The position numbers and the translations under genes are program-made. Positions 1-64,000 of a DNA stretch of 64,000 nucleotides are shown piece by piece (position 1 is the first letter of the stretch; every line of letters starts with the position of its first letter). Source of the stretch: a virus; the IMG/VR virus record IMGVR_UViG_3300033150_000473, positions 1 to 64,000 of that record. The stretch is one strand, 5' to 3'. Below the pieces are notes generated by a model. That model did no database searches. It had not been told where the DNA came from and saw only the letters and a list, made by a program, of their open reading frames with translations.

Positions 1-41
1 GCGTAGGCAAGGGCCCGGCGATCAACGGGCACTTGCTCGCT

Positions 42-224
42 GTGTGAACCTACAGAATCCCGCCTGAGGGATTGAAACTGGTCGTCATGGCACTCTCTGC
101 ATAGAGATAGACCAGTGTGAACCTACAGAATCCCGCCTGAGGGATTGAAACAATTCCTTCTCCGCGGCCCAGGCTTTGATCTTCTCAGTGTGAACCTACA
201 GAATCCCGCCTGAGGGATTGAAAC
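42..224 (+). CRISPR. Short CRISPR array: 3 repeats, 2 spacers
   Basis: Three identical 37-nt repeats lie at 42-78, 115-151 and 188-224, separated by two 36-nt spacers (79-114 and 152-187). The repeat starts GTGTGAAC, contains the hairpin AATCCC-gcctga-GGGATT and ends ATTGAAAC. That end is the usual 8-nt crRNA tag of type I/III systems, so the crRNA-sense strand is taken as +. The 41 bases to the left carry no repeat remnant and exceed the spacer length, so 42 may be the first repeat and 1-41 a leader-side flank. No cas gene is visible in the window. The same genome shows phage palindromes 300 bp away, so the array appears to be phage-borne. Confidence 0.96.
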
Positions 225-236
225 TGGTTCAGTTTA

Positions 237-264
237 CAAACGGTACGCCTCCTGTTACCGTTTG
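237..264. repeat. Perfect 9-bp inverted repeat after the CRISPR array
   Basis: CAAACGGTA (237-245) and TACCGTTTG (256-264) flank a 10-nt loop just after the last repeat. On the minus strand the loop reads acaggaggcg and so holds an AGGAGG. Function unknown; it could cap or process array transcripts. Confidence 0.6.
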
Positions 265-278
265 CACTGATGCCCAGT

Positions 279-298
279 GGGGGAGTAGCCCCCCTTTG
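279..298 (+). terminator. GC hairpin downstream of CRISPR array
   Basis: GGGGG (279-283), a 5-nt loop and CCCCCC (289-294) are followed by TTTGTGTTGT. This is a short terminator-like hairpin placed where a rightward array transcript would end. The T tract is weak. Confidence 0.4.
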
Positions 299-318
299 TG
301 TTGTGGTCTTGCGCACCC

Positions 319-348
319 ATTATGGCCTATCATCCCATGTGTTGTCAA
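319..348 (-). promoter_or_regulatory. Leftward promoter P(0.34)
   Basis: On the minus strand there is TTGACA (348-343), an 18-bp spacer and CATAAT (324-319). The surrounding 200 bp resembles the region of the leftward promoter at 4013-4042: same spacing, a shared gtcttgcgca block downstream and a shared aagagtgg block upstream. It points at the CRISPR array, antisense to the inferred crRNA strand, and no protein gene follows it within the window. Confidence 0.5.
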
Positions 349-418
349 TAGTTCTGTCAAGAGTGGTCAAAGTTCTAAGGTTTCTCTGTCCGCGTGTTTT
401 CTGTTGTTGCCTAAAATC

Positions 419-434
419 TTCGGTATCTACCGAA
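419..434. promoter_or_regulatory. Palindrome TTCGGTA-N2-TACCGAA, copy 1
   Basis: A perfect 7-bp-arm palindrome lies about 70 bp upstream of the leftward promoter at 343. A second copy differing only in the centre lies at 4176-4191 upstream of the related promoter at 4037. A half site occurs at 471-477. Likely a regulator-binding site. Confidence 0.55.
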
Positions 435-517
435 CAGACATCCCTTGGTTGATATGTTGTTGCCCATAGTGTTCGGTAGAAAAAGAAGAGCCTAAAGCTG
501 CTACGCAGAACAGTTCC

Positions 518-535
518 GATGCACGGTCATGCATT
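518..535. promoter_or_regulatory. Degenerate AATGCACG-type palindrome
   Basis: The sequence GATGCACGGTCATGCATT is a diverged copy (3 changes) of the dispersed palindrome found intact at 550-567, and its start is 32 bp from the start of that copy. Confidence 0.6.
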
Positions 536-549
536 GTACTCTTTTTCAC

Positions 550-567
550 AATGCACGGACGTGCATT
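550..567. promoter_or_regulatory. Dispersed palindrome AATGCACG-GA-CGTGCATT, copy 1
   Basis: 8-bp inverted arms with a 2-bp centre. The same 18-mer recurs at 10447-10464 and 58111-58128 and, with one change, at 22920-22937. This copy overlaps the stop codon of the leftward gene ending at 566. The flank TTTTTCAC is shared with the 58 kb copy. A regulator (stoperator-like) or structural role is inferred. Confidence 0.75.
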
Positions 568-802
568 ATGACTTTTCAGCCCACCATGTCCCAGCGGTAG
601 CGCGTGCCTCATTCTGGATGTCCCAGCACGTTTGCCATGGTGTATCTTCCATGAGGCTAAGCGCCCTAAACAATCCGAGGGCATAGCCGGAGCAAAACTG
701 TGTGGTGTTTGGGTGAATGTTTGCGATTCTGTGTTTGGCTAGGGTCTGCTCAGCGTCCCTATACACCCTAAGCAGTTCCTTTTCTTCTCGCGCCGTGGTC
801 AT
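566..802 (-). CDS. Small hypothetical early protein
   Basis: A 78-residue product, not recognised. It is predicted helical, starting MTTAREEKELLRVYRDAEQTL, and has no obvious motif. Its ATG overlaps the stop of the upstream gene (4-nt overlap), which supports translation coupling within the leftward operon. The stop sits on a copy of the dispersed AATGCACG palindrome, so this is the last gene before the gene-free region and CRISPR array. Confidence 0.7.
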   Translation of the reverse strand: MTTAREEKELLRVYRDAEQTLAKHRIANIHPNTTQFCSGYALGLFRALSLMEDTPWQTCWDIQNEARATAGTWWAEKS

Positions 803-1032
803 CGTCTATTCTCCTGCATCAAGTCTCTCGCCCCGATCTTGAGCGCTCCGTCACGTGGGTCTGTACACAGCGTCCAGATTCCCTCGCTATCCAGCGAATA
901 CAGCCCATTGCCTCGGTAAAGTACCACGTCACCCCAGGTGGTCAAGGTCAGGCCGCCGGCGGGAATCTCTTTGGTCTCGGGGTAGGCCCACTGGTGCGGG
1001 CCTCTCTGTATGGTTACAGGGTATGTCCACAT
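799..1032 (-). CDS. Small hypothetical early protein
   Basis: A 77-residue product, not recognised. It is rich in Trp, Gly and Thr with alternating hydrophobic residues (for example GLTLTTWGDVVLYRG), suggesting a small beta-strand domain. It is preceded by a purine-rich ribosome-binding site and overlaps the next gene by 4 nt. Confidence 0.7.
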   Translation of the reverse strand: MWTYPVTIQRGPHQWAYPETKEIPAGGLTLTTWGDVVLYRGNGLYSLDSEGIWTLCTDPRDGALKIGARDLMQENRR

Positions 1033-1049
1033 CGTCTTGTCATCTCCTC

Positions 1050-1271
1050 TCAGTAGCCTAGCAACTCAAGGCACAGGTAATCCTGCGTGCCCACTACGGC
1101 TCCGAAGCGCTTGAAGGATTCCTCTACGCTAACGATCTTGGTTTCCTCAGCGGAGTAGTCCCAGTCCAGCGCTTTCTGGAAACTCTCTCGCGCCTCCTGT
1201 TCGTTTCTGGCCCAGCGCTGCCAGGTGATCAGGTGTCCATCTCTGCGAAACGTGATGTCGTATAGTTTCAT
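1050..1271 (-). CDS. Small hypothetical early protein
   Basis: A 73-residue product starting MKLYDITFRRDGHLITWQRW. The beta-rich start is followed by a helix (NEQEARESFQKAL) and then EETKIVSVEE, a pattern seen in many small phage alpha/beta proteins of unknown role. It lies 1 nt after the clamp-like gene and in the same operon. Confidence 0.7.
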   Translation of the reverse strand: MKLYDITFRRDGHLITWQRWARNEQEARESFQKALDWDYSAEETKIVSVEESFKRFGAVVGTQDYLCLELLGY

Positions 1272-1272
1272 G

Positions 1273-1755
1273 TCAACTCTCCTGATATGGTCTCCAGGTG
1301 CTCCCGGCCTCTGATCTTGGCATTATCAAAGCGTATACTTGCGTATCGTCTGTGGGAGCCCTACCCAACACCTCGATCCCGTCGTGCTTCCCGTAAAAGC
1401 GCAGCGTTACCGTGTCGTCCATTCCTTCCAGTGCGTCACGTAGAAACCTAGCAGTGACGTGTATCTCGAACACTGGATCAGCCTTTGGCACTAATACGCT
1501 AAAGTCGGGAGACGTGTAATCCTGTGGCGAGACCTCGATCTCAGTGTCCTTCTTAAGGATTCGTTTGGGTAACTTGACGGCGGTCTCGTCCAGCAATCCC
1601 AGCGGTGTTCTCGCGGCGTGAAACCGGAACCCGTCTGTCGTCACCGTCTGAAACCGGCTAACGCGTGCGCATTCTAAGCGCGGCCTCTCGTCATTCTTGG
1701 AAACGCTCTTGAGTAGCCATCGTAGCCTAGCGTTCTCGCCTTTGGTGATCTTCAT
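1273..1755 (-). CDS. Reduced DNA sliding-clamp-like protein (putative)
   Basis: A 160-residue product. Around residues 39-47 it has TTDGFRFHA, which resembles the TDGHRL signature of bacterial beta clamp domains. The C-terminal third (VTARFLRDALEGM, then VTLRFYG, ending ALIMPR) resembles the last clamp domain, which closes with a PMR-type sequence. Bacterial beta clamps have about 370 residues in three domains, so this would be at most one and a half domains and would need more subunits to make a ring. The resemblance is by motif only; a fortuitous match is possible. Its start is supported by GAAAGGGGAGAGAC before the ATG. Confidence 0.45.
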   Translation of the reverse strand: MKITKGENARLRWLLKSVSKNDERPRLECARVSRFQTVTTDGFRFHAARTPLGLLDETAVKLPKRILKKDTEIEVSPQDYTSPDFSVLVPKADPVFEIHVTARFLRDALEGMDDTVTLRFYGKHDGIEVLGRAPTDDTQVYALIMPRSEAGSTWRPYQES

Positions 1756-1773
1756 GTCTCTCCCCTTTCGTGA

Positions 1774-2133
1774 CTAGCCCATCGTGTTGCGGAACGACGC
1801 CCAGGCCGCGGCCTGGAAGCTGAGATAATCTTTCCGCGCCATCTCCGCCTCTGAACCCAGGGCTATCGCCGCAGCGGCGCAGTGCTCTGCACACGTTGCA
1901 GCCGAGCGCTTCTTGTCAAAGCGCACCAGCGCCCTGTCAATAGCGTGGTTGTATGTTTGGTACGCTTTCCCCACAGCTTTGTCGCGCCGTGTACGGGCAC
2001 GGGCGTCTAGCAGAAGCTTCTTGTCTGTTGCCATCACGTGAGAGACCCGTACGGCTTGCGGCTTGAAGAAGTCACGAGTCCAACCATCCGTCACTGCGAG
2101 TTTCCCGTCCCTGTCATAGATAGTCCATGCCAT
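1774..2133 (-). CDS. Hypothetical early protein
   Basis: A 119-residue basic, helical product, not recognised. The N-terminus (MAWTIYDRDGKLAVTDGWTRDF) looks like a short beta hairpin and the rest is Ala/Arg/Lys-rich helix with two cysteines near ATCAEHC. It is preceded by a clear CGAAAGGGGGAATTGAC ribosome-binding site of the type repeated before other genes in this operon. Confidence 0.7.
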   Translation of the reverse strand: MAWTIYDRDGKLAVTDGWTRDFFKPQAVRVSHVMATDKKLLLDARARTRRDKAVGKAYQTYNHAIDRALVRFDKKRSAATCAEHCAAAAIALGSEAEMARKDYLSFQAAAWASFRNTMG

Positions 2134-2163
2134 GTCAATTCCCCCTTTCGTGTGTGTTGTTGG

Positions 2164-2337
2164 TCATATTCCGTAAAATACGCATTCGCCCCAAGTTCTC
2201 ACCGTCCAGCCTGGTGCAGCGTCTTGGAACCTGCGCGCTGATGCTTTCGTCCAGAACACTGCTCGGTGTATGCGGGAGACAAACGCAACGCAATCTCCTA
2301 GTTGGTCAGCTAGGTGCATCAGTTCAAATGCCGTCAT
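2164..2337 (-). CDS. Small hypothetical early protein
   Basis: A 57-residue product starting MTAFELMHLADQLG. The start is chosen for its AAGGGGAGATGAC ribosome-binding site and because it directly follows the stop of the upstream gene. Not recognised; the C-terminus (WTVRTWGECVFYG) resembles the small beta style of the neighbouring gene at 799-1032, so the two may be distant paralogues. Confidence 0.55.
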   Translation of the reverse strand: MTAFELMHLADQLGDCVAFVSRIHRAVFWTKASARRFQDAAPGWTVRTWGECVFYGI

Positions 2338-2338
2338 G

Positions 2339-2509
2339 TCATCTCCCCTTGCCTGTCGCCGCAATCGCGAAGTAGCTATTCCCCAGATTCCGCTCAGCCG
2401 CTAGTGCTTCCTGTCTACTGGCATAGAAAGCGCCCGTCCATTTGCCGCTGTGGGTGTGGTACATTCCATAGTGTGCCCAAGCGGGTACTTCATGTTTTGT
2501 CTTCTTCAT
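2339..2509 (-). CDS. Small hypothetical early protein
   Basis: A 56-residue product starting MKKTKHEVPAWAHYGMY. An open frame extends upstream, but the CGAAAGGGGATTGAC ribosome-binding site immediately before 2509 fixes the start. Aromatic- and His-rich; no family recognised. Confidence 0.6.
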   Translation of the reverse strand: MKKTKHEVPAWAHYGMYHTHSGKWTGAFYASRQEALAAERNLGNSYFAIAATGKGR

Positions 2510-2595
2510 GTCAATCCCCTTTCGTGTGATAGTTTCTGTGCAACCCGCTCCGCCAACCGCTCCTCCCAGCGGCGGCGGAACCGGCTGATCAGAAG

Positions 2596-3087
2596 CTAGG
2601 CCCACTCGAATTCAGCGGGTGGCTTGATGGCCCCAATTGGGCCGTCGTACATGTTGCCCGTTGTGCCCCAGGGGTCGGGATTGTTCAGGTCGCCTCCGTA
2701 GCCATTGCAAGCGGAGATGAAGGCATCCAGCAGCCAATCGTAGCTTGCCTCGCGGTCTGCCTCCCACTCATCGGGAGCAAGTCGCTCAATGGCTTCCACG
2801 GAGCCGATGTCCTTGGCCTCCATCAGTTCCTCGGCCTTCTCCATCAGGCGCAGCTCCTGGAGCCGTTCCAGCGCATCCTCGCTCGCCTGCCCAGAGCCAT
2901 CGGGGTCGAGGGCTGGGATTCCGATGGTGAGCCAGTCATCGGGCCAGGGGTCCCACTGGCGATTGTCCTCCATCCAGTGGATTCTGTGGTCGGAGCCGTC
3001 AGGGGCAACGGCCAGCACATGGCTGCCGTTGCAGCCGTCCCACATTGCCTCTTTGATTGCCTCTTTATCCAGTTTCACGGTTTTCAT
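2596..3087 (-). CDS. Hypothetical acidic early protein
   Basis: A 163-residue acidic product (many Asp, Glu and Trp) of unknown function. A helical middle (ALERLQELRLMEKAEELMEA) is followed by a Gly/Asn/Pro-rich tail. It is preceded by AAAAGGAGGCTACA and by a predicted structured leader (3141-3212) with its own promoter at 3220-3248, so it likely heads a transcription unit covering 0.5-3.1 kb. Confidence 0.7.
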   Translation of the reverse strand: MKTVKLDKEAIKEAMWDGCNGSHVLAVAPDGSDHRIHWMEDNRQWDPWPDDWLTIGIPALDPDGSGQASEDALERLQELRLMEKAEELMEAKDIGSVEAIERLAPDEWEADREASYDWLLDAFISACNGYGGDLNNPDPWGTTGNMYDGPIGAIKPPAEFEWA

Positions 3088-3100
3088 TGTAGCCTCCTTT

Positions 3101-3213
3101 TACAATCGATTGGACGCCTGTTAATGCGTCCTGATTATAGGGCCCCTCCTGCCGGTTAATTGCTCCTTTAGATGGGTGGCTTTTTTAGCCCGATGCGCCA
3201 GCAGGAGGGGCCT
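3101..3213 (-). ncRNA. Structured 5' leader of the 0.5-3.1 kb operon
   Basis: GGCCCCTCCTGC (minus strand, 3212-3201) lies at the predicted transcription start and is perfectly complementary to GCAGGAGGGGCC (3152-3141), closing a domain of about 70 nt. Inside is a small GGCT-AGCC hairpin with an A-rich loop. After the domain comes a GGACGC/GCGTCC hairpin (3133-3114) and then the ribosome-binding site. The layout (start-site closing stem, inner hairpin, second hairpin) is like a riboswitch or attenuator. No known class was recognised. Confidence 0.5.
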
Positions 3214-3219
3214 GACTAC

Positions 3220-3248
3220 ACTATGACACACGGGGCCTGGTTTGTCAA
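3220..3248 (-). promoter_or_regulatory. Leftward promoter P(3.2)
   Basis: TTGACA (3248-3243), a 17-bp spacer and CATAGT (3225-3220) on the minus strand. The -35 lies in GGACTTGACAAA, a partial copy of the ACTTGnCAAGT operator seen at other promoters here. It overlaps the 3' end of the upstream zinc-protein gene. Confidence 0.6.
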
Positions 3249-3463
3249 GTCCTGAGCAGGGCTCGACTCAATTCCTCCGCCGTCGCCCGCCACGGCCAAG
3301 AGAAATCATCAAAAGGATCAGGCACCTCGGCACATTTCTCGCAGATATATGCCGTGGAGTCCGACGCATACTCTTCTATCCCATGCGTCGCGGGCCGCTG
3401 CCCGCAAAACGCGCACATTAGCCGCTCATCCACCGCCTTGCGGATCTTCTCTGATGCTTTCAT
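3245..3463 (-). CDS. Small zinc-finger-like protein
   Basis: A 72-residue product starting MKASEKIRKAVDERLMCAFCG. Two Cys pairs (CAFC near residue 18 and CEKC near residue 44) could bind one zinc. The start at 3463 is supported by CTCGGAGGTATTCC. An open frame continues upstream and contains another Cys pair (see 3460-3647), so this gene may be the second half of a frameshifted pair. Role unknown; nucleic-acid binding is a guess. Confidence 0.65.
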   Translation of the reverse strand: MKASEKIRKAVDERLMCAFCGQRPATHGIEEYASDSTAYICEKCAEVPDPFDDFSWPWRATAEELSRALLRT

Positions 3464-3647
3464 GGAATACCTCCGAGTTCGTTTCTTTGGGGTGACCTCT
3501 TCCTCATCGTCTTGCCACCACGGATCAATGCAATCGGAGCACAGGGGCACCTTCTCGGCATATGACCGGGTATAGTGAGTGAAGCGTGCCATCCCAACTG
3601 AAAATGCGACCACAGTCCTCGCAGACAGCCAAAGAGATTTTTGCCAT
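3460..3647 (-). pseudogene. Zinc-ribbon gene split by a frameshift
   Basis: A good ribosome-binding site (AAAAGGAGGCTAGTC) precedes ATG 3647, which encodes MAKISLAVCEDCGRIFSWDG and then stops at 3525. A second Cys pair (VPLCSDCIDPWW) that would complete the zinc ribbon lies in another frame, between about 3590 and 3464, and is followed by a Lys/Arg-rich tail. One indel near 3560-3600 would join them. It may be a real frameshift (mutated or programmed) or a sequencing error. Confidence 0.55.
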
Positions 3648-3676
3648 GACTAGCCTCCTTTTCCATCTCTGTATAC

Positions 3677-3961
3677 TTAGAGCCGCCAGAACGGGAGCTC
3701 TTGATTCACAATGTTGGCGGGGAGCCAATACTCAGGCGCTCCCGACGCCGGACTCTCTTGGAAGAATACTGCGAGGCTATCATCCTCGATCACAAAGATT
3801 GCTTCGCCGTACAGCCGAGCCTCGGCCAGGGAACTGGAGCAAAAAACTACCCCGTTCTCCAGAAGCGTGCCGTCCGTGAACTCCTGGAGTTCGCTGCCGA
3901 GGAAGCCCTCGGCCTCTATGCAATCTGCTCGCCATTCCTGCGTCCCGTGGTACAGTTTCAT
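3677..3961 (-). CDS. Putative ADP-ribosyltransferase-like small protein
   Basis: A 94-residue product starting MKLYHGTQEWRADCIEAEGF. The opening LYHGT, then an Ile-x3-Gly-like turn and later SSSLAEARLYG resemble the HGT...A..Y layout of minimal ADP-ribosyltransferase-fold domains found in phages and toxins. The protein is shorter than most and I see no convincing catalytic Glu motif, so this stays tentative. It is the first gene after promoter P(4.0) and has an AAGGGGAGCTGAC ribosome-binding site. Confidence 0.35.
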   Translation of the reverse strand: MKLYHGTQEWRADCIEAEGFLGSELQEFTDGTLLENGVVFCSSSLAEARLYGEAIFVIEDDSLAVFFQESPASGAPEYWLPANIVNQELPFWRL

Positions 3962-4012
3962 GTCAGCTCCCCTTCGTGTGTGTTCTGTTTGGTGTTGCTG
4001 TCTTGCGCATCT

Positions 4013-4042
4013 ATCATGGCGTATAAGCCTACAACTTGTCAA
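4013..4042 (-). promoter_or_regulatory. Leftward promoter P(4.0)
   Basis: TTGACA (4042-4037), an 18-bp spacer and CATGAT (4018-4013) on the minus strand. The -35 is within ACTTGTCAAG, the operator-like palindrome. It drives the gene at 3677-3961 with a leader of about 45 nt. It is the paralogue of the promoter at 319-348. Confidence 0.6.
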
Positions 4043-4175
4043 GCAAACTCTTCGTGATTTAATAAGAGTGGTCCATTCTCTAAGGTTCGCATCATCCCAC
4101 CATATCCCAACTACCCATCAATTTCAGTAGTAGCATATGAAGCGTAGGCACAAACACACGTAACCAGCAACCGTT

Positions 4176-4191
4176 TTCGGTAACTACCGAA
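4176..4191. promoter_or_regulatory. Palindrome TTCGGTA-N2-TACCGAA, copy 2
   Basis: Perfect 7-bp arms; same as 419-434 except for the central base pairs. It lies 134 bp upstream of leftward promoter P(4.0). Confidence 0.55.
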
Positions 4192-4253
4192 ATCCGAGGA
4201 TTCGATTGCCGAATCACGTTGCGACTATCCAATGGCTGCCTACATGCAAGCGG

Positions 4254-4301
4254 CTGCATATGCAGTGGGTTGCATATGCATACGACTGCATATAGCTGAT
4301 A
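4254..4301. repeat. 16-bp iterons, set A (about 3 copies)
   Basis: Units begin at 4254, 4270 and 4286, exactly 16 bp apart. Unit 1 is the perfect palindrome CTGCATATGCAG plus 4 nt, unit 2 has TTGCATATGCAT and unit 3 has CTGCATATAG. A decayed fourth unit (GGCTATATATG) follows. Iterons of this kind bind replication initiators or repressors. Confidence 0.65.
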
Positions 4302-4365
4302 CGCGGCTATATATGTAGGTGCTCCAGCAGACGTGGAAGCGCAGGTAACCTGCGCACACGGGAAT

Positions 4366-4413
4366 CACGCATCCTGCAAACGAGCAATCCTGCAAACGAG
4401 CAATCCTGCGCAC
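4366..4413. repeat. 16-bp iterons, set B (3 copies)
   Basis: Tandem units at 4366, 4382 and 4398 with the core GCAATCCTGCAAAC (the first has GCATCC, the last ends GCGCAC). The period is again 16 bp. A partial unit (TAACCTGCGCAC) lies at 4346-4357. Confidence 0.7.
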
Positions 4414-4477
4414 AAGCGCGGACTGCTCCTACCTGCAGCCTATGTTCCTCCCCGTGTCCGCGGTATCCCTGGTTTCC

Positions 4478-4520
4478 TGTAATTACAATGTAATTACATT
4501 GTAGGCACATTGTAATTACA
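4478..4520. repeat. Four 10-bp palindromes with 11-bp period
   Basis: TGTAATTACA occurs at 4478, 4489 and 4511, with a degraded copy TGTAGGCACA at 4500, so the four sites are spaced exactly 11 bp, one helical turn. Such phased arrays suit cooperative binding by a small dimer such as a ribbon-helix-helix protein, two of which are encoded in this window. Confidence 0.7.
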
Positions 4521-4588
4521 TGGGAGCTGATTCAGCGCCATTGTAGCCACGCGAGCGGTATCGGCACTCCTGTTACCCGTCTACTTGA

Positions 4589-4683
4589 CATACCATATAT
4601 AGTGTTAACTTCACCATAACAAAATGGTATGCTTCGACGCTGGCCGACGTGGTATCCAGCGTCCCGAAAGCGCAGGATACCAC
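4589..4683. repeat. Nested and interlocked inverted repeats
   Basis: CATACCA (4589-4595) pairs with TGGTATG (4625-4631). GACGCTGG (4636-4643) pairs with CCAGCGTC (4656-4663). GTGGTATCC (4649-4657), inside that loop, pairs with GGATACCAC (4675-4683). The last two overlap in an a-b-a'-b' order, as in a pseudoknot. Confidence 0.6.
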
Positions 4684-4780
4684 TTGACATAGTTTGTTAG
4701 GCATTAGGCCACGTACGCCTCGGAAGCAAAATCCCCGAATCCCTGATTTCCGGCAGCCTGGTTTGCGGTTTGCCCGATAC

Positions 4781-4809
4781 TTGCCAAGTTAGCCAGGATG
4801 TGGTATAGT
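4781..4809 (+). promoter_or_regulatory. Rightward promoter of the methyltransferase gene
   Basis: TTGCCA (4781-4786), a 17-bp spacer ending TGTGG (extended -10) and TATAGT (4804-4809). The -35 sits in ACTTGCCAAGT. The predicted start of transcription is about 4816, which is the A of an ATG. Confidence 0.8.
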
Positions 4810-4815
4810 GGCGGC

Positions 4816-5622
4816 ATGGAGACAGACACCGTAGTGTGTGGCGAGTGTGCGCTTCTCATGGCGTCGTTACCGGACGACTGCATTGCCTTGACAGTGACTA
4901 GTCCGCCGTATGACAACCTGCGCGATTACCAGGGCTATGTGTTTGACTTTGAGGCAATAGCGGCGCAGTTGTGGCGGGTAACGAAACCTGGCGGTGTGGT
5001 GGTATGGGTAGTGGGCGATGCTACGGTAGGTGGAAGCGAGACGGGGACTAGTTTCCGGCACGCATTGGGGTTCATGGAGTTGGGGTTTAGGCTGCACGAT
5101 ACGATGATCTATGAGAAGGCGGGGTTTAGATTCCCAGACGCGCGTAGATACAACCCCGTTTTTGAGTACATGTTCGTCTTTAGCAAGGGCGGCCCAAAGA
5201 CCTTTAATCCGATTGAGGACAAACGCAATGTTTATGCTGGCACAAGTGTCGCGCGGAGAAGCCAGACGAGAAATAAGGACGGATCGCTAACTGAAAACTC
5301 TGCCTGGAGACACGATAGGGACAAGCGAGTAAAACTGTACGGGAAACGCAATAACATTTGGCGCGTCTATCAAAAGAGGGTAAGCGGAGGCGTATCGGCA
5401 CACCCAGCCATCTTCCCCGAGGCGTTAGCCCGTGACCACATCTTGTCGTGGTCGAATCCAGGGGATCTGGTGTTTGATCCGATGTGTGGCTCCGGCACTG
5501 TGTTAAAGATGGCTGTTGAGCTAGGCAGGCACTATCTTGGCTTTGACATCTCCGAGAAGTACGTGGAGTTAGCGAGGCGCAGGGTGCGGGGAGCACGTAT
5601 CCCGTTGCTGGGCCTAGACTAA
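4816..5622 (+). CDS. DNA methyltransferase (N4-cytosine/N6-adenine, beta type)
   Basis: A 268-residue SAM-dependent DNA amino-methyltransferase. The catalytic motif TSPPY lies near the N-terminus (residues 28-32) and the SAM-binding motif DPMCGSGTVLK is near the C-terminus, the order of beta-class enzymes. No restriction partner is next to it, so it is likely a solitary phage methylase that protects phage DNA or masks regulatory sites. An upstream in-frame ATG at 4798 overlaps the promoter -10, so 4816 is chosen; this makes the mRNA leaderless. Target base and site cannot be read from sequence. Confidence 0.9.
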   Translation: METDTVVCGECALLMASLPDDCIALTVTSPPYDNLRDYQGYVFDFEAIAAQLWRVTKPGGVVVWVVGDATVGGSETGTSFRHALGFMELGFRLHDTMIYEKAGFRFPDARRYNPVFEYMFVFSKGGPKTFNPIEDKRNVYAGTSVARRSQTRNKDGSLTENSAWRHDRDKRVKLYGKRNNIWRVYQKRVSGGVSAHPAIFPEALARDHILSWSNPGDLVFDPMCGSGTVLKMAVELGRHYLGFDISEKYVELARRRVRGARIPLLGLD

Positions 5623-5851
5623 CGTCTGGTTGCCTGTACACAGCACCATAGTATGTAGCAACAAGAGCCTCCACGAGGGGGTTTTGGTGGCTTCTTGCAT
5701 GGAACAGGCACGCTACCAGAAGCCTTGTGAGCGTTGTCAAGCTATTACTTAGTATGGCGTTTTTTGGGTGTTTACAGGGTGAGCCTAAACCCCGTAAAAT
5801 TGGTGGTTCACACTACATAAGTATGCGAGAAAGAGACTATCGTAGTACAAC
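5623..5851. other. Intergenic stretch after the methyltransferase gene
   Basis: No gene found. A weak CCTC-cac-GAGG hairpin followed by GGGTTTTG (about 5686-5703) may end methyltransferase transcripts. The rest is AT-richer sequence leading to the promoter at 5852. Confidence 0.4.
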
Positions 5852-5880
5852 TTGCCAAGTTCTGGAAAGTGTGGTACAGT
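5852..5880 (+). promoter_or_regulatory. Rightward promoter P(5.85) with operator
   Basis: TTGCCA (5852-5857), a 17-bp spacer ending TGTGG and TACAGT (5875-5880). The -35 lies in the perfect palindrome AACTTGCCAAGTT (5849-5861). Confidence 0.75.
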
Positions 5881-5884
5881 TACC

Positions 5885-6014
5885 CTAGAGGGCCGTGCTG
5901 GCGTGGCAGCGTCAGGGGGATGAAATTCGGGACTGCCAACCGACTGCCAGTGACGTCAATAAATGGCAGACAACGTGTGGTAGCCGTGTGGGGAAAACGG
6001 CCACGGCCCTCTAG
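5885..6014 (+). ncRNA. Closed multibranch 5' leader upstream of the RHH gene
   Basis: CTAGAGGGCCGTG (5885-5897), at the predicted transcript start, is perfectly complementary to CACGGCCCTCTAG (6002-6014), just before the ribosome-binding site (GGAGG, 6022-6026). Inside are three hairpins: TGGCAG/CTGCCA (5904-5909 with 5933-5938), CTGCCA/TGGCAG (5944-5949 with 5964-5969) and GCCGT/ACGGC (5983-5987 with 5997-6001). This gives a four-way junction of 130 nt. No known riboswitch class recognised. Confidence 0.6.
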
Positions 6015-6032
6015 CACATTTGGAGGTCAGAA

Positions 6033-6224
6033 ATGAAAAGAGTCAGCGACGAAGACCTGCGGTGTCTGGTGAAGGGTATCAGTCTGCCGAGGTGGATGAT
6101 CCGAGTGGTGAAGGAGAAAGCGAAGCAGGAGGGTGTGTCGTTCAGCGCCTATGTGCGGGAGGCGTTGCGGTTCTTCGTGGATCAGGGAGACTGGAAAGAG
6201 GGGGAGACATGGACGGAGGTATAG
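6033..6224 (+). CDS. Ribbon-helix-helix (CopG/Arc-like) regulator
   Basis: A 63-residue DNA-binding protein. The segment ISLPRWMIRVVKEKAKQ then GVSFSAYVREALRFF (about residues 17-52) is a textbook ribbon-helix-helix: a short beta strand followed by two helices with a Gly turn. Such dimers bind tandem or palindromic operators. It is the first gene after promoter P(5.85) and the structured leader, so autoregulation through AACTTGCCAAGTT or the phased palindromes at 4478-4520 is plausible but inferred. Ribosome-binding site GGAGGTCAGAA. Confidence 0.85.
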   Translation: MKRVSDEDLRCLVKGISLPRWMIRVVKEKAKQEGVSFSAYVREALRFFVDQGDWKEGETWTEV

Positions 6225-6592
6225 AAGCAATCCTGGGTGAACTGATCGACATGGTGCAGGCCACGGCTCCGGCGCTGTGGGCCATAGCGCAGAGGCAGGT
6301 GCTGGCGCAGCGCGTTAGCTTCACGCTGTGGGCTACGATGTTCTTCTTGGTTGCCGTGACGCTGGCATTGAAAGCGCGTCATAGCGCACAGCTATGGGCG
6401 AAAATAAAGGCGGCGGGGGAAGACCGTAATCATCGCTATCATGATTGGAGTCCCCAATGCACCATGTGGTTTGTGGGTTGCGTTGCTGTCATGGCCCTTA
6501 TAGCAACCTATGTTTTTCTTCACGAGATCATCATATACAGCATCAACCCCGACTACTACGCCATCAAGGTTCTGCTTGGGTTGGTGCAGTAA
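6209..6592 (+). CDS. Small membrane protein, two predicted TM segments
   Basis: A 127-residue product with two hydrophobic stretches, about residues 31-53 (FTLWATMFFLVAVTLAL) and 87-108 (MWFVGCVAVMALIATYVFL). The start at 6209 has GGGGGAGAC before it and overlaps the RHH gene by 16 nt. Holin-like in size and topology, but no family recognised. An open frame runs upstream without start-site support. Confidence 0.65.
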   Translation: MDGGIEAILGELIDMVQATAPALWAIAQRQVLAQRVSFTLWATMFFLVAVTLALKARHSAQLWAKIKAAGEDRNHRYHDWSPQCTMWFVGCVAVMALIATYVFLHEIIIYSINPDYYAIKVLLGLVQ

Positions 6593-6640
6593 CCGTTTGT
6601 TACCGAATCTGTCACACGCAGATATTCCCGTAACCCTAAT

Positions 6641-6669
6641 TTGACAAGGTTTTTGTTCTGTGGTATAAT
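6641..6669 (+). promoter_or_regulatory. Strong rightward promoter P(6.6)
   Basis: Consensus TTGACA (6641-6646), a 17-bp spacer ending TGTGG and a perfect TATAAT (6664-6669). It is the best promoter match in the window and probably drives the 6.8-11.3 kb operon. The operator palindrome is weaker here (TTGACAAGGTT). Confidence 0.85.
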
Positions 6670-6675
6670 GCGTGT

Positions 6676-6784
6676 AATCCATATAGTGGAGGTGGATGAC
6701 CTCGAGTGTCATCGTCGTTTCCAAGTTGGAGGGGCGTCTCTTTCCACGGAGGGAGATGTCCCCAGAAGCCACGACAGAAACCCA
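6676..6784 (+). ncRNA. Leader of the P(6.6) transcript
   Basis: About 110 nt with GAGGT-ggatg-ACCTC (6691-6705) and a longer hairpin GGGGCGTCTC with GGGAGATGTCCCC (about 6731-6763, one G-U pair). No recognised class and no clear ribosome-binding site before ATG 6785. Confidence 0.4.
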
Positions 6785-7225
6785 ATGACCGCACTAGTCA
6801 CAGCCACAGCAATCGCATCGATACTAGACCCTACGATCATGGCCCACATCGCTGTAGGAGAAGCAGGGGGCTGGGGTATTTGGGGGTCTGAAGAACGCGC
6901 CTGGGAGATACAGGAGATGGTCATCTGGGTAGCCAAGAATCAGAGTGTTTGTGCTTGGGCTCCGGAGGACTACGATCCCCGGCTTCAGTTCTACGCCTGG
7001 GAGGAAGACATCACTGATGCGGATGTGGAGCGAGCGAGGCAAGTTTTGGAGGCGGAGCAGGATGTGACTAATGGAATGCTTCACGTGATTTCTGAACAAG
7101 ATCGAATCAAGCTAGGATTTCCAAGGGGTGACATCGTAGAGTGCGGTGTTGCTCCTTTTTGCGTTCACTGGTTCCGCGAGTGGCCGAACAGGCAGTCGAA
7201 CCAGTCACCCAATCCGGTTGAATAG
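6785..7225 (+). CDS. Putative SleB/CwlJ-like cell-wall hydrolase
   Basis: A 146-residue product. The N-terminus is mildly hydrophobic. The motif AHIAVGEAGG with a following helix (AWEIQEMVIWVAKNQ), a later LQFYAW and helix ADVERARQVLEAEQ match the layout of Hydrolase_2 (SleB/CwlJ) domains: catalytic Glu in a GEA motif, an AVxxVxLNR-like helix, a QF motif and a final Ala-rich helix. Many motif residues differ, so this is a tentative call. With adjacent tiny membrane proteins it may form a lysis module. An upstream open frame lies before the promoter start and was rejected. Confidence 0.4.
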   Translation: MTALVTATAIASILDPTIMAHIAVGEAGGWGIWGSEERAWEIQEMVIWVAKNQSVCAWAPEDYDPRLQFYAWEEDITDADVERARQVLEAEQDVTNGMLHVISEQDRIKLGFPRGDIVECGVAPFCVHWFREWPNRQSNQSPNPVE

Positions 7226-7235
7226 AGAGGTTCTA

Positions 7236-7322
7236 ATGAGCAACAAGGTTCTTCTCGCCCTGGCAATTGTGGTTATTGTCTTCTTTGTACTTTACAAATG
7301 GCGCAGGCCGCGATACTGGTGA
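7236..7322 (+). CDS. Tiny single-TM protein
   Basis: A 28-residue product starting MSNKVLLALAIVVIVFFVLY followed by a basic tail (KWRRPRYW). One TM helix with positive residues on one side; ribosome-binding site AGAGAGG. Size and location after a putative hydrolase suggest a membrane peptide of the lysis region. Confidence 0.6.
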   Translation: MSNKVLLALAIVVIVFFVLYKWRRPRYW

Positions 7323-7326
7323 GCCG

Positions 7327-7410
7327 GTGCGCAGTCTTGCTGAACTTGCTTGCATGATGGTCCTTCCTGCTATAATTCTTGTCCTGTGGATCATCTCGCG
7401 TCGTGACTGA
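7327..7410 (+). CDS. Possible tiny single-TM protein
   Basis: A GTG-started 27-codon frame with a hydrophobic core (MVLPAIILVLWIISRR). It directly follows the previous tiny gene. No strong ribosome-binding site; only the membrane-like composition and position support it. Confidence 0.35.
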   Translation: MRSLAELACMMVLPAIILVLWIISRRD

Positions 7411-7447
7411 CGCGCATCCTTTGTGCTGACATGAAAGGGGGGCTTGG

Positions 7448-9217
7448 ATGCGCGTTATCACGCATTCCATCACGTATCCGTCGCGCAGTGACATAATCCG
7501 CATCACGCCGATAGGGGACATCCACCTCGGCAATGCGCTGTGCGACGAAAAACTGTTAGCCGAAACAGTAGCCCGAATCAAGGCAGACCCGCTGCACTAC
7601 TGGGGCGGCATGGGGGACTATTGTCTATCCGATGATACAGAGATCCTAACGGATCGTGGCTGGCTTGGAATGAACGATGTAGAACCATCTGACCAAGCAG
7701 TTGTCTACGAGCCAGGGACGGGCGTATGCCGGTTTGATCCCATACTGCGGAAATGGACAAACCCAACAACGGCGGGGTTGGTTAGACTAAAGAGTGGGCA
7801 TATAGATGCGCTCGTAACGAAGAAACATCGTGTACTGATACACCATAACACGGGGGGGCGGTGGCACGAACAGGAGATTGTGGAGGCAAAAGACTTACTC
7901 AAGAACAAAACCAAACATATCTGGCGGTTGCCCGTTGCAGCCAAAGGGTGGGAGGGTACGGATAAGGGCATTTCAGAAGATTGGTTCACACTCAAGGGCT
8001 GGATTGACACAGAAGGATGGCTTGAGCGCAGAGGCAACCACGAACGCGTTGCGATAGGGCAGTCAGAAACAGCTAACCCTAAGTACGTTGCGGCGATTGA
8101 GGCGCTCTTTGATCGCCTATGTTTTGCCCCTTGGCGATACCGCAAGCCAGATGGCCTTGTGTTCTGGCGATTTCGGGGAGCAGATACCCAGCGCATTCAC
8201 GATATAATAGGACGCAAGGGCCAGCGAATGGATTGGATGATGAACTCTCCCATCTCGCACTTGCGTGCCTATTTCAAGGCATTGATGGACGGGGATGGCG
8301 CATGGTCTAGGAACTGCTTCTCACAAAAAGACGCCGCGCTAGTAAATGTCTTCCAAGAATTATGCTTCAAGCTAGGGTATCGCGTGAAGATCAGCCGCGC
8401 TGGGAACCCAAAACGATGGTACTGCCATTTCGGTGAGCGTCGCGGCACACATTCACTACTGCGGGAGGTCAAGGAGGAGACGGGTAGCGGAATGACTTGG
8501 TGTGTCTCTACACCCACCGGCACGATTGTCACCAGGCGCAACCATAAGATAGTCGTGCTTGGCAATTGTGACTTCATCAATCGCAGCGACAAACGACACC
8601 GAGCGAGCCACACGGCCCCCTGGTTACACGGTGTTGACGACCTGTCCTCGGCACAGATAGATAAGGTCGTTAAGATTCTAGACCCTATAAAGGACAAGTG
8701 CCTGTGGCTGGTACGTGGCAATCACGAAGACCTGGTACACAAGAAATACGAGCACGATGTCTACGCCGAGATCTGCCGGAAGCTAGGAGCCCGCGAAAAG
8801 AATCCGCTAGAACTTGGTTATCGCGGGTTCGTGCGGCTGCGAATGCGCAGGAACAAGGGGAACACGTTCACGGTAGTCATCTATATCCATCATGGCTACG
8901 GCGGTGGCAGGATGGAGGGCGCTAAGGCGCTGAAGCTGGGCAGGTTGCCCAAGACTTATGATGCTGATATCTACCTGTATGGGCACGCGCACGTTAGGCT
9001 GGCCCAGGCAGCGCATAGGGTGAGTCCCGCTAAAACGGCTGACAGGCTGGTAGGCCGTGACCTCTGGGAACTGGTGACAGGTTCGTTTCTGCGCTCCTAC
9101 GACGCGAAGGGGAAGCTGGAAGTGTACTCGGAGGAGAAGGACTTCCCGCCTACAGCACTAGGAGTGCCAGAGATTCAGATCACGCCAGACAAGAAACGGA
9201 TCAAGGTGCTGGCATAG
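7448..9217 (+). CDS. Metallophosphoesterase interrupted by an intein
   Basis: A 589-residue precursor. The joined exteins (274 residues) form a calcineurin-type metallophosphoesterase with GDIHLG (23-28), GMGDY plus CDFI across the splice point, VRGNHED, then IHHGYGG and LYGHAHV, all the usual metal ligands. Such phage enzymes hydrolyse phosphodiesters, possibly nucleic acid or cyclic nucleotides; the substrate is unknown. The intein sits inside metal-binding motif II, so the enzyme must be inactive until splicing. Start ATG 7448 follows GAAAGGGGGGCTTGG. Confidence 0.9.
   Translation: MRVITHSITYPSRSDIIRITPIGDIHLGNALCDEKLLAETVARIKADPLHYWGGMGDYCLSDDTEILTDRGWLGMNDVEPSDQAVVYEPGTGVCRFDPILRKWTNPTTAGLVRLKSGHIDALVTKKHRVLIHHNTGGRWHEQEIVEAKDLLKNKTKHIWRLPVAAKGWEGTDKGISEDWFTLKGWIDTEGWLERRGNHERVAIGQSETANPKYVAAIEALFDRLCFAPWRYRKPDGLVFWRFRGADTQRIHDIIGRKGQRMDWMMNSPISHLRAYFKALMDGDGAWSRNCFSQKDAALVNVFQELCFKLGYRVKISRAGNPKRWYCHFGERRGTHSLLREVKEETGSGMTWCVSTPTGTIVTRRNHKIVVLGNCDFINRSDKRHRASHTAPWLHGVDDLSSAQIDKVVKILDPIKDKCLWLVRGNHEDLVHKKYEHDVYAEICRKLGAREKNPLELGYRGFVRLRMRRNKGNTFTVVIYIHHGYGGGRMEGAKALKLGRLPKTYDADIYLYGHAHVRLAQAAHRVSPAKTADRLVGRDLWELVTGSFLRSYDAKGKLEVYSEEKDFPPTALGVPEIQITPDKKRIKVLA
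7622..8566 (+). other. Intein with LAGLIDADG-type homing endonuclease (315 aa)
   Basis: It starts with Cys (residue 59, CLSDDTEILT, block A) and ends RRNHKIVVLGN before Cys+1 (residue 374). The two endonuclease motifs are LKGWIDTEGWL and FKALMDGDGAW. The penultimate residue is Gly rather than the usual His, a known but less common variant that can slow C-terminal cleavage. The Thr-x-x-His of block B is seen in VTKKHRVL. Confidence 0.93.
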
Positions 9218-9227
9218 GAGGGCTGGC

Positions 9228-9458
9228 ATGCCTAAGTTTCGCAAGAAACCCGTAGTCGTCGAGGCCGAGCAGTGGTTCCCCGGCAAAGAAGTCGAAGGAG
9301 TCGTAGAAAGAGCTAAGGGGGCTTACGGCTACATGGTAGCGTCAACGGGCAAACACATCGTCAACGCAGGGGACTGGGTGATTACACGCGAAGAATACCG
9401 GTGTCCATGCAGCGCCTTGATGTTCAAGGCCAAGTACGAACCCATTGAGGAGGACTAA
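9228..9458 (+). CDS. Small conserved phage protein
   Basis: A 76-residue product starting MPKFRKKPVVVEAEQWFPG and ending FKAKYEPIEE, with a GDWVIT turn in the middle. This KKPVxVEAxQW...GDWI...F..tYEp pattern is widespread in phage genomes; the function is unknown. It follows the phosphoesterase by 10 nt. Confidence 0.85.
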   Translation: MPKFRKKPVVVEAEQWFPGKEVEGVVERAKGAYGYMVASTGKHIVNAGDWVITREEYRCPCSALMFKAKYEPIEED

Positions 9459-9459
9459 C

Positions 9460-9912
9460 ATGCCAATTCTTGCAAGATCAGACGGAGTGTCCAGAACGTT
9501 TGCAGTGCGCGCCAGCCAACCAGATGACGGCTGGCAGGATGCGCTCACGAAACTGTTTCCCGTGGAGGTGTTCACCGCATATCTGGCAGCGGTTGCCATT
9601 ATCTCTGGTGTCGATCCATCGCCGGTGAGAGATACCGTGGCCTGGGTGGTATTTGGCGCTGGGGTCTTGGCTACGGTAGTCTACATGGTAGCTACTTGGG
9701 ATCCCGACCCCGTGGTGAGACGGGAGGAACTCAAGTACGCCTGGCCGCAGTTGACGCTTGCCATCTTTGCTTTTGCAACCTGGGCGTTCAGTATCGGCGG
9801 GGTTTTTGATACGTTCCCCTGGTACGAGCAGTGGATCGGTGGAGTGACGTTGATCATCGGGGCTTTGCTACTCACAGGGTTGAACAAGCTGATCGGGACG
9901 TTCGCAGAGTGA
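9460..9912 (+). CDS. Membrane protein with about four TM segments
   Basis: A 150-residue product with hydrophobic segments near residues 37-55, 62-80, 99-117 and 125-145. Ribosome-binding site GAGGAGGACTAAC gives ATG 9460; five upstream codons in frame are not needed. Holin-like topology, but no family recognised. It overlaps the next gene's GTG by 4 nt. Confidence 0.75.
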   Translation: MPILARSDGVSRTFAVRASQPDDGWQDALTKLFPVEVFTAYLAAVAIISGVDPSPVRDTVAWVVFGAGVLATVVYMVATWDPDPVVRREELKYAWPQLTLAIFAFATWAFSIGGVFDTFPWYEQWIGGVTLIIGALLLTGLNKLIGTFAE

Positions 9913-10268
9913 CTTTAGTTACGTTGCCACCGGTGCGCCCGCTCCAGCCAAGCCAGTGTGAGCATGGCCTGGGCTTTATGGTTCAGATGCGCTACTGGCT
10001 TCAGGACATACGTGACCGTTGGCAAATGCGCCGCGGCAAGATCATTGATGAGCGCTGTAGACATTGTTGGGTTGTCTTGAAACGGTTCAGTAAGCCAGTG
10101 TACACGGAGGTTTTCTTGGAGGCCCCTGGTGAGCCACTGTGTAAACACGCCTGGAAGCAATGTGCGTTCTGTGGTAGCATAACCTGTGACAGTTACCTGT
10201 ATAAGCGCTATCCGTCTGACCCAGGTTTTTCGTGGGTCAGTTATAACCATGTCTTTGGAATCTGCTAA
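9909..10268 (+). CDS. Cys/His-rich hypothetical protein
   Basis: A 119-residue product from a GTG that overlaps the previous stop (GTGA). Pairs CEH, CRHC and CKH...CAFC suggest one or two zinc sites. The N-terminus is uncertain: ATG 9978 (MVQMRYWLQ) is an alternative start. No family recognised. Confidence 0.55.
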   Translation: MTLVTLPPVRPLQPSQCEHGLGFMVQMRYWLQDIRDRWQMRRGKIIDERCRHCWVVLKRFSKPVYTEVFLEAPGEPLCKHAWKQCAFCGSITCDSYLYKRYPSDPGFSWVSYNHVFGIC

Positions 10269-10446
10269 GAAAGCTGTGATCGAGGCCGAAGTCACCGTAC
10301 CCACGTGGTCTGATACGGTTCTGATCCAGGACGGCGATAACCGTGTCTGGCTCTCGCAGTGGCTCGCTAAACAGTTCAAGGCACGCATGGTAGGTAGCGA
10401 GATTGTCTACGGCAAGATGCGGATTACGGTTCAACAGATTGAGTAG
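10249..10446 (+). CDS. Small hypothetical protein
   Basis: A 65-residue product starting MSLESAKKAVIEAEVTVPTW. It overlaps the previous gene by 20 nt in another frame and ends directly on a dispersed palindrome (10447-10464). Alpha/beta composition; not recognised. The ribosome-binding site is weak. Confidence 0.55.
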   Translation: MSLESAKKAVIEAEVTVPTWSDTVLIQDGDNRVWLSQWLAKQFKARMVGSEIVYGKMRITVQQIE

Positions 10447-10464
10447 AATGCACGGACGTGCATT
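10447..10464. promoter_or_regulatory. Dispersed palindrome AATGCACG-GA-CGTGCATT, copy 2
   Basis: Identical to 550-567. It fills the space between the preceding stop and the ATG of the ParB-like gene (10470), so a bound protein or RNA hairpin here could control that gene's translation. Confidence 0.75.
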
Positions 10465-10469
10465 GTGAA

Positions 10470-11153
10470 ATGAGTAACAAACTGCGCCTGGAATATGTCC
10501 CGCTAAGCACCGCCGTCAAGTGGGATTGGGTAGACAACGCCAAATTGCACGACACGGGCGGCATCATCCAGTCCATCCAGGAGTATGGGTTCAGGTCGCC
10601 ACCTGAAGTAGACGCAACTCTAGGGCCTGCGTTTTCCCAGGGCAACGGCCGCGTGAAAGCGTTAGCCCTGATGCAACTAGATGGCCGTTACGAAAGACCT
10701 AAGTACATCGGGGTAACCGAAGACGGCGAGTGGGCCGTTCCGGTTCTCTTCGGCGCTGATAGCAAGAGTCTCGCCGCTGCAAAAGCCTATGCCATCGACT
10801 GCAATTCACTAGTGGTAACTGGCGGGGATTCTGACCTCTGGGACATCATGGCTCTCTACGACAGGGAGCAATTGGCCGAGATCACCGCTTCCCTGGGAGA
10901 CCAGGGGCTCGTGACACTAGACGACGACTGCCTGGCGTTTCTTCAAGACGATGACGAGGAGGAAATAGACCCCAAGAGGCAGGAGAAGTGGACGTTCAAG
11001 GTTCACTTCGATGCGGAGCGAGAGTTGTTGGACGAATTACTAGGGCTCATGGGGCCGTACTTCATGCCTCGGTCACGCAGGAACCTGATGCCCGAGTTCT
11101 TTGTAGCGATGGTGCGGAAGTATTGTGCGGATAGGCCGGTTGTTGTGACATGA
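10470..11153 (+). CDS. ParB/sulfiredoxin-fold domain protein
   Basis: A 227-residue product. Residues about 7-70 (VPLSTAVKW..., IIQSIQEYGF..., FSQGNGRVKAL) match the ParB N-terminal/sulfiredoxin fold, whose GxGRxxA motif binds a nucleotide. A C-terminal acidic stretch (DDDEEEID) is followed by a helical domain. Phage versions often sit beside DNA methyltransferases and may bind or nick DNA. A partition role linked to the iterons at 4.2-4.5 kb is only a possibility. ATG 10470 is chosen over a GTG inside the palindrome. Confidence 0.75.
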   Translation: MSNKLRLEYVPLSTAVKWDWVDNAKLHDTGGIIQSIQEYGFRSPPEVDATLGPAFSQGNGRVKALALMQLDGRYERPKYIGVTEDGEWAVPVLFGADSKSLAAAKAYAIDCNSLVVTGGDSDLWDIMALYDREQLAEITASLGDQGLVTLDDDCLAFLQDDDEEEIDPKRQEKWTFKVHFDAERELLDELLGLMGPYFMPRSRRNLMPEFFVAMVRKYCADRPVVVT

Positions 11154-11290
11154 CCGACAAAGAGTTCTGGGGGCGCATCCGGCAGGCCATCCTAGCCGCA
11201 TTGGACGCAATCGAGAAGCGCTGGGGTTTCTCACCGACAACTGCGGAGATCAGGAAACAGGAACGAGAACGACGAAGACAAGACAAATAG
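11150..11290 (+). CDS. Small basic hypothetical protein
   Basis: A 46-residue product starting MTDKEFWGRIRQAILAALDAI and ending in a run of Arg/Glu/Gln (RKQERERRRQDK). Its ATG overlaps the previous stop (ATGA). It is the last gene before a strong terminator. Confidence 0.65.
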   Translation: MTDKEFWGRIRQAILAALDAIEKRWGFSPTTAEIRKQERERRRQDK

Positions 11291-11312
11291 TAAACTGGCA
11301 GCCGAGAAATCG

Positions 11313-11350
11313 AGCGCCGCTAACCCTAACGGGTGGCGGCGCTTTTGTTT
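11313..11350 (+). terminator. Rho-independent terminator
   Basis: AGCGCCGC-ta-ACCC (11313-11326), loop TAAC, then GGGT-g-GCGGCGCT followed by TTTGTTTCTT. This is the clearest terminator in the window and separates the 6.8-11.3 kb genes from the morphogenesis genes. Confidence 0.85.
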
Positions 11351-11396
11351 CTTACCGCAACACCAGTTTGTTACCAGAATAGTAACGGAGAGTGAC

Positions 11397-12125
11397 ATGC
11401 TCAAACCGTTGATTGATCCGAAGTGCGAAGCGTTGGGGCTCACCGTGAGCGAGCCCATAGAAACCGATGGCCTGCATTGGGAACTAAGTCACCTGTGGCT
11501 GACAGAAAACGGCAACTGGGATTCTGTGCCCGACTTCGCCAGGGACTTCCAAACCGACCATCTCGGCGGCGACCATCACGTCTACGTACTCGGTTACAGG
11601 CTGGACATGCACCGCGCTGAGGAAGAGAGGCTGTTCGTCCTTGGCTGGCCCGATGGACACCATATCTTCTCGCCAAAGAGAGAACATGAATGGTGGGGGA
11701 ACGCTATCATAAATGCGGGTTTCAACTGGCAGAAGACACCTGGCCCGTACTACGCCCAGATGAACGCTATCAACACGTCTGTCGTCTACGGTATCGGCCT
11801 GCCCTACCCGCCCCCGCCATGGAAGCACATGGGCGCGAGACACCATTGGGACGGCGAGACGATGACCGGTGACATCCCTGTCATCGTATCGGCTTCGGGC
11901 GAAGATACTGGCGCAAGCGTCATGGGCGGCCTGCACACTAGCTTCTTCCTGGTGTTCCAGGAGGTCGAAGGATATATTCCTGAGCCAGAACCGCCGATAC
12001 AAGAACAGTTCCTGCGGGTATTGGACAAAGCCGAGGCCGCTGCCGACCAGTTGGTAGGCCAGAACGAACAGGCCGCGGCAGGCAAGATATACCTGGGGAT
12101 TGCCGAGTTGCTCTCCTGGCAGTAA
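11397..12125 (+). CDS. Hypothetical protein upstream of terminase
   Basis: A 242-residue product, not recognised. It is rich in Trp, His and Pro (GGDHHVYVLGYRLD, WPDGHHIFSP), suggesting a compact beta domain with possible metal ligands, and ends in a helical tail (EQFLRVLDKAEAAADQLV). A ribosome-binding site (CGGAGAGTGAC) is present. No promoter was identified in the 45 bp after the terminator. Confidence 0.7.
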   Translation: MLKPLIDPKCEALGLTVSEPIETDGLHWELSHLWLTENGNWDSVPDFARDFQTDHLGGDHHVYVLGYRLDMHRAEEERLFVLGWPDGHHIFSPKREHEWWGNAIINAGFNWQKTPGPYYAQMNAINTSVVYGIGLPYPPPPWKHMGARHHWDGETMTGDIPVIVSASGEDTGASVMGGLHTSFFLVFQEVEGYIPEPEPPIQEQFLRVLDKAEAAADQLVGQNEQAAAGKIYLGIAELLSWQ

Positions 12126-12126
12126 C

Positions 12127-12696
12127 ATGGCAAAGCGACGGCTGTCGGAGAATCCGCCCGATGTCCATAACAACAACAGCATCACGGCCCCCAGGCGGCT
12201 GAAGGCGACAGAGCGCAGGCAATTCGTAGTCGCACTCAGGACGGCAGGGGCTACGTTGCAGCAGTGTGCCAAGCAAGCGGTTGAGAAGTTTGGGGAAGAA
12301 CAACTTCCCAAGAACTACAACAGGCAGGCCGTCTGGCTAGACATCAAGAGGGCTCAGAAGCACGCCTACAAGAGCATGGGGGAAGACCTCAAGACTTTCC
12401 GCATGATCCAGGTTGACCGTTACGAAGCTGTAATTAGGGCGCATTGGCTCAGGGCAATGGCTGGTGACAAAGGGTCTACGGATCGCGTCTTGAAAGCCAT
12501 GAAAGACGAAAACGCGCTACTGGGCTTGAATGCTCCAGCGAAAGTAGACATGAGGGTATTGCAAATTGACGCTCGCATCGAACAGCTCATGGAAACAGTG
12601 GCCTCTGGACGACAAGCTGAAGCTCCTAAAGCGCTTGGAAGCGGAGGCGACCAAGAGGAAGACTCCATCGTGGAGGGAACCGCACGACGTCTGTGA
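12127..12696 (+). CDS. Putative terminase small subunit
   Basis: A 189-residue product directly before the large terminase. It begins with a basic Asn-rich arm, then a region like a helix-turn-helix (FVVALRTAGATLQQCAKQAVEKFG) followed by helices (KRAQKHAYKSMGEDLKTFRMIQ) and an acidic tail, a typical small-subunit layout of DNA-binding domain plus oligomerisation helices. The function rests mainly on position and size. It overlaps terL by 131 nt. Confidence 0.65.
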   Translation: MAKRRLSENPPDVHNNNSITAPRRLKATERRQFVVALRTAGATLQQCAKQAVEKFGEEQLPKNYNRQAVWLDIKRAQKHAYKSMGEDLKTFRMIQVDRYEAVIRAHWLRAMAGDKGSTDRVLKAMKDENALLGLNAPAKVDMRVLQIDARIEQLMETVASGRQAEAPKALGSGGDQEEDSIVEGTARRL

Positions 12697-14878
12697 TTGG
12701 CTGGAAAAGCATTTTTACATCGAAGACCCAAGAGACATAGAGACGGGGGTTTTGCTACCGCCAGGGCCGATCCGGCTGTTCCCGCACCAGAAGCGTATCC
12801 TGCGGGCGATGGTGGAGAAAGATGAACACGGTTTGTTTCGGTGGACGACACTGGTGTACTCTGCTGTTAAGAAATGTCTCGCGCCTGAGACGAGGGTGCT
12901 AACAACCAGCCTGGATTGGGTTCCTGTTGGCTCTCTCAAAGTAGGCGATAAATTGTTAGGTTTTGATGAAAACCCTGTGTGCCCCGCCTACCGCAAAGGA
13001 AGGGTTCGCGGCGGAACTGGACGAAGATATAGAGTAGCGACTGTATTGGATACTGGACTTGCGCCGATGTTGGCGCGGCGAATCTATCTCGCTGATGGCA
13101 CAGTGATAACAGCCTCGCATGACCACAAGTGGCTGACCAGGCAAAAGGGGGGAAAGGGCCTAAGGTGGCGCAAGACGAGCGGTTTAAAGCCAGGGGGCTG
13201 GCTCTCTCGTTACCTGCCAGTTTGGGATATGCCACACGGGTACGATGACGGATATATAGCTGGTTGTTTGGACGGGGAGGGGCATATCCGGCCTGACTGC
13301 CGCGAGATTGGCATGGGGCAGAAAGAGAATGAATTGCTTGCCGAGTTCAAACGCATCTTGGTTGACCACGACATTAAGTTTAGCGAGTATCACCAAGAGA
13401 CGTATGGTGGTGACTATGCAGGGCATTCAATTCAGAAGATTGCAATCTTAGGAGGAAGGCCCTGGAATCTTTACATGCTAGGCCATTTCAAGCCCAAGAG
13501 ACTATTGGGCAAAATCCTGCCCCAATTAGACGGTGGGATTGGTCAAATCTGGCGGATGGGTGATGTAGAAATCGTTGCCATTGAGGAAACGGCGGCAGAG
13601 CTGGTCACGTTACAAACGAGCACGGAAACGTACTTTGCAGAAGGCTTTGCGGCGCACAATAGCGGAAAGACTCGCATCGCCGCTGGCATTGTCGCCTGGA
13701 TGGCTGCACAGTATGGCCCTTACGCAGAATGTTATGTCATGGCAAATGACGGCAAGCAATCCGACGACCGATTGCTTTCAGCGATCCGCAAAACCGTTAC
13801 GTTTAACAAAGTACTAAATTGGCACATTAGCAAACGCAGGGTATCGTTGCCTGATGGTAGCTTTGTCGAGGCAATTCCTGTAGACCCTACCGGTGAAAGT
13901 GGGGCAAACCCGACGGCCACTGCCTGGAGTGAAATGTGGGGATACGGGCTTGCGCATAAAGAGCGCTTCTGGGCCACGATGACTGTTAGCCCTGCCAAGT
14001 TTGGGCGCAGTCTGCGCATCGTGGAAAGCTATGCTGGCTATTCAGGGGAGAGTCCAACACTAGAGCGCCTCTACGAACAAGGTGTTACACTAGGCAAGAA
14101 ACACCCAGACTTTCCCGACCTGCCCGTTTATGTCAACGAGCCAGCGGGATTGATCTGCTACTGGGATACGATCCCCAGGATGCCGTGGCAGGATCGGCGA
14201 TACTACGCCCAAGAGGCCCGGATGCTGCCGCACAACGAGTTCCTGCGGCTGCACAAGAACCAGTGGGTGCGCTCTGAGTTTGCTGCTATTCCGGTACAAT
14301 GGTGGACGGCTCTCAAAGAAGACCTGCCGCCGTTGAAACCGAAAGAACCGATCATCATCGGCGCGGATGCGGCGGTATCGGGAGCGTGTTTCGGGATAGT
14401 CGCTGTGACCCGACATCCCGATCCCGCGCGACGAGACACCGACGTAGCAGTCAGATACGCGAGGGCCTGGGCTCCACCGAAGGGTGGTAAAATAGACTAC
14501 GGCGCTAAAGATGGCCCGGAAGCGGAGATCCGAAGACTAGCCAAAGAGTACAAGGTTCTTGAAGTCTCTTACGACCAGTACCAGTTGCACCGCACCGCAA
14601 CGCAATTCAACAAAGAGCGCGTCTGCTTCTGGAAGCCATTCGGACAGCAACAGGACAGGTTGATTTCAGACAACCAGATGTTCCAGATGATCAAGGGCGG
14701 CCACGTGGCCCATAGCGGGGATGCCGACCTCCAGGATCACGTGGTCAAAGCGAACGCCAAGACGAGCACCGACGAAGACACGAAGCTGAGGTTTGTGCAG
14801 AGAGACGACAGATCACCGATAGACTTACTGGTTGCTTTGAGCATGGCGGCCAAGCGATGTTTGGATTTGAGAATGTGA
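12566..14878 (+). CDS. terL: Terminase large subunit interrupted by an intein
   Basis: A 770-residue precursor; the exteins total 508 residues. The ATPase P-loop is VYSAVKK plus SGKTRIAAG after splicing, with a Walker B-like ATAWSEMWG. The nuclease domain shows acidic residues in IIIGADAAVSG, LEVSYDQYQ and IDLLVAL. The protein packages DNA into proheads through the portal. The intein lies inside the Walker A loop, so unspliced protein cannot bind ATP. The first possible start is TTG 12566, overlapping the small-subunit gene; the next Met is too far inside, so the exact start is uncertain. Confidence 0.93.
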   Translation: MTLASNSSWKQWPLDDKLKLLKRLEAEATKRKTPSWREPHDVCDWLEKHFYIEDPRDIETGVLLPPGPIRLFPHQKRILRAMVEKDEHGLFRWTTLVYSAVKKCLAPETRVLTTSLDWVPVGSLKVGDKLLGFDENPVCPAYRKGRVRGGTGRRYRVATVLDTGLAPMLARRIYLADGTVITASHDHKWLTRQKGGKGLRWRKTSGLKPGGWLSRYLPVWDMPHGYDDGYIAGCLDGEGHIRPDCREIGMGQKENELLAEFKRILVDHDIKFSEYHQETYGGDYAGHSIQKIAILGGRPWNLYMLGHFKPKRLLGKILPQLDGGIGQIWRMGDVEIVAIEETAAELVTLQTSTETYFAEGFAAHNSGKTRIAAGIVAWMAAQYGPYAECYVMANDGKQSDDRLLSAIRKTVTFNKVLNWHISKRRVSLPDGSFVEAIPVDPTGESGANPTATAWSEMWGYGLAHKERFWATMTVSPAKFGRSLRIVESYAGYSGESPTLERLYEQGVTLGKKHPDFPDLPVYVNEPAGLICYWDTIPRMPWQDRRYYAQEARMLPHNEFLRLHKNQWVRSEFAAIPVQWWTALKEDLPPLKPKEPIIIGADAAVSGACFGIVAVTRHPDPARRDTDVAVRYARAWAPPKGGKIDYGAKDGPEAEIRRLAKEYKVLEVSYDQYQLHRTATQFNKERVCFWKPFGQQQDRLISDNQMFQMIKGGHVAHSGDADLQDHVVKANAKTSTDEDTKLRFVQRDDRSPIDLLVALSMAAKRCLDLRM
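12875..13660 (+). other. Intein in terminase with LAGLIDADG-like motif (262 aa)
   Basis: It starts with Cys 104 (CLAPETRVLTT) and ends YFAEGFAAHN before Ser+1, with the canonical His-Asn end. One clear endonuclease motif (YIAGCLDGEGHI) is present and a second is not obvious, so the endonuclease may be decaying. It is inserted between the two lysines-to-Ser-Gly-Lys-Thr portion of the P-loop, a favoured intein site. Confidence 0.94.
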
Positions 14879-14891
14879 CGGGAGGATTACG

Positions 14892-16013
14892 ATGAGGAAC
14901 GACGAGAGAAACAAAGAAATGCCCAAAATGGCGGGCGATGAGATGGCTGGCGAAGGGCTTCTCACCAGGGCGCTTTCGCCACAGTGGTCAGGCCATACAG
15001 AAGTACACACGTTAGCGACAGGAAACCCTGCAATCGGGCGTTCGCAAGGGGGAATGCCGTTCTATGTGTGGGAAGAGGACGGCTTGCTGTACTGGCGCAA
15101 GGGCCGGTTCGGGCAGGGCGGTTGGACTCCGCGCGCTTACCTGGCGGCGGGCAGCGAACCATGCCTCGTGGGCGTACCGAGCGGGAAAGTCCATTGTGTC
15201 TTTTCCAGCGAATTCGGAGGGGTGCGCAACATCTACCACGTGGTGTACGCTAACAGTCAGTGGTCGCTGCCACGCAACGTCTCGCACACCTCCGGCGAGA
15301 GCCGCAATCCTAGGATAGCGGCTGACGGCAACACGTTGTTTGTTGTGTGGGATGACGACGTGTCAGGCCCCCGTGTCGTCTACTGGGCGGAACAGGACAG
15401 TGACTACTGGGCCTCCGGCCCAATCCCCAGCGCACGCGGCGAAAAACCAGACGTAGCGTACCGGGCCGGCGTCGTTCACGTCGCCTGGCAGGACGATTCG
15501 CCAGAGGTCATCTACTACTCGCGGAGACTCGATGGTTCCTGGAGCCTTCCTGAGAACATCAGCTCGTATGCAGCGGCGTACAACACTGACGTGCGCCTCG
15601 CGGTGGACGAGAACGACAAAGTGCATATCGTGTACGGTCAGTACCACCCCGTTGGGGGAGATGGTTGGTACATCTATTATGTCTGTGGGCAGGTGGGCAA
15701 CTGGTCGCCGCCAAGGATGGTGAACTGGTACGACCACTACAACACTTTCCCCGACATCGAGATCGCCGGGGACTGGGTGTTGGTCGTCTGGCGTCACAGG
15801 GTGACCATCGCAGAGAACCCAAGCTGGATCATGGCCCGGAAGAAGACGGTCACGTCAGAATACTGGCGCTGGTATCCGACTGAACAGGCCACGGCAGGCG
15901 GAGTAATTGAAGCTGCGCCGGATCTGGCCGTTGAACCGGGCGGGAAGGCGTATCTCATCTACACGCGTGGCAGCGCGGCCTACGCCGCGCAACGGACGAA
16001 CGCTTATCCGTAG
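14892..16013 (+). CDS. Beta-propeller tail or receptor-binding protein (putative)
   Basis: A 373-residue product made of repeated beta blades: recurring patterns of an aromatic-rich strand, GxW(S/T)LPxN, then xPxIAxDGNxLFVVWxDD (for example VHVAWQDDSPEVIYYS, VHIVYGQYHPVG). This is the signature of sialidase/exo-alpha-like propellers that bind glycans. It is the first gene of the retroelement locus, between terminase and portal, an unusual place for a receptor-binding protein. Start ATG 14892 has GGGAGGATTACG before it. Confidence 0.65.
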   Translation: MRNDERNKEMPKMAGDEMAGEGLLTRALSPQWSGHTEVHTLATGNPAIGRSQGGMPFYVWEEDGLLYWRKGRFGQGGWTPRAYLAAGSEPCLVGVPSGKVHCVFSSEFGGVRNIYHVVYANSQWSLPRNVSHTSGESRNPRIAADGNTLFVVWDDDVSGPRVVYWAEQDSDYWASGPIPSARGEKPDVAYRAGVVHVAWQDDSPEVIYYSRRLDGSWSLPENISSYAAAYNTDVRLAVDENDKVHIVYGQYHPVGGDGWYIYYVCGQVGNWSPPRMVNWYDHYNTFPDIEIAGDWVLVVWRHRVTIAENPSWIMARKKTVTSEYWRWYPTEQATAGGVIEAAPDLAVEPGGKAYLIYTRGSAAYAAQRTNAYP

Positions 16014-16030
16014 TTGGCGGGAGGATTGCA

Positions 16031-16720
16031 ATGGGTGAAATACTAAAAGCCAGGCAACGCAGCAATACATTGTCGCGCGCTTTGGAGTGCGATGACAACG
16101 CGGCGCTCTACGTAGTCGGCGGCGGCGCGGGCATGGCCGTGACGATTGCCGACGGCGCGGATGTTGCTTTAGGCGCGACTACGGATGCTGAATCCGCGGC
16201 AGGTAACGGCACGGTCGTCGCTATCTTGAAACGGCTACGGACGCTGCTCAACGGCGGACTGCCAGCCGCTTTGGGCCAAGGAACGATGGCACAGAGCCTC
16301 CCTGTTGTCGTTGCTAGTGACCAATCGTCTCTCACTGTTGACCAGGCAACACACGATCTCCTAAACTGCAACGCCAACATCCAGGTGGGCGATGCGGATG
16401 TAGGCGTGGCAAATCCTGTGCCCATAGAAGCCGCGCCGATCACGACGCCGACGCATACCGCGGTCAACGTGACGGTAGCAAGCGGAGCGGTACTGGCTGC
16501 AAATGCTAACCGACTGTACGCGCTATTGGTCAACGACAGCGACACGGTGATCTACATCAAGCTGGGCGCGGCTGCGGTTGTCAACCAGGGCATCCGTATC
16601 AATGCCGCCGGTGGCAACTACGAGATAAGCTCTGCGTTTGGCAATCTTTACACGGGAGCTATCTACGGCATCCATGGGGGAGCAGGGAACAAGGCGCTGC
16701 TAATGACAGAAGGAGTGTAG
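16031..16720 (+). CDS. Structural protein of the DGR locus (putative)
   Basis: A 229-residue Ala/Gly/Val-rich product. LPVVVASDQSSLTVDQATHD and a C-terminus reading LYTGAIYGIHGGAGNKALL are typical of phage fibre or decoration proteins with beta-sandwich folds. It is preceded by GGGAGGATTGCA and lies 2 nt before the variable protein, so the two may form one fibre or spike. Confidence 0.65.
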   Translation: MGEILKARQRSNTLSRALECDDNAALYVVGGGAGMAVTIADGADVALGATTDAESAAGNGTVVAILKRLRTLLNGGLPAALGQGTMAQSLPVVVASDQSSLTVDQATHDLLNCNANIQVGDADVGVANPVPIEAAPITTPTHTAVNVTVASGAVLAANANRLYALLVNDSDTVIYIKLGAAAVVNQGIRINAAGGNYEISSAFGNLYTGAIYGIHGGAGNKALLMTEGV

Positions 16721-16722
16721 AC

Positions 16723-18273
16723 ATGCCATTGAGAAACCCGCTATGCATATTAGACGAAGACGACATGGCGTCCGATAGCGACATCTGTGTTCCCACGCAG
16801 CAGAGCGTCAAAGCCTACGTGGATGAGCGAAACTACTTCGGCATAGCCTGGAACGAGTCCACTGACGCTTACGAACGTCGCGGGGAACTCGCGGGCGTGG
16901 CAGCAGGAAGCTCGCCTGGGGACTCCGCGTTGCCTATCCAAGCGGCTATGCGACGGTGTGTCATCAGTGACGCGGGGGTAGTGCAGTACTATCTAGACCC
17001 TACTGACTCCACCAAGAAACTGAGCGGCGAGGCTTCAGTTCTCACGGGCGCAGACGGCCAGGTGATGGTAGAGATACCGAAGTTCTACTATCGCTACAGC
17101 TACGCATCGAACGTCCACAAGTGGGACATCTCGTTCCTGCCACTGGCTGGATTTGACGTACACCCAGCCTTCATCAAGAACGGCGTGGAGGTTGACTATC
17201 GTTACATCGGTGCATACGAGGGCGTGCTTTACGACAACTCTGAGTCTGTATACACTTCTGACTACAACCAGGTAGCGGCACACGCTGCCACGTTTGCTGT
17301 ACCCGCCAACACCATCACAGCGGGGGCGGGGACACCGTATGCCCTGTTGCAAGCTGGCGATGTAATCGTAGTTACAGGAACGCCCAGCAACAACGGGACT
17401 TATGTAATCTCAACGGTGGTGGGTGGGAACGTCATCACGACTGTGGGGGCATTGGTGGCAGGCGAAGCTGCGCCGAACACAGTTATCACTGCACCAGCAG
17501 TAGATACGGCTAACGACAAGTTGTCAAGCGTCAGCGGCAAGAAAGCAGTCACCGGCATCACGAGAGCCAACTTCCGGTTGATTGCAGCCAAGCGGGGCAC
17601 GGGCTGGCGGCAGTTCGATTTCTATCTAGCATCAGCAATCCAGTTGCTATATCTCGTAGAATACGCAGACTTCTACTCGCAGAGCATGATTGGCAATGGG
17701 CTGACAGATTGGGCCAGCGGAACGTGGAACACGCACAATGCCTATCATGCCATCAACAACGGCGGGCTAAGTAATGGTGACGGCAATGTGACTGCTAATG
17801 TTTCCAACGGCGATGGTGTTGTGGGTTCATACATGAGTTACCGCGGTATCGAGAACTGGTATGGGCATGTCTGGAAGTTTGTAGACGGGTTCAATGTCAA
17901 TAACTATGACGACAATGCGGGGACGGCATACAGTCGTGTGTGGGCTTCGAATACCGATACCGACTTTACGGATGATACCGCCGCGAACTACACGCAGGTT
18001 GGCGATGTTTGTGAAACTGATGGATACCAGAACACGCTAGTCCAAGTGGCGAGTGCTTTCTTGCCGTTGACGGTGGGCGCTGGTAGCACGACCAAGATTA
18101 CGGATTACTATTGGGCTTACTTTGATGATCTCTCTGCGCCGTTTGATGAATGGCGCGTGGCTCTTGCGGGCGCGGCCGCGTCCTACGGTGCGGGTGCCGG
18201 GGGCTGGGCGCTGCTTCTTCATCTTGCGTCGGGTAATGCCTCTGCGGATCTTGGCTCTCGGGCCTGCTTTTGA
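16723..18273 (+). CDS. DGR-diversified C-type-lectin-fold protein
   Basis: A 516-residue product. The N-terminal half carries beta-rich modules, a Thr/Val-rich insert lies near residues 180-265, and the C-terminal 250 residues look like a C-type-lectin fold (for example YRGIENWYGHVWKFVDGFN, then FLPLTVGAGSTTKITDYYW). The last 40 codons are the variable region, which matches the downstream template repeat except at template adenines. It is likely a virion receptor-binding tip whose ligand contacts are rewritten by the adjacent reverse transcriptase. Three ORFs before the portal form the target module. Confidence 0.92.
   Translation: MPLRNPLCILDEDDMASDSDICVPTQQSVKAYVDERNYFGIAWNESTDAYERRGELAGVAAGSSPGDSALPIQAAMRRCVISDAGVVQYYLDPTDSTKKLSGEASVLTGADGQVMVEIPKFYYRYSYASNVHKWDISFLPLAGFDVHPAFIKNGVEVDYRYIGAYEGVLYDNSESVYTSDYNQVAAHAATFAVPANTITAGAGTPYALLQAGDVIVVTGTPSNNGTYVISTVVGGNVITTVGALVAGEAAPNTVITAPAVDTANDKLSSVSGKKAVTGITRANFRLIAAKRGTGWRQFDFYLASAIQLLYLVEYADFYSQSMIGNGLTDWASGTWNTHNAYHAINNGGLSNGDGNVTANVSNGDGVVGSYMSYRGIENWYGHVWKFVDGFNVNNYDDNAGTAYSRVWASNTDTDFTDDTAANYTQVGDVCETDGYQNTLVQVASAFLPLTVGAGSTTKITDYYWAYFDDLSAPFDEWRVALAGAAASYGAGAGGWALLLHLASGNASADLGSRACF
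18151..18270 (+). repeat. DGR variable region (VR)
   Basis: 120 bp at the 3' end of the variable gene, aligned without gaps to 18315-18434. I counted 33 differences, of which 32 are at template adenines, the hallmark of adenine-directed mutagenesis. It ends at the stop codon. Confidence 0.96.
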
Positions 18274-18314
18274 GTTTTTCAAGTTTTAGGGTTTTCCATA
18301 TCAATCAGGCCAGT
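18271..18314. other. Spacer between VR and TR
   Basis: 44 bp of AT-rich sequence including the stop codon of the variable gene. No separate accessory (avd) gene fits here. Confidence 0.6.
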
Positions 18315-18434
18315 TAGCGCGTAGCTCATGCAGGCACGAACACGAACAACAGTGCGAATGCCAGGGGCTAGGCACTGAATCTTAATAATGCGTCAGGTAA
18401 TACCAATGCGAATATTGGCACTCAGGCTAGCTTA
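18315..18434 (+). repeat. DGR template repeat (TR)
   Basis: A non-coding 120-bp copy of the VR. Read in the VR frame, it has AAC or AAT codons at nearly all positions that vary (at least ten), the codon choice that gives most amino-acid diversity without stops, and it contains in-frame TAG codons that are changed in the VR. The transcript of this region is the template for the reverse transcriptase. Confidence 0.95.
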
Positions 18435-18555
18435 TTTCGAATGACAAACAAATACGAGATATGGAAAACCTTGCCTCTCGGCAAAACACAAGGCAATGCC
18501 CCATTGGTGTTGGTAGGGCCGAAGGGTCTCGAAGGCTCCGGGGTGAAATAAGCAG
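18435..18555 (+). ncRNA. TR-RT intergenic RNA
   Basis: About 120 nt between the template and the reverse-transcriptase start, with the pairs CCTTGCCTC/GGCAA and repeated aaggc/gcctt segments. In studied systems this part of the RNA is needed for cDNA priming. No gene is visible. Confidence 0.45.
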
Positions 18556-19644
18556 ATGAAACGCTACGGCGATCTGTACGCCAAGATTTGGGACATGGAG
18601 AATATCCGCGAGGCACACCACAATGCACAGCGCGGCAAGAGGCATTACCGCGAAGTACAAATGGTAAACGCCAATGAGGAGAAATATCTATCACAAATCC
18701 AGGCAATGTTGCGTGACAAGACATTCCACACTTCCGAATATGAGGTCTTCACCAAATCAGACAGTGGCAAAGAACGCGAGATTTCTAAACTGCCGTACTT
18801 CCCAGACAGAATCGTGCACCACTGCGCCATGCAGGTACTTGAGCCAATCTGGATGAAGACACTCATTACCGATACTTATGCTGCACTGAAAGGACGGGGC
18901 ATTCATAGGGGTGTCAAAAGGGTAAAGCTGGCATTGCGCGACAGAGAAAACACGCAGTATTGTCTCAAGTTTGATATACGCAAGTTCTATCCGTCCGTTG
19001 ACCATGACGTCTTGAAGTCCATAATCCGCCGGAAGATCAAAGACCCAGGTGTATTGTGGCTCTTGGATGAAATCATAGACTCCGCTGATGGTATTCCAAT
19101 TGGGAATTATCTCAGCCAGTATTTTGGCAACTTGTACTTGGCGTATTTTGACCATTGGATGAAAGAAGAGAAGCGTTGCAGATACTACTTCCGCTATTGT
19201 GACGACATCGTAGTGTTGCATAGTAGCAAGAAGTTCCTGCATGGGCTGTTCAGAGAAGCACAAGAATATCTATCTACCAATCTGAAACTGTGCATCAAAT
19301 CCAACCATCAGATATTCCCAGTAGACAAGCGCGGTATTGATTTTCTTGGCTATCGGTTCTTCCATGACTACGTACTCCTGCGAAAGAATATTGCACAGAG
19401 ATTTAAAGAAAAGGTGCGCCACATTCGACGCGAGTGGTGGAACATGCGGCCAAGCCAAGTCGTAAACAGCATCATGAGTTATTGGGGCTGGATGAGGCAC
19501 GGGAACTGTCTTAATCTTGCCAAGAGACATATTGACGGGGAAATCCAACGGATCATAGCAGAAACGTGTAAGGCAAGCGGAACGAGAAATCCATTAAGGA
19601 GACTTAAATGGCTCAAGGCGACACCTATCCAGAAACCACAGTAA
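18556..19644 (+). CDS. DGR reverse transcriptase
   Basis: A 362-residue reverse transcriptase. Motif A is FDIRKFYPSVDH (139-150), the DGR-type motif IPIGNYLSQ (180-188) stands in place of the retroviral QG motif, and the catalytic YCDD is at 214-217. The size and the S-Q signature fit the error-prone enzymes of diversity-generating retroelements rather than group II introns (no maturase domain). It copies the upstream template RNA and misincorporates at adenines. Its 3' end overlaps the next gene by 37 nt. Confidence 0.95.
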   Translation: MKRYGDLYAKIWDMENIREAHHNAQRGKRHYREVQMVNANEEKYLSQIQAMLRDKTFHTSEYEVFTKSDSGKEREISKLPYFPDRIVHHCAMQVLEPIWMKTLITDTYAALKGRGIHRGVKRVKLALRDRENTQYCLKFDIRKFYPSVDHDVLKSIIRRKIKDPGVLWLLDEIIDSADGIPIGNYLSQYFGNLYLAYFDHWMKEEKRCRYYFRYCDDIVVLHSSKKFLHGLFREAQEYLSTNLKLCIKSNHQIFPVDKRGIDFLGYRFFHDYVLLRKNIAQRFKEKVRHIRREWWNMRPSQVVNSIMSYWGWMRHGNCLNLAKRHIDGEIQRIIAETCKASGTRNPLRRLKWLKATPIQKPQ

Positions 19645-20003
19645 AATCGCGCGGCAAGACGCTATATAGGTACAACATCCGTGAAGTTGAAGTTACCAAC
19701 GAACCCAATGGCAAGCCCCGAACGGCCTACGAGTATGATGAAGTTGCCATCGCGGGCAAAGTCACCAAAGCCAAGATCGTCGCTGCCATGCGTACCGCCG
19801 AGGCCGAGCAGGACACCAGTGACATTGGCGAGGCTGCGGCGCAGTATCGGGGCGCCAAGGGCGCGATCAAGCTGTCGAACCTGTCCGAGTTTACCTATGA
19901 CGAACTCGATACCTATATCCAGATTCATGTGACTGACATGGCGTCAGCCAGGGGCTTTCTGAAGAAACTCGCGAAGGTTGTGTTAGCGATACTAAAGAGC
20001 TAA
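19608..20003 (+). CDS. Hypothetical phage protein after the RT
   Basis: A 131-residue product starting MAQGDTYPETTVKSRGKTLY. Beta-rich N-terminal half, then an Ala-rich helix and an acidic DELDTYIQIHV segment. It does not look like the basic four-helix Avd accessory protein of known retroelements, but its overlap with the RT makes it the only candidate for a partner. Ribosome-binding site AAGGAGACTTAA. It could equally be a structural gene preceding the portal. Confidence 0.65.
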   Translation: MAQGDTYPETTVKSRGKTLYRYNIREVEVTNEPNGKPRTAYEYDEVAIAGKVTKAKIVAAMRTAEAEQDTSDIGEAAAQYRGAKGAIKLSNLSEFTYDELDTYIQIHVTDMASARGFLKKLAKVVLAILKS

Positions 20004-20007
20004 GGTC

Positions 20008-21558
20008 ATGCCGCAAATGCAGTTGCAAATCAGAGACGAGATGCGCGCCAGCGTGCGCCAGTTCCCCAGGCATCAGCCGATCATCTTCCGCGTTGCTATG
20101 ACGGCGGATGGAGTTCCGGCCTGGTGGGGCAAAGACCGCGACGCTTACCTGCGCCTTTTCTGGCAGCAGGAGAGTTTCCTGGCAAGCACGGTCTACGCGC
20201 TATGTGCCCGTAACGCAGGCTTCCAATGGGTCGTCGAGGGGCCAGAAGCCGAGAGCTTGCAAGCCACAAGAACCCTGCGCAACGTAGAGTTTGGTCAGGG
20301 CTGGCAGCAACTGATGCTTCAGTTCTCAGAGGACTTGTTAGTCAGTGACAACGGGGGATTTATCGAGATTATCCGGCCAGCACGGGCTAGAATCAACGGC
20401 AAGAGCTATCCGGCCATCGCCAAGAGGCACAAAAGCGGCGACATAGACTGGTTTGCTATCATCAGCCGCATGGGCCACGTGAAGCAGGTAGAACCGGAGG
20501 ACGTCAGCGACTCGCCCTACGACCTACCGGTTAGCTTGGCTCACCTAGATTCTGCAAAAGTCACGCGCACCGGAGACCCCGACACCCCTGTGATCTACAC
20601 AGATCGCAACGGAGGCGAGCATGAGTTGAAGTCATGGCAGGTGATGAGCATGACTGACATGCCGTCACCCATTGAGGAGATGCACGGGGTGGGCTTTTGC
20701 TTCGTCAGTCGCGTTCTCAGAAACGCCCAAACCGTGAGAGACTGGACTATCTTCCGGCAAGAGAAAATCAGTGGCCGGTTTGCCAGAGCGGTTCACCTCA
20801 CCAACGTAGATTCTGACTGGATTTCTGATGCTATTGCCCAGGCTCAAGCCAAAGCAGACGAACGGGGGCTTCTAGTCTACTCTCAGCCCATCATCACCAA
20901 TACACTTGACCCTAGTTCCAGGCCGTATCTTGTAACTATTCCGCTGGCTGAGTTGCCAGACGGGTTCACCGAAGACGAGACCATGCGCTGGTACATCGGG
21001 CTTCTGGCATTGGCGGCAGGGGAGCATTACAGCTTCCTCGCCCCCATGCCTGGTAGACGATTGGGATCAGCCAGAGAAGTCGAGGTGCAGGAACGACAGG
21101 CGCGAGGCAAATCGTCTCGGCTGTTCATGGATCAGTTGGCTACCCAAATCAACAACGCCGGTATCTTGCCGGAGGGATGTGTATTCGTCTTCCGAGAAAA
21201 GGACACCGAAGAACAAGCGGCACACGAGCAAGCCGAACGCAGGCGGGCCGAGACCCGCAAGATGCGCATCGAGAGCGGCGAGATAACACCAGCGATTGCC
21301 AGGCAGATTGCCAAAGACCAGGGCGACTTGAAAGACGAATACCTGCAACAACTAGGCGAGGAGGATATTACACCGGATGAAGGCGAACCATTGGAGAGCG
21401 TAGATGGGGTGGAGGAGAAACAGGAAGAACCCCTGGATATTTCCAAAGACGACGTGGCGCGAGCTATCGGCAAGTGGAATGACCGTATGTCGGAGGCCGA
21501 GGGTCTTCTACAAGCGTCCGAGGCGGAAAAAACCGCGGGAGGACTAGATGCCGAGTAA
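20008..21558 (+). CDS. Portal protein
   Basis: A 516-residue product with the position and features of a phage portal: an N-terminal arm, a central region with WQQ and FSEDLLVSDNGGFIEIIRP (a common portal stretch), a long helix-rich C-terminal part (NIQ-like ARGKSSRLFMDQLATQIN) and an acidic helical tail. The portal forms the dodecameric DNA channel at one capsid vertex and docks the terminase. It overlaps the protease gene by 11 nt. Confidence 0.8.
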   Translation: MPQMQLQIRDEMRASVRQFPRHQPIIFRVAMTADGVPAWWGKDRDAYLRLFWQQESFLASTVYALCARNAGFQWVVEGPEAESLQATRTLRNVEFGQGWQQLMLQFSEDLLVSDNGGFIEIIRPARARINGKSYPAIAKRHKSGDIDWFAIISRMGHVKQVEPEDVSDSPYDLPVSLAHLDSAKVTRTGDPDTPVIYTDRNGGEHELKSWQVMSMTDMPSPIEEMHGVGFCFVSRVLRNAQTVRDWTIFRQEKISGRFARAVHLTNVDSDWISDAIAQAQAKADERGLLVYSQPIITNTLDPSSRPYLVTIPLAELPDGFTEDETMRWYIGLLALAAGEHYSFLAPMPGRRLGSAREVEVQERQARGKSSRLFMDQLATQINNAGILPEGCVFVFREKDTEEQAAHEQAERRRAETRKMRIESGEITPAIARQIAKDQGDLKDEYLQQLGEEDITPDEGEPLESVDGVEEKQEEPLDISKDDVARAIGKWNDRMSEAEGLLQASEAEKTAGGLDAE

Positions 21559-22294
21559 AATCGAACTTCCCTATGGTTTGGGAGCGCGCTACAAAGACGA
21601 CGACCGCGACTGGCGCTACAGGCGCGGAGCTTTGGTACGCAGCGGCACGCACAGGCCACCAGTGGTAGACAACCGTCACCTGTTCATCAGGATACCCGTG
21701 TGGAATCAAGGGAAAGAGGGTGCTTGCACTGGAATGGCGATGGCTGGAGCACTGAGCGAGATTTACGGCCAAGAACTCAGTCCCCGTTTCATGTTCGAGG
21801 CGGCCAAAGAGCACGACGAGTGGCCTGGTGAGGACTACGACGGGTCTTCGGTGCGAGGTGCAGCCAAAGCCGCGGCCTCTGTAGGCTGTTGTCTGCACAA
21901 CTTGTGGCCGTTCGCGCCCTTCCAGACAGGGGGGAAAGACCCGAATGCTAACACTGATGCCAAGCTGCATGTGCTTACCAGCTACGAGCGACTAGGTTCG
22001 CTCAGGGAGATACTACATGCCATCTGGGACATGGGATACGTGGTAGCGACGGTTGACGTGCACACAGGGTGGATCAGGCCAACGAGGAAGCACAGGATAC
22101 GCTATCATCCCAGGTACATCAGCCGTGGACTTCACGCAGTCTTGTTCTGTGGCTACGACGAGAAGACCGGCTACTTGTTGCTTCGCAATTCTTGGCGGGA
22201 CGACTGGGGCGATGCGGGGTATGCCTGGTTGAAGTTCGATGACTGGATGGCAAACGGCCAGGATGCGTGGATGGTTGTCAATGAGGCATACTAA
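21548..22294 (+). CDS. Papain-like (C1) cysteine protease
   Basis: A 248-residue product with the full papain catalytic set: oxyanion Gln54 and nucleophile Cys60 in WNQGKEGACTG, His196 in GLHAVLFCGYD, and Asn214 in LRNSWRDDWGDAGYAWL. There is no signal peptide. It lies between portal and MuF-like genes, where phages often carry prohead-associated proteins. A role in processing a head protein, or injection into the host, is inferred. Papain-family enzymes are uncommon in head operons. Confidence 0.9.
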   Translation: MPSKIELPYGLGARYKDDDRDWRYRRGALVRSGTHRPPVVDNRHLFIRIPVWNQGKEGACTGMAMAGALSEIYGQELSPRFMFEAAKEHDEWPGEDYDGSSVRGAAKAAASVGCCLHNLWPFAPFQTGGKDPNANTDAKLHVLTSYERLGSLREILHAIWDMGYVVATVDVHTGWIRPTRKHRIRYHPRYISRGLHAVLFCGYDEKTGYLLLRNSWRDDWGDAGYAWLKFDDWMANGQDAWMVVNEAY

Positions 22295-22899
22295 TGGACT
22301 GGACTTGGCAACCAACAACTCAGTCTTACCGCGATAACGAAACTGGCCGCGTCATTACATCGGACCAAGTACGAGAATGGGTACTGGAATCCATCCGCAA
22401 ATCAGGCGATGCGGTAACGGAACTGGCCCGATTGCTCGCTGAGGGGAAACTCAGCCTGGACGACTGGCGCAGGCTGATGCGCGATGAAATCAAAGACGAA
22501 TACGTGGCGCTGTTTCTGTTGGGGCTTGGAGGGTTGGCTTTACTGAGGGCTGAGGACATCTTGTTGCTGGCTGAGTTGCTGAGGGAACAGTTCGCTTACC
22601 TGGATCGCTTTGTTGTAGAGATAGGCGAACTCAGTGAGGCCCAGATAAATGCCAGGGCACGAAGCTACACCAAGACAGCAGAATCAGCGTTTTGGCGGGG
22701 AGGGCTGAGAGCGGCAGTCGCAGCGGGTATGGAAAGAGTGAAATGGACTCTCACGCCCGCGGAGCATTGCGAAGACTGTATCGCTTTTGCCGACATGGGC
22801 TGGCAGAGAATAGACGATAACCCTTACCACGGGGCTACACCGAAATCAGGGGCAACTAGATGCCTGTTCAATTGCGCCTGCGTGCTTCTATTCCGGTAG
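22294..22899 (+). CDS. MuF-like minor head protein
   Basis: A 201-residue product with a helical N-terminal half and a C-terminal domain holding EHCEDC, then GATPKSGATRCLFNCACVLLF. The Cys pairs and Gly-Ser-x-x-x-C pattern are those of Mu gpF-like minor capsid proteins, which sit beside the portal inside the head. Shorter than Mu gpF, so it may lack other domains. Its ATG overlaps the protease stop. Confidence 0.75.
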   Translation: MDWTWQPTTQSYRDNETGRVITSDQVREWVLESIRKSGDAVTELARLLAEGKLSLDDWRRLMRDEIKDEYVALFLLGLGGLALLRAEDILLLAELLREQFAYLDRFVVEIGELSEAQINARARSYTKTAESAFWRGGLRAAVAAGMERVKWTLTPAEHCEDCIAFADMGWQRIDDNPYHGATPKSGATRCLFNCACVLLFR

Positions 22900-22919
22900 C
22901 TGAGGTTATGTAACGCTAG

Positions 22920-22937
22920 AATGCACGGATGTGCATT
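22920..22937. promoter_or_regulatory. Dispersed palindrome AATGCACG-GA-TGTGCATT, copy 3
   Basis: One base differs from the copies at 550 and 10447. It lies between the MuF-like stop and the tiny membrane gene at 22955, ahead of the hairpin-rich segment. Confidence 0.7.
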
Positions 22938-22954
22938 AAGGGGGAGATTAAATC

Positions 22955-23035
22955 GTGTGGGAAGTCGCTGTAATCCTAGCCGTGATTTTGTTCATCAGCT
23001 CATTCTGTCTTGTGGTTATAGGTTTAACTAATTAA
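22955..23035 (+). CDS. Tiny single-TM protein
   Basis: A GTG-started 26-residue frame, almost entirely one hydrophobic helix (VAVILAVILFISSFCLVVIGL). A ribosome-binding site GGGGGAGA precedes it. Function unknown; a membrane peptide within the head operon is unusual. Confidence 0.5.
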   Translation: MWEVAVILAVILFISSFCLVVIGLTN

Positions 23036-23231
23036 TCCCCCGCCATTCCAAAGTGAATAGCGGGCTAATAAACGCCTGGGGATTGCTGTGTCAATCCCCA
23101 GTACCGGCAATCGCAGCCCCCGTCTGTGAGACAGCGGCGCTTGCTGTAGACCCCAGGGATAGCATCTCTGGCCTGACGCCCGCCAACGGGGGGCGGTGAC
23201 GTTTCTTGTGAGACGTACATTGGGGGCGTAA
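23036..23231 (+). ncRNA. Hairpin-rich non-coding segment in the head operon
   Basis: 196 bp without a gene but with a run of hairpins: CCCGC-c-ATTC/GAAT-a-GCGGG (about 23039-23068), the perfect 10-bp CTGGGGATTG/CAATCCCCAG (23080-23105), GTCT/AGAC (about 23129-23140), CGCCC/GGGCG (about 23179-23196) and ACGTTTC/GAGACGT (23199-23217). It may be a structured RNA (antitermination, packaging or regulatory). No known class recognised. Confidence 0.5.
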
Positions 23232-23402
23232 ATGGCGGAAGATGAATTGCACCGAGAGCCAGAATACTTAGAGCTTTCTCCAGAAGCCTGGGCCAGAATA
23301 AGGGCTAAGATGGTTGAGCTGCTTCGGCGCAAGTCCATCCTGCCAAAGCCTGTCTACGATGATGAGTATTTTGAAGCCATGAGACCTGAAAACTGGCGGT
23401 AA
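23232..23402 (+). CDS. Small hypothetical protein
   Basis: A 56-residue acidic/basic helical product starting MAEDELHREPEYLELSPEAW and ending EAMRPENWR. It sits 7 nt before the protease-scaffold gene. No family recognised. Codon use and position support a real gene. Confidence 0.55.
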   Translation: MAEDELHREPEYLELSPEAWARIRAKMVELLRRKSILPKPVYDDEYFEAMRPENWR

Positions 23403-23409
23403 AAGAATT

Positions 23410-25749
23410 ATGACAGAGCTCATCCAACTACCAGTAGGCACAGACCACCGTGGCCTGCACCTGAAGCCGCCGCACGGCGAACTGATAGCAGACGGCTACA
23501 AGACGCAGATCGCCAAGGCGAAGCCGTTTGACCTGTCAGGCCCGTGGATACTGATTTCGGGTGGCAAGGCATGGGGCACGATGGAAGTCGGGTTGCCTGA
23601 ACCGATTGACGTCGAGGGGTTTGACAAGGCGTTTGGGGAACACCGCGTTTCCGTTACGGAAAGAAAGAAGTGGTGGACTGGCAAAGAGACATTGTATCTG
23701 TCAGAGATCACAGCGTTCGAGCCGTTCAAGAAGACTCTGGACATCCAGGTCATCCCTGGGATGCAGACTGTTATTGAGACTGTGGAGTTCATAACTGCTG
23801 AACCAGACCTGTTGGAACACTGCGAACAGGTACGGTTGGTGATTGGGAGCACGGAAAAAGAGACAACCGGGGATACAACCTGGATTGAGGCCGAAGAAAA
23901 AGCGGAGGCGAACATGGAAACAGAGGAAAAGGCCGCTGGGACAGAAGGCGCTGAGGGAGCACCAACGGCGGAGGCAATTGAGATAGGTTCCAAGCCATAC
24001 GACCCAAAAGACCCACCCGCTAAGGTGCGGGGAATGCCGGAGAAGGCCCAGCGCATCTGGGTTCACGCCTACAACAGCGCTCTTGAGAAGTATCCCGACG
24101 ACGAAGCGCGTTGCCACAAGATCGCCTACGGCGCTGTGAAAAACGCGGGCTACTACCAGGACAAAGACGGTGCTTGGCACGCCCCGAAGGAGAAAAAGGA
24201 GATGGATGAGGGCCAGAAAGAACTGGGTGAGGGCCAGGGGGTTGACGGCCCGCGGCAGGGAGTCGGAGGTGCAGAAGTTTGTCGCTGCCCCTCTTGCGGT
24301 TACGAGATGGAACACGAGCGGGGCACGCCATGTGCTGAGATCAAGTGCCCCAAGTGTGGCGCGGCCATGCAGGGTCAGCCACAAGAATCCAAAGCGACTT
24401 GGGATACTGCCTATGTCAACTCTTTGGGCGACGGATGCTTCCTCCACATTGAAGCTGGGGGCGACAAGGATGAAACTGGGCGCACGAAGCCTAGATCACT
24501 GCGCCACCTGCCCTACAAAAACCAGGCCAACGAGATAGATTTGCCGCATCTCCGAAATGCCATCTCGCGCCTCGGTCAACCGAAGACCGGCAAGGGCTGG
24601 CTGACTGAAGACCTACGCAAGCGCTTGTTGGCTAAAGCCCGCGGCATCCTAGCGAAGCAGAACAAGACAGATTCAAAGAATGTCTTGGTGTGGCTCAAAG
24701 AGAAGTTCGATGGCATCCTTGACGGCCTCCGTGAGCCACCCGAATTGGGCATGACGTTCAAAGCAATAGATGGCCGTACCTGGCTTTTGACCTGGACGAC
24801 CAACGCTTTCCAGGACAGGGAGGAAGAAACTTTCCGTACCAAGGCCATCGAGGACTACGTAGCCCGTCACGCTGATGACGAAACCAAAGGGGAGTTCTGG
24901 TTCTGGCATCTCCCTGGAGCGAAGATGGCCCAGATAGAATGGCAAGCAGTCGTAGGGCGTTTCTTGGTGGAAGCAGGGCCGTTCGATGACACGCCGACCG
25001 GTCGCAAGATGGCTGAGTTCTTCAGCCAGCACCCACACGACCATCCCGAAATCGCACCTGAAGGATGGGGGACGTCGCACGGCTTCAAGTATGTCGACGC
25101 AGATCGCGCCGACAAGATTTACGATTGGTTTGACAAGTTCGAGACAACGGTACTTCCCAAGTCTGCGGCCTCAAACCAGCACAGTCCAAAGATGGAGGTA
25201 TTACCGATGAACCAACAGCAGAAAGACGCTCTAACCGCCATCGCTGGTGATGAGTTTGTGAACATGGTCATCAAGACTGGCGAGGAGCGGACGAAGGAGC
25301 TAGAGGAACGGGGCATCGCTTTCAAGGAGACCGAGGAAGTCGCCGAGGAAGTGGAAACCGAAGAGGTGGCCGAAGTCAAAGAGGCCGAAGAGGCCACAGA
25401 GACTGAAGAGGTCGAGGAAACCGAAGTCAAAGAGACTGACTCCCAGATGACTGCGCTGGCACAACAGATCGTTGCTGGCTTGAACCTTGGGACGATGACC
25501 GAGGCGATCAAGTCCATTCAGGACACGGTGAAGGCTATCGCTGGCAGCCAGGTAGAGCAGGACAAGCGGCTCAAGGCACTAGAGGACATCGGTGGCGAAC
25601 AATCAGCTCCACTGATCCCATTGCCCCGCGCCACCTACTGGCAGGCTAGTCGAGTGGCCCAGACCGAACCTGACGAGAAGCTGGCCGACAAGGCTCAGCC
25701 CAAAGTGCCCGACGCCATCAGCGAGATGGCTAAGCGCATTCCGATCTAA
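23410..25749 (+). CDS. Multidomain protease-scaffold-like head protein
   Basis: A 779-residue product with several modules: an ASCH/PUA-like domain (about 25-110), an acidic linker, a ChaB-like segment (MPEKAQRIWVHAYNSALEKY, about 210-258), a zinc ribbon (CRCPSCG...CPKCG, about 294-322), a domain with LPYKNQANEIDLPHLRNAI (about 335-430), then a prohead-protease-like domain (about 450-590, with QDREEETF and GEFWFWHLPG) and an acidic coiled-coil tail rich in Val/Glu repeats typical of scaffolds. It lies directly before the capsid gene. It is likely a maturation protease fused to scaffold; the role of the N-terminal domains is unknown. Catalytic residues could not be assigned. Confidence 0.65.
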   Translation: MTELIQLPVGTDHRGLHLKPPHGELIADGYKTQIAKAKPFDLSGPWILISGGKAWGTMEVGLPEPIDVEGFDKAFGEHRVSVTERKKWWTGKETLYLSEITAFEPFKKTLDIQVIPGMQTVIETVEFITAEPDLLEHCEQVRLVIGSTEKETTGDTTWIEAEEKAEANMETEEKAAGTEGAEGAPTAEAIEIGSKPYDPKDPPAKVRGMPEKAQRIWVHAYNSALEKYPDDEARCHKIAYGAVKNAGYYQDKDGAWHAPKEKKEMDEGQKELGEGQGVDGPRQGVGGAEVCRCPSCGYEMEHERGTPCAEIKCPKCGAAMQGQPQESKATWDTAYVNSLGDGCFLHIEAGGDKDETGRTKPRSLRHLPYKNQANEIDLPHLRNAISRLGQPKTGKGWLTEDLRKRLLAKARGILAKQNKTDSKNVLVWLKEKFDGILDGLREPPELGMTFKAIDGRTWLLTWTTNAFQDREEETFRTKAIEDYVARHADDETKGEFWFWHLPGAKMAQIEWQAVVGRFLVEAGPFDDTPTGRKMAEFFSQHPHDHPEIAPEGWGTSHGFKYVDADRADKIYDWFDKFETTVLPKSAASNQHSPKMEVLPMNQQQKDALTAIAGDEFVNMVIKTGEERTKELEERGIAFKETEEVAEEVETEEVAEVKEAEEATETEEVEETEVKETDSQMTALAQQIVAGLNLGTMTEAIKSIQDTVKAIAGSQVEQDKRLKALEDIGGEQSAPLIPLPRATYWQASRVAQTEPDEKLADKAQPKVPDAISEMAKRIPI

Positions 25750-25762
25750 GGAGAGTGAAACA

Positions 25763-27208
25763 ATGGATCAAAGACAAATCGACGCGCTCAGCATGGCTAT
25801 TGCACAAGCGATAGGCCAGAAGGCTCCTGCTACGACTCCTAGCGGCTCGTGGATGCACGGGCCAGGCGGGCTGTTTGCAGGTACGGCCATCGACAAGCGG
25901 GTGCTGAGTCTACGCATTGCCCCACGGGGTATCTCTAGTGTGCTGCGGGCGTTTCCGTCCGCGTACACCAATCCTGAGTTTGGCTATCTGACGGGGACCA
26001 TTCAGTCAGCCGGACAAACTCAACCTAGCGACGAATGCTCCACCTGTGTCCACGGGGAAACGCAGTCCTGTGTGCAGACCGCGCAGTTTGGGCGAATCTG
26101 TGCCGAGACCAAGACCCTGACGATCCAGAGAGCAATCGAGCGCGTCAACCGCATGGACGTCGACTACACCCTGGTCAACGACCTGTTTGGTGAAGATTTT
26201 GCCAAGGACTTCTTCCGCGGCGTGCGGAAGATCGACAACAGCAAGGTCATGCAACTGTCAGTAGCCTGGGCCATGGTCGAAGTCGGAGTGCTCTTGCAGA
26301 ACCTGGGCGTACCAATGGTCTGGCAGGGCAATCCAACCAATAGTGTCGGCACGGGCTACATGGAGTTTCCTGGACTGGACATCCTGATCGGTGTCAACAA
26401 GGTCGATGCTCATACAGGGAACTCTTGCAACTCTCTGGACTCTGATGTCAAGGAGTTCAACTACGCCAGTGTCAATAGCGTCGATGCCGCAGGGAACTTC
26501 CACATCGTGCGCTACATGGAGGCTATGGAACACTACCTGTACCACAACGCCTCTCGGCAGGGTTTCTTGCCCGTTGAGAAGGTCATAGTTATGCGGCCTG
26601 AGTTGTGGCAGGAGTTCTCTATGATCTGGCCCACGGCATGGATGGCAACACGGAACATCGTGCTACCTGCCGGAAATACCAACTTCCTGGACGCAACTCG
26701 CATCAGGGAAATGGTGGCTGAGCTACAGCGCACTATGACGCTGGAACTGAACGGGCGTCGCTATCAGGTCATCCTGGACGATGGTGTCTTCGAGTATACC
26801 AACGTCAACGACGCCAACGTTCCTGCTGGGTCTTATGCCAGCAACATCTACTTTGTCCCGACCCGCGTCATGGGGCAAAGGGACGTCTGTTTCTTCGAGC
26901 ATCTGGACTACCGCGCAGGTCGCCAAGAAGCCGCAGACGCTAGGCTCCAGCAGACCTACTGGACGGACGATGGCAGGTTCTTGTGGACGCACGAGACCAC
27001 GAAGTTTTGTTTCACGGTCTCCGGCGAGATGAAGCCACGGGTCATCCTGCTGACGCCGCAACTGGCTGGCAGGATCAACCACGTGCTATACTCGCCGCTG
27101 CAACACCTGCGGAGCTACGACCAGGATTCGAGTTACTTCTTCAAGGGAGGCGAGTCAAGTCGTGGCGCTCCCTCGCTCTTCAGTGACTGGAACTTGCCGC
27201 GACAGTAA
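25763..27208 (+). CDS. Major capsid protein
   Basis: A 481-residue product after the scaffold gene, with AAGGAGAGTGAAACA before its start. Long, moderately acidic, with features such as a Cys-containing SDECSTCVHGETQSC segment (about 94-108), an AIERVNRMDVDYTLVNDLFGEDF helix split, and ELQRTMTLELNGRRY near the C-terminus that resemble HK97-fold capsid proteins of the larger type. Identification rests on order, size and composition. The Cys cluster could bind metal or cross-link subunits. Confidence 0.75.
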   Translation: MDQRQIDALSMAIAQAIGQKAPATTPSGSWMHGPGGLFAGTAIDKRVLSLRIAPRGISSVLRAFPSAYTNPEFGYLTGTIQSAGQTQPSDECSTCVHGETQSCVQTAQFGRICAETKTLTIQRAIERVNRMDVDYTLVNDLFGEDFAKDFFRGVRKIDNSKVMQLSVAWAMVEVGVLLQNLGVPMVWQGNPTNSVGTGYMEFPGLDILIGVNKVDAHTGNSCNSLDSDVKEFNYASVNSVDAAGNFHIVRYMEAMEHYLYHNASRQGFLPVEKVIVMRPELWQEFSMIWPTAWMATRNIVLPAGNTNFLDATRIREMVAELQRTMTLELNGRRYQVILDDGVFEYTNVNDANVPAGSYASNIYFVPTRVMGQRDVCFFEHLDYRAGRQEAADARLQQTYWTDDGRFLWTHETTKFCFTVSGEMKPRVILLTPQLAGRINHVLYSPLQHLRSYDQDSSYFFKGGESSRGAPSLFSDWNLPRQ

Positions 27209-27222
27209 CAGATAAAACTGAG

Positions 27223-27378
27223 ATGGGCGACGTCCCATTACTTCCAAAAACAGGGAAGTCATTCGTGCACTGCGGGTCAACCTACACTACCCTGGTGAGC
27301 TACGTTAGCACATCGCAGACGATAGCACGCCGACATCTAACTATGTGCCCGGAATCGCGGGTGGCTTCCCATTACTAA
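27223..27378 (+). CDS. Small hypothetical protein between capsid and sugar cassette
   Basis: A 51-residue frame starting MGDVPLLPKTGKSFVHCG and ending ESRVASHY, with a possible Cys/His pair set (HC, C near residue 42). The ribosome-binding site is weak. It ends 14 nt before the epimerase ATG. Confidence 0.4.
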   Translation: MGDVPLLPKTGKSFVHCGSTYTTLVSYVSTSQTIARRHLTMCPESRVASHY

Positions 27379-27392
27379 ACAAGGAGTGTTCA

Positions 27393-28349
27393 ATGCCATA
27401 CTGGAACGGTCGTCGTATCGTCGTCACGGGGGGATGCGGTATGATTGGGGCCCCCTTAGTCCGACTGCTAGTGGAGCATGGGGCGACAGTAATCGTCTTG
27501 GACGATCTCAGCCGTGGATATACACAAATTGAGGGAGCGTCTTACCTGAGAGGCGACGCTGGCTCTATGACCAGGTGCGTGGAAACCTTTCAGCGCGCTG
27601 ACGGTGTGTTTAATCTAGCAGCTACGGTGGCTGGGGTAGACTACAACATGGCCCACCAACTTGCCATGTACAGCGCCAATATGCGGCTACAACTTGTTCC
27701 TGTCCTGGCGGCGGTGGAGGCCAGGGTTAGGCGGTTCGTGCAATGTTCAAGTGCGTGTATCTATTCGCCTGAGTATAACCACCCAGCAAAGGAAGATTAC
27801 GGGCACGCGGGGAATCCACATGCAGGCAATGCGGGTTATGCTTGGGCCAAGCGTATGGGTGAGCGGGCTTTTCTATGGTCAGGATTGAACGGAGTGATCG
27901 TCAGACCGTTCAATTCGTATGGCCCTTTGGACTACTATGACGAACGGGCGCACGTTATCCCTGCGCTTATTAAGAAGTGCTTACAGGATGATGTGGTAAA
28001 GGTAGCCTCTAGGGACACAGTGCGAGAGTTCATCTACTCCGCGGACGTAGCTGAGGGAATGGTCGCAGCCTATCAGTGGGGACGCAACCAAGGTATCTAC
28101 AACCTAGGAACAGGAGGAAAGACGGCGGTTAAGATACGTGGCTTGACCATGATGATACTCAATATCATGGGACTAAAGGACAGCCCACCGGTAGAATGGC
28201 TAGACAGCAGGGCAGGTGATGAGATACGCTTTAGTGACTGTACCTTGGCAGAAAAAGAACTGAATTGGCACTATCGCACTGGGTTAGTTGAGGGATTGGG
28301 GAAGGCCATAACTTGGTATCAGGAAGCGAGGGAAAATGTCGGGCTATAG
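27393..28349 (+). CDS. NAD(P)-dependent sugar epimerase/dehydratase
   Basis: A 318-residue extended short-chain dehydrogenase. The Rossmann motif VTGGCGMIGA is at 11-20 and the catalytic YAWAK (Tyr-x3-Lys) is about residue 149. FNSYGP and REFIYSADVAEG are typical of GDP/NDP-sugar epimerases and 4,6-dehydratases. It is the first gene of the sugar cassette, so it likely makes the activated sugar used by the downstream glycosyltransferases. The exact substrate is not clear. ATG 27393 has ACAAGGAGTGTTCA before it. Confidence 0.9.
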   Translation: MPYWNGRRIVVTGGCGMIGAPLVRLLVEHGATVIVLDDLSRGYTQIEGASYLRGDAGSMTRCVETFQRADGVFNLAATVAGVDYNMAHQLAMYSANMRLQLVPVLAAVEARVRRFVQCSSACIYSPEYNHPAKEDYGHAGNPHAGNAGYAWAKRMGERAFLWSGLNGVIVRPFNSYGPLDYYDERAHVIPALIKKCLQDDVVKVASRDTVREFIYSADVAEGMVAAYQWGRNQGIYNLGTGGKTAVKIRGLTMMILNIMGLKDSPPVEWLDSRAGDEIRFSDCTLAEKELNWHYRTGLVEGLGKAITWYQEARENVGL

Positions 28350-29043
28350 GGTCCTTGTACTCACCAGTGACCATTACTTGCACGCCTTGCAACCGTTCAG
28401 TTTCTTGTTCAATAAGTTCTGGAGTCCAGAGCAAGAGGTTGTAGTCGGTGGTTTCAAGCAGCCTGAGTTCATGTTGCCACCCAACTTCACCTTCGTGTCC
28501 CTAGGCGACATGAAAGACTATCCCATCGACAAGTGGTCGGACGCCTTTATCAAGTTCCTGAACATTGTGCCCGATGAAGTGTTTGTCTTCATGCTCGAAG
28601 ACTACTGGTTGACGCGACCGGTAGACGTGGAAGCGGTCAAGATTCTGTATGACTACATGGAACAATTCAAGTACGTCTTGAAAATTGACCTCTGTGCTGA
28701 CCGTCTCTATGCCATGAATATGCAGTCCTACGGATGGGTTGGGCGTTTGGACTTGGTGAAGTCGGACAGGGGTTCACCGTACCATATGAGCCTGATGACG
28801 GGCTTGTGGCGAAAGAAACTGTTGCTGAAACACGTCATCCCTGGAGAGTCGCCTTGGGACATCGAGATCAGGGGCACGCGTAGGTTGTCCCTGGACGGCG
28901 ACGATATTGTGTTAGGTTCGAGGCAGTGGCCCGTGAGGCATCTTCTAGCATACAGGGGTGGTGACAGTAGCAGCGGAGCCGACGTGTCTGCACTAAAGCC
29001 AGAAGACGTTGCTGAAATGGAGAAAAGGGGGTATCGGTTATGA
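28336..29043 (+). CDS. Putative GT-A-type glycosyltransferase
   Basis: A 235-residue product starting MSGYRVLVLTSDHYLHALQPF. VFVFMLEDYWLTRPVD resembles the acidic loop of GT-A enzymes, and the size fits a single catalytic domain. It overlaps both neighbours (14 and 4 nt), consistent with a translationally coupled sugar operon. Family not established. Confidence 0.55.
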   Translation: MSGYRVLVLTSDHYLHALQPFSFLFNKFWSPEQEVVVGGFKQPEFMLPPNFTFVSLGDMKDYPIDKWSDAFIKFLNIVPDEVFVFMLEDYWLTRPVDVEAVKILYDYMEQFKYVLKIDLCADRLYAMNMQSYGWVGRLDLVKSDRGSPYHMSLMTGLWRKKLLLKHVIPGESPWDIEIRGTRRLSLDGDDIVLGSRQWPVRHLLAYRGGDSSSGADVSALKPEDVAEMEKRGYRL

Positions 29044-30197
29044 AAAAAGTGACCGTGGGGACCTTCACGGCGACGGAGCGAATGCGTGAATTGGTGAACG
29101 AGGTCTTGAATACAGGCCGAATCTCCTACGGCCCAATGTCGCGGGAGTTCGAGCGCAAGTTTGCCTCGATCCACGAGAGCCAATTCGGTATATTGTCCAA
29201 CAGCGGCACTAGCAGTCTTCTAGTAGCTTTGCAGGCTATGAAAGAACTGTATGGCTGGCGAGACGGCACAGAAGTCATAGTACCGTCAGTGACTTTCGTC
29301 GCTACCATCAACATCGTGCTGCATTGCCGCATGAAACCTGTGATAGTGGATGTAGAACCCGATTGCTACGGCATGGATCCAGGGTTACTCCATCGCGCCA
29401 TCACCGACCAGACTAAAGCAATCATCCCTGTGCACCTCTTTGGGATGCCCTGTGATATGACGGCCATCAGTGAAATCGCTGACTTGTATAGCCTCAGAAT
29501 CATCGAAGACAGTTGCGAAAGCATGTTTGTGCGCCATGCTGGCCGTATTTCGTGGGGCGATATTGGGTGTTTCTCTACTTACGTGGCACACTTGATCACG
29601 ACAGGCGTCGGTGGCATAAGTACGACAGACAACGAAGACTTAGCTATCAGGATGCGGTCTCTAGTCAATCACGGGCGTGACAAGGTTTACATCAGCATCG
29701 ACGATGACGATAATTTGTCTGAAGCCCGATTGAAGGAAGTGATTGGCAAGCGACTCCGTTTTGGCTCTGTGGGTCATAGTTTCCGTATCACGGAACTTGA
29801 AGCCGCTTTAGGTCTAGCCCAACTGGAAACATGGCAGGAGATGATCAGAAAGCGGCAGGGGAACGCCCAATACCTGACCGTGAAGTTGAGCGCTTATCCA
29901 CAATTACAACTACCGACGATCCGAGACAACACGGGGCATGCTTTTATGATGTACCCAATCGTAGTTAGGGAAGGGGGCAAGTGGGGTCTAGTACACCATC
30001 TAGAAGCCAACGGTATCGAGACCAGGGACATGCTTCCAGTTACCAACCAGCCTGTTTACCAGGATTGGTTGAACGAAGACGATTATCCTGTTGCCAAATG
30101 GATCAACCAAGGTGGCCTATATTTGGGCTGCCATCAAGACTTGACGGTTGAAGACTTGGACTGGATCATCTACCAGGTTGACCGGTTCTACTCTTGA
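29040..30197 (+). CDS. DegT-family sugar 3-dehydratase with catalytic His (ColD-like)
   Basis: A 385-residue PLP-fold (DegT/DnrJ/EryC1/StrS) protein. SNSGTSSLLVAL binds the cofactor phosphate and EDSCES is the usual PLP ring contact. The Schiff-base lysine is replaced by His184 in FSTYVAHLITTGVGG, matching the PAHHIT-type motif of ColD and SpnQ/E1 dehydratases. Those enzymes remove the 3-hydroxyl of NDP-4-keto-6-deoxysugars instead of transaminating. It therefore probably makes a 3-deoxy or 3,6-dideoxy sugar, which would need a partner reductase or reductant. A plain loss of activity is the alternative. Confidence 0.8.
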   Translation: MKKVTVGTFTATERMRELVNEVLNTGRISYGPMSREFERKFASIHESQFGILSNSGTSSLLVALQAMKELYGWRDGTEVIVPSVTFVATINIVLHCRMKPVIVDVEPDCYGMDPGLLHRAITDQTKAIIPVHLFGMPCDMTAISEIADLYSLRIIEDSCESMFVRHAGRISWGDIGCFSTYVAHLITTGVGGISTTDNEDLAIRMRSLVNHGRDKVYISIDDDDNLSEARLKEVIGKRLRFGSVGHSFRITELEAALGLAQLETWQEMIRKRQGNAQYLTVKLSAYPQLQLPTIRDNTGHAFMMYPIVVREGGKWGLVHHLEANGIETRDMLPVTNQPVYQDWLNEDDYPVAKWINQGGLYLGCHQDLTVEDLDWIIYQVDRFYS

Positions 30198-31717
30198 ACA
30201 TCGAAGTTTGGTGGAAGGGCAAGAAAATCATCTACGTCATTGGCTATCCACGCTCAGGTACGACGTGGATAGCTAGAGCCATTGCTTGCGCTTTGGACTG
30301 TCCGATGTTGGGGGCGGCCGCGGAATGGACAGCACCACCGCCAGACGTTGAGGGGTTGGATAGAGAGAGCGAATATGCTGTACGGCGTGTGCATTTCCCA
30401 GAGGAAAAGTTCCTGGGAAGAACAGCCGACCACGAGGTTGTTGGTGTCATCTTCTCTGTGCGTGATCCACGAGATGTTGCGCTTTCAGCATGGCGCTACT
30501 TTACTTACAGCAAGGATCAGGAGGGTTTGTGGAATTGCGTCAACCAATTGTCGGGAGTAGGACATGATGGTGCTCCCCTCCAACCACAGCGATGGGCTGG
30601 CAGAAATCGGCGTGGCTGGCCTGGTTATGTGGAAGATTGGTTAGGCACTCCATCGATACGTTACGAAGACCACCTGAGAGACCCAGAAGGCGAACTGACC
30701 AGGGTTTTGGAGGAACTTGGCTTCCAGATACCGCAAGAGAGAATTGCCGCCGCTGCCGAAGCCAATCTCTTTCACAACCGCAAGAGAGACAGCCTCATGT
30801 TTCGAGGCAAAGCAGGCATGTGGCGGTTTGAGTTAGAACCAGAGATGGTGGAGACTATCGAGGAACATTGCGGCGACATCATGGAACGACTGGGGTACAC
30901 AAAAGGAGATACTATGTCAAGTGTTGAGGAACTGCGTGAGAGGGTAGAGGGATTGAAACACCTTGATACACCTGGGCTTTCTGAATCATGGCAAGGACGC
31001 CGCAAGACGATCAGCGAACATATCCTGGGGCATGACTTGTTGGATTTCCTGAATTGGGCTGTAATCAGGAGCACGATGTTTGTAGGAGACGCCCCCTACA
31101 TTCCCGCGAAGTTGAAAGCGATGCGCAAAGTACGAAAAGGCTGGCGTCGCTGGCGCAACGCAATGAAAGAGGACGACTTTGGTGGTGCTCTCAGACTACC
31201 AAAAGAGAGTTGGACGAGCGGGAATCTCATCAACCAGGGGAGCCACCTCCACATGTTCGAGCAACTAACGGGCTTGAGTGTCAACGACATGCCTGCCATT
31301 GGTGACTTTGCAGGCGGCTATGGAGCGATGGCAAAGATTATTAGGCGGCTTGGCTTTGAAGGGCCTCTGGCTACCTACGAGATGCCAGAGATGGCCGCCT
31401 TGCAGCAGTTCTATCTGGAAAACATCGGCATCGACGATGTGCAATCCCTGTATCATCTAGAGGACTTCATCGATGTGTTCAAGGATGGAGGTCTGTTCAT
31501 CTCTATCTGCGGCCTCAGCGAACTACCGTTTGCCCTCCGGTTGAGCATCCTAGAAGAGGTGAAAGCAACAGCTTACCTGATCGTCTATGGTCATATCTGG
31601 GACGGGAAAGATAACGAGAAACTCTTTGGCCGGTTTATGAAAAAGCACCCTGAGATTTCTTGGCAGCGGGGTAATTGCATCTACACCCATCGCTACCTGA
31701 TAGGTGTGACCAGGTGA
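30194..31717 (+). CDS. Sulfotransferase-methyltransferase fusion
   Basis: A 507-residue two-domain product. Residues 1-235 are a PAPS-dependent sulfotransferase: 5'-phosphosulfate loop YPRSGTTW (about 18-25), 3'-phosphate motif SVRDPRDVALSAW (about 91-103) and a FRGKAGMWR segment near 205. Residues about 240-507 carry GDFAGGYGAMAKII, a SAM-binding glycine-rich motif, in a putative sugar O-methyltransferase. The start is TTG 30194, overlapping the previous stop. The enzyme could sulfate and methylate a virion glycan; the substrate is inferred from context. Confidence 0.8.
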   Translation: MNIEVWWKGKKIIYVIGYPRSGTTWIARAIACALDCPMLGAAAEWTAPPPDVEGLDRESEYAVRRVHFPEEKFLGRTADHEVVGVIFSVRDPRDVALSAWRYFTYSKDQEGLWNCVNQLSGVGHDGAPLQPQRWAGRNRRGWPGYVEDWLGTPSIRYEDHLRDPEGELTRVLEELGFQIPQERIAAAAEANLFHNRKRDSLMFRGKAGMWRFELEPEMVETIEEHCGDIMERLGYTKGDTMSSVEELRERVEGLKHLDTPGLSESWQGRRKTISEHILGHDLLDFLNWAVIRSTMFVGDAPYIPAKLKAMRKVRKGWRRWRNAMKEDDFGGALRLPKESWTSGNLINQGSHLHMFEQLTGLSVNDMPAIGDFAGGYGAMAKIIRRLGFEGPLATYEMPEMAALQQFYLENIGIDDVQSLYHLEDFIDVFKDGGLFISICGLSELPFALRLSILEEVKATAYLIVYGHIWDGKDNEKLFGRFMKKHPEISWQRGNCIYTHRYLIGVTR

Positions 31718-31721
31718 GTTA

Positions 31722-32420
31722 ATGGAACAGAAAGAAATCTACGTAACTGCATTCCCAAGGTCAGGCAACACGTGGCTCAACCGCCTGCTGGCTGACGTGC
31801 TCAATTCGCCCATGCAAACCCAGCCCAACGCTGTCGTCAATTGGGCTAGTGAAGGGCGGGATGGCGATTACGTACTGCGTAAGGCGCATAAGTTGGGATA
31901 CGAGAAAACTGACGGGAAGTGGATATTCATCCAGCGAGACCCGCGGGACGTTGCTGTATCGGCTATGTATTACAGCAAATCTCCCTCTTTGTTAGAAACG
32001 CTTATGACACTGTTGTGTCGGTGTGAACCCTGGAAACCAGGGATATTCCGCAAAGTTGGCGTCTACGAGCGTTGGGTGAGGTCGTGGTTAGATACAGGGT
32101 TAGCAGATGTAGTAACGAAGTACGAGATTTTGCACGCTGATCCCGTGCACGAGCTTAGTCGCATCGTCAGTGTTCTTACCGGATTGTCTTTAGACATGGA
32201 TTGGATTAGAGAGTGTGTGCAGCGTCAGTCGTTTGACGTTGTTGCCAAGTCTCGAAAGGGGGACTTAGCTATGCGCAAAGGCATCGTCGGTGACTGGCGC
32301 AATCATTTCACTCGTCCTGAAGGGCATTTGCTGAACGATTATCTAGGGGAGTTCATGTACGAACAGCGGTACATTGAAAAGTTTGACTGGTGGGTAAACT
32401 TACCCATGGAAAGGACATAA
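31722..32420 (+). CDS. Sulfotransferase
   Basis: A 232-residue sulfotransferase with FPRSGNTW (about 11-18), QRDPRDVAVSAMY (about 70-82) and RKGIVGDWRNHF (about 186-197), the three conserved PAPS-binding segments. It is distinct from the N-terminal domain of the preceding gene, so the cassette encodes two sulfotransferases. Cytoplasmic, with no signal peptide. The acceptor is probably a sugar made or attached by neighbouring gene products. Confidence 0.88.
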   Translation: MEQKEIYVTAFPRSGNTWLNRLLADVLNSPMQTQPNAVVNWASEGRDGDYVLRKAHKLGYEKTDGKWIFIQRDPRDVAVSAMYYSKSPSLLETLMTLLCRCEPWKPGIFRKVGVYERWVRSWLDTGLADVVTKYEILHADPVHELSRIVSVLTGLSLDMDWIRECVQRQSFDVVAKSRKGDLAMRKGIVGDWRNHFTRPEGHLLNDYLGEFMYEQRYIEKFDWWVNLPMERT

Positions 32421-32423
32421 TGC

Positions 32424-35054
32424 ATGCCGACTTTTTACGTACACCCGTCCCCCGCTCGTGGGGAGATCGACTTCGGTGTTATCAAGCGCATCATTGAGGT
32501 ACACCAACGTCAACTGCCGAGGCACGGCTGGAAAGAGGTTAGCACCGAGGCCCACGCGCAGTTGGTAGTCGGACACCTGGGTGCAAACTCTGAGAAACTA
32601 GACGTTTTCCATTTGCATGGCTTCTATCCCACTGGGATGCTCGAAGACATGCCCAAGCAATGTTGGGCTGCCAACTCGGCCATCATCGAGAATGTCAGGC
32701 GAGCCAAGAATGTTATTGCCGTCTCGGAGTGGGTTGCTGAGACTTTACGCCGTGACATGCATCTGGATCCGATGGTGTGCGGTCATGGCATAGACTTGGA
32801 CGTGTGGGCCAAAGTCAAAGCCGTGAAGAGAAAACCGTATGTCTTGTGGAACAAGAACCGGACACTTGGTGTATGTGACCCGCAGCCAGTGATCGAACTT
32901 GCTCAACGTTTACCTAAACTGGATTACGTCACTACGTTTCTACCTGGAGACGCAAAACCTACTAAGAACATCTCAGTAACGGGTACTCTAGCTACATCGA
33001 AGATGTGGCCTTTGGTAAAAGGGGCATCTGTCTACCTGGCTACGACGAAAGAGACATTCAGCATCAGTGTCTTGGAAGCGATGGCTTCTGGAGTGCCGGT
33101 GGTTGGTTTCAACTGGGGCAACGTGCCGGTACTGATTGACGGTTGTGGGGTATTAGTTGAGCCGTATGATTACGACGGATTAGCAGAAGCGGTTGAAGAA
33201 GCACTGGATCGCAGGGATGAGTTCGGGGCAAATGGGAAGGAGCATGTCAAGCAATTCACGTGGGATAGGGTGGTCTGGCGATTGGCACGTCTCTACCAAG
33301 AGTGTTTGGAGGAACACAAAGGCCCGAAAGTCACGGTAACAATCCCATGTAAAGATTATGGCCGGTATGTCAAACAGGCGATTGAATCTGTCTTTGCCCA
33401 GACATTCGAGGACTGGGAACTGTTTATTGTCGATGACGGGAGCAGTGACGACAGCGCTGCTGTGATCCGAGAGACTATTGCCGATGAACCACGAGCCCGT
33501 TACTTGCGCCACGAAAACGCGATGGGGGTAGCTCATGCTCGCAACCGTGGCATCAGCGAAGGCAGAGGTATGTACGTTAGTTGCCTGGATGCCGATGACA
33601 TCATGGAGCCTGAGTTTCTAGCAAAGATGGTCGCAGCGATGGACGAAGACCCGAAACTGGGTCTAGCCTATAGCGGTTTGCGCCTCATGGACGAGAACGC
33701 ATCTGCGGCAGACAATGTTCATGCCTTCCCAGGGCAGTATGATCCAGAGAGAGGCATGAAGGGAAACCAAATCCCCACACTCAACATGTTCCGCAGGGCC
33801 ACCTGGAAACGACTTGGTGGTTATCGACAGAGGTTCGCTCCTCATGGTGCAGGGCTTGAAGACGGTGACTTCTGGTCACGAATACTCGCTTGTGGTGGGG
33901 GTGCTCGCAGGGTTACGGATGAAGGGTTGTTTCTCTACCGCATACACGCTAAATCAGCGACCAGAACATATCACGACAAAGGGAGTCCCTGGTACGATTG
34001 GCAGCCGTGGAAAGATAACGACAACCATCCATTCGCCTCTCAGTTGGGCATCCCACCAATGGGGTCTTGGGCGGTAAGAGACTACGACCGTCCCAGAATC
34101 GCTATAGTAGTTCCTGTAGGGCCTTACCACAAGTTGGACATGATCAACGCCCTGGATTCTGTAGAAGCACAGACTTATCGTTTCTGGGAATTGATCGTAG
34201 TCAACGATACAGGAGAACCATTGGATCTCAGCGCCTGGCCGTTTGCCAAGTTGATTGACACAGAGAAGGCCAGTACGGGACCTGGTCACAGTCGTAACTT
34301 GGGGACGGCTGCGTCGAGTGCGCCACTGGTTGTTTACTTGGATGCTGATGATGTACTACAACCCACTTTCCTGGAAGACACGTTGAGTCTTTGGTTGGAT
34401 GTGGGTGGTTGGATTTACACTGATTTCTTCTATACCAAAGCAGACGGAGCACGCAACATCTGGCAGGCGAAAGAATGGGATGCCGAGAGGTTGTGGGAAA
34501 AGGGCGTGGCAGCGGTAACAGGTTTGTATCCAGTTCAAGCCTGGGAGGATGTAGGGGGTTTTGACGAACAGATCGCTCACGAAGATTGGGAGTTCCACAT
34601 CAAATTGGCTCTTGCGGGTTGGTGTGGGACGCGGTTGGCGAAACCGCTCATCACCTACCAGCACGACACAGGGAAGCGACGCGAGGAATGTATCGCCGCC
34701 GAGGGGTTCAAGCAAGTCAAGAGGCGCTATGCCAAGGAGAGCCTAATGGGGTGTAATTGTGGGAAGGGTGGCGGGGTGGTAAGGAAGATTCGCCGGCCAG
34801 TAGAGAAGGTAGAAAGTATCGACTTAGACCCATCCGTGCTACCTGCTAAGTCTGATGACAGCTACAGGCTCATCATGTACGTTGGCAAATCCAAGACCGA
34901 CCTGATGTTCCGGGGCAGGACGGGGAAAACTTACATCTTCAGCACAGCGAGACGGTTAGCCTGGGCTGACCCACAAGATGTTGGGAGACTAGCCCGCAAG
35001 TCTGTATTGCGCATCGTGCAAGAGGAGACAGCCCGTGCGAGCCTCAACGTATAG
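32424..35054 (+). CDS. Triple glycosyltransferase fused to a head-gene domain
   Basis: An 876-residue product with four parts. Residues 1-295 form a GT4-type (GT-B) enzyme with VCGHGIDLDVW and ETFSISVLEAMASGVPVV. Residues about 298-530 form a GT2 enzyme (VTVTIPCKDYGRYV, VDDGSSDDS, CLDADDI). Residues about 550-765 form a second GT2-like enzyme (IAIVVPVGPYHK, YLDADDV). Residues 775-876 are a small domain starting MGCNCGKGG that resembles a separate phage head-operon protein. The GT parts likely build a multi-sugar chain. The C-terminal fusion may tether the enzyme to, or supply, the virion. Confidence 0.85.
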   Translation: MPTFYVHPSPARGEIDFGVIKRIIEVHQRQLPRHGWKEVSTEAHAQLVVGHLGANSEKLDVFHLHGFYPTGMLEDMPKQCWAANSAIIENVRRAKNVIAVSEWVAETLRRDMHLDPMVCGHGIDLDVWAKVKAVKRKPYVLWNKNRTLGVCDPQPVIELAQRLPKLDYVTTFLPGDAKPTKNISVTGTLATSKMWPLVKGASVYLATTKETFSISVLEAMASGVPVVGFNWGNVPVLIDGCGVLVEPYDYDGLAEAVEEALDRRDEFGANGKEHVKQFTWDRVVWRLARLYQECLEEHKGPKVTVTIPCKDYGRYVKQAIESVFAQTFEDWELFIVDDGSSDDSAAVIRETIADEPRARYLRHENAMGVAHARNRGISEGRGMYVSCLDADDIMEPEFLAKMVAAMDEDPKLGLAYSGLRLMDENASAADNVHAFPGQYDPERGMKGNQIPTLNMFRRATWKRLGGYRQRFAPHGAGLEDGDFWSRILACGGGARRVTDEGLFLYRIHAKSATRTYHDKGSPWYDWQPWKDNDNHPFASQLGIPPMGSWAVRDYDRPRIAIVVPVGPYHKLDMINALDSVEAQTYRFWELIVVNDTGEPLDLSAWPFAKLIDTEKASTGPGHSRNLGTAASSAPLVVYLDADDVLQPTFLEDTLSLWLDVGGWIYTDFFYTKADGARNIWQAKEWDAERLWEKGVAAVTGLYPVQAWEDVGGFDEQIAHEDWEFHIKLALAGWCGTRLAKPLITYQHDTGKRREECIAAEGFKQVKRRYAKESLMGCNCGKGGGVVRKIRRPVEKVESIDLDPSVLPAKSDDSYRLIMYVGKSKTDLMFRGRTGKTYIFSTARRLAWADPQDVGRLARKSVLRIVQEETARASLNV
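34746..35054 (+). CDS. Possible internal product: MGCNCGK-type small head protein
   Basis: In the same frame as the glycosyltransferase, ATG 34746 is preceded by GCCAAGGAGAGCCTA, a strong ribosome-binding site that would give a separate 102-residue protein (Cys-rich start, then YRLIMYVGKSKTDLMFRG, GRTGKTYIF). Small proteins with an MGCxCGK start are common between capsid and connector genes in siphoviruses. Both a fused and a free form may be made. Confidence 0.5.
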   Translation: MGCNCGKGGGVVRKIRRPVEKVESIDLDPSVLPAKSDDSYRLIMYVGKSKTDLMFRGRTGKTYIFSTARRLAWADPQDVGRLARKSVLRIVQEETARASLNV

Positions 35055-36261
35055 CTTGGTTAGTTTATCACAGTTTGCCCAGATACTCGGGCTCGACCCG
35101 CTGCATTTCGCGGGAGGTCACAGCGCGTTGAGGCCAGTAGGTGCTCATTGCCACGACGTATGGACGCAATACCAGTGGCAAGACCCTGGGAAAGCCAGCA
35201 GAGAAGAGATCGCCCGCTCCCTGAAACGCGCCGAGGAAGAGATTGCTGACATCTGTGGTTACTATGCAGCGTGGAAGTGGATCGCTGATGAGAGACATAA
35301 ACTAGACCGCGGCGGATCGTGTTGCAACGTTGCCAGGACGCGCCTCGTCACCAAGAGAAAACATGTGCTCGGTGGTGGGGCTAAAGCTATCAGCGACATT
35401 GATGATGTCACCAGGGAGGCAGACATAGACCCTGATGGTGACGGGTTTGCTGAAACGGCTGTCTTCACTCTCGCCAATATCCCTACCACGTGGGATTTGG
35501 AAGAGATCAGAGCCTGTTACAAAGTGTACGCTCCTGGTGATGCGGAGAACTGCCGCACAGACCCATCCAGTGATGGATACGACGAAGCATGGGAAGTACG
35601 CCCTCTGAAACTAAGCCGCAGTGACACTACGGTAACGGCTTATCTTCCTGTGTGGCATTTGTTCAAGCCAGAACTGTACGAGCGGCTAAACCCTAGTCAA
35701 ATCAATGCCGACGACGCCAATAGTTATGTAGACACGCTCAGCTTCTACCGCGTTTATACTGACTTATCATCTCAGGCATCATTCATGTGGGGGACGGATT
35801 GCGTCTACGACGTTAGCTGTGCCTGGGCCATACAGCCTGGGTGCATCCGTACCCCTGATCCGCGAACTGGCATAGTCACCGTCGTCCCTGGGACGTGGGA
35901 CGCTGACAATGATCGTTACAACGCTACCAGCTTCACGTACAACACAGTACCGGATGCGGTGCGGCTCTGGTATCGTGCTGGACTTGAACGCCCAGCTCCT
36001 GGGATAGTTGACAGTAGAATGGCGCGGCTGATTGTCATATTGGCTTGTACCAGACTCGACTATCCCATCTGCACCTGCGGAAACGCACAAACGTTGGTGG
36101 CTAACTGGCGAGAGAATGCAGCCAGGGCGAGCAAAGAGAGAACGTTCATGTTGACACCACAGATGCTCCAGAATGTGCTGGGGATGCGTGTCGGAGAGAT
36201 CACCGTGTGGTCAGCTCTCAATATCCCTAGCACGAGGGTAGGCAAAGCGGTGCGCACATGA
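35035..36261 (+). CDS. Head-tail connector-region protein (putative)
   Basis: A 408-residue product starting at GTG 35035, overlapping the previous gene by 20 nt. The N-terminal part has SREEIARSLKRAEEEIADICGYY, a helical segment like head completion adaptors, followed by beta-rich domains with several Cys (GGSCCNV, CTCGNA). Its position after capsid and cassette and before a gp10-like gene suggests an adaptor or neck protein, longer than the usual adaptor (about 100-150). Confidence 0.55.
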   Translation: MRASTYSLVSLSQFAQILGLDPLHFAGGHSALRPVGAHCHDVWTQYQWQDPGKASREEIARSLKRAEEEIADICGYYAAWKWIADERHKLDRGGSCCNVARTRLVTKRKHVLGGGAKAISDIDDVTREADIDPDGDGFAETAVFTLANIPTTWDLEEIRACYKVYAPGDAENCRTDPSSDGYDEAWEVRPLKLSRSDTTVTAYLPVWHLFKPELYERLNPSQINADDANSYVDTLSFYRVYTDLSSQASFMWGTDCVYDVSCAWAIQPGCIRTPDPRTGIVTVVPGTWDADNDRYNATSFTYNTVPDAVRLWYRAGLERPAPGIVDSRMARLIVILACTRLDYPICTCGNAQTLVANWRENAARASKERTFMLTPQMLQNVLGMRVGEITVWSALNIPSTRVGKAVRT

Positions 36262-36776
36262 AGGCTATCTTTGAGGCGCTGCCGCTCAATCCCAAGGACT
36301 TCCTGGCAGAAGTGGATGCGGTGCTGAAAGAGGCGGGGAAGTCTGGCAAGAAAGGGTTCGAGGCGACTACTAGAGGCTGGGATCACAAGCCGACGTTTGA
36401 CATCATCGGCCCGTTCACTGAAGGAAACGATAGAAAAGTGGTCGTAGGGCCGAAGGTGGGCGACCATGCTAGTGACATATTCACGTGGGTAGACAAGGGA
36501 ACGAAGCCGCGTGACATCTACAGCAAAGGCGATAAGCCGATGCGCTGGAGAGAACCATTCGTTCCTAAGACAAGCCCGGGCCGTCTTAGTTCTGGCCCAG
36601 GCCTACGTACCGGGCCAATATTCAAGAGGGCGCATCACGTGAAGCATCCAGGTATCGACCCGCGCAACTTCTCTTACTGGATAGCGATGGAGTTGGGCAG
36701 GTGGTTCTCAAGCAACGTGAGGAAGCTCAACCAGAAGTTTGGGCGGATCATCCAAGGCAACATTAAATCAATATAA
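36258..36776 (+). CDS. HK97 gp10-like tail-completion protein (putative)
   Basis: A 172-residue basic product. FTWVDKGTKPRDIYSK, then KPMRWREPF and HHVKHPGIDPRNF match the WVdxGTkp...HPGxxpxxF pattern of HK97 gp10-like minor structural proteins at the head-tail joint. It overlaps the previous stop by 4 nt. Confidence 0.8.
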   Translation: MKAIFEALPLNPKDFLAEVDAVLKEAGKSGKKGFEATTRGWDHKPTFDIIGPFTEGNDRKVVVGPKVGDHASDIFTWVDKGTKPRDIYSKGDKPMRWREPFVPKTSPGRLSSGPGLRTGPIFKRAHHVKHPGIDPRNFSYWIAMELGRWFSSNVRKLNQKFGRIIQGNIKSI

Positions 36777-36820
36777 GTGGCAGTGACCCTTTCCCTGCGC
36801 AATGACACGGAGGTAACACA

Positions 36821-38230
36821 ATGGCAGACGAAAAAGTTGGAAACAAGAGTTCCGGCGTTTTTCTCCTAGATCAATGTAACTCAGAGGCACAATTCCAGGG
36901 CTGTCTCCGAGTTACTGCGCCGACGCACTCACGGGGCGACATCACTGCGCACTACTGTTTTATCGGTGGCATACCGTTGCCGGTTGGACAGACACAGGGT
37001 GTCCCTACACCCTTCACGCCTAGCGTAGAAGCGCCAATGCAGGTACTGTGGCCCTGGTACAATCGCAGATGCCCGTTTACTATGGTAGTAGCTGTCAAGA
37101 CTTGCTACGAAGGCCACGAGATCGCTCAATGGGATAGTGGCATCGACTACGCGGTCTACTTCCCCAAGAGCGAGATCACTGACGAAGGCTTTATGACCAA
37201 CTTGACGCAGGGGTTGGATGACGCCGAAGAGGTGCTGATGAGCACCGTCACGCTCAACGCGGCCGACTGGGAGTTGTACGAGAAGCACACTCCTGGCAAA
37301 CTGACACTACCTGACAGGCTCATCACTCAGATCAACCACATCGCCTACTGCGGTGGGCCTCTGTGTGCGAGTCTGTCCAGTGCTTGCAACCAGCCGTATG
37401 ATCCTGGTTGTCAGGACATCTGGATCGGCGGTGACGGTGGTCTTCTCTGGTTGTCTGTAGACGGTGGCCTGAACTGGACAGAGAAGGAAGGAAGCGGCGC
37501 AGGACAGTTGGATCTCGACGATGCGCTGTACGGCACGATGGACGTCGAGGCTCTGTACTGTGACCGCAGCGTCGTCTTGGTTTCTGCCGAGAACGGCTGT
37601 ATCTACTACTCCCACGACGGGGGAACGACCTGGGTTACACCAAGTGACTGTTCGCAGATGGCCGTGGCCTTTGCAGGGTATCTGAAGAACATCTTTGCTG
37701 CCGGCGCGGGTCTGTGGAAGTCCATCGACGACGGGGTTTCCTGGACACAGCTTATCGCTGGTACGTTCCTAGACGTCTACTTCACGGTAGACGGAACTGG
37801 AGTCGCAATCACCGCAACGGATACCTACTACAGCACCGACAGTGGCGCTTCGTGGGTGACGTTGACAGCTTCTGGGCTGACGGCACAGACTGATGTGCAG
37901 TTGGTGAATGGCATGATCTGGGTCTCTGGCGGCGATGGCATGGCCTACACCAGGGATCAGGGTACGAACTGGACGGTCATCAACACTGACGCCTGGGACG
38001 ACTTCGTGTTCTTGACCTGCTACGTCGGCTACCGGCTGACTGGTGCGGGGAATACGGTGGGGCCGTTGCAGTACACGCTCGATGGTGGTGTGACCTGGTG
38101 GGACTTGACCATCAGCGGCTGGGTTGCTGAAGACCTGATAGTCTTGGCAGCTTGCTACGACCGCCTGATGATCGGCGGCGCAAGCGGGTTCCTGGCGCAA
38201 ATGGTAACGAAGAGCCGAATGATAACCTAG
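36821..38230 (+). CDS. Major tail protein with six Asp-box beta-propeller
   Basis: A 469-residue product. The first about 185 residues fit a tail-tube protein (position before the chaperone and tape-measure genes, strong GGAGGTAACACA site). The remainder contains six S/T-x-D-x-G-x-x-W Asp boxes: SVDGGLNW, SHDGGTTW, SIDDGVSW, STDSGASW, TRDQGTNW and TLDGGVTW, which define a six-bladed propeller as in sialidases and YCF48-like proteins. If this is the tube protein, every tube subunit would display a propeller along the tail. Glycan binding is inferred. Confidence 0.75.
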   Translation: MADEKVGNKSSGVFLLDQCNSEAQFQGCLRVTAPTHSRGDITAHYCFIGGIPLPVGQTQGVPTPFTPSVEAPMQVLWPWYNRRCPFTMVVAVKTCYEGHEIAQWDSGIDYAVYFPKSEITDEGFMTNLTQGLDDAEEVLMSTVTLNAADWELYEKHTPGKLTLPDRLITQINHIAYCGGPLCASLSSACNQPYDPGCQDIWIGGDGGLLWLSVDGGLNWTEKEGSGAGQLDLDDALYGTMDVEALYCDRSVVLVSAENGCIYYSHDGGTTWVTPSDCSQMAVAFAGYLKNIFAAGAGLWKSIDDGVSWTQLIAGTFLDVYFTVDGTGVAITATDTYYSTDSGASWVTLTASGLTAQTDVQLVNGMIWVSGGDGMAYTRDQGTNWTVINTDAWDDFVFLTCYVGYRLTGAGNTVGPLQYTLDGGVTWWDLTISGWVAEDLIVLAACYDRLMIGGASGFLAQMVTKSRMIT

Positions 38231-38262
38231 AATTGACTAGGGAGACTTCCCTGGGAGGAAGT

Positions 38263-38838
38263 ATGGCAAAGAACGAGTCCACAATCTATTACACGCTGGA
38301 CAAAGACGGCCGCGCCTGGGCGCAGTTGCCGTCCAAGAAGAAGCTACAGATAAAACCCGTCCATCCGATGGTGGTGAGGCGGATCATCGGCGCTTTCCCT
38401 GCACCCAAGATGCCTACAGTAGACGTAGAGATCGGGGACACGGGGATGGCCCAGAAGTTCACCAAAGAACACGATCCGGCTTTTCTACAAGCCCAAATGG
38501 AGTGGCAGTCATCATTAGCAGCGGCAATGATGACCCGCTTCATCCTCGATGCCGTCGTTGTACCAGAAGACGACGAGTGGGCTTGGAAACTAACCGAAAC
38601 TGGAGTACCTGTCCCGCAGAATGGCGCAGACCGCCAATGGGCCTACGTCGAGGAGGCCCACATCGAGCTACTAGAAGACCCAGGGGAACAGTCAGCGTTT
38701 CTCAGTGCGGTACGGCAGTCTAGTGTCCCTTCTGAGGCAGGCATTGAGGCTGCCCGTCAGCGGTTTCGGGACGAAATGGAAGGGGACGAAACTGGTGAAC
38801 CTGAAACTACCATCGGGGGAGTTCAGGACGAGCCGTGA
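38263..38838 (+). CDS. Tail assembly chaperone-like protein
   Basis: A 191-residue acidic product between tail-tube and tape-measure genes, preceded by GGGAGGAAGT. Position and composition fit the gpG-type tail assembly chaperone. The following frame (38795-39043) overlaps by 44 nt in the +1 frame, the place where phages usually make a frameshifted longer product. No classical slippery heptamer was seen. Confidence 0.65.
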   Translation: MAKNESTIYYTLDKDGRAWAQLPSKKKLQIKPVHPMVVRRIIGAFPAPKMPTVDVEIGDTGMAQKFTKEHDPAFLQAQMEWQSSLAAAMMTRFILDAVVVPEDDEWAWKLTETGVPVPQNGADRQWAYVEEAHIELLEDPGEQSAFLSAVRQSSVPSEAGIEAARQRFRDEMEGDETGEPETTIGGVQDEP

Positions 38839-39043
38839 ACTAGAGGAGTTGGCTGTAACGAAACAGTTTGGCATACTGCCAGATGTGTGGGATGAGATGC
38901 CTGTAGCAGAGAGAGAGCGCCTCATTGGGGCTGCGCGTGATCAGGCGGCTATGCAGCAAATCGCGGATATGGGTAGTGAGGAGAAGGCGGCGTTGGGTGC
39001 GATTGGTGGATGGGTGAAGGTGGAGAAAAAGAATGGCAGGTAG
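38795..39043 (+). CDS. Second tail assembly protein (GTG start or frameshift product)
   Basis: An 82-residue frame beginning at GTG 38795 (MNLKLPSGEFRTSRELEEL) with AAGGGGACG nine nt upstream. It overlaps both the chaperone gene and the tape-measure start. It may be a free-standing protein or the C-terminal half of a +1 frameshift fusion with the preceding gene. Confidence 0.6.
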   Translation: MNLKLPSGEFRTSRELEELAVTKQFGILPDVWDEMPVAERERLIGAARDQAAMQQIADMGSEEKAALGAIGGWVKVEKKNGR

Positions 39044-42002
39044 ACTACCCCTGGCGGGGCTAGAAGCAACCTTCTTCCAAATCAATAAGTTCCTGACGGA
39101 CATCAAGCGCTACAACAAGGGTATCATCAGCGCCAAGACCACGACCAAAGCTGGCGCTCAGTCCATGACGGACAGCGCGCAGAAGATGGCGAAGGCGTGG
39201 GATCCGTTCGCGCACACCTTTGAAGACGTGAAGTCAGACGCCGAGAAACTTGGCGGCTCGCTGGAAGACCTGGGGAACAAAACGGCACGCCTCACTGTAC
39301 CTGCTGGGGAGGCAGCAGGCGCAGTCCGCGGCATGGCAACAGACCTGGAGATGGCTGGCTACCAGGTCGAAGTCGTAGAGCAAAAAGTAGAAGATGCCAC
39401 TGGCGTCTTTGAGGGTTTCCGCAAGTCCATGCTGGCTATGGGTGGCCTACGTGGCGGCATGATGTTCCGCTTTATGAAGGGCATGGGCGGCATGGCTGCT
39501 ACAACGGCTGTTGTGGGTTATGTAGCTATCCGCGCAGCCAAAGCCATTGGTAAAGCTACAGAGAAACTCGTAGAAGCCCTGGAGGGGATGGAGAGAACCG
39601 ACGTCGCCACCAGTTCCCTGGAGAAACTAGGACAGCAAGCAGGCGTCACGGCAGATGCCATAGTCGCAGGAGCGGTCATCGCCTCACGGTATACGCTCAA
39701 GAGTGCAGAGGTTACAGTCAGAGCAAACCAGTTGATACTGACCAGTCACCAGCAAGTAGTTTCTGCTATTCCTCGGTTGGCGGAGGCTGCTTTCGTCACA
39801 GCCCGTGCATTGGGCATGGAGACGAAAGATGTGCTGGATGATTGGATTGAAGCTATCACAGAGGGAGACGCAGCGACACTGGAGGCTGAGTACGGGTTCA
39901 AAGACATAGAGAAAGCGGTAGAGGATTACGCCAGAAGCATGGGTGTTGCCGAGGAAGACATAAAAGGCTTCGCGAGGGAACACATTGTACTCCAGGCTGT
40001 ACTAGGTCAGACTGAAGACTACACAAGCAGGCTGGGCGAGTCGAGCATAAAATCAGCGGGGATATGGCGCAAGTTCTGGGCCGACTTCAAAGATACCCTC
40101 GCTGAGAACCTGTACTTGCAGAGAAGAATATCGGATCTCTATGCCGAGATTGAGGAAAAGGGCATCGAGGTATCCAAAGAACGCGCAGGGGTCATTCAGG
40201 GAGAGCGCGGGCAAGTTCTTGATCTGATAGAAGTATATGAGGCGCTGCTCGAAGTGCTAGGAAGGGCTGCTCCCTCAGCGTTCGAGTTAGAGAAGTGGCG
40301 CAAGTATGGCGAATCTGGTCGGTTGGCGATAGAAGAACAGATGCTTGCCGAAAAGAATGCTGAGGGTTTTAGGGCGAGGGCGGCAGAGCGCGAAGAAGAA
40401 CGTGTCCTAGAAGTCCTCGATGCGCGGCAGGGATACCGCGACCAACTAGAAGCTGATCTCATCAGCCTCACGGGCTATGGACTGTCCTCCGAGAAGATAT
40501 TGGGGTTGATAGAGCAAAAAGCAGAGGGCCTAGACGCCCTGATGCTGCAACTTGGCGATGACATCCTGACGCCGAAAGGCAAGATTGCGCTCATTGAGTT
40601 CTTTGAAGGGGTATCCAGTATTGGTGAGGCTGCGGAGGAAGTTACAGCTAAACAACAAGAGATAAATGATGCTGTGAGCAGCTTCGTGGTCGAGGCGCTT
40701 GAGATGGGAATGCCCTACCAGGAAGCGTTGCGTTACGGCGAAGAGATGCGGACGCAACTGGAAGGACTGGGCGATCTCTCTACAGAGGAAGCACAAGCAG
40801 CAGCCAATGCAATCGTGGGCATCTTCACCAATATGCTCGACAGAATGGCGCAAAAGACAGATAGTTTCATCAAAGGATTGGTAGAGCGCTCTGCCGCCGA
40901 GTTTGGCAAGTGGGAAACGCAAACGGCGCGGAAAGCGATTACGATTGCCCCTTATGTGACCTTCGAACAGTACCAACAGTACGCTGAGGGCTACAACAAA
41001 GCCATGGAGGAATGGTACAGAAAATACCAACCCAACCTCTGGGGTGACAAAGCACAGTTTGATTTAGCCATCATCAAGAACCGCTGGGATAGTATTGCCA
41101 GTAGTATCACCCGCGCCGGTAAAGGCATAGGCACAAGCGTTTCATCCATGAAGAAGCTGGCCGATGAGACGTTGTTGGCTTCTAAGTACCTGGGCAAGTG
41201 GGCTACAGCATTCAAAGCAGGGCGCGGCGGTACAGGGGTGTTGGCGGCTTATGCGCGGCACGAGGAACCTCTTACGGCGGCATTGATAGACAAGTTGTGG
41301 GGGGAGCAGTTCGCGAAAGATTACGGACGCCCGCCAACTGAGGAAGATTGGAAGGCGCACTGGTACGAGTATTGGTATCCCAAAGAACTGTATCACGCTC
41401 CTGGTGCGCCCATCGGTGCAGCAGGAGGGCCTCTAGCCGAGGAAGCACGCAAACTACTCAGCGAACAGGGGCTTAAGGGCCTTGGCGACATCTACCAGGA
41501 TGAATACCTTCAGCGCAAAGGTTTACTTGGTGAGATGGATAAAGAGACACTGGCACGAGAAGACCAAGTTGAGGCGCTAGGCGACCTCACTGCCGCATTC
41601 CGTTCCGCTACAGAAGTATTCACACCACCAACAGGCGATGAAGAAGACAGTACAGAAGGCGCGGTTGGAGCAATAGTGAAGACAATCGCCAAGGAGCTGG
41701 GCGCGGGCTGGACCGGTATCCCTGAGTTCCAGCATGGTGGCCTCACCAGTGGCGCGGGCCTGGCATTCCTCCACGCTGGCGAGCTAGTCATCCCCCTCAA
41801 TAGACTAATTGACACGGTGTCTATGTACGCAGCCGGCGGCAACGGCGGCGGCCTCAGCATCCAGAACCTAAGCATCCCTGTGACGGTTGGCAGTGGCGCG
41901 TCTCCCACGGTCGCTAGAGACGTGCAGACTGCCGTCATTCATGCTATCAAGAACCGCGGCGGCACGGAGATGCGGCGTGCTGCACGGAGACTCGGACGAT
42001 AG
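39033..42002 (+). CDS. Tape measure protein
   Basis: A 989-residue mostly helical protein with a hydrophobic Gly/Met-rich region (about residues 140-175, GGLRGGMMFRFMKGMGGMAA) and a C-terminus with FQHGGLTSGAGLAFLHAGELVIPL, the G-x-G-x-HxGE.v motif common near the ends of tape measure proteins. At about 1.5 angstrom per residue, this predicts a tail near 150 nm. It follows the two chaperone-type frames as usual. Confidence 0.9.
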   Translation: MAGRLPLAGLEATFFQINKFLTDIKRYNKGIISAKTTTKAGAQSMTDSAQKMAKAWDPFAHTFEDVKSDAEKLGGSLEDLGNKTARLTVPAGEAAGAVRGMATDLEMAGYQVEVVEQKVEDATGVFEGFRKSMLAMGGLRGGMMFRFMKGMGGMAATTAVVGYVAIRAAKAIGKATEKLVEALEGMERTDVATSSLEKLGQQAGVTADAIVAGAVIASRYTLKSAEVTVRANQLILTSHQQVVSAIPRLAEAAFVTARALGMETKDVLDDWIEAITEGDAATLEAEYGFKDIEKAVEDYARSMGVAEEDIKGFAREHIVLQAVLGQTEDYTSRLGESSIKSAGIWRKFWADFKDTLAENLYLQRRISDLYAEIEEKGIEVSKERAGVIQGERGQVLDLIEVYEALLEVLGRAAPSAFELEKWRKYGESGRLAIEEQMLAEKNAEGFRARAAEREEERVLEVLDARQGYRDQLEADLISLTGYGLSSEKILGLIEQKAEGLDALMLQLGDDILTPKGKIALIEFFEGVSSIGEAAEEVTAKQQEINDAVSSFVVEALEMGMPYQEALRYGEEMRTQLEGLGDLSTEEAQAAANAIVGIFTNMLDRMAQKTDSFIKGLVERSAAEFGKWETQTARKAITIAPYVTFEQYQQYAEGYNKAMEEWYRKYQPNLWGDKAQFDLAIIKNRWDSIASSITRAGKGIGTSVSSMKKLADETLLASKYLGKWATAFKAGRGGTGVLAAYARHEEPLTAALIDKLWGEQFAKDYGRPPTEEDWKAHWYEYWYPKELYHAPGAPIGAAGGPLAEEARKLLSEQGLKGLGDIYQDEYLQRKGLLGEMDKETLAREDQVEALGDLTAAFRSATEVFTPPTGDEEDSTEGAVGAIVKTIAKELGAGWTGIPEFQHGGLTSGAGLAFLHAGELVIPLNRLIDTVSMYAAGGNGGGLSIQNLSIPVTVGSGASPTVARDVQTAVIHAIKNRGGTEMRRAARRLGR

Positions 42003-42013
42003 GAGAAAACACA

Positions 42014-42577
42014 ATGGCTGACTGCGACATTCCCGTCATCTCATTACCCTCAATAACGTGTCTCGCTGACCTGAAAGAGTGGGGCGTGCAAGCCGAAGCT
42101 GCGTTACAAGCGGCTATCGACCACGTGGTCGGCTGTGTCCAAGGCTTCGAGATACCCGATCTGGACATCTGCGTCAGCAAAGACGATCTCATTACATGTC
42201 CGATCACCTGCAACATGATGGACTTCGAGGGGGCAACTTATGCTGACGTAGGCGGGGTCTGTCAGCTACCGCTGCCTCCGAACTTGGGTGATTACGAGTT
42301 CCGTCACGGTACAGGGCTGATAACACCTGGTTACAGGAATGCGTGGAGAAGCACAGCAATCGTCTTTAGCACGCCGTTTACCACCGAACTGCTACATATG
42401 GCTGTGACAGTGACCTCTGCACCTGGTGGAGACAGTGGCGTTGATGTGAACGGCGAGGGTTACGGCATCATTGTCCAACTGGACTCTATGAGCGCCAATG
42501 GATGCACGGTTTGGATTTATAGAACTGGCGACGAGGACAGCACTGTAACCTTTACGTACTTCGCTATAGGACAATGA
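42014..42577 (+). CDS. Tail-tip or fibre-like protein (putative)
   Basis: A 187-residue product. The N-terminus is Cys-rich (CDIPVISLPSITC, CVQGFEIPDLDIC, CPITC), and a C-terminal beta domain (VTVTSAPGGDSGVDVNGEG...VWIYRTGDEDSTVTFTYFAIG) resembles small sugar-binding (H-type-lectin-like) sandwich ends of tail proteins. Unknown otherwise. Confidence 0.55.
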   Translation: MADCDIPVISLPSITCLADLKEWGVQAEAALQAAIDHVVGCVQGFEIPDLDICVSKDDLITCPITCNMMDFEGATYADVGGVCQLPLPPNLGDYEFRHGTGLITPGYRNAWRSTAIVFSTPFTTELLHMAVTVTSAPGGDSGVDVNGEGYGIIVQLDSMSANGCTVWIYRTGDEDSTVTFTYFAIGQ

Positions 42578-43707
42578 TACTAGCACAATTCGGTTCAAAA
42601 GCAGCAAAGGGCTGGCGACCTATTTGGTTCGACGGGCTTCTTGACGACCGTGACCAGACGGGCGGCAGTTCCAAGTCTGCGCAGATTGACTTGCCCTGGG
42701 GGGATTTCGCCTCTGACGGCTATGGGGCACATCGTTCCCCGCTGGAAGTCAACGCCATGAATGTCCAGGGGCAGGTCTACTGTTCCTCGCGGCAGACAGC
42801 GGATGAATGGGTGCGAGACATCCGCAGTCGTGTCGGCGTCAAAGACTGGCTCATGGGCTACAGGGGAGGCGGCTGCAAGTGCGGTGCTTGTGGGCCTTAC
42901 GTGCGCTGTTGTAACGTTTGTGGGGGTGAACAGTCAGTGCAGTGGTTCGCCCGTCAGGCGCGGCTGAAAAACGTGTCAATCACCCGCAATCCGCAATCGA
43001 GATACAACCCCGTGCCCGTGCAGATGACATTCGATCCCTACTCCCCCTGGCAGTTGATGTCCACTACCCGCTGGGCCTGGGGCGTGCCTAATAGTCTAGA
43101 CACTGTACCCTCAGACGCTTGCAATCCCCCCAGTATCGACGAGATGGCGTGGCCCTGTGTGTTTCCTCCATGTACATTACCACCACCGTCTCGGTTCTAC
43201 AGGCGCGAATTTACTTGGATAGAGAACTACTGTGTTGGCTACTGGTCGGCAGGCCGGTGGATTCGTGCTAGTATCGGAGAACCTACACAGCAGTTCACAC
43301 ACGGCGGCGAGGCTATCATCATCGTTGGCGGTGACACGTTCCCCATAAGCAGATTAGCTTTTACCAACTTCACGCGCTTGGAATTGACGGTCTGCTCACC
43401 CACTGGTTTCCAGTACAGCTTCACCGTTGACCAGGTATGTGGTGAGCCGCAGTATCTACTCATCTCGCCCTACGCCCCGCCACAGTTCCGGTATTGTCCT
43501 GTGAGCGACGACGAATGTCTCGATACAGTACCCACGGCGGAGTTTGCTGAGATCGCCCAGAACGGCGTGCCCGTGGCTGTGGATTCGCAGACGATGAACA
43601 TCCTCGGTCGCCTGTGGCCTGGTAGAAACATCTTGCGGTTCAACGGAATGCGGTTGCCAGGGCATCCTTTTCACTACTCGTATGATGTGGCCGAAGCGTT
43701 TCTGTAA
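42574..43707 (+). CDS. Distal tail protein-like
   Basis: A 377-residue product immediately after the tape measure region, with overlapping ATGA start. It is beta-rich, with a Cys cluster (KCGACGPYVRCCNVCGG, about residues 97-113) that could bind zinc or form disulfides. The layout (N-terminal belt domain then galectin-like half) and position fit a Dit-like baseplate ring protein, but it is not proven by motif. Confidence 0.6.
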   Translation: MILAQFGSKAAKGWRPIWFDGLLDDRDQTGGSSKSAQIDLPWGDFASDGYGAHRSPLEVNAMNVQGQVYCSSRQTADEWVRDIRSRVGVKDWLMGYRGGGCKCGACGPYVRCCNVCGGEQSVQWFARQARLKNVSITRNPQSRYNPVPVQMTFDPYSPWQLMSTTRWAWGVPNSLDTVPSDACNPPSIDEMAWPCVFPPCTLPPPSRFYRREFTWIENYCVGYWSAGRWIRASIGEPTQQFTHGGEAIIIVGGDTFPISRLAFTNFTRLELTVCSPTGFQYSFTVDQVCGEPQYLLISPYAPPQFRYCPVSDDECLDTVPTAEFAEIAQNGVPVAVDSQTMNILGRLWPGRNILRFNGMRLPGHPFHYSYDVAEAFL

Positions 43708-43716
43708 GGAGTAACC

Positions 43717-44145
43717 ATGTCTGAGCGCCAAGAAATCATCGACACCATTGACCAGGCAATACTAGCGCACGAGAGGAGGCTGGTTCGCGCCGAACTCAAG
43801 AAAGCCCAAAGTGAGACCAATCCAACCGCGGAGCTCGATACAGCAATCGGCTATGCGAGCAGGGAAATTGACAGGCTCCAAGTCTTAAAGTCGCGCATGG
43901 ACAACCACAACGGGCGCGTCACCCAGCGAGACCGCATGGACAAACTCTCTGCCCAGGTGGGCGAGGTCAAGGGGCAGATGATTGGCGTCAACGGCACGCT
44001 CAAGAACCAGGGCGTGATATTGGGCAGCATCAAGACTACGATTGATACGATTGAGAAAGAATGCCCGCTCTTTCGCGCCGACATGGAGGAAGGCGTACTG
44101 ACATTTGTCAGGAAGACAGATGACCATTCAAGTCTGGGACGATAA
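43717..44145 (+). CDS. Coiled-coil tail protein
   Basis: A 142-residue product that is almost all amphipathic helix: ILAHERRLVRAELKKAQ, then LDTAIGYASREIDRLQVLK and LKNQGVILGSIKTTIDTIEK. It probably forms a trimeric or dimeric rod at the tail tip. It overlaps the next gene by 26 nt. Confidence 0.65.
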   Translation: MSERQEIIDTIDQAILAHERRLVRAELKKAQSETNPTAELDTAIGYASREIDRLQVLKSRMDNHNGRVTQRDRMDKLSAQVGEVKGQMIGVNGTLKNQGVILGSIKTTIDTIEKECPLFRADMEEGVLTFVRKTDDHSSLGR

Positions 44146-45727
44146 CGACGACGTTTTCTTGGGTCGTCTAACATACCTCCGCGAGGTCACCGCACAACTG
44201 GTGCTCAGCGAAGCGGGCCAGTTCTCTGCCTCCGCGCCCTACGCCGAGTGGCGTGACCTCATGGAGATCGTGCCCAACTTCCAGCACGTGCGTCTTTACG
44301 GCCCTGAAGAACTGATGCATGGCATCTGGTTGACGCGCGACGACGACACTGGTATTCCAGGGCATCTAGAGATGGGCGGCGTCGATCTCCTGGAAGAACT
44401 CCGAGCACCTTGCCTGCCACCAGATTTCTACATTAGCCACTATCCTGCTACAGAGGCTATTGCTTGGTTGCTAGAGCAAAGCGGCACAGGCTGGGCAATC
44501 GGTGACACAACACTAGCTGCCGTAGGCTATGTATCAGTCAACCTCGGCGGCGAGAGTTACCTGAGCGCCGTCTTGGAGATTGCCGAACTCTCTGGTAACT
44601 ATGTGCGGCACAACGGTATAGACAGAAGCTTGGATGTATTTGCTACGCCGTTCCCTGTGGTGGCTACGATCCTGGGCATGTTGCCTGACGACGAGGAACT
44701 ACCCGCGGCTACAGGAAGAATCGTCGGAGCACCGTCACTGACGATAGATACTGGTGAAGTATTGCGTGGTGTCTATCCTCAGGGTGGTAGTATCATAGAC
44801 ACTGAGGGCAACGAGCAGGTATTACGGCCTACAGGTATAGAATCCCTGCCCGTAGGGTTTAGCTTCAATCGTGCGGGAGCTATTGTCAACAACTCTGTGA
44901 CCAAGGGCTTGTGGCGGATTGCTGAGTATCCATTGATTGAACCGCTGAGTAATCGCACTGTTACAGCAGACGGCGAAGTCGAAGCTACTGGCAACAACTT
45001 TATCACCTGCGAGGCATTACGACGCCCCAACAACAGCTTCTGGCTTGGGGGGATTCTAACTGTCGCTGATGTAGAATACAATGTCGTGTCTCATTCCGGT
45101 GCAACAGTCACGGGCGCTTGGGGTACTCAACCTATTGGTGCATCGTTCTCTGTGAAACGCGTCTTCGAGTACGATGCAGATGCTGAGAGCGAGGCGCGCC
45201 AAGACCTCGTAGATGCTGCGGTTGGGTTTATGAGCGCCAACAGCGAAGCATCACAACAACTCTCCGTCACTGTCGAGGGATTGGAAACTATACAGCCTGG
45301 TGATCAAGTGCGGCTAGAATGGATAGCAACAGCCGAGACACAAGACCTGATCACTGACGAACTGACACGTTACATCTTTGATGCCTTCCGCGGTGATTTG
45401 GTGGTCTGTTCCATCACTGTGTCGGTAAGTACAAAAACGGTGCATACTTTGGAGTTAGTCAAAGAGTTGCAGTTGATACCGACCGAAAGCGGTTTACGGG
45501 AGATACAAGCGTTAGCACAGATTTCAGGCCGTTACAACAGGGTGCTGAACGTCATGCCTGTGTCCCGCATGGACATCAACGCTGATGTGTTACGGTTGCG
45601 CCAGACCAAGACGCCACTTAGCGCAGGTGCAAGTGGTAGTCAGGGTGACATCTGTTGGGATGACAATTTTGTCTACATCGCAGTGGGTAACAACACTTGG
45701 AAGCGAGCCGCACTGGCAACTTGGTAA
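44120..45727 (+). CDS. Tail hub/tail-associated protein (Tal/gp37-like)
   Basis: A 535-residue product starting MTIQVWDDNDDVFLGRL. The N-terminal region (WRDLMEIVPNFQHVRLYG, HGIWLTRDDD) and LSAVLEIAELSGNYVR segment are typical of ReqiPepy6-gp37-like siphovirus tail proteins that form the hub below the distal tail ring. It ends with a module DICWDDNFVYIAVGNNTWKR often found at the end of fibre-attachment proteins. The 5 codons upstream of 44120 lack a start signal. Confidence 0.7.
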   Translation: MTIQVWDDNDDVFLGRLTYLREVTAQLVLSEAGQFSASAPYAEWRDLMEIVPNFQHVRLYGPEELMHGIWLTRDDDTGIPGHLEMGGVDLLEELRAPCLPPDFYISHYPATEAIAWLLEQSGTGWAIGDTTLAAVGYVSVNLGGESYLSAVLEIAELSGNYVRHNGIDRSLDVFATPFPVVATILGMLPDDEELPAATGRIVGAPSLTIDTGEVLRGVYPQGGSIIDTEGNEQVLRPTGIESLPVGFSFNRAGAIVNNSVTKGLWRIAEYPLIEPLSNRTVTADGEVEATGNNFITCEALRRPNNSFWLGGILTVADVEYNVVSHSGATVTGAWGTQPIGASFSVKRVFEYDADAESEARQDLVDAAVGFMSANSEASQQLSVTVEGLETIQPGDQVRLEWIATAETQDLITDELTRYIFDAFRGDLVVCSITVSVSTKTVHTLELVKELQLIPTESGLREIQALAQISGRYNRVLNVMPVSRMDINADVLRLRQTKTPLSAGASGSQGDICWDDNFVYIAVGNNTWKRAALATW

Positions 45728-45741
45728 CAGAGGAAATGGAT

Positions 45742-48700
45742 ATGCACAAACAGAAGCAACTTCTTCTCATAACCGCTGGCATACTTGTGGTTGCTGCGTT
45801 GCTAGGCTTGCGATCCTGTATGCGCGCGGAGGTAGTAGAGCCCCCAACACCAACAAGAGAACTGGTAGGCGCTCCGCCTGGCGGCGTAATAGGGCCATGG
45901 CCTGAGCATCAGTTTCCACGGCTCTATGCTACATGGCTACGCTGGGGCGACTGGACGCCTGACAGGGACATTGCTGCGCGCCATCACATCGTGGAGCTAC
46001 AATGCGGCGCAAAGGGGGATTCTGAAAGCCCCACGATTTGCGAGTACCTCAAGGCGGCCAACTCCGACCTGAAGCTGTACGTCTACATGCCCGCCAGTTT
46101 CGAGCAAAGCAACTGGGCTGACTGGATCTCCTGGGGCGCGCGGTATGACTGCCGCGGCTATAACGGGCAAGCCTGTGACGCGAATGCTTGCTGGTTAGAG
46201 GACGCTACAGGCACTAAGGTCAACATGGGGTATGGTGCTTGGGCGATGAACATGTCGCAGTACGGCGGCAGTGGAGCACCAGCAGCCCCATGGAACGAGA
46301 CTTATGCAGCCTATCTTGCAGGAGCCAACATCTGGGACAACGGAACGTGTGTTTGGGACGCAGTGCGTTTGGATGTAGCTGGTTATCACAAGCGGCAGAC
46401 GCATTATCCCTGGAACGTGGATGAAGACATTACCGCCGTAGGCGACCAGACTGAGCATGGCGGAGTTCCCCTGGGCATAGCTTGGATAAACCAGGAGTTC
46501 ACGGACGGCCTCAACAATGCGCTAAACACTTTTCTCGTAGCAGAGCCAAGCGCATACATCGGTGGCAACGGCATGTGGCAGACTGTTGACACAACGATGG
46601 CGGTTAGCCCATTTGCTGATGCCGGTTACGCTACGATTGCCATGAACGAGTGGTGGCCGTGGCAGGCCGCTTACGAGGACTGGTACGAAGATGGCCACTT
46701 GGCGCGCACCTGCGACTGGGAATGCCAGATGAAGCACTATCTAGATTGGCTGGATACAGTTGGCTCTGACGCTGTGTGGATTTCCCTTGGCTGCGATTAT
46801 CATAGCTACGGTCAGTACAAGACCATGCGCTATGGGCTTGGGTCAACGATGCTAGATGACGGGTACTTCTCGTATCAGAACAACTGCTACTCTGGATACT
46901 CAAACATCGAGCAGTACGACGAATACTGGGTAGACACCACCACAGCAACAACAGATTGGGATCTCTCTAACTTGGGCTACTGCGGCGATCCGGTCAACGC
47001 GGCCCTCTCACTGAACGACGGAGAAACACTACGCACCAAGATCGCTGACGGTGATGATCTGGATGCGGTATGTTGGTCTAGAGAGTTTGACAACTGCCTC
47101 GTGCTCGTGAACCCCACGGGAAGTTCTTGTACATTCACTGGATTGGGGACAACCTGGCAACACTTCTTGGGCACACAAGACCCAGCCATCAATAGCGGAG
47201 CACTTGTGTCTGCTTCTGAGGCTGTGGTTAGTCAGGACGCTGAGATACTGGTGCGTCGTTCAGGTGAACCAACCGTAACGCCAACATCAGGCCATACACC
47301 AACGCCGACATTGACACCAACAGCAACGATTACGCCCACCAACACACCAACGCCAACCTCGACGATCACGCCGACAGTCACACCAACGGCGACGCCGTGC
47401 TTTGCATCTTGGTACGAGCCTGACGAAACTGGCCCACCTGCATTGTGGGATGACGTGTGTACGTCTAGCACGGGTGTCGTAAACCTCTCTGGGGCATACG
47501 CTTGTGCTGGCGATAATAGCTACTGGCACTGGCACAACGAACCGACACCGACCCCTGGCGTTGCTTTCGTTAGCCACGATGTACCCATTACCGATACGGG
47601 GGACTTTGAGGCGTGCATCCGCACCACGGACACTTACACTACACCTGTTACAATAATGCGCGGCGTAGAGGTCAGTGGTACGTACCCGTGCACTAGTACA
47701 CTGCACAACGTGTGGCATGTCAATTACTCTGACCCAAGCTCAACTGATGCGCGGTTCTATTGTGACGTTTGTTCACCTGAACTCAGTTGGGGCATCGGGG
47801 CGCTTCCTGTTGACACCTGGACTACCCTGCGCGTCACGTGGGACTTGCCTGTTGACCCAGGCACAGGATCAATCGAGGTGCTCAAAGCTGGCGGCTCTGT
47901 TGTTAATGCTTCTGGGCTAAGCATGAAGGGCGCAGGCACGCACCACCAAGTCGAGGCGTGCCAGGTAGGTATCATCGACTGGGACAGTCAAGCTACTGGG
48001 CCAGACGATCTTTACAGCGATGAAGCCTATGACAGACAAAATACGGTGACATGTACGCCAACAACTACGCCTACAGTCACGCCGACACCAACGATCACAG
48101 CAACACCAACTCCAACTCCTACGAACACGGCAACGCCGACAGTTACACCCACGCATACGCCAGGGGCCTCACCGACACCAACACCCACGCCGGGGTATGG
48201 CACTGCAACGCCAACCGCCCAGGGTACGATGGTAACGCTACACGCAGGAGCAGATACGTTCCTGTGTGAATGCGAATGCGCAACCGGAACGCCACCTGCG
48301 ACAAATACGCCTACGCCGTATGCTGGCACAGCCACGCCAACCTGGACGGCAACGCCGACCTGGACACCGACGACCACGCCGACAAATACACCAACACCAA
48401 CAGCAACGACACCTCCGCCTGCTTGTTGGGAAACAAGTAACGAAGACCCAGTGCCGGGGGACTGGGATCTGGTTTTTGAGATTGGCAACAATTCTACCGT
48501 AACCCGCACAAATGCCCATGTGTTTGCGGGCGCGTATAGCTACGCGCATGCTATGCCTGGCACTGGAGTTGAAACAAGCGCGTGGGCAGCCACGTGCCTC
48601 ACCTGCACCACACCAACTACAACTGACTGGTTCACGGGGCACATCCGTTTCGGCGGCACCAACTGGGGTGCAGGGGTGTGGGATAGGGTGTTTTGGGAGA

Positions 48701-49077
48701 TGTCTGTTCCGTCAGAAGGAACGGTCGTGGCGAACATGCGACTGTGGATAGACGGCCCAGCAGGAGATGTAAAACTGTCTTGCCTCTCGCGGTTGTGCGA
48801 ACCAGCGCAAACATGGGACATTTTCACGGGCACGCTACAAACGAATCAGTGGTACACCTTTAGTGTCTCCATTGACTTGCCCCAGAACGTCGCAGACGGA
48901 ACAGTTGAAGCGTGGTGGGATGACGTGAAAGTGGTAGACTGGTCTGGGCCAACCGCCGATGCAGTTTGGCGCGAGCAAGAACGCATCTGTATCGGACACA
49001 TCAGATCGCACTGGTTCTACCACCCGCAGACAGATTATGTCGACGTGCTAACAGACTGTGGGTGTAGAGCCCCATGA
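45742..49077 (+). CDS. Large anchored protein: hydrolase-like domain, TP linkers, lectin-like domains
   Basis: An about 1110-residue product. It starts MHKQKQLLLITAGILVVAALLGLRSC, a membrane anchor or signal ending in a possible lipobox (LRSC). Then comes a TIM-barrel-like domain (RLYATWLRWGDW, LKLYVYMPASFEQ, VWDAVRLDVAGYH, about residues 50-480) like hypothetical glycosyl hydrolases. Three Thr/Pro-rich linkers of TPTPT type separate two or more jelly-roll domains, one pair ending with WCTL-like CGCRAP. These linkers are common in Chloroflexota surface proteins. It may be exported from the infected cell or be a tail protein that kept a host-derived anchor. Confidence 0.7.
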   Translation: MHKQKQLLLITAGILVVAALLGLRSCMRAEVVEPPTPTRELVGAPPGGVIGPWPEHQFPRLYATWLRWGDWTPDRDIAARHHIVELQCGAKGDSESPTICEYLKAANSDLKLYVYMPASFEQSNWADWISWGARYDCRGYNGQACDANACWLEDATGTKVNMGYGAWAMNMSQYGGSGAPAAPWNETYAAYLAGANIWDNGTCVWDAVRLDVAGYHKRQTHYPWNVDEDITAVGDQTEHGGVPLGIAWINQEFTDGLNNALNTFLVAEPSAYIGGNGMWQTVDTTMAVSPFADAGYATIAMNEWWPWQAAYEDWYEDGHLARTCDWECQMKHYLDWLDTVGSDAVWISLGCDYHSYGQYKTMRYGLGSTMLDDGYFSYQNNCYSGYSNIEQYDEYWVDTTTATTDWDLSNLGYCGDPVNAALSLNDGETLRTKIADGDDLDAVCWSREFDNCLVLVNPTGSSCTFTGLGTTWQHFLGTQDPAINSGALVSASEAVVSQDAEILVRRSGEPTVTPTSGHTPTPTLTPTATITPTNTPTPTSTITPTVTPTATPCFASWYEPDETGPPALWDDVCTSSTGVVNLSGAYACAGDNSYWHWHNEPTPTPGVAFVSHDVPITDTGDFEACIRTTDTYTTPVTIMRGVEVSGTYPCTSTLHNVWHVNYSDPSSTDARFYCDVCSPELSWGIGALPVDTWTTLRVTWDLPVDPGTGSIEVLKAGGSVVNASGLSMKGAGTHHQVEACQVGIIDWDSQATGPDDLYSDEAYDRQNTVTCTPTTTPTVTPTPTITATPTPTPTNTATPTVTPTHTPGASPTPTPTPGYGTATPTAQGTMVTLHAGADTFLCECECATGTPPATNTPTPYAGTATPTWTATPTWTPTTTPTNTPTPTATTPPPACWETSNEDPVPGDWDLVFEIGNNSTVTRTNAHVFAGAYSYAHAMPGTGVETSAWAATCLTCTTPTTTDWFTGHIRFGGTNWGAGVWDRVFWEMSVPSEGTVVANMRLWIDGPAGDVKLSCLSRLCEPAQTWDIFTGTLQTNQWYTFSVSIDLPQNVADGTVEAWWDDVKVVDWSGPTADAVWREQERICIGHIRSHWFYHPQTDYVDVLTDCGCRAP

Positions 49078-49088
49078 TGGGAGAAAAT

Positions 49089-52000
49089 ATGAAAAGTAAA
49101 GTTGTTTTTTGTATACTCGTTAGCGCTATACTCGCGCTGGCGGTTTTCGCAGTCGTTAGCGCAGACCCAGCCACTGAATACTACGTATCAACGACCGGAG
49201 ACGACACCGATCCAGGTACGGAGGCACAGCCGTTTCTAACTATCGCGCGTGCCCAGACTGCCGTGCGCGCTGAGATTGCAGGCGGAATGTCCTCAGACGT
49301 CACCACCTACATCCGTGGCGGTAACTACTTTCTCACAAACACCCTGTCTTTCGATGCGAATGACGCAGGACGTGATGGGTACACAGTCATCTATAAGAAT
49401 TACACCGGCGAAACACCAGTCATCTATGGTGGCACAGAGGTTACAGGGTGGGTGCTCCACGCCGGGAGTATCTACAAAACAAATGTGGGGATTGGCTGGA
49501 CGTTCTATAACCTCATAGAAAACCAGACACTCTCCACGATGGCACGGGAGCCAAACTCTGGCTGGCTTTCGGCTGTGACTGCACCAGCATACAACCAGAT
49601 CACGTATGGCGTGGGAGACTTACCCGTTTTCGATTATAGCGACGCGCAGCTAAGCATCAAGCTGGCAGCGCACGCAACGAACGAGTATTTCGCTGAGGTC
49701 TTGCCCATCACGAACGTTGATTTTGGTACTAGAACGATAACTGTGCATAAGCACGCGCACTGGTGGCCGTTCAACGCGGGTACTAGATACTTTGCGCGGG
49801 GCTCATTGGACTTTCTGGATCAGGCTGGAGAGTATTACCTCGACGAATCCACGGGCTGGTTGTACTACTGGCCCATAAACTTGCCCATTGCAGACCAGGA
49901 GATCGTTGCTCCCAGGATGAAGCGAGTTATCGAACTTGTGGGTGGTTCCACGTCAAGTCTTGTTGAGCACATGAAGTTTGACGGCCTCACGTTCAGGCTT
50001 TCAGACTTCACGAAAGAGCATGGGATGTACTACACTGTTGAGGAGGGCACTGACCACGCTCTGATTTTCATGCACAATGCGCAAAACATCGAGATTCGGG
50101 ACTGCGACATAAAGTTTGCAGGCTTCGCCGGTGTAACGATGTGGGAGTACGCGCGAAACAACACTGTCTATGGAACGTGCATTCAAGAGGCAGGAACAGA
50201 CGGGATTAAGCTCAGTGGTTATGCCGTGGGCGTCTTAGAGTACATCAATAGGAACAACACAGTCTCCAACTGTTACTTGGCAAATGGTGCTTTGTTCTGG
50301 CCCCAAGGGAATGCTATAACCATGTTCCAGACTGGTAACAACGAGATTGTACACAACGAGATTGTTCACTGGCCGCTGAATGGCATCCACATGGTCAGCA
50401 AGAACTATGACACCATGAGAACCGCCCCGTGGGGGTCTTCGGTCACGTGGGCCAACCACTGGGACTGGCTTTACACGCGAGACAACAACATTGCATATAA
50501 TGACATTTCCTATGTCCTAGAGAACTCTAGTGACGGCGGCGGTATCTACACATTTGGGACTGGCACAGGGAATGTTATCAACAACAATCGTGTACACGAC
50601 ATCACATCAGGAAACCCCCGCAACGAGTCGACCGCAGGTATATACCTGGACAACTCGTCGAGCTATATCAATGTCACCAACAACATCGTCTATGGTATTG
50701 GCTCGACTCGCGCCCGCCCAATACGCACCACGGGTGATCACAACCTGTTTGATAACAACGTCATAGCGGACAACCCGGGCATACTTGACGTAGTGGGGAA
50801 TCACCCCATTGAAATACTCTTTCTTTACCAAACCAGTGCTTACCCCGATGCCGATACTGGGCACTTCACGTCTACGCACAACATTCTCTATCGCGCCAGT
50901 GGGTACTACGCGTATTTTCGTGATGGGGGCTTTACTGATAACCTGGACTCCTCAAACAACAACGTGTTCTATCACCCTGGAGGGTCAGTTCAATTCAACG
51001 GCGAGGGCAACTTTGCTGCATGGCAAGCTGCTGGATGGGATGCAGCTTCCTTGGAGGCTGACCCATTGTTTACTGACAGGGCAAATCACGACTACTCACT
51101 GGCGGGCGCGTCCCCCGCTCTGGGGTTGGGAATCGCGTCAATCGACCAAGCCAGCATTGGTTTGGAAGGCACCCTAGCCTGCATGAGTGGCCTCGGTCCC
51201 ACACCAACTGTGACCCCCACACCAACCAGCACACCCACGCCCACGACATGTTGGGTTGGCCCCTTAACCTGCACGCCGACCATCACGCCGACGCCAACCA
51301 ACACCCCCACAGTTACCCCGACAGCCGCGCCGACGGCTACGCCAACGGCGGCGTCGTCTTGCTGGACGACAGACAACGAGGATTTTATCATACCGGGCGA
51401 TTGGAAGGGTACGTCTATCTACACCGAGGCTGCGGGTGGGTATGTTGCGCGCAGTTCTACAAAGGCGCATACGGGCTCGTATAGTTACGAGCATTACGTA
51501 AATTGCAATGATAGTGGTTGTTGGTCTACGACATACAACCACCCCTGCTACGTGGACATGTTTGAAGGCATGGTGGATGCCTGGGTACTGTTCTCTGCGT
51601 ATCCTGGCATAGACGTGCTTACTTACCCGTTCATGCGCGGCGCTGAGATAAGCGGGCTGGGCTGGGCGGTGAATCCGCCACAACACAAGACTGTATGGTC
51701 GGTGTACTATGATGACAGGGCAGGACATACCAACGAGGCGTGGTTGAAGTGTCATGTATGTAGCCCGCAACAGGAGTGGTTGCTAGGCACTATCATACTC
51801 GACGTATGGCACGAGTACAAAGTGGAGTGGAATCTGCCATTCAACTCCACCGAGGGCACAATCAGCGCTTGGTTCAACGGGGTACTACAGGTCGGGGTGA
51901 CTGGACTAACAACCACAAGTCACGCATGGGAGTTTGCAGACTTCGATGTTGTGTTCATGGGGCCGCTAGACTGGCACTACTTGTGGGGCGACGAGATAAG

Positions 52001-52565
52001 CACTTACGTGGACGACGTGGAAGTCTGTGGTTGTTTTGGTGAAGACCCTGCGACTCCAACGCCGTCTCCCGCAGACAAGTGCAAGAAGTACGGGCACGCA
52101 GCGGTACTCAACATCGACAGTGACTGCGAGGCCATACTGCGCCCAAGGAACGTAGTCGCATCTGTACCAGGAGATGCAATCGTTACGCGAGCGAAGTTGT
52201 ATATCTATGGGACGGCTTCTGAAGTATTGGGAGAAACTGTCTACGTCACACCACTCAATCCTTTGTGGGGAGAGACGACAACAGACTGGTGTAGATCACG
52301 GGTAGGGGCTTTGTGGGGCCAAGAAGGAGCCTACGATGTACCCATAGACCGAGAGCCAGGGAGCATCGCTACTTTTGAAACTGCCTTGGGGTGGATTGAG
52401 ATTGATTTGCCCACGGCGCTCGTAGAGGATTGGGCACGCGCGGGCGGTGCAAATGCCGGGGTGATCCTTTGGAATAGCGCGCTAACGGGCAAGTTCAGCG
52501 TTGCCAGCAGGGAGTGGTACACGAGTGCCTACCAGCCGTACATGGAAGTGTGGTATACGCAGTAA
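49089..52565 (+). CDS. Secreted beta-helix protein with TP linkers and C-terminal DNRLRE-like domain
   Basis: An about 1158-residue product with a clear Sec signal peptide (MKSKVVFCILVSAILALAVF..AVVSA/DPA). Then YYVSTTGDDTDPGTEAQPF, the classic start of right-handed beta-helix (pectate-lyase-like) repeats, with many NNxV/NxI rungs (NNNRVHDI, TNNIVYGIG). Two TPTPT linkers follow, then a jelly-roll domain similar to that in the previous gene, and a C-terminal DNRLRE-like stalk domain (LRPRNVVASVPGDA, LPTALVEDWARAG). Likely a polysaccharide-degrading surface enzyme; no catalytic residues assigned. A start at 49074 is the alternative. Confidence 0.75.
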   Translation: MKSKVVFCILVSAILALAVFAVVSADPATEYYVSTTGDDTDPGTEAQPFLTIARAQTAVRAEIAGGMSSDVTTYIRGGNYFLTNTLSFDANDAGRDGYTVIYKNYTGETPVIYGGTEVTGWVLHAGSIYKTNVGIGWTFYNLIENQTLSTMAREPNSGWLSAVTAPAYNQITYGVGDLPVFDYSDAQLSIKLAAHATNEYFAEVLPITNVDFGTRTITVHKHAHWWPFNAGTRYFARGSLDFLDQAGEYYLDESTGWLYYWPINLPIADQEIVAPRMKRVIELVGGSTSSLVEHMKFDGLTFRLSDFTKEHGMYYTVEEGTDHALIFMHNAQNIEIRDCDIKFAGFAGVTMWEYARNNTVYGTCIQEAGTDGIKLSGYAVGVLEYINRNNTVSNCYLANGALFWPQGNAITMFQTGNNEIVHNEIVHWPLNGIHMVSKNYDTMRTAPWGSSVTWANHWDWLYTRDNNIAYNDISYVLENSSDGGGIYTFGTGTGNVINNNRVHDITSGNPRNESTAGIYLDNSSSYINVTNNIVYGIGSTRARPIRTTGDHNLFDNNVIADNPGILDVVGNHPIEILFLYQTSAYPDADTGHFTSTHNILYRASGYYAYFRDGGFTDNLDSSNNNVFYHPGGSVQFNGEGNFAAWQAAGWDAASLEADPLFTDRANHDYSLAGASPALGLGIASIDQASIGLEGTLACMSGLGPTPTVTPTPTSTPTPTTCWVGPLTCTPTITPTPTNTPTVTPTAAPTATPTAASSCWTTDNEDFIIPGDWKGTSIYTEAAGGYVARSSTKAHTGSYSYEHYVNCNDSGCWSTTYNHPCYVDMFEGMVDAWVLFSAYPGIDVLTYPFMRGAEISGLGWAVNPPQHKTVWSVYYDDRAGHTNEAWLKCHVCSPQQEWLLGTIILDVWHEYKVEWNLPFNSTEGTISAWFNGVLQVGVTGLTTTSHAWEFADFDVVFMGPLDWHYLWGDEISTYVDDVEVCGCFGEDPATPTPSPADKCKKYGHAAVLNIDSDCEAILRPRNVVASVPGDAIVTRAKLYIYGTASEVLGETVYVTPLNPLWGETTTDWCRSRVGALWGQEGAYDVPIDREPGSIATFETALGWIEIDLPTALVEDWARAGGANAGVILWNSALTGKFSVASREWYTSAYQPYMEVWYTQ

Positions 52566-52570
52566 TCAAC

Positions 52571-52599
52571 TTGCCAAGTTCTTCATTATGTGGTATACT
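52571..52599 (+). promoter_or_regulatory. Rightward promoter P(52.6) with operator
   Basis: TTGCCA (52571-52576), a 17-bp spacer ending TGTGG and TATACT (52594-52599). The -35 sits in AACTTGCCAAGTT (52568-52580), identical to P(5.85). No rightward gene follows. Confidence 0.75.
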
Positions 52600-52605
52600 A
52601 AGAAC

Positions 52606-52690
52606 GGTGAAGATGAGCTTTTCATCTTTCCCCCTCCTTTTGAGTTAGGTAGGGCCGTCACTTTCCGGGGTCGGTGGCGGCTCTACCGCG
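52606..52690 (+). ncRNA. Predicted small RNA, antisense to the SH3b gene end
   Basis: The transcript from P(52.6) would contain AAGATGA/TCATCTT (52610-52628) followed by pyrimidines, then GGTAGGGCCGTCAC (52648-52661) paired with GTGGCGGCTCTACC (52674-52687), 14 pairs including two G-U. It runs into the 3' end of the leftward SH3b gene, so it could act as an antisense or as a convergent transcription barrier. The hairpins may alternatively serve as bidirectional terminators. Confidence 0.5.
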
Positions 52691-53072
52691 TCAGCCACCC
52701 CTTGATCCGGCTAACGAGACTGATGTCCACTCTGAGGGCTTCGTGAAATGCCCTGCTGTCACCCAGATAGTCCGCCGAGACCCAGCCCTCACCGCCATCC
52801 CACATTACGAAACACCAATCATCGAGACGCCCCCAGACCTCAACCTGTTGCCCTTCTGGTATCTGGTAAAGCCGCTCGTAGTCTGCACCTGGGCCTGCGC
52901 GGACGTTGAGCATCTCGGTGTTGACGCATTGGTGTCCGAGTGGGGCCGTGATGTCTACGTGGACGTCTAGGGCGATCTCTTTCGCCATAGCGGGGGTGAT
53001 TATAACTCCATAGGGCGCAATTGCATGACAGCAGATGAGCGCCGCGGTTTGTCTAACCATTCTCATGTTCAT
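52683..53072 (-). CDS. SH3b-domain protein
   Basis: A 129-residue product. LNVRAGPGADYERLYQIPEGQ then WVSADYLGD is a bacterial SH3 (SH3b) domain, used to bind cell-wall or surface material. The first 30 residues (VRQTAALICCHAIAPYGVIITPA) are hydrophobic enough for a weak signal. Its start overlaps the endonuclease stop (ATGA). The first 48 bp is duplicated at 54009-54056 on the other side of the endonuclease gene, so the present start may have been rebuilt by insertion. Confidence 0.8.
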   Translation of the reverse strand: MNMRMVRQTAALICCHAIAPYGVIITPAMAKEIALDVHVDITAPLGHQCVNTEMLNVRAGPGADYERLYQIPEGQQVEVWGRLDDWCFVMWDGGEGWVSADYLGDSRAFHEALRVDISLVSRIKGWLTR

Positions 53073-53073
53073 C
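53026..53073 (-). repeat. Duplicated gene start, copy A
   Basis: About 80% identical to 54009-54056. Both read (leftward) a frame beginning MRMVRQTAAL with CCHA following. They flank the GIY-YIG gene and its leader as imperfect direct repeats. Confidence 0.7.
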
Positions 53074-53821
53074 CCCCTGCCTCACGCCGCTTGTTTGCCC
53101 ACCACCGCTTCGTTGCCGCGCTTTGCTTGCGCTTGGTCTCGTCAGTGTGTTGTTTCCCCCACATGGGGTTAAGCTCGCCCATCAAGCGCCTGTTTTTCTC
53201 CCGACACCACTCGTCAGTACGCTTGCTACCTTTGGCGTTTTGGTTGCCCAGCCTTGCCCTACTTAGCTTGCGACGCGTTTCTTCAGAGGGTTTGCGCCCC
53301 GTGGCAGCGACGCCTATCTTAGCCCTTGTTTCGTCAGAAACCGTGCGGCCTTTTTGAGCCATGCCCATCTTGAGCTTGGTCTCCTCAGTATGCTTCCTGC
53401 CTCGCTGGGCTATGCTCATCTTGCGCTTGGCCTCGTCCGTATGCTTGTAGCCAAGGCATCTTTGGTTGCCCATCGCAGCCTTGCTCATCTTGCGTCTTGT
53501 TTCGTTAGTGTGAGTATGTCCCAGCATTGGTGCGGTAGCATTGCGGGCGGTATTGTAGCAGGCCCCCAAAGCAAAACGACCGTCAAGATGTTTCTGCTCG
53601 GCTGCTAAGAGTAAGGCGGCATCTTTTACTGTTTCTACCACGCGGAAGTCAAACATGTCTTCACCATATTTGTCCCAAGCGTGTTGTAAGTATATGCTAT
53701 GATGCTTGCCCTTACGGAGCTTGTTACGATGCCCCTTCATTCTCTTCTCAATGTTTACTGAGCTTCCGATGTATGCCTTTTTGTTCTCGCGATTCTCGAT
53801 TTTGTAGACACCCTGCATCAT
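53069..53821 (-). CDS. GIY-YIG homing endonuclease with NUMOD3 repeats
   Basis: A 250-residue product. GVYKIENRENKKAYIGSS (from about residue 3) is the GIY-YIG nuclease motif; Arg and Glu residues follow in EKRMKGH and AEQKHLDG. The rest is a series of NUMOD3 DNA-binding repeats (HTNETRRKMSKAAMGNQ, HTDEAKRKMSIAQRG and similar). It cleaves specific DNA to spread itself. Start 53821 is chosen for CAAGGAGACGGC; an upstream open frame overlaps the leader structure. It is preceded by its own promoter and a pseudoknotted leader. Confidence 0.92.
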   Translation of the reverse strand: MMQGVYKIENRENKKAYIGSSVNIEKRMKGHRNKLRKGKHHSIYLQHAWDKYGEDMFDFRVVETVKDAALLLAAEQKHLDGRFALGACYNTARNATAPMLGHTHTNETRRKMSKAAMGNQRCLGYKHTDEAKRKMSIAQRGRKHTEETKLKMGMAQKGRTVSDETRAKIGVAATGRKPSEETRRKLSRARLGNQNAKGSKRTDEWCREKNRRLMGELNPMWGKQHTDETKRKQSAATKRWWANKRREAGG

Positions 53822-53841
53822 GCCGTCTCCTTGACATAGAA

Positions 53842-53954
53842 AATCCCCACGGCAGTTGCGCACCATTGTGGTGTGGTAGGCAGGGCTGACCGTGGGGATT
53901 GTCCACGTGTGTATTTTGGGATTGCAACACAAAACCCCGCTTCTACCACACCAC
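53842..53954 (-). ncRNA. Predicted pseudoknot leader of the GIY-YIG gene
   Basis: On the minus strand, GTGGTGTGGTAG (53954-53943), at the predicted transcript start, pairs with CTACCACACCAC (53879-53868). AATCCCCACGG (53900-53890), inside that loop, pairs with CCGTGGGGATT (53852-53842), outside it. The order a-b-a'-b' makes a pseudoknot with stems of 12 and 11 perfect pairs, about 20 nt before the start codon. Confidence 0.65.
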
Positions 53955-53960
53955 GACTAC

Positions 53961-53989
53961 AGCATAGCATAGAATGCGTTTGTTGTCAA
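53961..53989 (-). promoter_or_regulatory. Promoter of the GIY-YIG gene
   Basis: TTGACA (53989-53984), a 17-bp spacer and TATGCT (53966-53961) on the minus strand. Its predicted start (about 53954) coincides with the first base of the leader stem. Confidence 0.65.
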
Positions 53990-54008
53990 ATTATGACACC
54001 ACGGGCCG

Positions 54009-54056
54009 CAGCATGACAGCAGAGAAGCGCGGCTGTTTGCCTAACCATTCTCATTG
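54009..54056 (-). repeat. Duplicated gene start, copy B (truncated SH3b gene start)
   Basis: Leftward it encodes MRMVRQTAALLCCHA and then stops within a few codons, a remnant of the start of the SH3b gene. It overlaps the stop of the membrane gene at 54051, just as an intact gene would. Confidence 0.65.
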
Positions 54057-54251
54057 CACTTTCCCTTCAAGAAGCCAAAGGCCAAAGATTGTTACTATTA
54101 GCGTGGCACAGACACAGAAGTACAAGATGGCCCGTATCAAGTGCCCATCATCAAGCGCCCTGCCAAGCCTAGAAGCCAGGGTGTCGATGACAAACGGTAT
54201 CGCAGTCAGGCAGGCTGCGGCGCAGGCGAAAGCTACCAGCTTCTTTTGCAT
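54051..54251 (-). CDS. Small membrane protein, two TM segments
   Basis: A 66-residue product starting MQKKLVAFACAAACLTAIPFV with a second hydrophobic helix (AILYFCVCATLIVTIFGLWLL). Ribosome-binding site GAGGAGATAGCAC. Holin-like size; located with other membrane genes and an SH3b protein, so a lysis role is possible. Confidence 0.65.
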   Translation of the reverse strand: MQKKLVAFACAAACLTAIPFVIDTLASRLGRALDDGHLIRAILYFCVCATLIVTIFGLWLLEGKVQ

Positions 54252-54254
54252 GTG

Positions 54255-54635
54255 CTATCTCCTCAATCTCTTGTCAATAGCCCTCTGCCCACCAATCACT
54301 GACGCTGGATCCACTGTCCGCAATGCCCGCCGGAACTCCTCCTCCATGCGTATCTCAGACCAGCCCATGTCAGCCCAGGCGTGGCGGTGCAGTCCTTCCA
54401 AGTAAGCTATGCTATCCCTCATGGTCGTGCCGTCAGGGATACTGCTCGCCAAGACAACTCCAATAAACATAAGCACGCCGCAACACCCCATCAACAGTAG
54501 TTGGTGCTGTCCACAACACCAGAGAAAACCCCAGCTCGCGGCTAAGAGAAGCAACCAGCCAACAAGCACAATAATGACTTCATGCTTGTACCAGCCATAG
54601 CGGTGTCCGGTAATAGTCGTTTCAGCCCACCTCAT
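54255..54635 (-). CDS. Membrane protein, two to three TM segments
   Basis: A 126-residue product starting MRWAETTITGHRYGWYKHEV. Hydrophobic stretches at about 21-40 (IIVLVGWLLLLAASWGFLW) and 45-63 (LLLMGCCGVLMFIGVVLA), then a charged helical tail. ATG 54635 follows GATTGGAGGAAACC. Not recognised. Confidence 0.65.
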   Translation of the reverse strand: MRWAETTITGHRYGWYKHEVIIVLVGWLLLLAASWGFLWCCGQHQLLLMGCCGVLMFIGVVLASSIPDGTTMRDSIAYLEGLHRHAWADMGWSEIRMEEEFRRALRTVDPASVIGGQRAIDKRLRR

Positions 54636-54648
54636 GGTTTCCTCCAAT

Positions 54649-55275
54649 CTAGTCGCATGCGACCATCTCCCCGTCCACGAAACGGAAACGGTTGGCGGTG
54701 TCTTCTCGCCCGTACCACGCCTCCAATACACGCGGGTAGGTATCAGGGATGAGCAGACGACCAGCGCGGATGCCTCGCTTCTTGAGCAAATCATTCACCC
54801 GATTCCATTCATTGTGGGTACAGATCCCTGCCGCGGTGCACGCGGCGCGGCTCATGCTTTTCTGCGCGTAGTATCTGCGCATGATGCGGCGTGCGACAGA
54901 GTCGAGGCGACTCGCATTCGGCTCTCTCCCCATGCGCACATCGGCGTGCGTTTCGTTTGCCCTCTCCCAATCAGAATCCTCGAAGATGCGCCTGCGCTGT
55001 AGCTCTGTCCGGCTCACGCCTTCGTCCCGCTCAATTGCCAGCATTCGGTAAAAGCCCAACCCGCCAGCCGCAGCCAGCGCCAGAACGGTGTCAACCAACA
55101 AGAGCGTCCAGGGGGAGACATCCCAAATCGCGTAGACCGTGATTGAGAGAGAACCAGAGAGCAGTAGCATGAAACCGCCTGCGTATAGAGCTGACATGGC
55201 AAGATCCACGAGGCCCGTACCGTATATCGCGGGAGAATCAATCATCGCAACGTTAGCGGAAAGTTTCTGCCTCAT
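54649..55275 (-). CDS. Membrane protein with C-terminal winged-helix-like domain
   Basis: A 208-residue product. Two hydrophobic segments near residues 29-50 and 57-78 are followed by a charged region and a helix-turn-helix-like end (SMSRAACTAAGICTHNEWNRVNDLLKKRG). Function unknown; a membrane-tethered DNA-binding protein is possible. It overlaps the HNH gene by 23 nt. Confidence 0.6.
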   Translation of the reverse strand: MRQKLSANVAMIDSPAIYGTGLVDLAMSALYAGGFMLLLSGSLSITVYAIWDVSPWTLLLVDTVLALAAAGGLGFYRMLAIERDEGVSRTELQRRRIFEDSDWERANETHADVRMGREPNASRLDSVARRIMRRYYAQKSMSRAACTAAGICTHNEWNRVNDLLKKRGIRAGRLLIPDTYPRVLEAWYGREDTANRFRFVDGEMVACD

Positions 55276-56014
55276 TGTTTACCTCTGAGAAGAGCGCTTG
55301 AAAGCCGACGCGATAGGCATCGAAGTCGCTACTGGCGTGGACTGTCATATGGCACGAACGATGCAGGCTTACCAGGTTTGCCATCGCGCTGTTTTGCTTG
55401 TCACCGTCAATATGATGCACATCAAGCGCTCGGCCATTCTGAGGTTCGCCACAGAGGATGCAGATGAACCCGTCACGCTCTCGGACTGCCTGTTTGAGTG
55501 CCTCGTCGAATTCTGGTGGGTAACACTTTTGCGAAGCGCCCTCGCGCCAGAAATTGCAGTTTTCCCCAGAATGCGCGGCCCGAAACTGCGGGTCTTGCCA
55601 CCGGGCTTTCATCCTTTCGGATATTTTGCGCAGCCGTTCCCCATCATCAAAGTCGCCCCGCGCCCATGCTGCCCTTAGTTTTTCAGACATACGTCGGCGC
55701 AGTTCTGGTTCTGCCATTGCCTCGTAATATCGTTGGCGGTAGTCTGGATCTTGCCAGACAACCTTCATCCCCAACGATATTTTCTGCCGCCATTCCTCAC
55801 CGTAAACCCCGCGTTTGTAGGCAGCCTTTACTATCGCGGACATCTTCCCGCGCCATTCCTTGCCGTAACCCCCGCGTGAGCGACGTGCTTCCAATCCCGC
55901 AGAATGCTTGCGCTGCCATTCGGGATCTTGTGCCTGGGCCTCGCCTGCACAGCTTCTACACCGCTTACTCCTTTTATCTATCTTGGCTCCACAATCCAGA
56001 CAGGTATTCGTCAT
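55253..56014 (-). CDS. HNH endonuclease with zinc ribbon and basic repeats
   Basis: A 253-residue product. An N-terminal zinc ribbon (CLDCGAKIDKRSKRCRSC) precedes several repeats with Trp (WRGKMSAIVKAAYKRG, WRQKISLGMKVVWQDP, MSEKLRAAWARG), similar to DNA-binding modules of homing enzymes. The C-terminal HNH domain has CILCGEPQNG, LDVHHIDGD and LHRSCHMTVH. It is a likely free-standing homing endonuclease; its ATG overlaps the RHH gene's stop. Confidence 0.88.
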   Translation of the reverse strand: MTNTCLDCGAKIDKRSKRCRSCAGEAQAQDPEWQRKHSAGLEARRSRGGYGKEWRGKMSAIVKAAYKRGVYGEEWRQKISLGMKVVWQDPDYRQRYYEAMAEPELRRRMSEKLRAAWARGDFDDGERLRKISERMKARWQDPQFRAAHSGENCNFWREGASQKCYPPEFDEALKQAVRERDGFICILCGEPQNGRALDVHHIDGDKQNSAMANLVSLHRSCHMTVHASSDFDAYRVGFQALFSEVNNEAETFR

Positions 56015-56151
56015 TGGTGGCGCTCCACCCGCTCAAGCTCAACGCGAACCAAGCGGTCTAGAATCGACACCATGCTCTCGCCTGTCAACGCGTAGATCAT
56101 GCGCAACTTCTTCAGCGTACTTTTCCAAATCTTGATTGTTTGTGTCTTCAT
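56011..56151 (-). CDS. Minimal ribbon-helix-helix protein
   Basis: A 46-residue product: MKTQTIKIWKSTLKKLRMIY then LTGESMVSILDRLVRVELERV, a complete Arc-like ribbon-helix-helix. The promoter at 56162-56190 starts transcription within about 4 nt of the ATG, so the mRNA is nearly leaderless and there is no ribosome-binding site. A regulator of the ACTTGnCAAGT promoters or of the phased palindromes at 4.5 kb is plausible. Confidence 0.8.
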   Translation of the reverse strand: MKTQTIKIWKSTLKKLRMIYALTGESMVSILDRLVRVELERVERHQ

Positions 56152-56161
56152 GGTAGGGGTA

Positions 56162-56190
56162 ATTTTACCACAATGTGAATTACTTGTCAA
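56162..56190 (-). promoter_or_regulatory. Leftward promoter P(56.2) with operator
   Basis: TTGACA (56190-56185), a 17-bp spacer ending TGTGG and TAAAAT (56167-56162) on the minus strand; the -35 is in ACTTGTCAAGT (56182-56192). Same architecture as the rightward promoters. Confidence 0.75.
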
Positions 56191-56204
56191 GTGGGCATCT
56201 CTGG

Positions 56205-56627
56205 TTACGCGCCCTTTCTCCTCCGTCTCCGTTTGTTCCTTGCTGCTCTTCGGTGCTCGTCGTTCACGTATCGGTGTTGCCCAGCATACAGTGACATCCC
56301 GCAGCCACAGGCACACCGCCTCAATCGTCCTCGAACCGCCGTGTGCGGGGGCACGGTCTCGGCAGGCCCCAGGTCGGGCCACGCCAACTCCACCGCATCC
56401 CGTAAGTCCCCGCTACCGTTCAGCAATCGTGTCATCGCCAACCGAAACGGCTCAGAGATTTCGTACCAGCCGCTCGTTTCAGGGTGCGCCCAGTTCCAGA
56501 CGGCTTGCCTGGAAAACGGCCTGCCGACGTAGGGACCTTCACGCCGGTAGTGGGCCAGTATCTTGCCCAGTGTTCCAGGGGAGCACTCGAAGTGGGCCAG
56601 GGTTTCCAGGATCGTTTCGGCCTTCAC
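56205..56627 (-). CDS. HTH-like protein with basic zinc-binding tail
   Basis: A 140-residue product starting MKAETILETLAHFECSPG. A segment GRPFSRQAVWNWAHPET suggests a helix-turn-helix. The C-terminus has CACGCGMSLYAGQHRYVNDEH, a small zinc-knuckle pattern, and then a run of Arg/Lys. It may be a DNA-binding regulator; family not recognised. Confidence 0.6.
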   Translation of the reverse strand: MKAETILETLAHFECSPGTLGKILAHYRREGPYVGRPFSRQAVWNWAHPETSGWYEISEPFRLAMTRLLNGSGDLRDAVELAWPDLGPAETVPPHTAVRGRLRRCACGCGMSLYAGQHRYVNDEHRRAARNKRRRRRKGA

Positions 56628-56783
56628 TTTTCCTGTGCCTTCCTAAGCGGGTTTGGGCGAAAGTCCATATCTAATACAGCAACCCGAAACTAGACTCTCT
56701 GCGTGGCTCCTTTACGCTTATCTTTACGCTTTTTGATGCCAAAACAGCTCACCGCGGGATCACCCTTTGCCCCCGCAGTTCCC
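56628..56783. other. Intergenic stretch between leftward genes
   Basis: 156 bp without a gene. It contains repeated TTTACGCTT motifs (56711-56730) and a T-rich stretch but no clear hairpin. Confidence 0.35.
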
Positions 56784-57554
56784 CTAGTCCAACAGAGACA
56801 ATTGCACGCCAGTCACCTGTGCCAGCCGCCTCTCTGACATTGCGCAGTATTCGGGATTCAGTTCAATGCCGATGTAGTGACGCCCCAGCTTCTTGGCGAC
56901 GAGGGCCGTGGTTCCGCTGCCCAGGAACGGGTCTAGGACAACATCGCCTCTGTAGCTGTAGAGCTTTATCAGCCTCTCGGCAATGGTTTCGGGGAAGGCC
57001 GCGGGATGTTTTGTCGCATTGGGTGATACGGCAGGAACGCGCCAGACGCTCTTCGTCCACTGTAGAAACTCGTCGCGTTCTATGTCGCTTTCCCCTTTGG
57101 CCTCTTTCCCGTCCACCTCGTTGGAAGCTACAATGATGAGTTCGTGGACATCTCGCAGGCACGGATTAGACGCTGACATCCACGACCCCCAGCCCGTAGA
57201 ACTAAAGCCCCTGCTTGCGAAGTCTTTGAACCAGATGATATGGCCTCTAAGCTGGAACAGCTCAGCCAATTGCATTGTAATGGCAGACCCTAGTGGAAGA
57301 TACGGATGCCGACCGTAGCCCTGGCATACCACCACAGCGATTCTGCCGTCAGGTTTCAGTACCCGCTTAGCGGCTATCCAGGCTTTCATCATGTCTGCCA
57401 GGTACGCAGCGTCGTTTTCCCAATGCGAGTATTCTCTGGCGTTCAGATATGGCGGGCTTGTGACTATTAGGTCTACGCACTGCTCTAGCATTTCTTGCAT
57501 TACAGCAATGCAGTCCCCGCAGACCACCGTATCCAACGCGTAAGCCCTACTCAC
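56784..57554 (-). CDS. DNA methyltransferase (beta type), second copy
   Basis: A 256-residue enzyme with TSPPY near the N-terminus (about 31-35) and DPFLGSGTTALVAKKLG near the C-terminus. It resembles the methyltransferase at 4816 (both start with ...TVVCG-[ED]-C and end near LGRHYIG/LGRHYLG), so they are distant paralogues. A GTG start at 57554 overlapping the previous gene by 8 nt is favoured; more upstream codons are open. Two such genes suggest extensive modification of phage DNA. Confidence 0.9.
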   Translation of the reverse strand: MSRAYALDTVVCGDCIAVMQEMLEQCVDLIVTSPPYLNAREYSHWENDAAYLADMMKAWIAAKRVLKPDGRIAVVVCQGYGRHPYLPLGSAITMQLAELFQLRGHIIWFKDFASRGFSSTGWGSWMSASNPCLRDVHELIIVASNEVDGKEAKGESDIERDEFLQWTKSVWRVPAVSPNATKHPAAFPETIAERLIKLYSYRGDVVLDPFLGSGTTALVAKKLGRHYIGIELNPEYCAMSERRLAQVTGVQLSLLD

Positions 57555-57750
57555 CGCAATCCTCGCACACCTCGTCCACCCGCGGCCCCATGCCGCCTGT
57601 CCACCGTGCACCCTTCACGCTCCTAGTAACGGCGCACCGGAGGCACAGGTTCACTTCGCCGCCCTCGAACGTGAAGTGGTAGACATCTGGTGAGACGTCT
57701 TCCGTGGGGCCGACCTGAACAACTAGTTCACCGTCAACGACGTTATTCAT
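57547..57750 (-). CDS. Small zinc-ribbon protein
   Basis: A 67-residue product starting MNNVVDGELVVQVGPTEDVS. Cys pairs CLRC and CEDC flank a basic loop. It sits between a larger zinc protein and the methyltransferase, with GCAAGGAGAAGCCAA before the ATG. Confidence 0.6.
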   Translation of the reverse strand: MNNVVDGELVVQVGPTEDVSPDVYHFTFEGGEVNLCLRCAVTRSVKGARWTGGMGPRVDEVCEDCGE

Positions 57751-58091
57751 TTGGCTTCTCCTTGCTTCTGTTCCTCGGCTAACGCACAGCGCAGGCACTT
57801 GCTGTCTGCCCAGTAGTCCGCGTCGTCAACCGTATGCTTGCAGACGGGGCACGTTAGGCCGCCTGAAGCCTTCTTGTCGCTTTCCCACTGTAAATCCTCT
57901 GCGATGCCAAGACGGAAAGCTGTCGCCACGTCGTGCCGACATCGAGGGCACACGTCGTTGCCCTGTACGTGTACCCAACGAATCTCATCGCCGCCGCGCC
58001 ACCGACGTCCATCCTCAGTGAGTTCACTCCGCTTGTATTGGGCATGGTCGCAGATGTCACAGGTAACGATGGTGTCTGCTTTTCTACTCAT
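57747..58091 (-). CDS. Protein with several zinc ribbons
   Basis: A 114-residue product with Cys pairs CDIC, CPRC, CPVC and CLRC, enough for two zinc ribbons (residues about 11-53 and 81-103). It may be a small nucleic-acid-binding or adaptor protein. Its ATG overlaps the stop of the gene upstream. Confidence 0.7.
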   Translation of the reverse strand: MSRKADTIVTCDICDHAQYKRSELTEDGRRWRGGDEIRWVHVQGNDVCPRCRHDVATAFRLGIAEDLQWESDKKASGGLTCPVCKHTVDDADYWADSKCLRCALAEEQKQGEAK

Positions 58092-58749
58092 GGTATGCTC
58101 CTTTTTTCACAATGCACGGACGTGCATTAGTCAGCGGCGCAACGCTCACCGCCACGGGGATGTCGTTGTCAGCGAACCGTGCGCCTCCGTCTTCCTCAAT
58201 AATGATAGAGTACCTGGTCTTGCCCGCAATCTCGATCCAGTTTAGGTTTCCTTCACGGCGCACCCAGTACGGCGGCCCAAACGGTTTGCCGTCGTTTCCG
58301 GCCCTGAGTAGCCGTAACTTGTGGGCGTTAGCCCCCTCTGCCAGGGCCGTCAGCAACCTGTTAATCGGATTGGGCCACAACAATGCTTCTTTGTACAGGT
58401 CGGTCGGCACGTCAGGGTAACGCTGGGCAATCGAGAACGTTACAGCAGCCTTGGCTCGGTACTCCACTGTGCGTGCTTTGCAACCAAAAGTCTCCCCGAT
58501 CCTGCGCTTGACCAACATGGTGCGGCCAAACTTCCGCAACAGGGCCTCGGCCACGTCGCCGCTGACCCACCAGAGATACCGTTGCCCAGCTTCCAGGAGA
58601 GCCACAAACGGCAACGCTTCGTTCAGCGTCTCGAAGCAAGACATCCAGTGTTCGATGCGTGGAAACTGCCAGGAGGTCTCGTCTCTGACGGACTGAGTTA
58701 CGAGGCTGAGGGCATCGCCTAGAGGGTCTACCAGGCTATTCTGGGGCAT
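58084..58749 (-). CDS. Hypothetical protein with HTH-like segment
   Basis: A 221-residue product. The middle (LVKRRIGETFGCKARTVEYRAKAAV) looks like a helix-turn-helix, and the later part (WVRREGNLNWIEIAGKTRYSIIIEEDGG) is beta-rich. The last residues are encoded by the dispersed palindrome (ARPCIVKKG), so the palindrome is translated here. Function unknown; regulator or DNA-binding role possible. Confidence 0.6.
   Translation of the reverse strand: MPQNSLVDPLGDALSLVTQSVRDETSWQFPRIEHWMSCFETLNEALPFVALLEAGQRYLWWVSGDVAEALLRKFGRTMLVKRRIGETFGCKARTVEYRAKAAVTFSIAQRYPDVPTDLYKEALLWPNPINRLLTALAEGANAHKLRLLRAGNDGKPFGPPYWVRREGNLNWIEIAGKTRYSIIIEEDGGARFADNDIPVAVSVAPLTNARPCIVKKGAYHE
58111..58128. promoter_or_regulatory. 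Dispersed palindrome AATGCACG-GA-CGTGCATT, copy 4
   Basis: Identical to 550-567, including the adjacent TTTTTCAC flank. It lies inside the 3' end of the gene at 58084-58749, about 20 bp before the next start codon (58091). Confidence 0.75.
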
Positions 58750-59170
58750 CGGTATCTTCCCGATACTGTTCCCATTCTGGGGGCGTCATCATTGTAATTG
58801 CCCCATGCTGTCGTACAGGGATACAGGCATCTATGCGTTCAGAGACTAGATACCCATCGTGGTTTTTGGGAACGCTACGCAGGGGTATCCGCCCGTTCCA
58901 CCACTCTGCCAGCGCCCCAAGCAACGCCGCACGACAACTCTTGCAGATACGCAGATACCAGCCGCGTTCCTCTAGCCCCTCTACCAAACGCAAGCTGATA
59001 GCGTCGGGGACGGCTTCGCTAACGTCATAGCCACACGAGATGATTAGACTGCGTTTGTCTGCGCCGTGGGCGTGACAAAGCATACACAAATCATGGTCGA
59101 GCGCCTCAAACCGTTTGGCGTCGTCTTCGTTGCGCTTCCGTGTTTGTTCCAAGATGTCTTGGATACTCAT
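58736..59170 (-). CDS. Cys-rich hypothetical protein
   Basis: A 144-residue product with CMLC (about 29-32) and CKSC (about 76-79) pairs that could form one zinc site, and a long charged N-terminal helix (QDILEQTRKRNEDDAKRF). It overlaps both neighbours by a few nt. Not recognised. Confidence 0.65.
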   Translation of the reverse strand: MSIQDILEQTRKRNEDDAKRFEALDHDLCMLCHAHGADKRSLIISCGYDVSEAVPDAISLRLVEGLEERGWYLRICKSCRAALLGALAEWWNGRIPLRSVPKNHDGYLVSERIDACIPVRQHGAITMMTPPEWEQYREDTDAPE

Positions 59171-60381
59171 TGTGTTGCCTCCCTCTTACACTTGCAATCC
59201 ATCACGCAATCCTCGAAGATAAGCTGCACGTCCTCCAGCACTGGCGTTGGCCCAGGTGTACTTGTTGCCTCTGGCGTACTGGACGGGGTGCTCGTCGGCG
59301 TCCTCGTTGGCTCTGGCGTACTCGTTGGCGTCTCTGTTGCCTCTGGCGTGCAGGTGGCTGACGGGGTTGGCGTCCATGTCGGCACACCCAGCGCCATCTC
59401 CATCCACGCTGCGCCCACGAGAGTCAGCGTGTCACTGTTGCGATTGGCGAACAGGTTCGAGGACATCCCCTCCGTGTGCGTGGAGTACCATAGATGGCTC
59501 TCGATCCACTCCTGCATCTCCAGCCACGGCCACATGTCGCGCAGGAACTGAGCTACGCGTTGCACTTCATCGGGGCTATCGTTCCAGTCGCTCAGGACGC
59601 CCCACTCGGAGACGATGATGACCTTGTCTTTCAGGTATTCCGGCCAGCCACAGGGCATGTTCTCGTTTAGTTCTACGGTATTCAAGATGCGTTGCTGTAC
59701 CAATTTAGCATCAAAGCGGGTAGCAAAGTCACCGTAGAAGTGATAATGGAGTCCGTCCATCGGCGGAAACATCCTGTACTCATCCGTGTACCGCTGGAAG
59801 AACTCTGACATCCAGTGCTCGTTCGCCTGTGGACTTCCAGTGCCGCAACAGTAGACCCTGGAAGTCGGGTCAGCTTCTTTGAGCGCATGGTACACGTCGT
59901 GGTAGACTTGAATGGCTGTCTCGGGATAGCAACATGACTGGTCTGGATTGCCGGGCTCGTTGAAGATCAACCATCGCAATCCTGGATGGTCAATAGCAAA
60001 GACGCGCAACCGTTCCAGGTCAACTTTGTCCCACGACTTGCCAGATGTGCCGCAGCCCCATTGCATCGGCAGGTACTCGATGTCTCCTAGTGGCGCTATG
60101 GCTCGCTCAAGATAATTCCAGTTGTGCGCTGACTGGACGCCCATCTCGGTGAACCGATCAACGTATGCCGCGGGCGCACCGGCCCAAGCGACGCCACCCT
60201 TGTGTGCCCGTTGGAGCAATGGCACATAAAGCTCAGCCTGGGTATCGTATGCGACCATACGAGCATCGCGGGTCTTATAAGCATAGACCAAATAGGCCGC
60301 TGCGACTAGAGCCAACACGAAAACAACCCACTTGATACGAACAGCCAAAGCGTCAAGTTCCTCTTTTGTTTCAAACATCAC
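59167..60381 (-). CDS. Membrane-anchored glycoside-hydrolase-like protein with TP linker
   Basis: A 404-residue product. An N-terminal cytosolic helix and TM segment (about 17-35, WVVFVLALVAAAYLVYAY) anchor it. The outer domain is a TIM-barrel glycosidase with WLIFNEPGNPDQ (acid/base Glu in an NEP motif) and VIIVSEWGVLSD (nucleophile Glu), like Asl1/GH128-type catalytic cores. A Thr/Pro linker and a Cys-rich end (FEDCVMDCKCK) follow. Position in the early region, not the tail operon, suggests a role in cell-surface remodelling or lysis. Confidence 0.8.
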   Translation of the reverse strand: MMFETKEELDALAVRIKWVVFVLALVAAAYLVYAYKTRDARMVAYDTQAELYVPLLQRAHKGGVAWAGAPAAYVDRFTEMGVQSAHNWNYLERAIAPLGDIEYLPMQWGCGTSGKSWDKVDLERLRVFAIDHPGLRWLIFNEPGNPDQSCCYPETAIQVYHDVYHALKEADPTSRVYCCGTGSPQANEHWMSEFFQRYTDEYRMFPPMDGLHYHFYGDFATRFDAKLVQQRILNTVELNENMPCGWPEYLKDKVIIVSEWGVLSDWNDSPDEVQRVAQFLRDMWPWLEMQEWIESHLWYSTHTEGMSSNLFANRNSDTLTLVGAAWMEMALGVPTWTPTPSATCTPEATETPTSTPEPTRTPTSTPSSTPEATSTPGPTPVLEDVQLIFEDCVMDCKCKREATQ

Positions 60382-60848
60382 GTCTCCTCTCTAGCAGGTG
60401 TTGGCCCTGTCTGGCCCGCGTAACGCCCAGCATAAGGCTTAGACGGCATACCCATTGTCACATGAAACACTATCTGAAATATGCGTTGGCCTGCGCGTAG
60501 TTCGATAGGCCGATGGGTATGCAACTCTGCGGTAATTGTACCAAAGAAACCTGGATCAACCCAGCCAGCCAAAGAATGGTCAAGCCCCAATCTCGCAAAT
60601 GTGGATTTGAGGCAGATACTTCCCGCAACGTTCTTGGGCATCCTGATGTACTCCAACGTTGTAGCCAAGATAGCACAGCCAGGGACTAAGAGTGCCTTTG
60701 TGGCAGAAAACGGAGCCATGGTATTCATGTCTATGAACTCTGATCCTAACCGCAAGTCTAGCGATGCAGTGTTTACACAGGCGGCGTCATACGGTTCTAT
60801 ACCGCCAGCCGCAGCCCATTCACGGATCAGAACGTCGTGCCAGATCAT
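60378..60848 (-). CDS. dcd: dCTP deaminase / dUTPase-family nucleotide enzyme
   Basis: A 156-residue trimeric-type enzyme. LKSTFARLGLDHSLAGWVDPGFFGTI holds the Arg and catalytic Glu/Asp region; IELRAGQRIFQIVF and RYAGQTGPTPAR match the Dcd family end. It converts dCTP to dUTP (or to dUMP if bifunctional), supplying dUMP for the adjacent ThyX. The overlap with the ThyX gene (4 nt) supports a thymidylate module. Confidence 0.88.
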   Translation of the reverse strand: MIWHDVLIREWAAAGGIEPYDAACVNTASLDLRLGSEFIDMNTMAPFSATKALLVPGCAILATTLEYIRMPKNVAGSICLKSTFARLGLDHSLAGWVDPGFFGTITAELHTHRPIELRAGQRIFQIVFHVTMGMPSKPYAGRYAGQTGPTPAREET

Positions 60849-61414
60849 AGATCACCGAAAGCGTACGGGGCTTCTACGCGCAGGATGTCCAATATCCTGC
60901 TGCACATGTCTCGTATCTCCCATTGAGCATGTGGGTTTTTAGCACGTATCTTTACCAGCCACCGCCACTGTTCCAGGTTCGTCGTCACTTTCAAGAACGT
61001 CCCCGTGGACAACGGCAGGCTGTATCGGGCATCTTCCCGTGGCACACCACCGGCCACCATATCGTCGTAAAAGTTTTGGGCAATATCCAAGAACATTGTC
61101 CACCGATCACCAAACCCTTTGTCTTGAATGGTCTGTGGACACACAAACCCCGTTGGCGCAACACGTCGCTGACTCTCCACCGACAGGGCCAGGAAGTTGT
61201 GCCGTCCCAACTGTGCCAAACAGGCCCGACTGATGCCAGTGACATTGAACGTAGCAGAGGCTTGTCGTAGAGGGGACAAGTGCCCCTTGGCTATGAGCCC
61301 AGGGATGTCCTCCACCCTAACTCTTTGTTTTCCGCGTCCACCGTAGCAGTCGGCGTACGATTCAGCGATGAGTTCCTCGGCATTGGGCGTAATGGATCGG
61401 AGTTCTACTTTCAT
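60845..61414 (-). CDS. thyX: Flavin-dependent thymidylate synthase
   Basis: A 189-residue product with the ThyX signature GRHNFLALSVESQRR (RHR-x7-S type with Asn in place of the third residue) and a later SLPLSTGTFLKVTTN. It methylates dUMP to dTMP using FAD, NADPH and methylene-tetrahydrofolate. ATG 61414 has GAGAGAGGGCA before it; a long open frame upstream is a shadow of the next gene. Slightly shorter than cellular ThyX (about 220). Confidence 0.9.
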   Translation of the reverse strand: MKVELRSITPNAEELIAESYADCYGGRGKQRVRVEDIPGLIAKGHLSPLRQASATFNVTGISRACLAQLGRHNFLALSVESQRRVAPTGFVCPQTIQDKGFGDRWTMFLDIAQNFYDDMVAGGVPREDARYSLPLSTGTFLKVTTNLEQWRWLVKIRAKNPHAQWEIRDMCSRILDILRVEAPYAFGDL

Positions 61415-61938
61415 TGCCCTCTCTCCTCTTTCTGTAATACAGCGTACCCAGCCCCAGCGATAGCCACGGCCATTTCCATGTCGTACTCTCCAGCCACCTG
61501 CGGCAACTTGTCCGCGCCTTTGTACTCCGAGCGCACGAAGATTGCCACGTCCTCCGTGCTCGCTGCGCCGTAGCCCGTGGCGTGGAGTTTCACCGAGGAC
61601 GGGTTGACCGGCTCGACGCGAATACCGAGCCCGTCTGCCCGCTCTTTCAAGAACGTGATCAGGCACTGCATGTGCGCCCCACCACGACCTCTGGCGCGGA
61701 CGTCCTCGATGGCAACCATGTCGGGCGACCGATCATAAACCTCTTTGCAGTGGAGTGCCATCCTTGCAAAGCTCATAGTCCAATTAGTCAAGCGTTGCTC
61801 AAGCCTATGGGCTTCGACGCGCTCATCACAGAAACCAAGCAGTTCGCGCCCAGGGAACTCCACCAGTGCCATCGCCATCGGCTTCCCCTTAGCCAGCCCG
61901 GGGTCTATGCCCAGGATCAGTATGGATTGATTTGGCAT
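61411..61938 (-). CDS. RuvC-like Holliday-junction resolvase
   Basis: A 175-residue RNase H-fold protein: ILGIDPGL with the first Asp, MVAIEDV with the Glu, and YDMEMAVAIAGAGY with the final Asp pair, spaced as in RuvC. VNPSSVKLHATGYGAAS is the typical loop after the second metal ligand. It would resolve branched DNA before packaging. A GTG at 61947 is an alternative start. Confidence 0.82.
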   Translation of the reverse strand: MPNQSILILGIDPGLAKGKPMAMALVEFPGRELLGFCDERVEAHRLEQRLTNWTMSFARMALHCKEVYDRSPDMVAIEDVRARGRGGAHMQCLITFLKERADGLGIRVEPVNPSSVKLHATGYGAASTEDVAIFVRSEYKGADKLPQVAGEYDMEMAVAIAGAGYAVLQKEERGQ

Positions 61939-62327
61939 CTTGGACACACCTTCACGAAGTTGTGATCAATCACCATAGGCGGCGCAGGCCAGCCTACCGT
62001 GGTGAAGTCGCGGATCCCCATGTTTCGCCCGCACTTCTCGCACTGCACGTTGCGCAGGTGGTCGCCCATGTCTTCCAGGAGCAGATCAGGCGTATCGTAG
62101 AGACACTTCTCGATCAACGCCTCTCGTTCATTAGGCGTAACCAGCGCAAAAATCTTCGACAGATTCTGCGCTGACGGCGCTTGGTGTCCATTTTCCCAGC
62201 GGCTTATGGCTTCTGGGTAGACTCCCAGGTACTTGGCAAGCTCTACCTGTGTCATCATCATTCGCTTTCTCACCGCCTTCAGCCATCGGGCCATGATGCC
62301 CAGGAACACGTCGTCGTTTTTAGCCAT
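61917..62327 (-). CDS. Cro/CI-like HTH regulator with zinc ribbon
   Basis: A 136-residue product. MTQVELAKYLGVYPEAISRWENGHQAPS (about 25-52) is a HTH_3 domain. The C-terminal part has CEKCGRNMG and CPRC, a zinc ribbon. It likely regulates early or lysogenic genes; the target operator is unknown, with the AATGCACG palindrome or ACTTGnCAAGT as candidates. Confidence 0.88.
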   Translation of the reverse strand: MAKNDDVFLGIMARWLKAVRKRMMMTQVELAKYLGVYPEAISRWENGHQAPSAQNLSKIFALVTPNEREALIEKCLYDTPDLLLEDMGDHLRNVQCEKCGRNMGIRDFTTVGWPAPPMVIDHNFVKVCPRCQINPY

Positions 62328-62694
62328 CAGGCTCTCCTTTCATTTTTCTCTCGCCCTCCCATGCTGTAACCCAGGGGCGTTGTGGTGGGTCATAGCCGCC
62401 TTTGTAGGCATAGCCTTCAGCCGCAGCCTGCTTGATGATATCGGCGGTGGACAAAGGTCCTTCTCCCTTCGTGGCTGCCAGGGCCCGGCGCTTCTTCAGT
62501 TCTTCCAAGAGGCGGATGGCTGTCTTGACGTCAGTCTCAAAGTCTCCGTCTCCTACACCAACTTCGTCCCTGAAGTTGGCCACGAGGAAGTTAGTCAGCA
62601 CCTTGTCTTGGTCTCTCAAACGGAATACTTTGCTCTCTAATTCTTCAATCTCTCCCACCATCTCAAGATATACCTCAACGCAATCGTGGTTCAT
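62320..62694 (-). CDS. Hypothetical coiled-coil protein
   Basis: A 124-residue product starting MNHDCVEVYLEMVGEIEELE, with a strong coiled coil (MVGEIEELESKVFRLRDQDKVL) and a basic tail. The start at 62694 has GAAAGGAGAAGCGGA and overlaps the previous gene (ATGA-type). Confidence 0.65.
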   Translation of the reverse strand: MNHDCVEVYLEMVGEIEELESKVFRLRDQDKVLTNFLVANFRDEVGVGDGDFETDVKTAIRLLEELKKRRALAATKGEGPLSTADIIKQAAAEGYAYKGGYDPPQRPWVTAWEGERKMKGEPDG

Positions 62695-62993
62695 TCCGCT
62701 TCTCCTTTCGTTACGTAGACATCCAGCCACCCAGTAGCGTGTTGTATCATGCTCACTGCCCCCGACACCGCAAACGCCCAGACACCGATGCGGATCAGCC
62801 AGTGATCCTGTCTCACAGCAACTACTGTCACCAGAGAGCACCAGAACCCCATGCAGTGCGGACATCCAAAGAGTTCATCCAGCAGCCGATGCTTGTTCGC
62901 TAACCAATCGGTCACCGGAGACAGGAGATCATCCCAGACCACCAGTTGCGTCAGCCTCCAGGCGCAGAGGACGGCGAGGATCAGGTCAGTCAT
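62691..62993 (-). CDS. DUF1360-like membrane protein
   Basis: A 100-residue product. LILAVLCAWRLTQLVVWDD, then CPHCMGFW and a hydrophobic helix (IGVWAFAVSGAVSMIQHATGW) match small phage membrane proteins of the DUF1360 type, which carry the WRLT and CpxCxGxW motifs. Function unknown. Confidence 0.8.
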   Translation of the reverse strand: MTDLILAVLCAWRLTQLVVWDDLLSPVTDWLANKHRLLDELFGCPHCMGFWCSLVTVVAVRQDHWLIRIGVWAFAVSGAVSMIQHATGWLDVYVTKGEAE

Positions 62994-63002
62994 CGTATGC
63001 CT

Positions 63003-63641
63003 CTAGCGCGGCCTCTCTCCGTCATGTATGCTGAACCTAACTACCCAAGTCCAGGGGTTTGTCTTCCACCCAAAACCCCGTTTGGCATTCAACTCATCCC
63101 ACAACGCCTTAAAGCCCCACCTCATTGTGCCTGCAAACTCCGCAATAATCCTTTGCCTATCAGCGGGACTGTCCTTGTTGAACGGAGGCAACCGGCCGCG
63201 GACACCCTCAGCGAAACAGTCTCGCGAAGTGATGTCCTTCACCCTCTCTACCCGTACCTCCATCACTTCTAGCAAAAGACGGCAGGCCCAGCGGGGCATG
63301 AAGATTGACGGCAGCACAGACCGTTGCCAGGGCCAATCCTGTGGGTAGTACATCGGATTGCCATCACGGAACACACGAGAACCGTCTGCGAGATACACCA
63401 TTGCCTCTGAATGATGTCCAATGGTCAAGGTCTCCCGCACCCAGAGGCGGTCTCCGCGAATGCCGTAGGGACTGTAAGCAATAGGGATGTCCATAGTTTC
63501 TCCGTCAACTATCCATCCATGCTTCCAGTGTTGCCCTAGCATTGGCTGCGGCTTGATCACGCGTCTCGTTTGCGTTTTCTGGCCAGCGAGTATGGCCCTC
63601 ACCATGTCGCCAGTGAACGGGATTGGATGTTCTCTAGTCAT
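63003..63641 (-). CDS. ASCH-like phage protein
   Basis: A 212-residue product starting MTREHPIPFTGDMVRAILAGQKT followed by QTRRVIKPQP. This pattern, then PYGIRGDRLWVRET and a late RVERVKDITSRDCFAEGV, is the widespread phage ASCH/PUA-like protein family implicated in RNA or nucleotide binding. Its size is typical. Confidence 0.85.
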   Translation of the reverse strand: MTREHPIPFTGDMVRAILAGQKTQTRRVIKPQPMLGQHWKHGWIVDGETMDIPIAYSPYGIRGDRLWVRETLTIGHHSEAMVYLADGSRVFRDGNPMYYPQDWPWQRSVLPSIFMPRWACRLLLEVMEVRVERVKDITSRDCFAEGVRGRLPPFNKDSPADRQRIIAEFAGTMRWGFKALWDELNAKRGFGWKTNPWTWVVRFSIHDGERPR

Positions 63642-63867
63642 CGTATGCCTCCAGTGCTGCCAGGGCTTCTAGTACGCCATGACCGTCGTACCGCATTGGG
63701 TCGCCATATTGAGCGAGATACTCGGTGAAAGTCATCCCGCGCCCGCCCATGTAATCCACTTGGATCCGCGCATCCACTCCACACGCCTCAGCCACAGCCT
63801 CCAGGAGACGGAGGCGCTCGGTTGTCTGGCGTCCGTAGACTTTCTTGGTGTCCTTTGGTATAGTCAT
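63634..63867 (-). CDS. Small hypothetical protein
   Basis: A 77-residue product starting MTIPKDTKKVYGRQTTERLR, helical and acidic at its end (GVLEALAALEAYDD). The start overlaps the upstream stop (ATGA). Not recognised. Confidence 0.6.
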   Translation of the reverse strand: MTIPKDTKKVYGRQTTERLRLLEAVAEACGVDARIQVDYMGGRGMTFTEYLAQYGDPMRYDGHGVLEALAALEAYDD

Positions 63868-64000
63868 GGCAACTCCACATATCCTTCCAGTTTGTAGGCT
63901 AACCAACACCAGAAATCGCGGCAGACTTCATAGTCGGCATTGTGCAACTGAGTGCAGTGTCGGTTAAAAGCCCAGTAGATGAACTTACGCAGCAGGTTAC
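63864..64000 (-). CDS. Partial gene at the right edge
   Basis: An open frame enters from beyond the window and ends at 63864, encoding NLLRKFIYWAFNRHC, LHNADYEVCRDFWCWL and AYKLEGYVELP. It is aromatic- and Cys-rich. The stop overlaps the next start, as between other genes of this operon. Too short to classify. Confidence 0.6.
   Translation of the reverse strand, partial: NLLRKFIYWAFNRHCTQLHNADYEVCRDFWCWLAYKLEGYVELP

Follow-up and report, generated by a model that had tools for sequence, protein, structure and literature searches.

The window, a stretch of 64,000 nucleotides, comes from an IMG/VR virus record of 75 kb. Six cassette genes are present on its + strand at positions 27393-35054, flanked by an HK97-fold capsid gene and by a conserved gene in connector position. 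The initial annotation had described six overlapping genes between capsid and head-tail joining genes. All six were located and assigned to families by profile or fold. Three junctions do overlap (the starts at 28336, 29040 and 30194, by 14, 4 and 4 bp, respectively), and "six overlapping" is slightly generous, since the starts at 31722 and 32424 come after gaps of 3-4 bp. The first gene has its best start at ATG 27393, with AGGAG upstream, and the last one overlaps the next gene (start 35035) by 20 bp. None of the cassette proteins reaches hydropathy in transmembrane range, and no flippase, polymerase, transmembrane glycosyltransferase or lipid-carrier enzyme is seen among the cassette genes. 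All cassette enzymes look cytosolic.

The locus is anchored by the major capsid gene (25763-27208, + strand). Its product matches no PHROG or Pfam family. The AlphaFold (AF2) model is of moderate confidence (pLDDT 66.8, pTM 0.66), and its best Foldseek matches in PDB are phage capsids and encapsulins (best E 5e-10). Capsid homologues were detected in 15 further viral contigs. Downstream of the cassette, the connector-position gene (35035-36261, + strand) is found at the same position in most relatives; its product belongs to no named family in Pfam, NCBIfam or PHROG. Of the flanks proposed originally, the capsid gene is thereby substantiated by its fold, and the downstream neighbour is a gene conserved in position, with no named family.

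Two of the cassette genes code for enzymes of sugar synthesis, and both agree with their initial names. The first (27393-28349, + strand) encodes an SDR epimerase/reductase similar to GDP-L-fucose synthase and ColC (PF01370, 2.8e-43). GDP-fucose synthetase is the best PDB match of its profile A8 (7.6e-59), with the Cys and His residues aligned. Tyr149 and Lys153 of the Tyr-xxx-Lys motif, Cys122 and His187 are invariant in four phages, so the active site is kept. The enzyme is named only ColC/Fcl-like, because it scores 87.8 bits against the curated equivalog NF047922, far under the cut-off of 500. The second gene (29040-30197, + strand) encodes a DegT-fold protein (PF01041, 2.9e-85) that is best described as ColD-like nucleotide-sugar 3-dehydratase. 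In ColD-type 3-dehydratases, histidine replaces the PLP lysine and the [2Fe-2S] cysteine motif of E1 and SpnQ is missing (PMC8987622). The same is observed here: His184, aligned to the E1 histidine, stands in place of the catalytic PLP lysine and is invariant among all phage homologues above 300 bits, and the phage DegT proteins lack anything equivalent to the cysteine-rich insert of E1. The product of this ColD/ColC-like pair is predicted to be a 3,6-dideoxy-hexose, which is narrower than the "deoxysugar" assumed at first. The 4-keto-6-deoxy precursor is probably supplied by the host.

Between these two genes lies an orphan GT-A-fold glycosyltransferase of 235 aa (28336-29043, + strand), which served as a marker of the cassette. 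The protein has no match in Pfam, NCBIfam or PHROG. Its AF2 model (pLDDT 92.5) retrieves the GT-A enzymes B4GALNT1, POMGNT1, SpsA and RmlT in Foldseek, in line with the fold presumed from the sequence.

Sulfation and methylation would be carried out by the two genes after the dehydratase, whose original assignments are borne out. The fusion ORF (30194-31717, + strand) begins with a PAPS-dependent sulfotransferase domain (30194-30925; Sulfotransfer_1, PF00685, 1.6e-11) that was also recognised by motif scan (GYPRSGTTW and RDPRDV). Its C-terminal half (30926-31717) is a class I methyltransferase domain resembling sugar O-methyltransferases. It shows no match to TIGR04371 and is 31% identical to a free-standing methyltransferase of relative L003; some of the free-standing relatives have sub-threshold matches to TIGR04371, the best of 35.1 against a cut-off of 44 bits. 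The second sulfotransferase (31722-32420, + strand) is of cytosolic type (PF00685, 7.9e-14, and PDB sulfotransferases), with the motifs AFPRSGNTW, RDPRDV and RKGIVGDWRNHF. PAPS loops of PxSGxTW and RDPRDV type are therefore present in both domains. Sulfotransferase Pfam matches occur in only 7 of the 17 capsid-family records searched, and the system therefore does not depend on sulfation. Within the phage family, predicted sulfation and methylation are accessory and not found throughout. Literature searches found no phage sulfotransferases acting on virions.

The last cassette gene (32424-35054, + strand) encodes a protein of 876 aa, in which GT4, GT2 and GT2 domains (PF00534, PF13692 and two stretches of PF00535) are followed by a C-terminal CxCG/KOW-like module. 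The triple glycosyltransferase named in the initial annotation is thus recovered. It carries an EX7E motif at residue 210 and DADD motifs at residues 389 and 640, and its catalytic residues, as well as both cysteines of the module, are invariant in nine phages.

The module consists of a CxC(G) motif and a stretch that we call KOW/SH3-like, a description taken from sequence pattern with no database match behind it; in many phages, helix-hairpin-helix (HhH) is also present. It is predicted to be made also alone (34746-35054, + strand), from an internal ATG at 34746 preceded by AAGGAG. In relative L002, the module is a separate ORF (19479-20024) directly after the glycosyltransferase stop. In other phages it is in frame, with ATG, GTG or TTG 1-3 codons before the cysteines and a Shine-Dalgarno sequence upstream; in several of them, the KOW-like domain offers another possible start. 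Five junctions have a codon other than Met, in each case GTG or TTG.

An in-frame internal start with strong Shine-Dalgarno is found in 27 of 27 phages, 25 of which were scored together; the two further junctions were placed by hand and agree. Mean pairing energy of the 25 junctions is -7.4 kcal/mol, compared to -2.5 for 1296 other start codons in frame within these genes. Pairing of -5 kcal/mol or stronger is reached by all 25 junctions and by 17% of these controls, which are in-frame NTG codons (Mann-Whitney p 2e-14). When the upstream codons were recoded synonymously, the average was -4.9 and none of 300 trials reached the mean observed over 27 phages. The signal is consequently stronger than coding explains. 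The gene is predicted to make two products. Alternatively, a module gene may have been fused to the glycosyltransferase gene and its old start no longer matters, a scenario concerning only the two-product part. Fusion through stop-codon loss is easy and the module is a separate gene in L002, but a relic would hardly retain start codon and Shine-Dalgarno in every phage while the glycosyltransferases of relatives are only about 35-39% identical to that of the window, nor would it exceed synonymous recodings. We consider such a relic unlikely.

For the module, no homologue was recognised in solved structures, PHROGs or public phage records; its designation as a virion protein therefore rests on its position. 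The module was also used to scan viral contigs; two of the alignments proved too divergent, and the third retrieved only phages that were already known.

We wondered how widely the cassette accompanies this capsid. An alignment of three capsids, used as query, yielded a family of 17 contigs, including the starting relatives L002 and L003. Eighteen full records bear the capsid, the window's included (L018 and L019 are near-duplicates around it), and most of them were found by the capsid alone. GT2 domains are present in 17 of the 18, nearly always paired (GT2-GT2) within a single long ORF, and the sole record devoid of them is an 11-kb fragment. GT-A occurs in 15 and DegT in 11 of these records, and the genes for dehydratase, sulfotransferase, methyltransferase and epimerase come and go across relatives. 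In the converse search with GT-A, 26 of the 34 contigs with enough upstream sequence encode this capsid family on the same strand, at 0.1-9.3 kb upstream of GT-A. Where 9 kb downstream were available (23 such loci), the triple glycosyltransferase follows in 22 and a connector-position gene in 16. Some of the remaining GT-A clusters belong to other structural regions: close to a head-tail adaptor in L027 and L028, and behind Dit and minor tail genes in L038.

Cassette genes thus co-occur with the capsid gene among relatives, as the survey proposed initially was meant to establish, and they do so far beyond chance; no p-value is attached to this synteny, because the relatives are not independent. 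Family capsids are only about 36-39% identical to that of the window, and the linkage is therefore old. Judged by these genomes, uncultured tailed phages of this family carry the cassette as a shared trait. Single-sequence searches of viral contigs with the capsid, the portal-position protein and the fusion protein gave no relatives, whereas the GT-A query did find them. Public phage records contained no match to the capsid, the portal-position protein, GT-A, the sulfotransferases or the module, and tblastn against 50,697 phage records retrieved no relatives of GT-A, the second sulfotransferase or the capsid. Five capsid matches are on mostly short MAG contigs that name differing phyla (Anaerolineae or Ardenticatenales in two cases), which is insufficient for host assignment. 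As a separate observation, DGR repeats were found by an A-tolerant scan and missed by plain direct-repeat search.

Taken as a whole, the cassette is best read as a late, cytoplasmic pathway of virion glycosylation, a reading that we regard as probable. The ColD-like dehydratase and the ColC/Fcl-like epimerase would convert the host-supplied 4-keto-6-deoxy sugar nucleotide to an activated 3,6-dideoxy-hexose of colitose type. The GT-A enzyme and the GT4-GT2-GT2 enzyme, four domains in total, might then join some four sugars into a short oligosaccharide, and the sulfotransferases (with host PAPS) and the methyltransferase (with SAM) would cap it. The most likely acceptor would be a virion protein, probably one from the head, given that the cassette lies between the capsid and connector-position genes and that a separately translatable module is fused to the triple glycosyltransferase. 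A soluble cytoplasmic acceptor is also the simplest one, since neither membrane segment nor lipid-carrier enzyme was seen in the cassette. Coordinated use on the virion, as initially supposed, is supported by the embedding in the head operon across diverged phages, by the cytosolic appearance of the enzymes and by the module fusion.

A more specific version can be proposed for the two-product gene. The free CxCG/KOW module, as a head-region component, might assemble into the head, and the fusion might dock the glycosyltransferase on the particle through the same module, so that the sulfated, methylated dideoxysugar glycan would be built on the assembling head. We offer this version tentatively, as possible rather than probable. 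To our knowledge, no such self-targeting machine for virion glycosylation has been described in phages.

The enzymes might instead alter surface polysaccharide of the host late in infection, via host lipid carriers and flippases, which could serve superinfection exclusion or keep progeny from adsorbing to debris. Sugars of ColD/ColC type are classical O-antigen sugars (PMC8987622), glycosyltransferases that modify the surface are common in phages, and host flippases and ligases could use the cassette products too. However, the cassette is tightly embedded in the head operon, and fusion of a glycosyltransferase to the module would lack an obvious role. As to the hallmarks of lysogenic O-antigen conversion, no transmembrane protein of GtrA/B/C type was found in the cassette and no tyrosine integrase in the 18 records. 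Without membrane machinery and tyrosine integrase, modification of the host surface is less likely than that of the virion, and we estimate its chance as quite low. Least probable is synthesis of a glycan on modified bases of phage DNA: glycosyltransferases and sulfotransferases are reported in such systems (in a passage of PMC10829341 citing Iyer et al. 2013) and a C5-cytosine methyltransferase lies inside the L009 cassette, but no C5-methyltransferase was found in the window phage, its thymidylate synthase is ThyX, the cassette is linked to the capsid and not to genes of DNA metabolism, and the 18 records contain no hydroxymethylase of thymidylate-synthase type (the positive control matched) and no Tet_JBP, the latter being a weak test as control genomes gave no match either. 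Enzymes of a novel type might escape such searches.

If virion glycosylation is the correct reading, a complex glycan appears to be central to the structural operon of this family of uncultured tailed phages. The tailoring enzymes seem to be exchanged rapidly, which would alter how receptors, host enzymes and competitors see the particle. The nested module would offer a way to study how a phage might direct a cytoplasmic glycosyltransferase to the particle it makes.

A nested arrangement is known from the head region of phage lambda, where the C protease and the Nu3 scaffold have a common C-terminus. In both cases, the C-terminus of a head-region enzyme is also translated, or predicted to be translated, alone from an in-frame internal start. 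The enzyme of the window is a glycosyltransferase, in contrast to lambda, and no function is assigned to its module.

The sugar route is comparable to the ColD/ColC pathway of colitose (PMC8987622), with which it shares the DegT fold, the catalytic His, the absence of Fe-S cysteines and an Fcl-like SDR partner; it differs in that the phage cassette has no 4,6-dehydratase and its product is only predicted. As for the virion, capsid and tail-tube proteins of mycobacteriophages Che8, Corndog and Myrna are glycosylated (Freeman et al. 2023, as related in PMC12363180 and PMC12619734). The likeness lies in phage-encoded glycosyltransferases, which in the window phage would act on virion proteins as well. 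The passages on these phages in PMC12363180 and PMC12619734 name glycosyltransferases only, while the window phage adds sugar synthesis, sulfation and methylation genes in the head operon. The capsid glycan of chlorovirus PBCV-1 involves the A111/114R triple glycosyltransferase and the A064R GT-GT-methyltransferase (PMC7826918). Virus-encoded multidomain glycosyltransferases of similar size (860 aa in PBCV-1, 876 aa in the window) are common to both, and the methyl-capped glycan on the PBCV-1 major capsid protein parallels the predicted methyl cap. PBCV-1 is, on the other hand, a giant virus of eukaryotes with no sulfotransferase named and no separately translatable module fused, so the analogy is functional and homology of the whole systems is not claimed. 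Some fibril glycan clusters of mimivirus relatives (Moumouvirus australiensis, Cotonvirus) contain sulfate-metabolism genes (PMC9614988). Such clusters resemble the cassette in being clade-specific and variable, with multidomain glycosyltransferases and sulfate-metabolism enzymes, but they decorate fibrils of giant viruses, whereas the cassette of the window belongs to the capsid operon of a tailed phage. Viruses that glycosylate their virions with enzymes of their own are hence known, among mycobacteriophages as well as giant viruses. What is new here is a capsid lineage with no public phage relatives at tblastn sensitivity, together with sulfotransferases, a dideoxysugar route of ColD type and the fusion of a glycosyltransferase with a nested module.

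The window carries a diversity-generating retroelement, composed of a variable repeat (VR, 18147-18270), a template repeat (TR, 18311-18440) and a reverse transcriptase gene (18556-19644; phrog_1423, 4.8e-125). When the two 130-base stretches were compared, 34 of the 42 differences fell on template A, and the remaining ones are located at the edges of these stretches. The retroelement would diversify its putative target, the C-terminus of the tail protein encoded at 16723-18273.

Between the portal-position gene and the capsid gene lies a peptidase-family gene (21548-22294; phrog_16701, 1.5e-19). The window also encodes ThyX thymidylate synthase (60845-61666), a dCTP deaminase-like protein (60378-60848) and two N6/N4 DNA methyltransferases (4798-5622 and 56784-57611). 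On the minus strand, a protein with glycosyl-hydrolase catalytic core (59167-60381; PF11790, 1.1e-21) perhaps plays a role in lysis or acts as depolymerase.

Mobile insertions were observed in contigs of related phages. The L017 portal is interrupted by a LAGLIDADG insertion (L017:4130-6994). Judged by eye, L002 has an intein-like stretch in an ORF upstream of portal (L002:37-1482) and homing-endonuclease-like ORFs inside its glycan cassette (L002:9238-10005 and L002:17265-17972).

In the L009 cassette, a DNA cytosine-5 methyltransferase (L009:12203-13438; TIGR00675, 1.2e-65) occupies the slot held in relatives by DegT, the family of the window's ColD-like nucleotide-sugar 3-dehydratase. Some relatives (L010/L042, L017/L029) possess a second DegT gene farther down the cassette, suggesting that more than one special sugar is involved.
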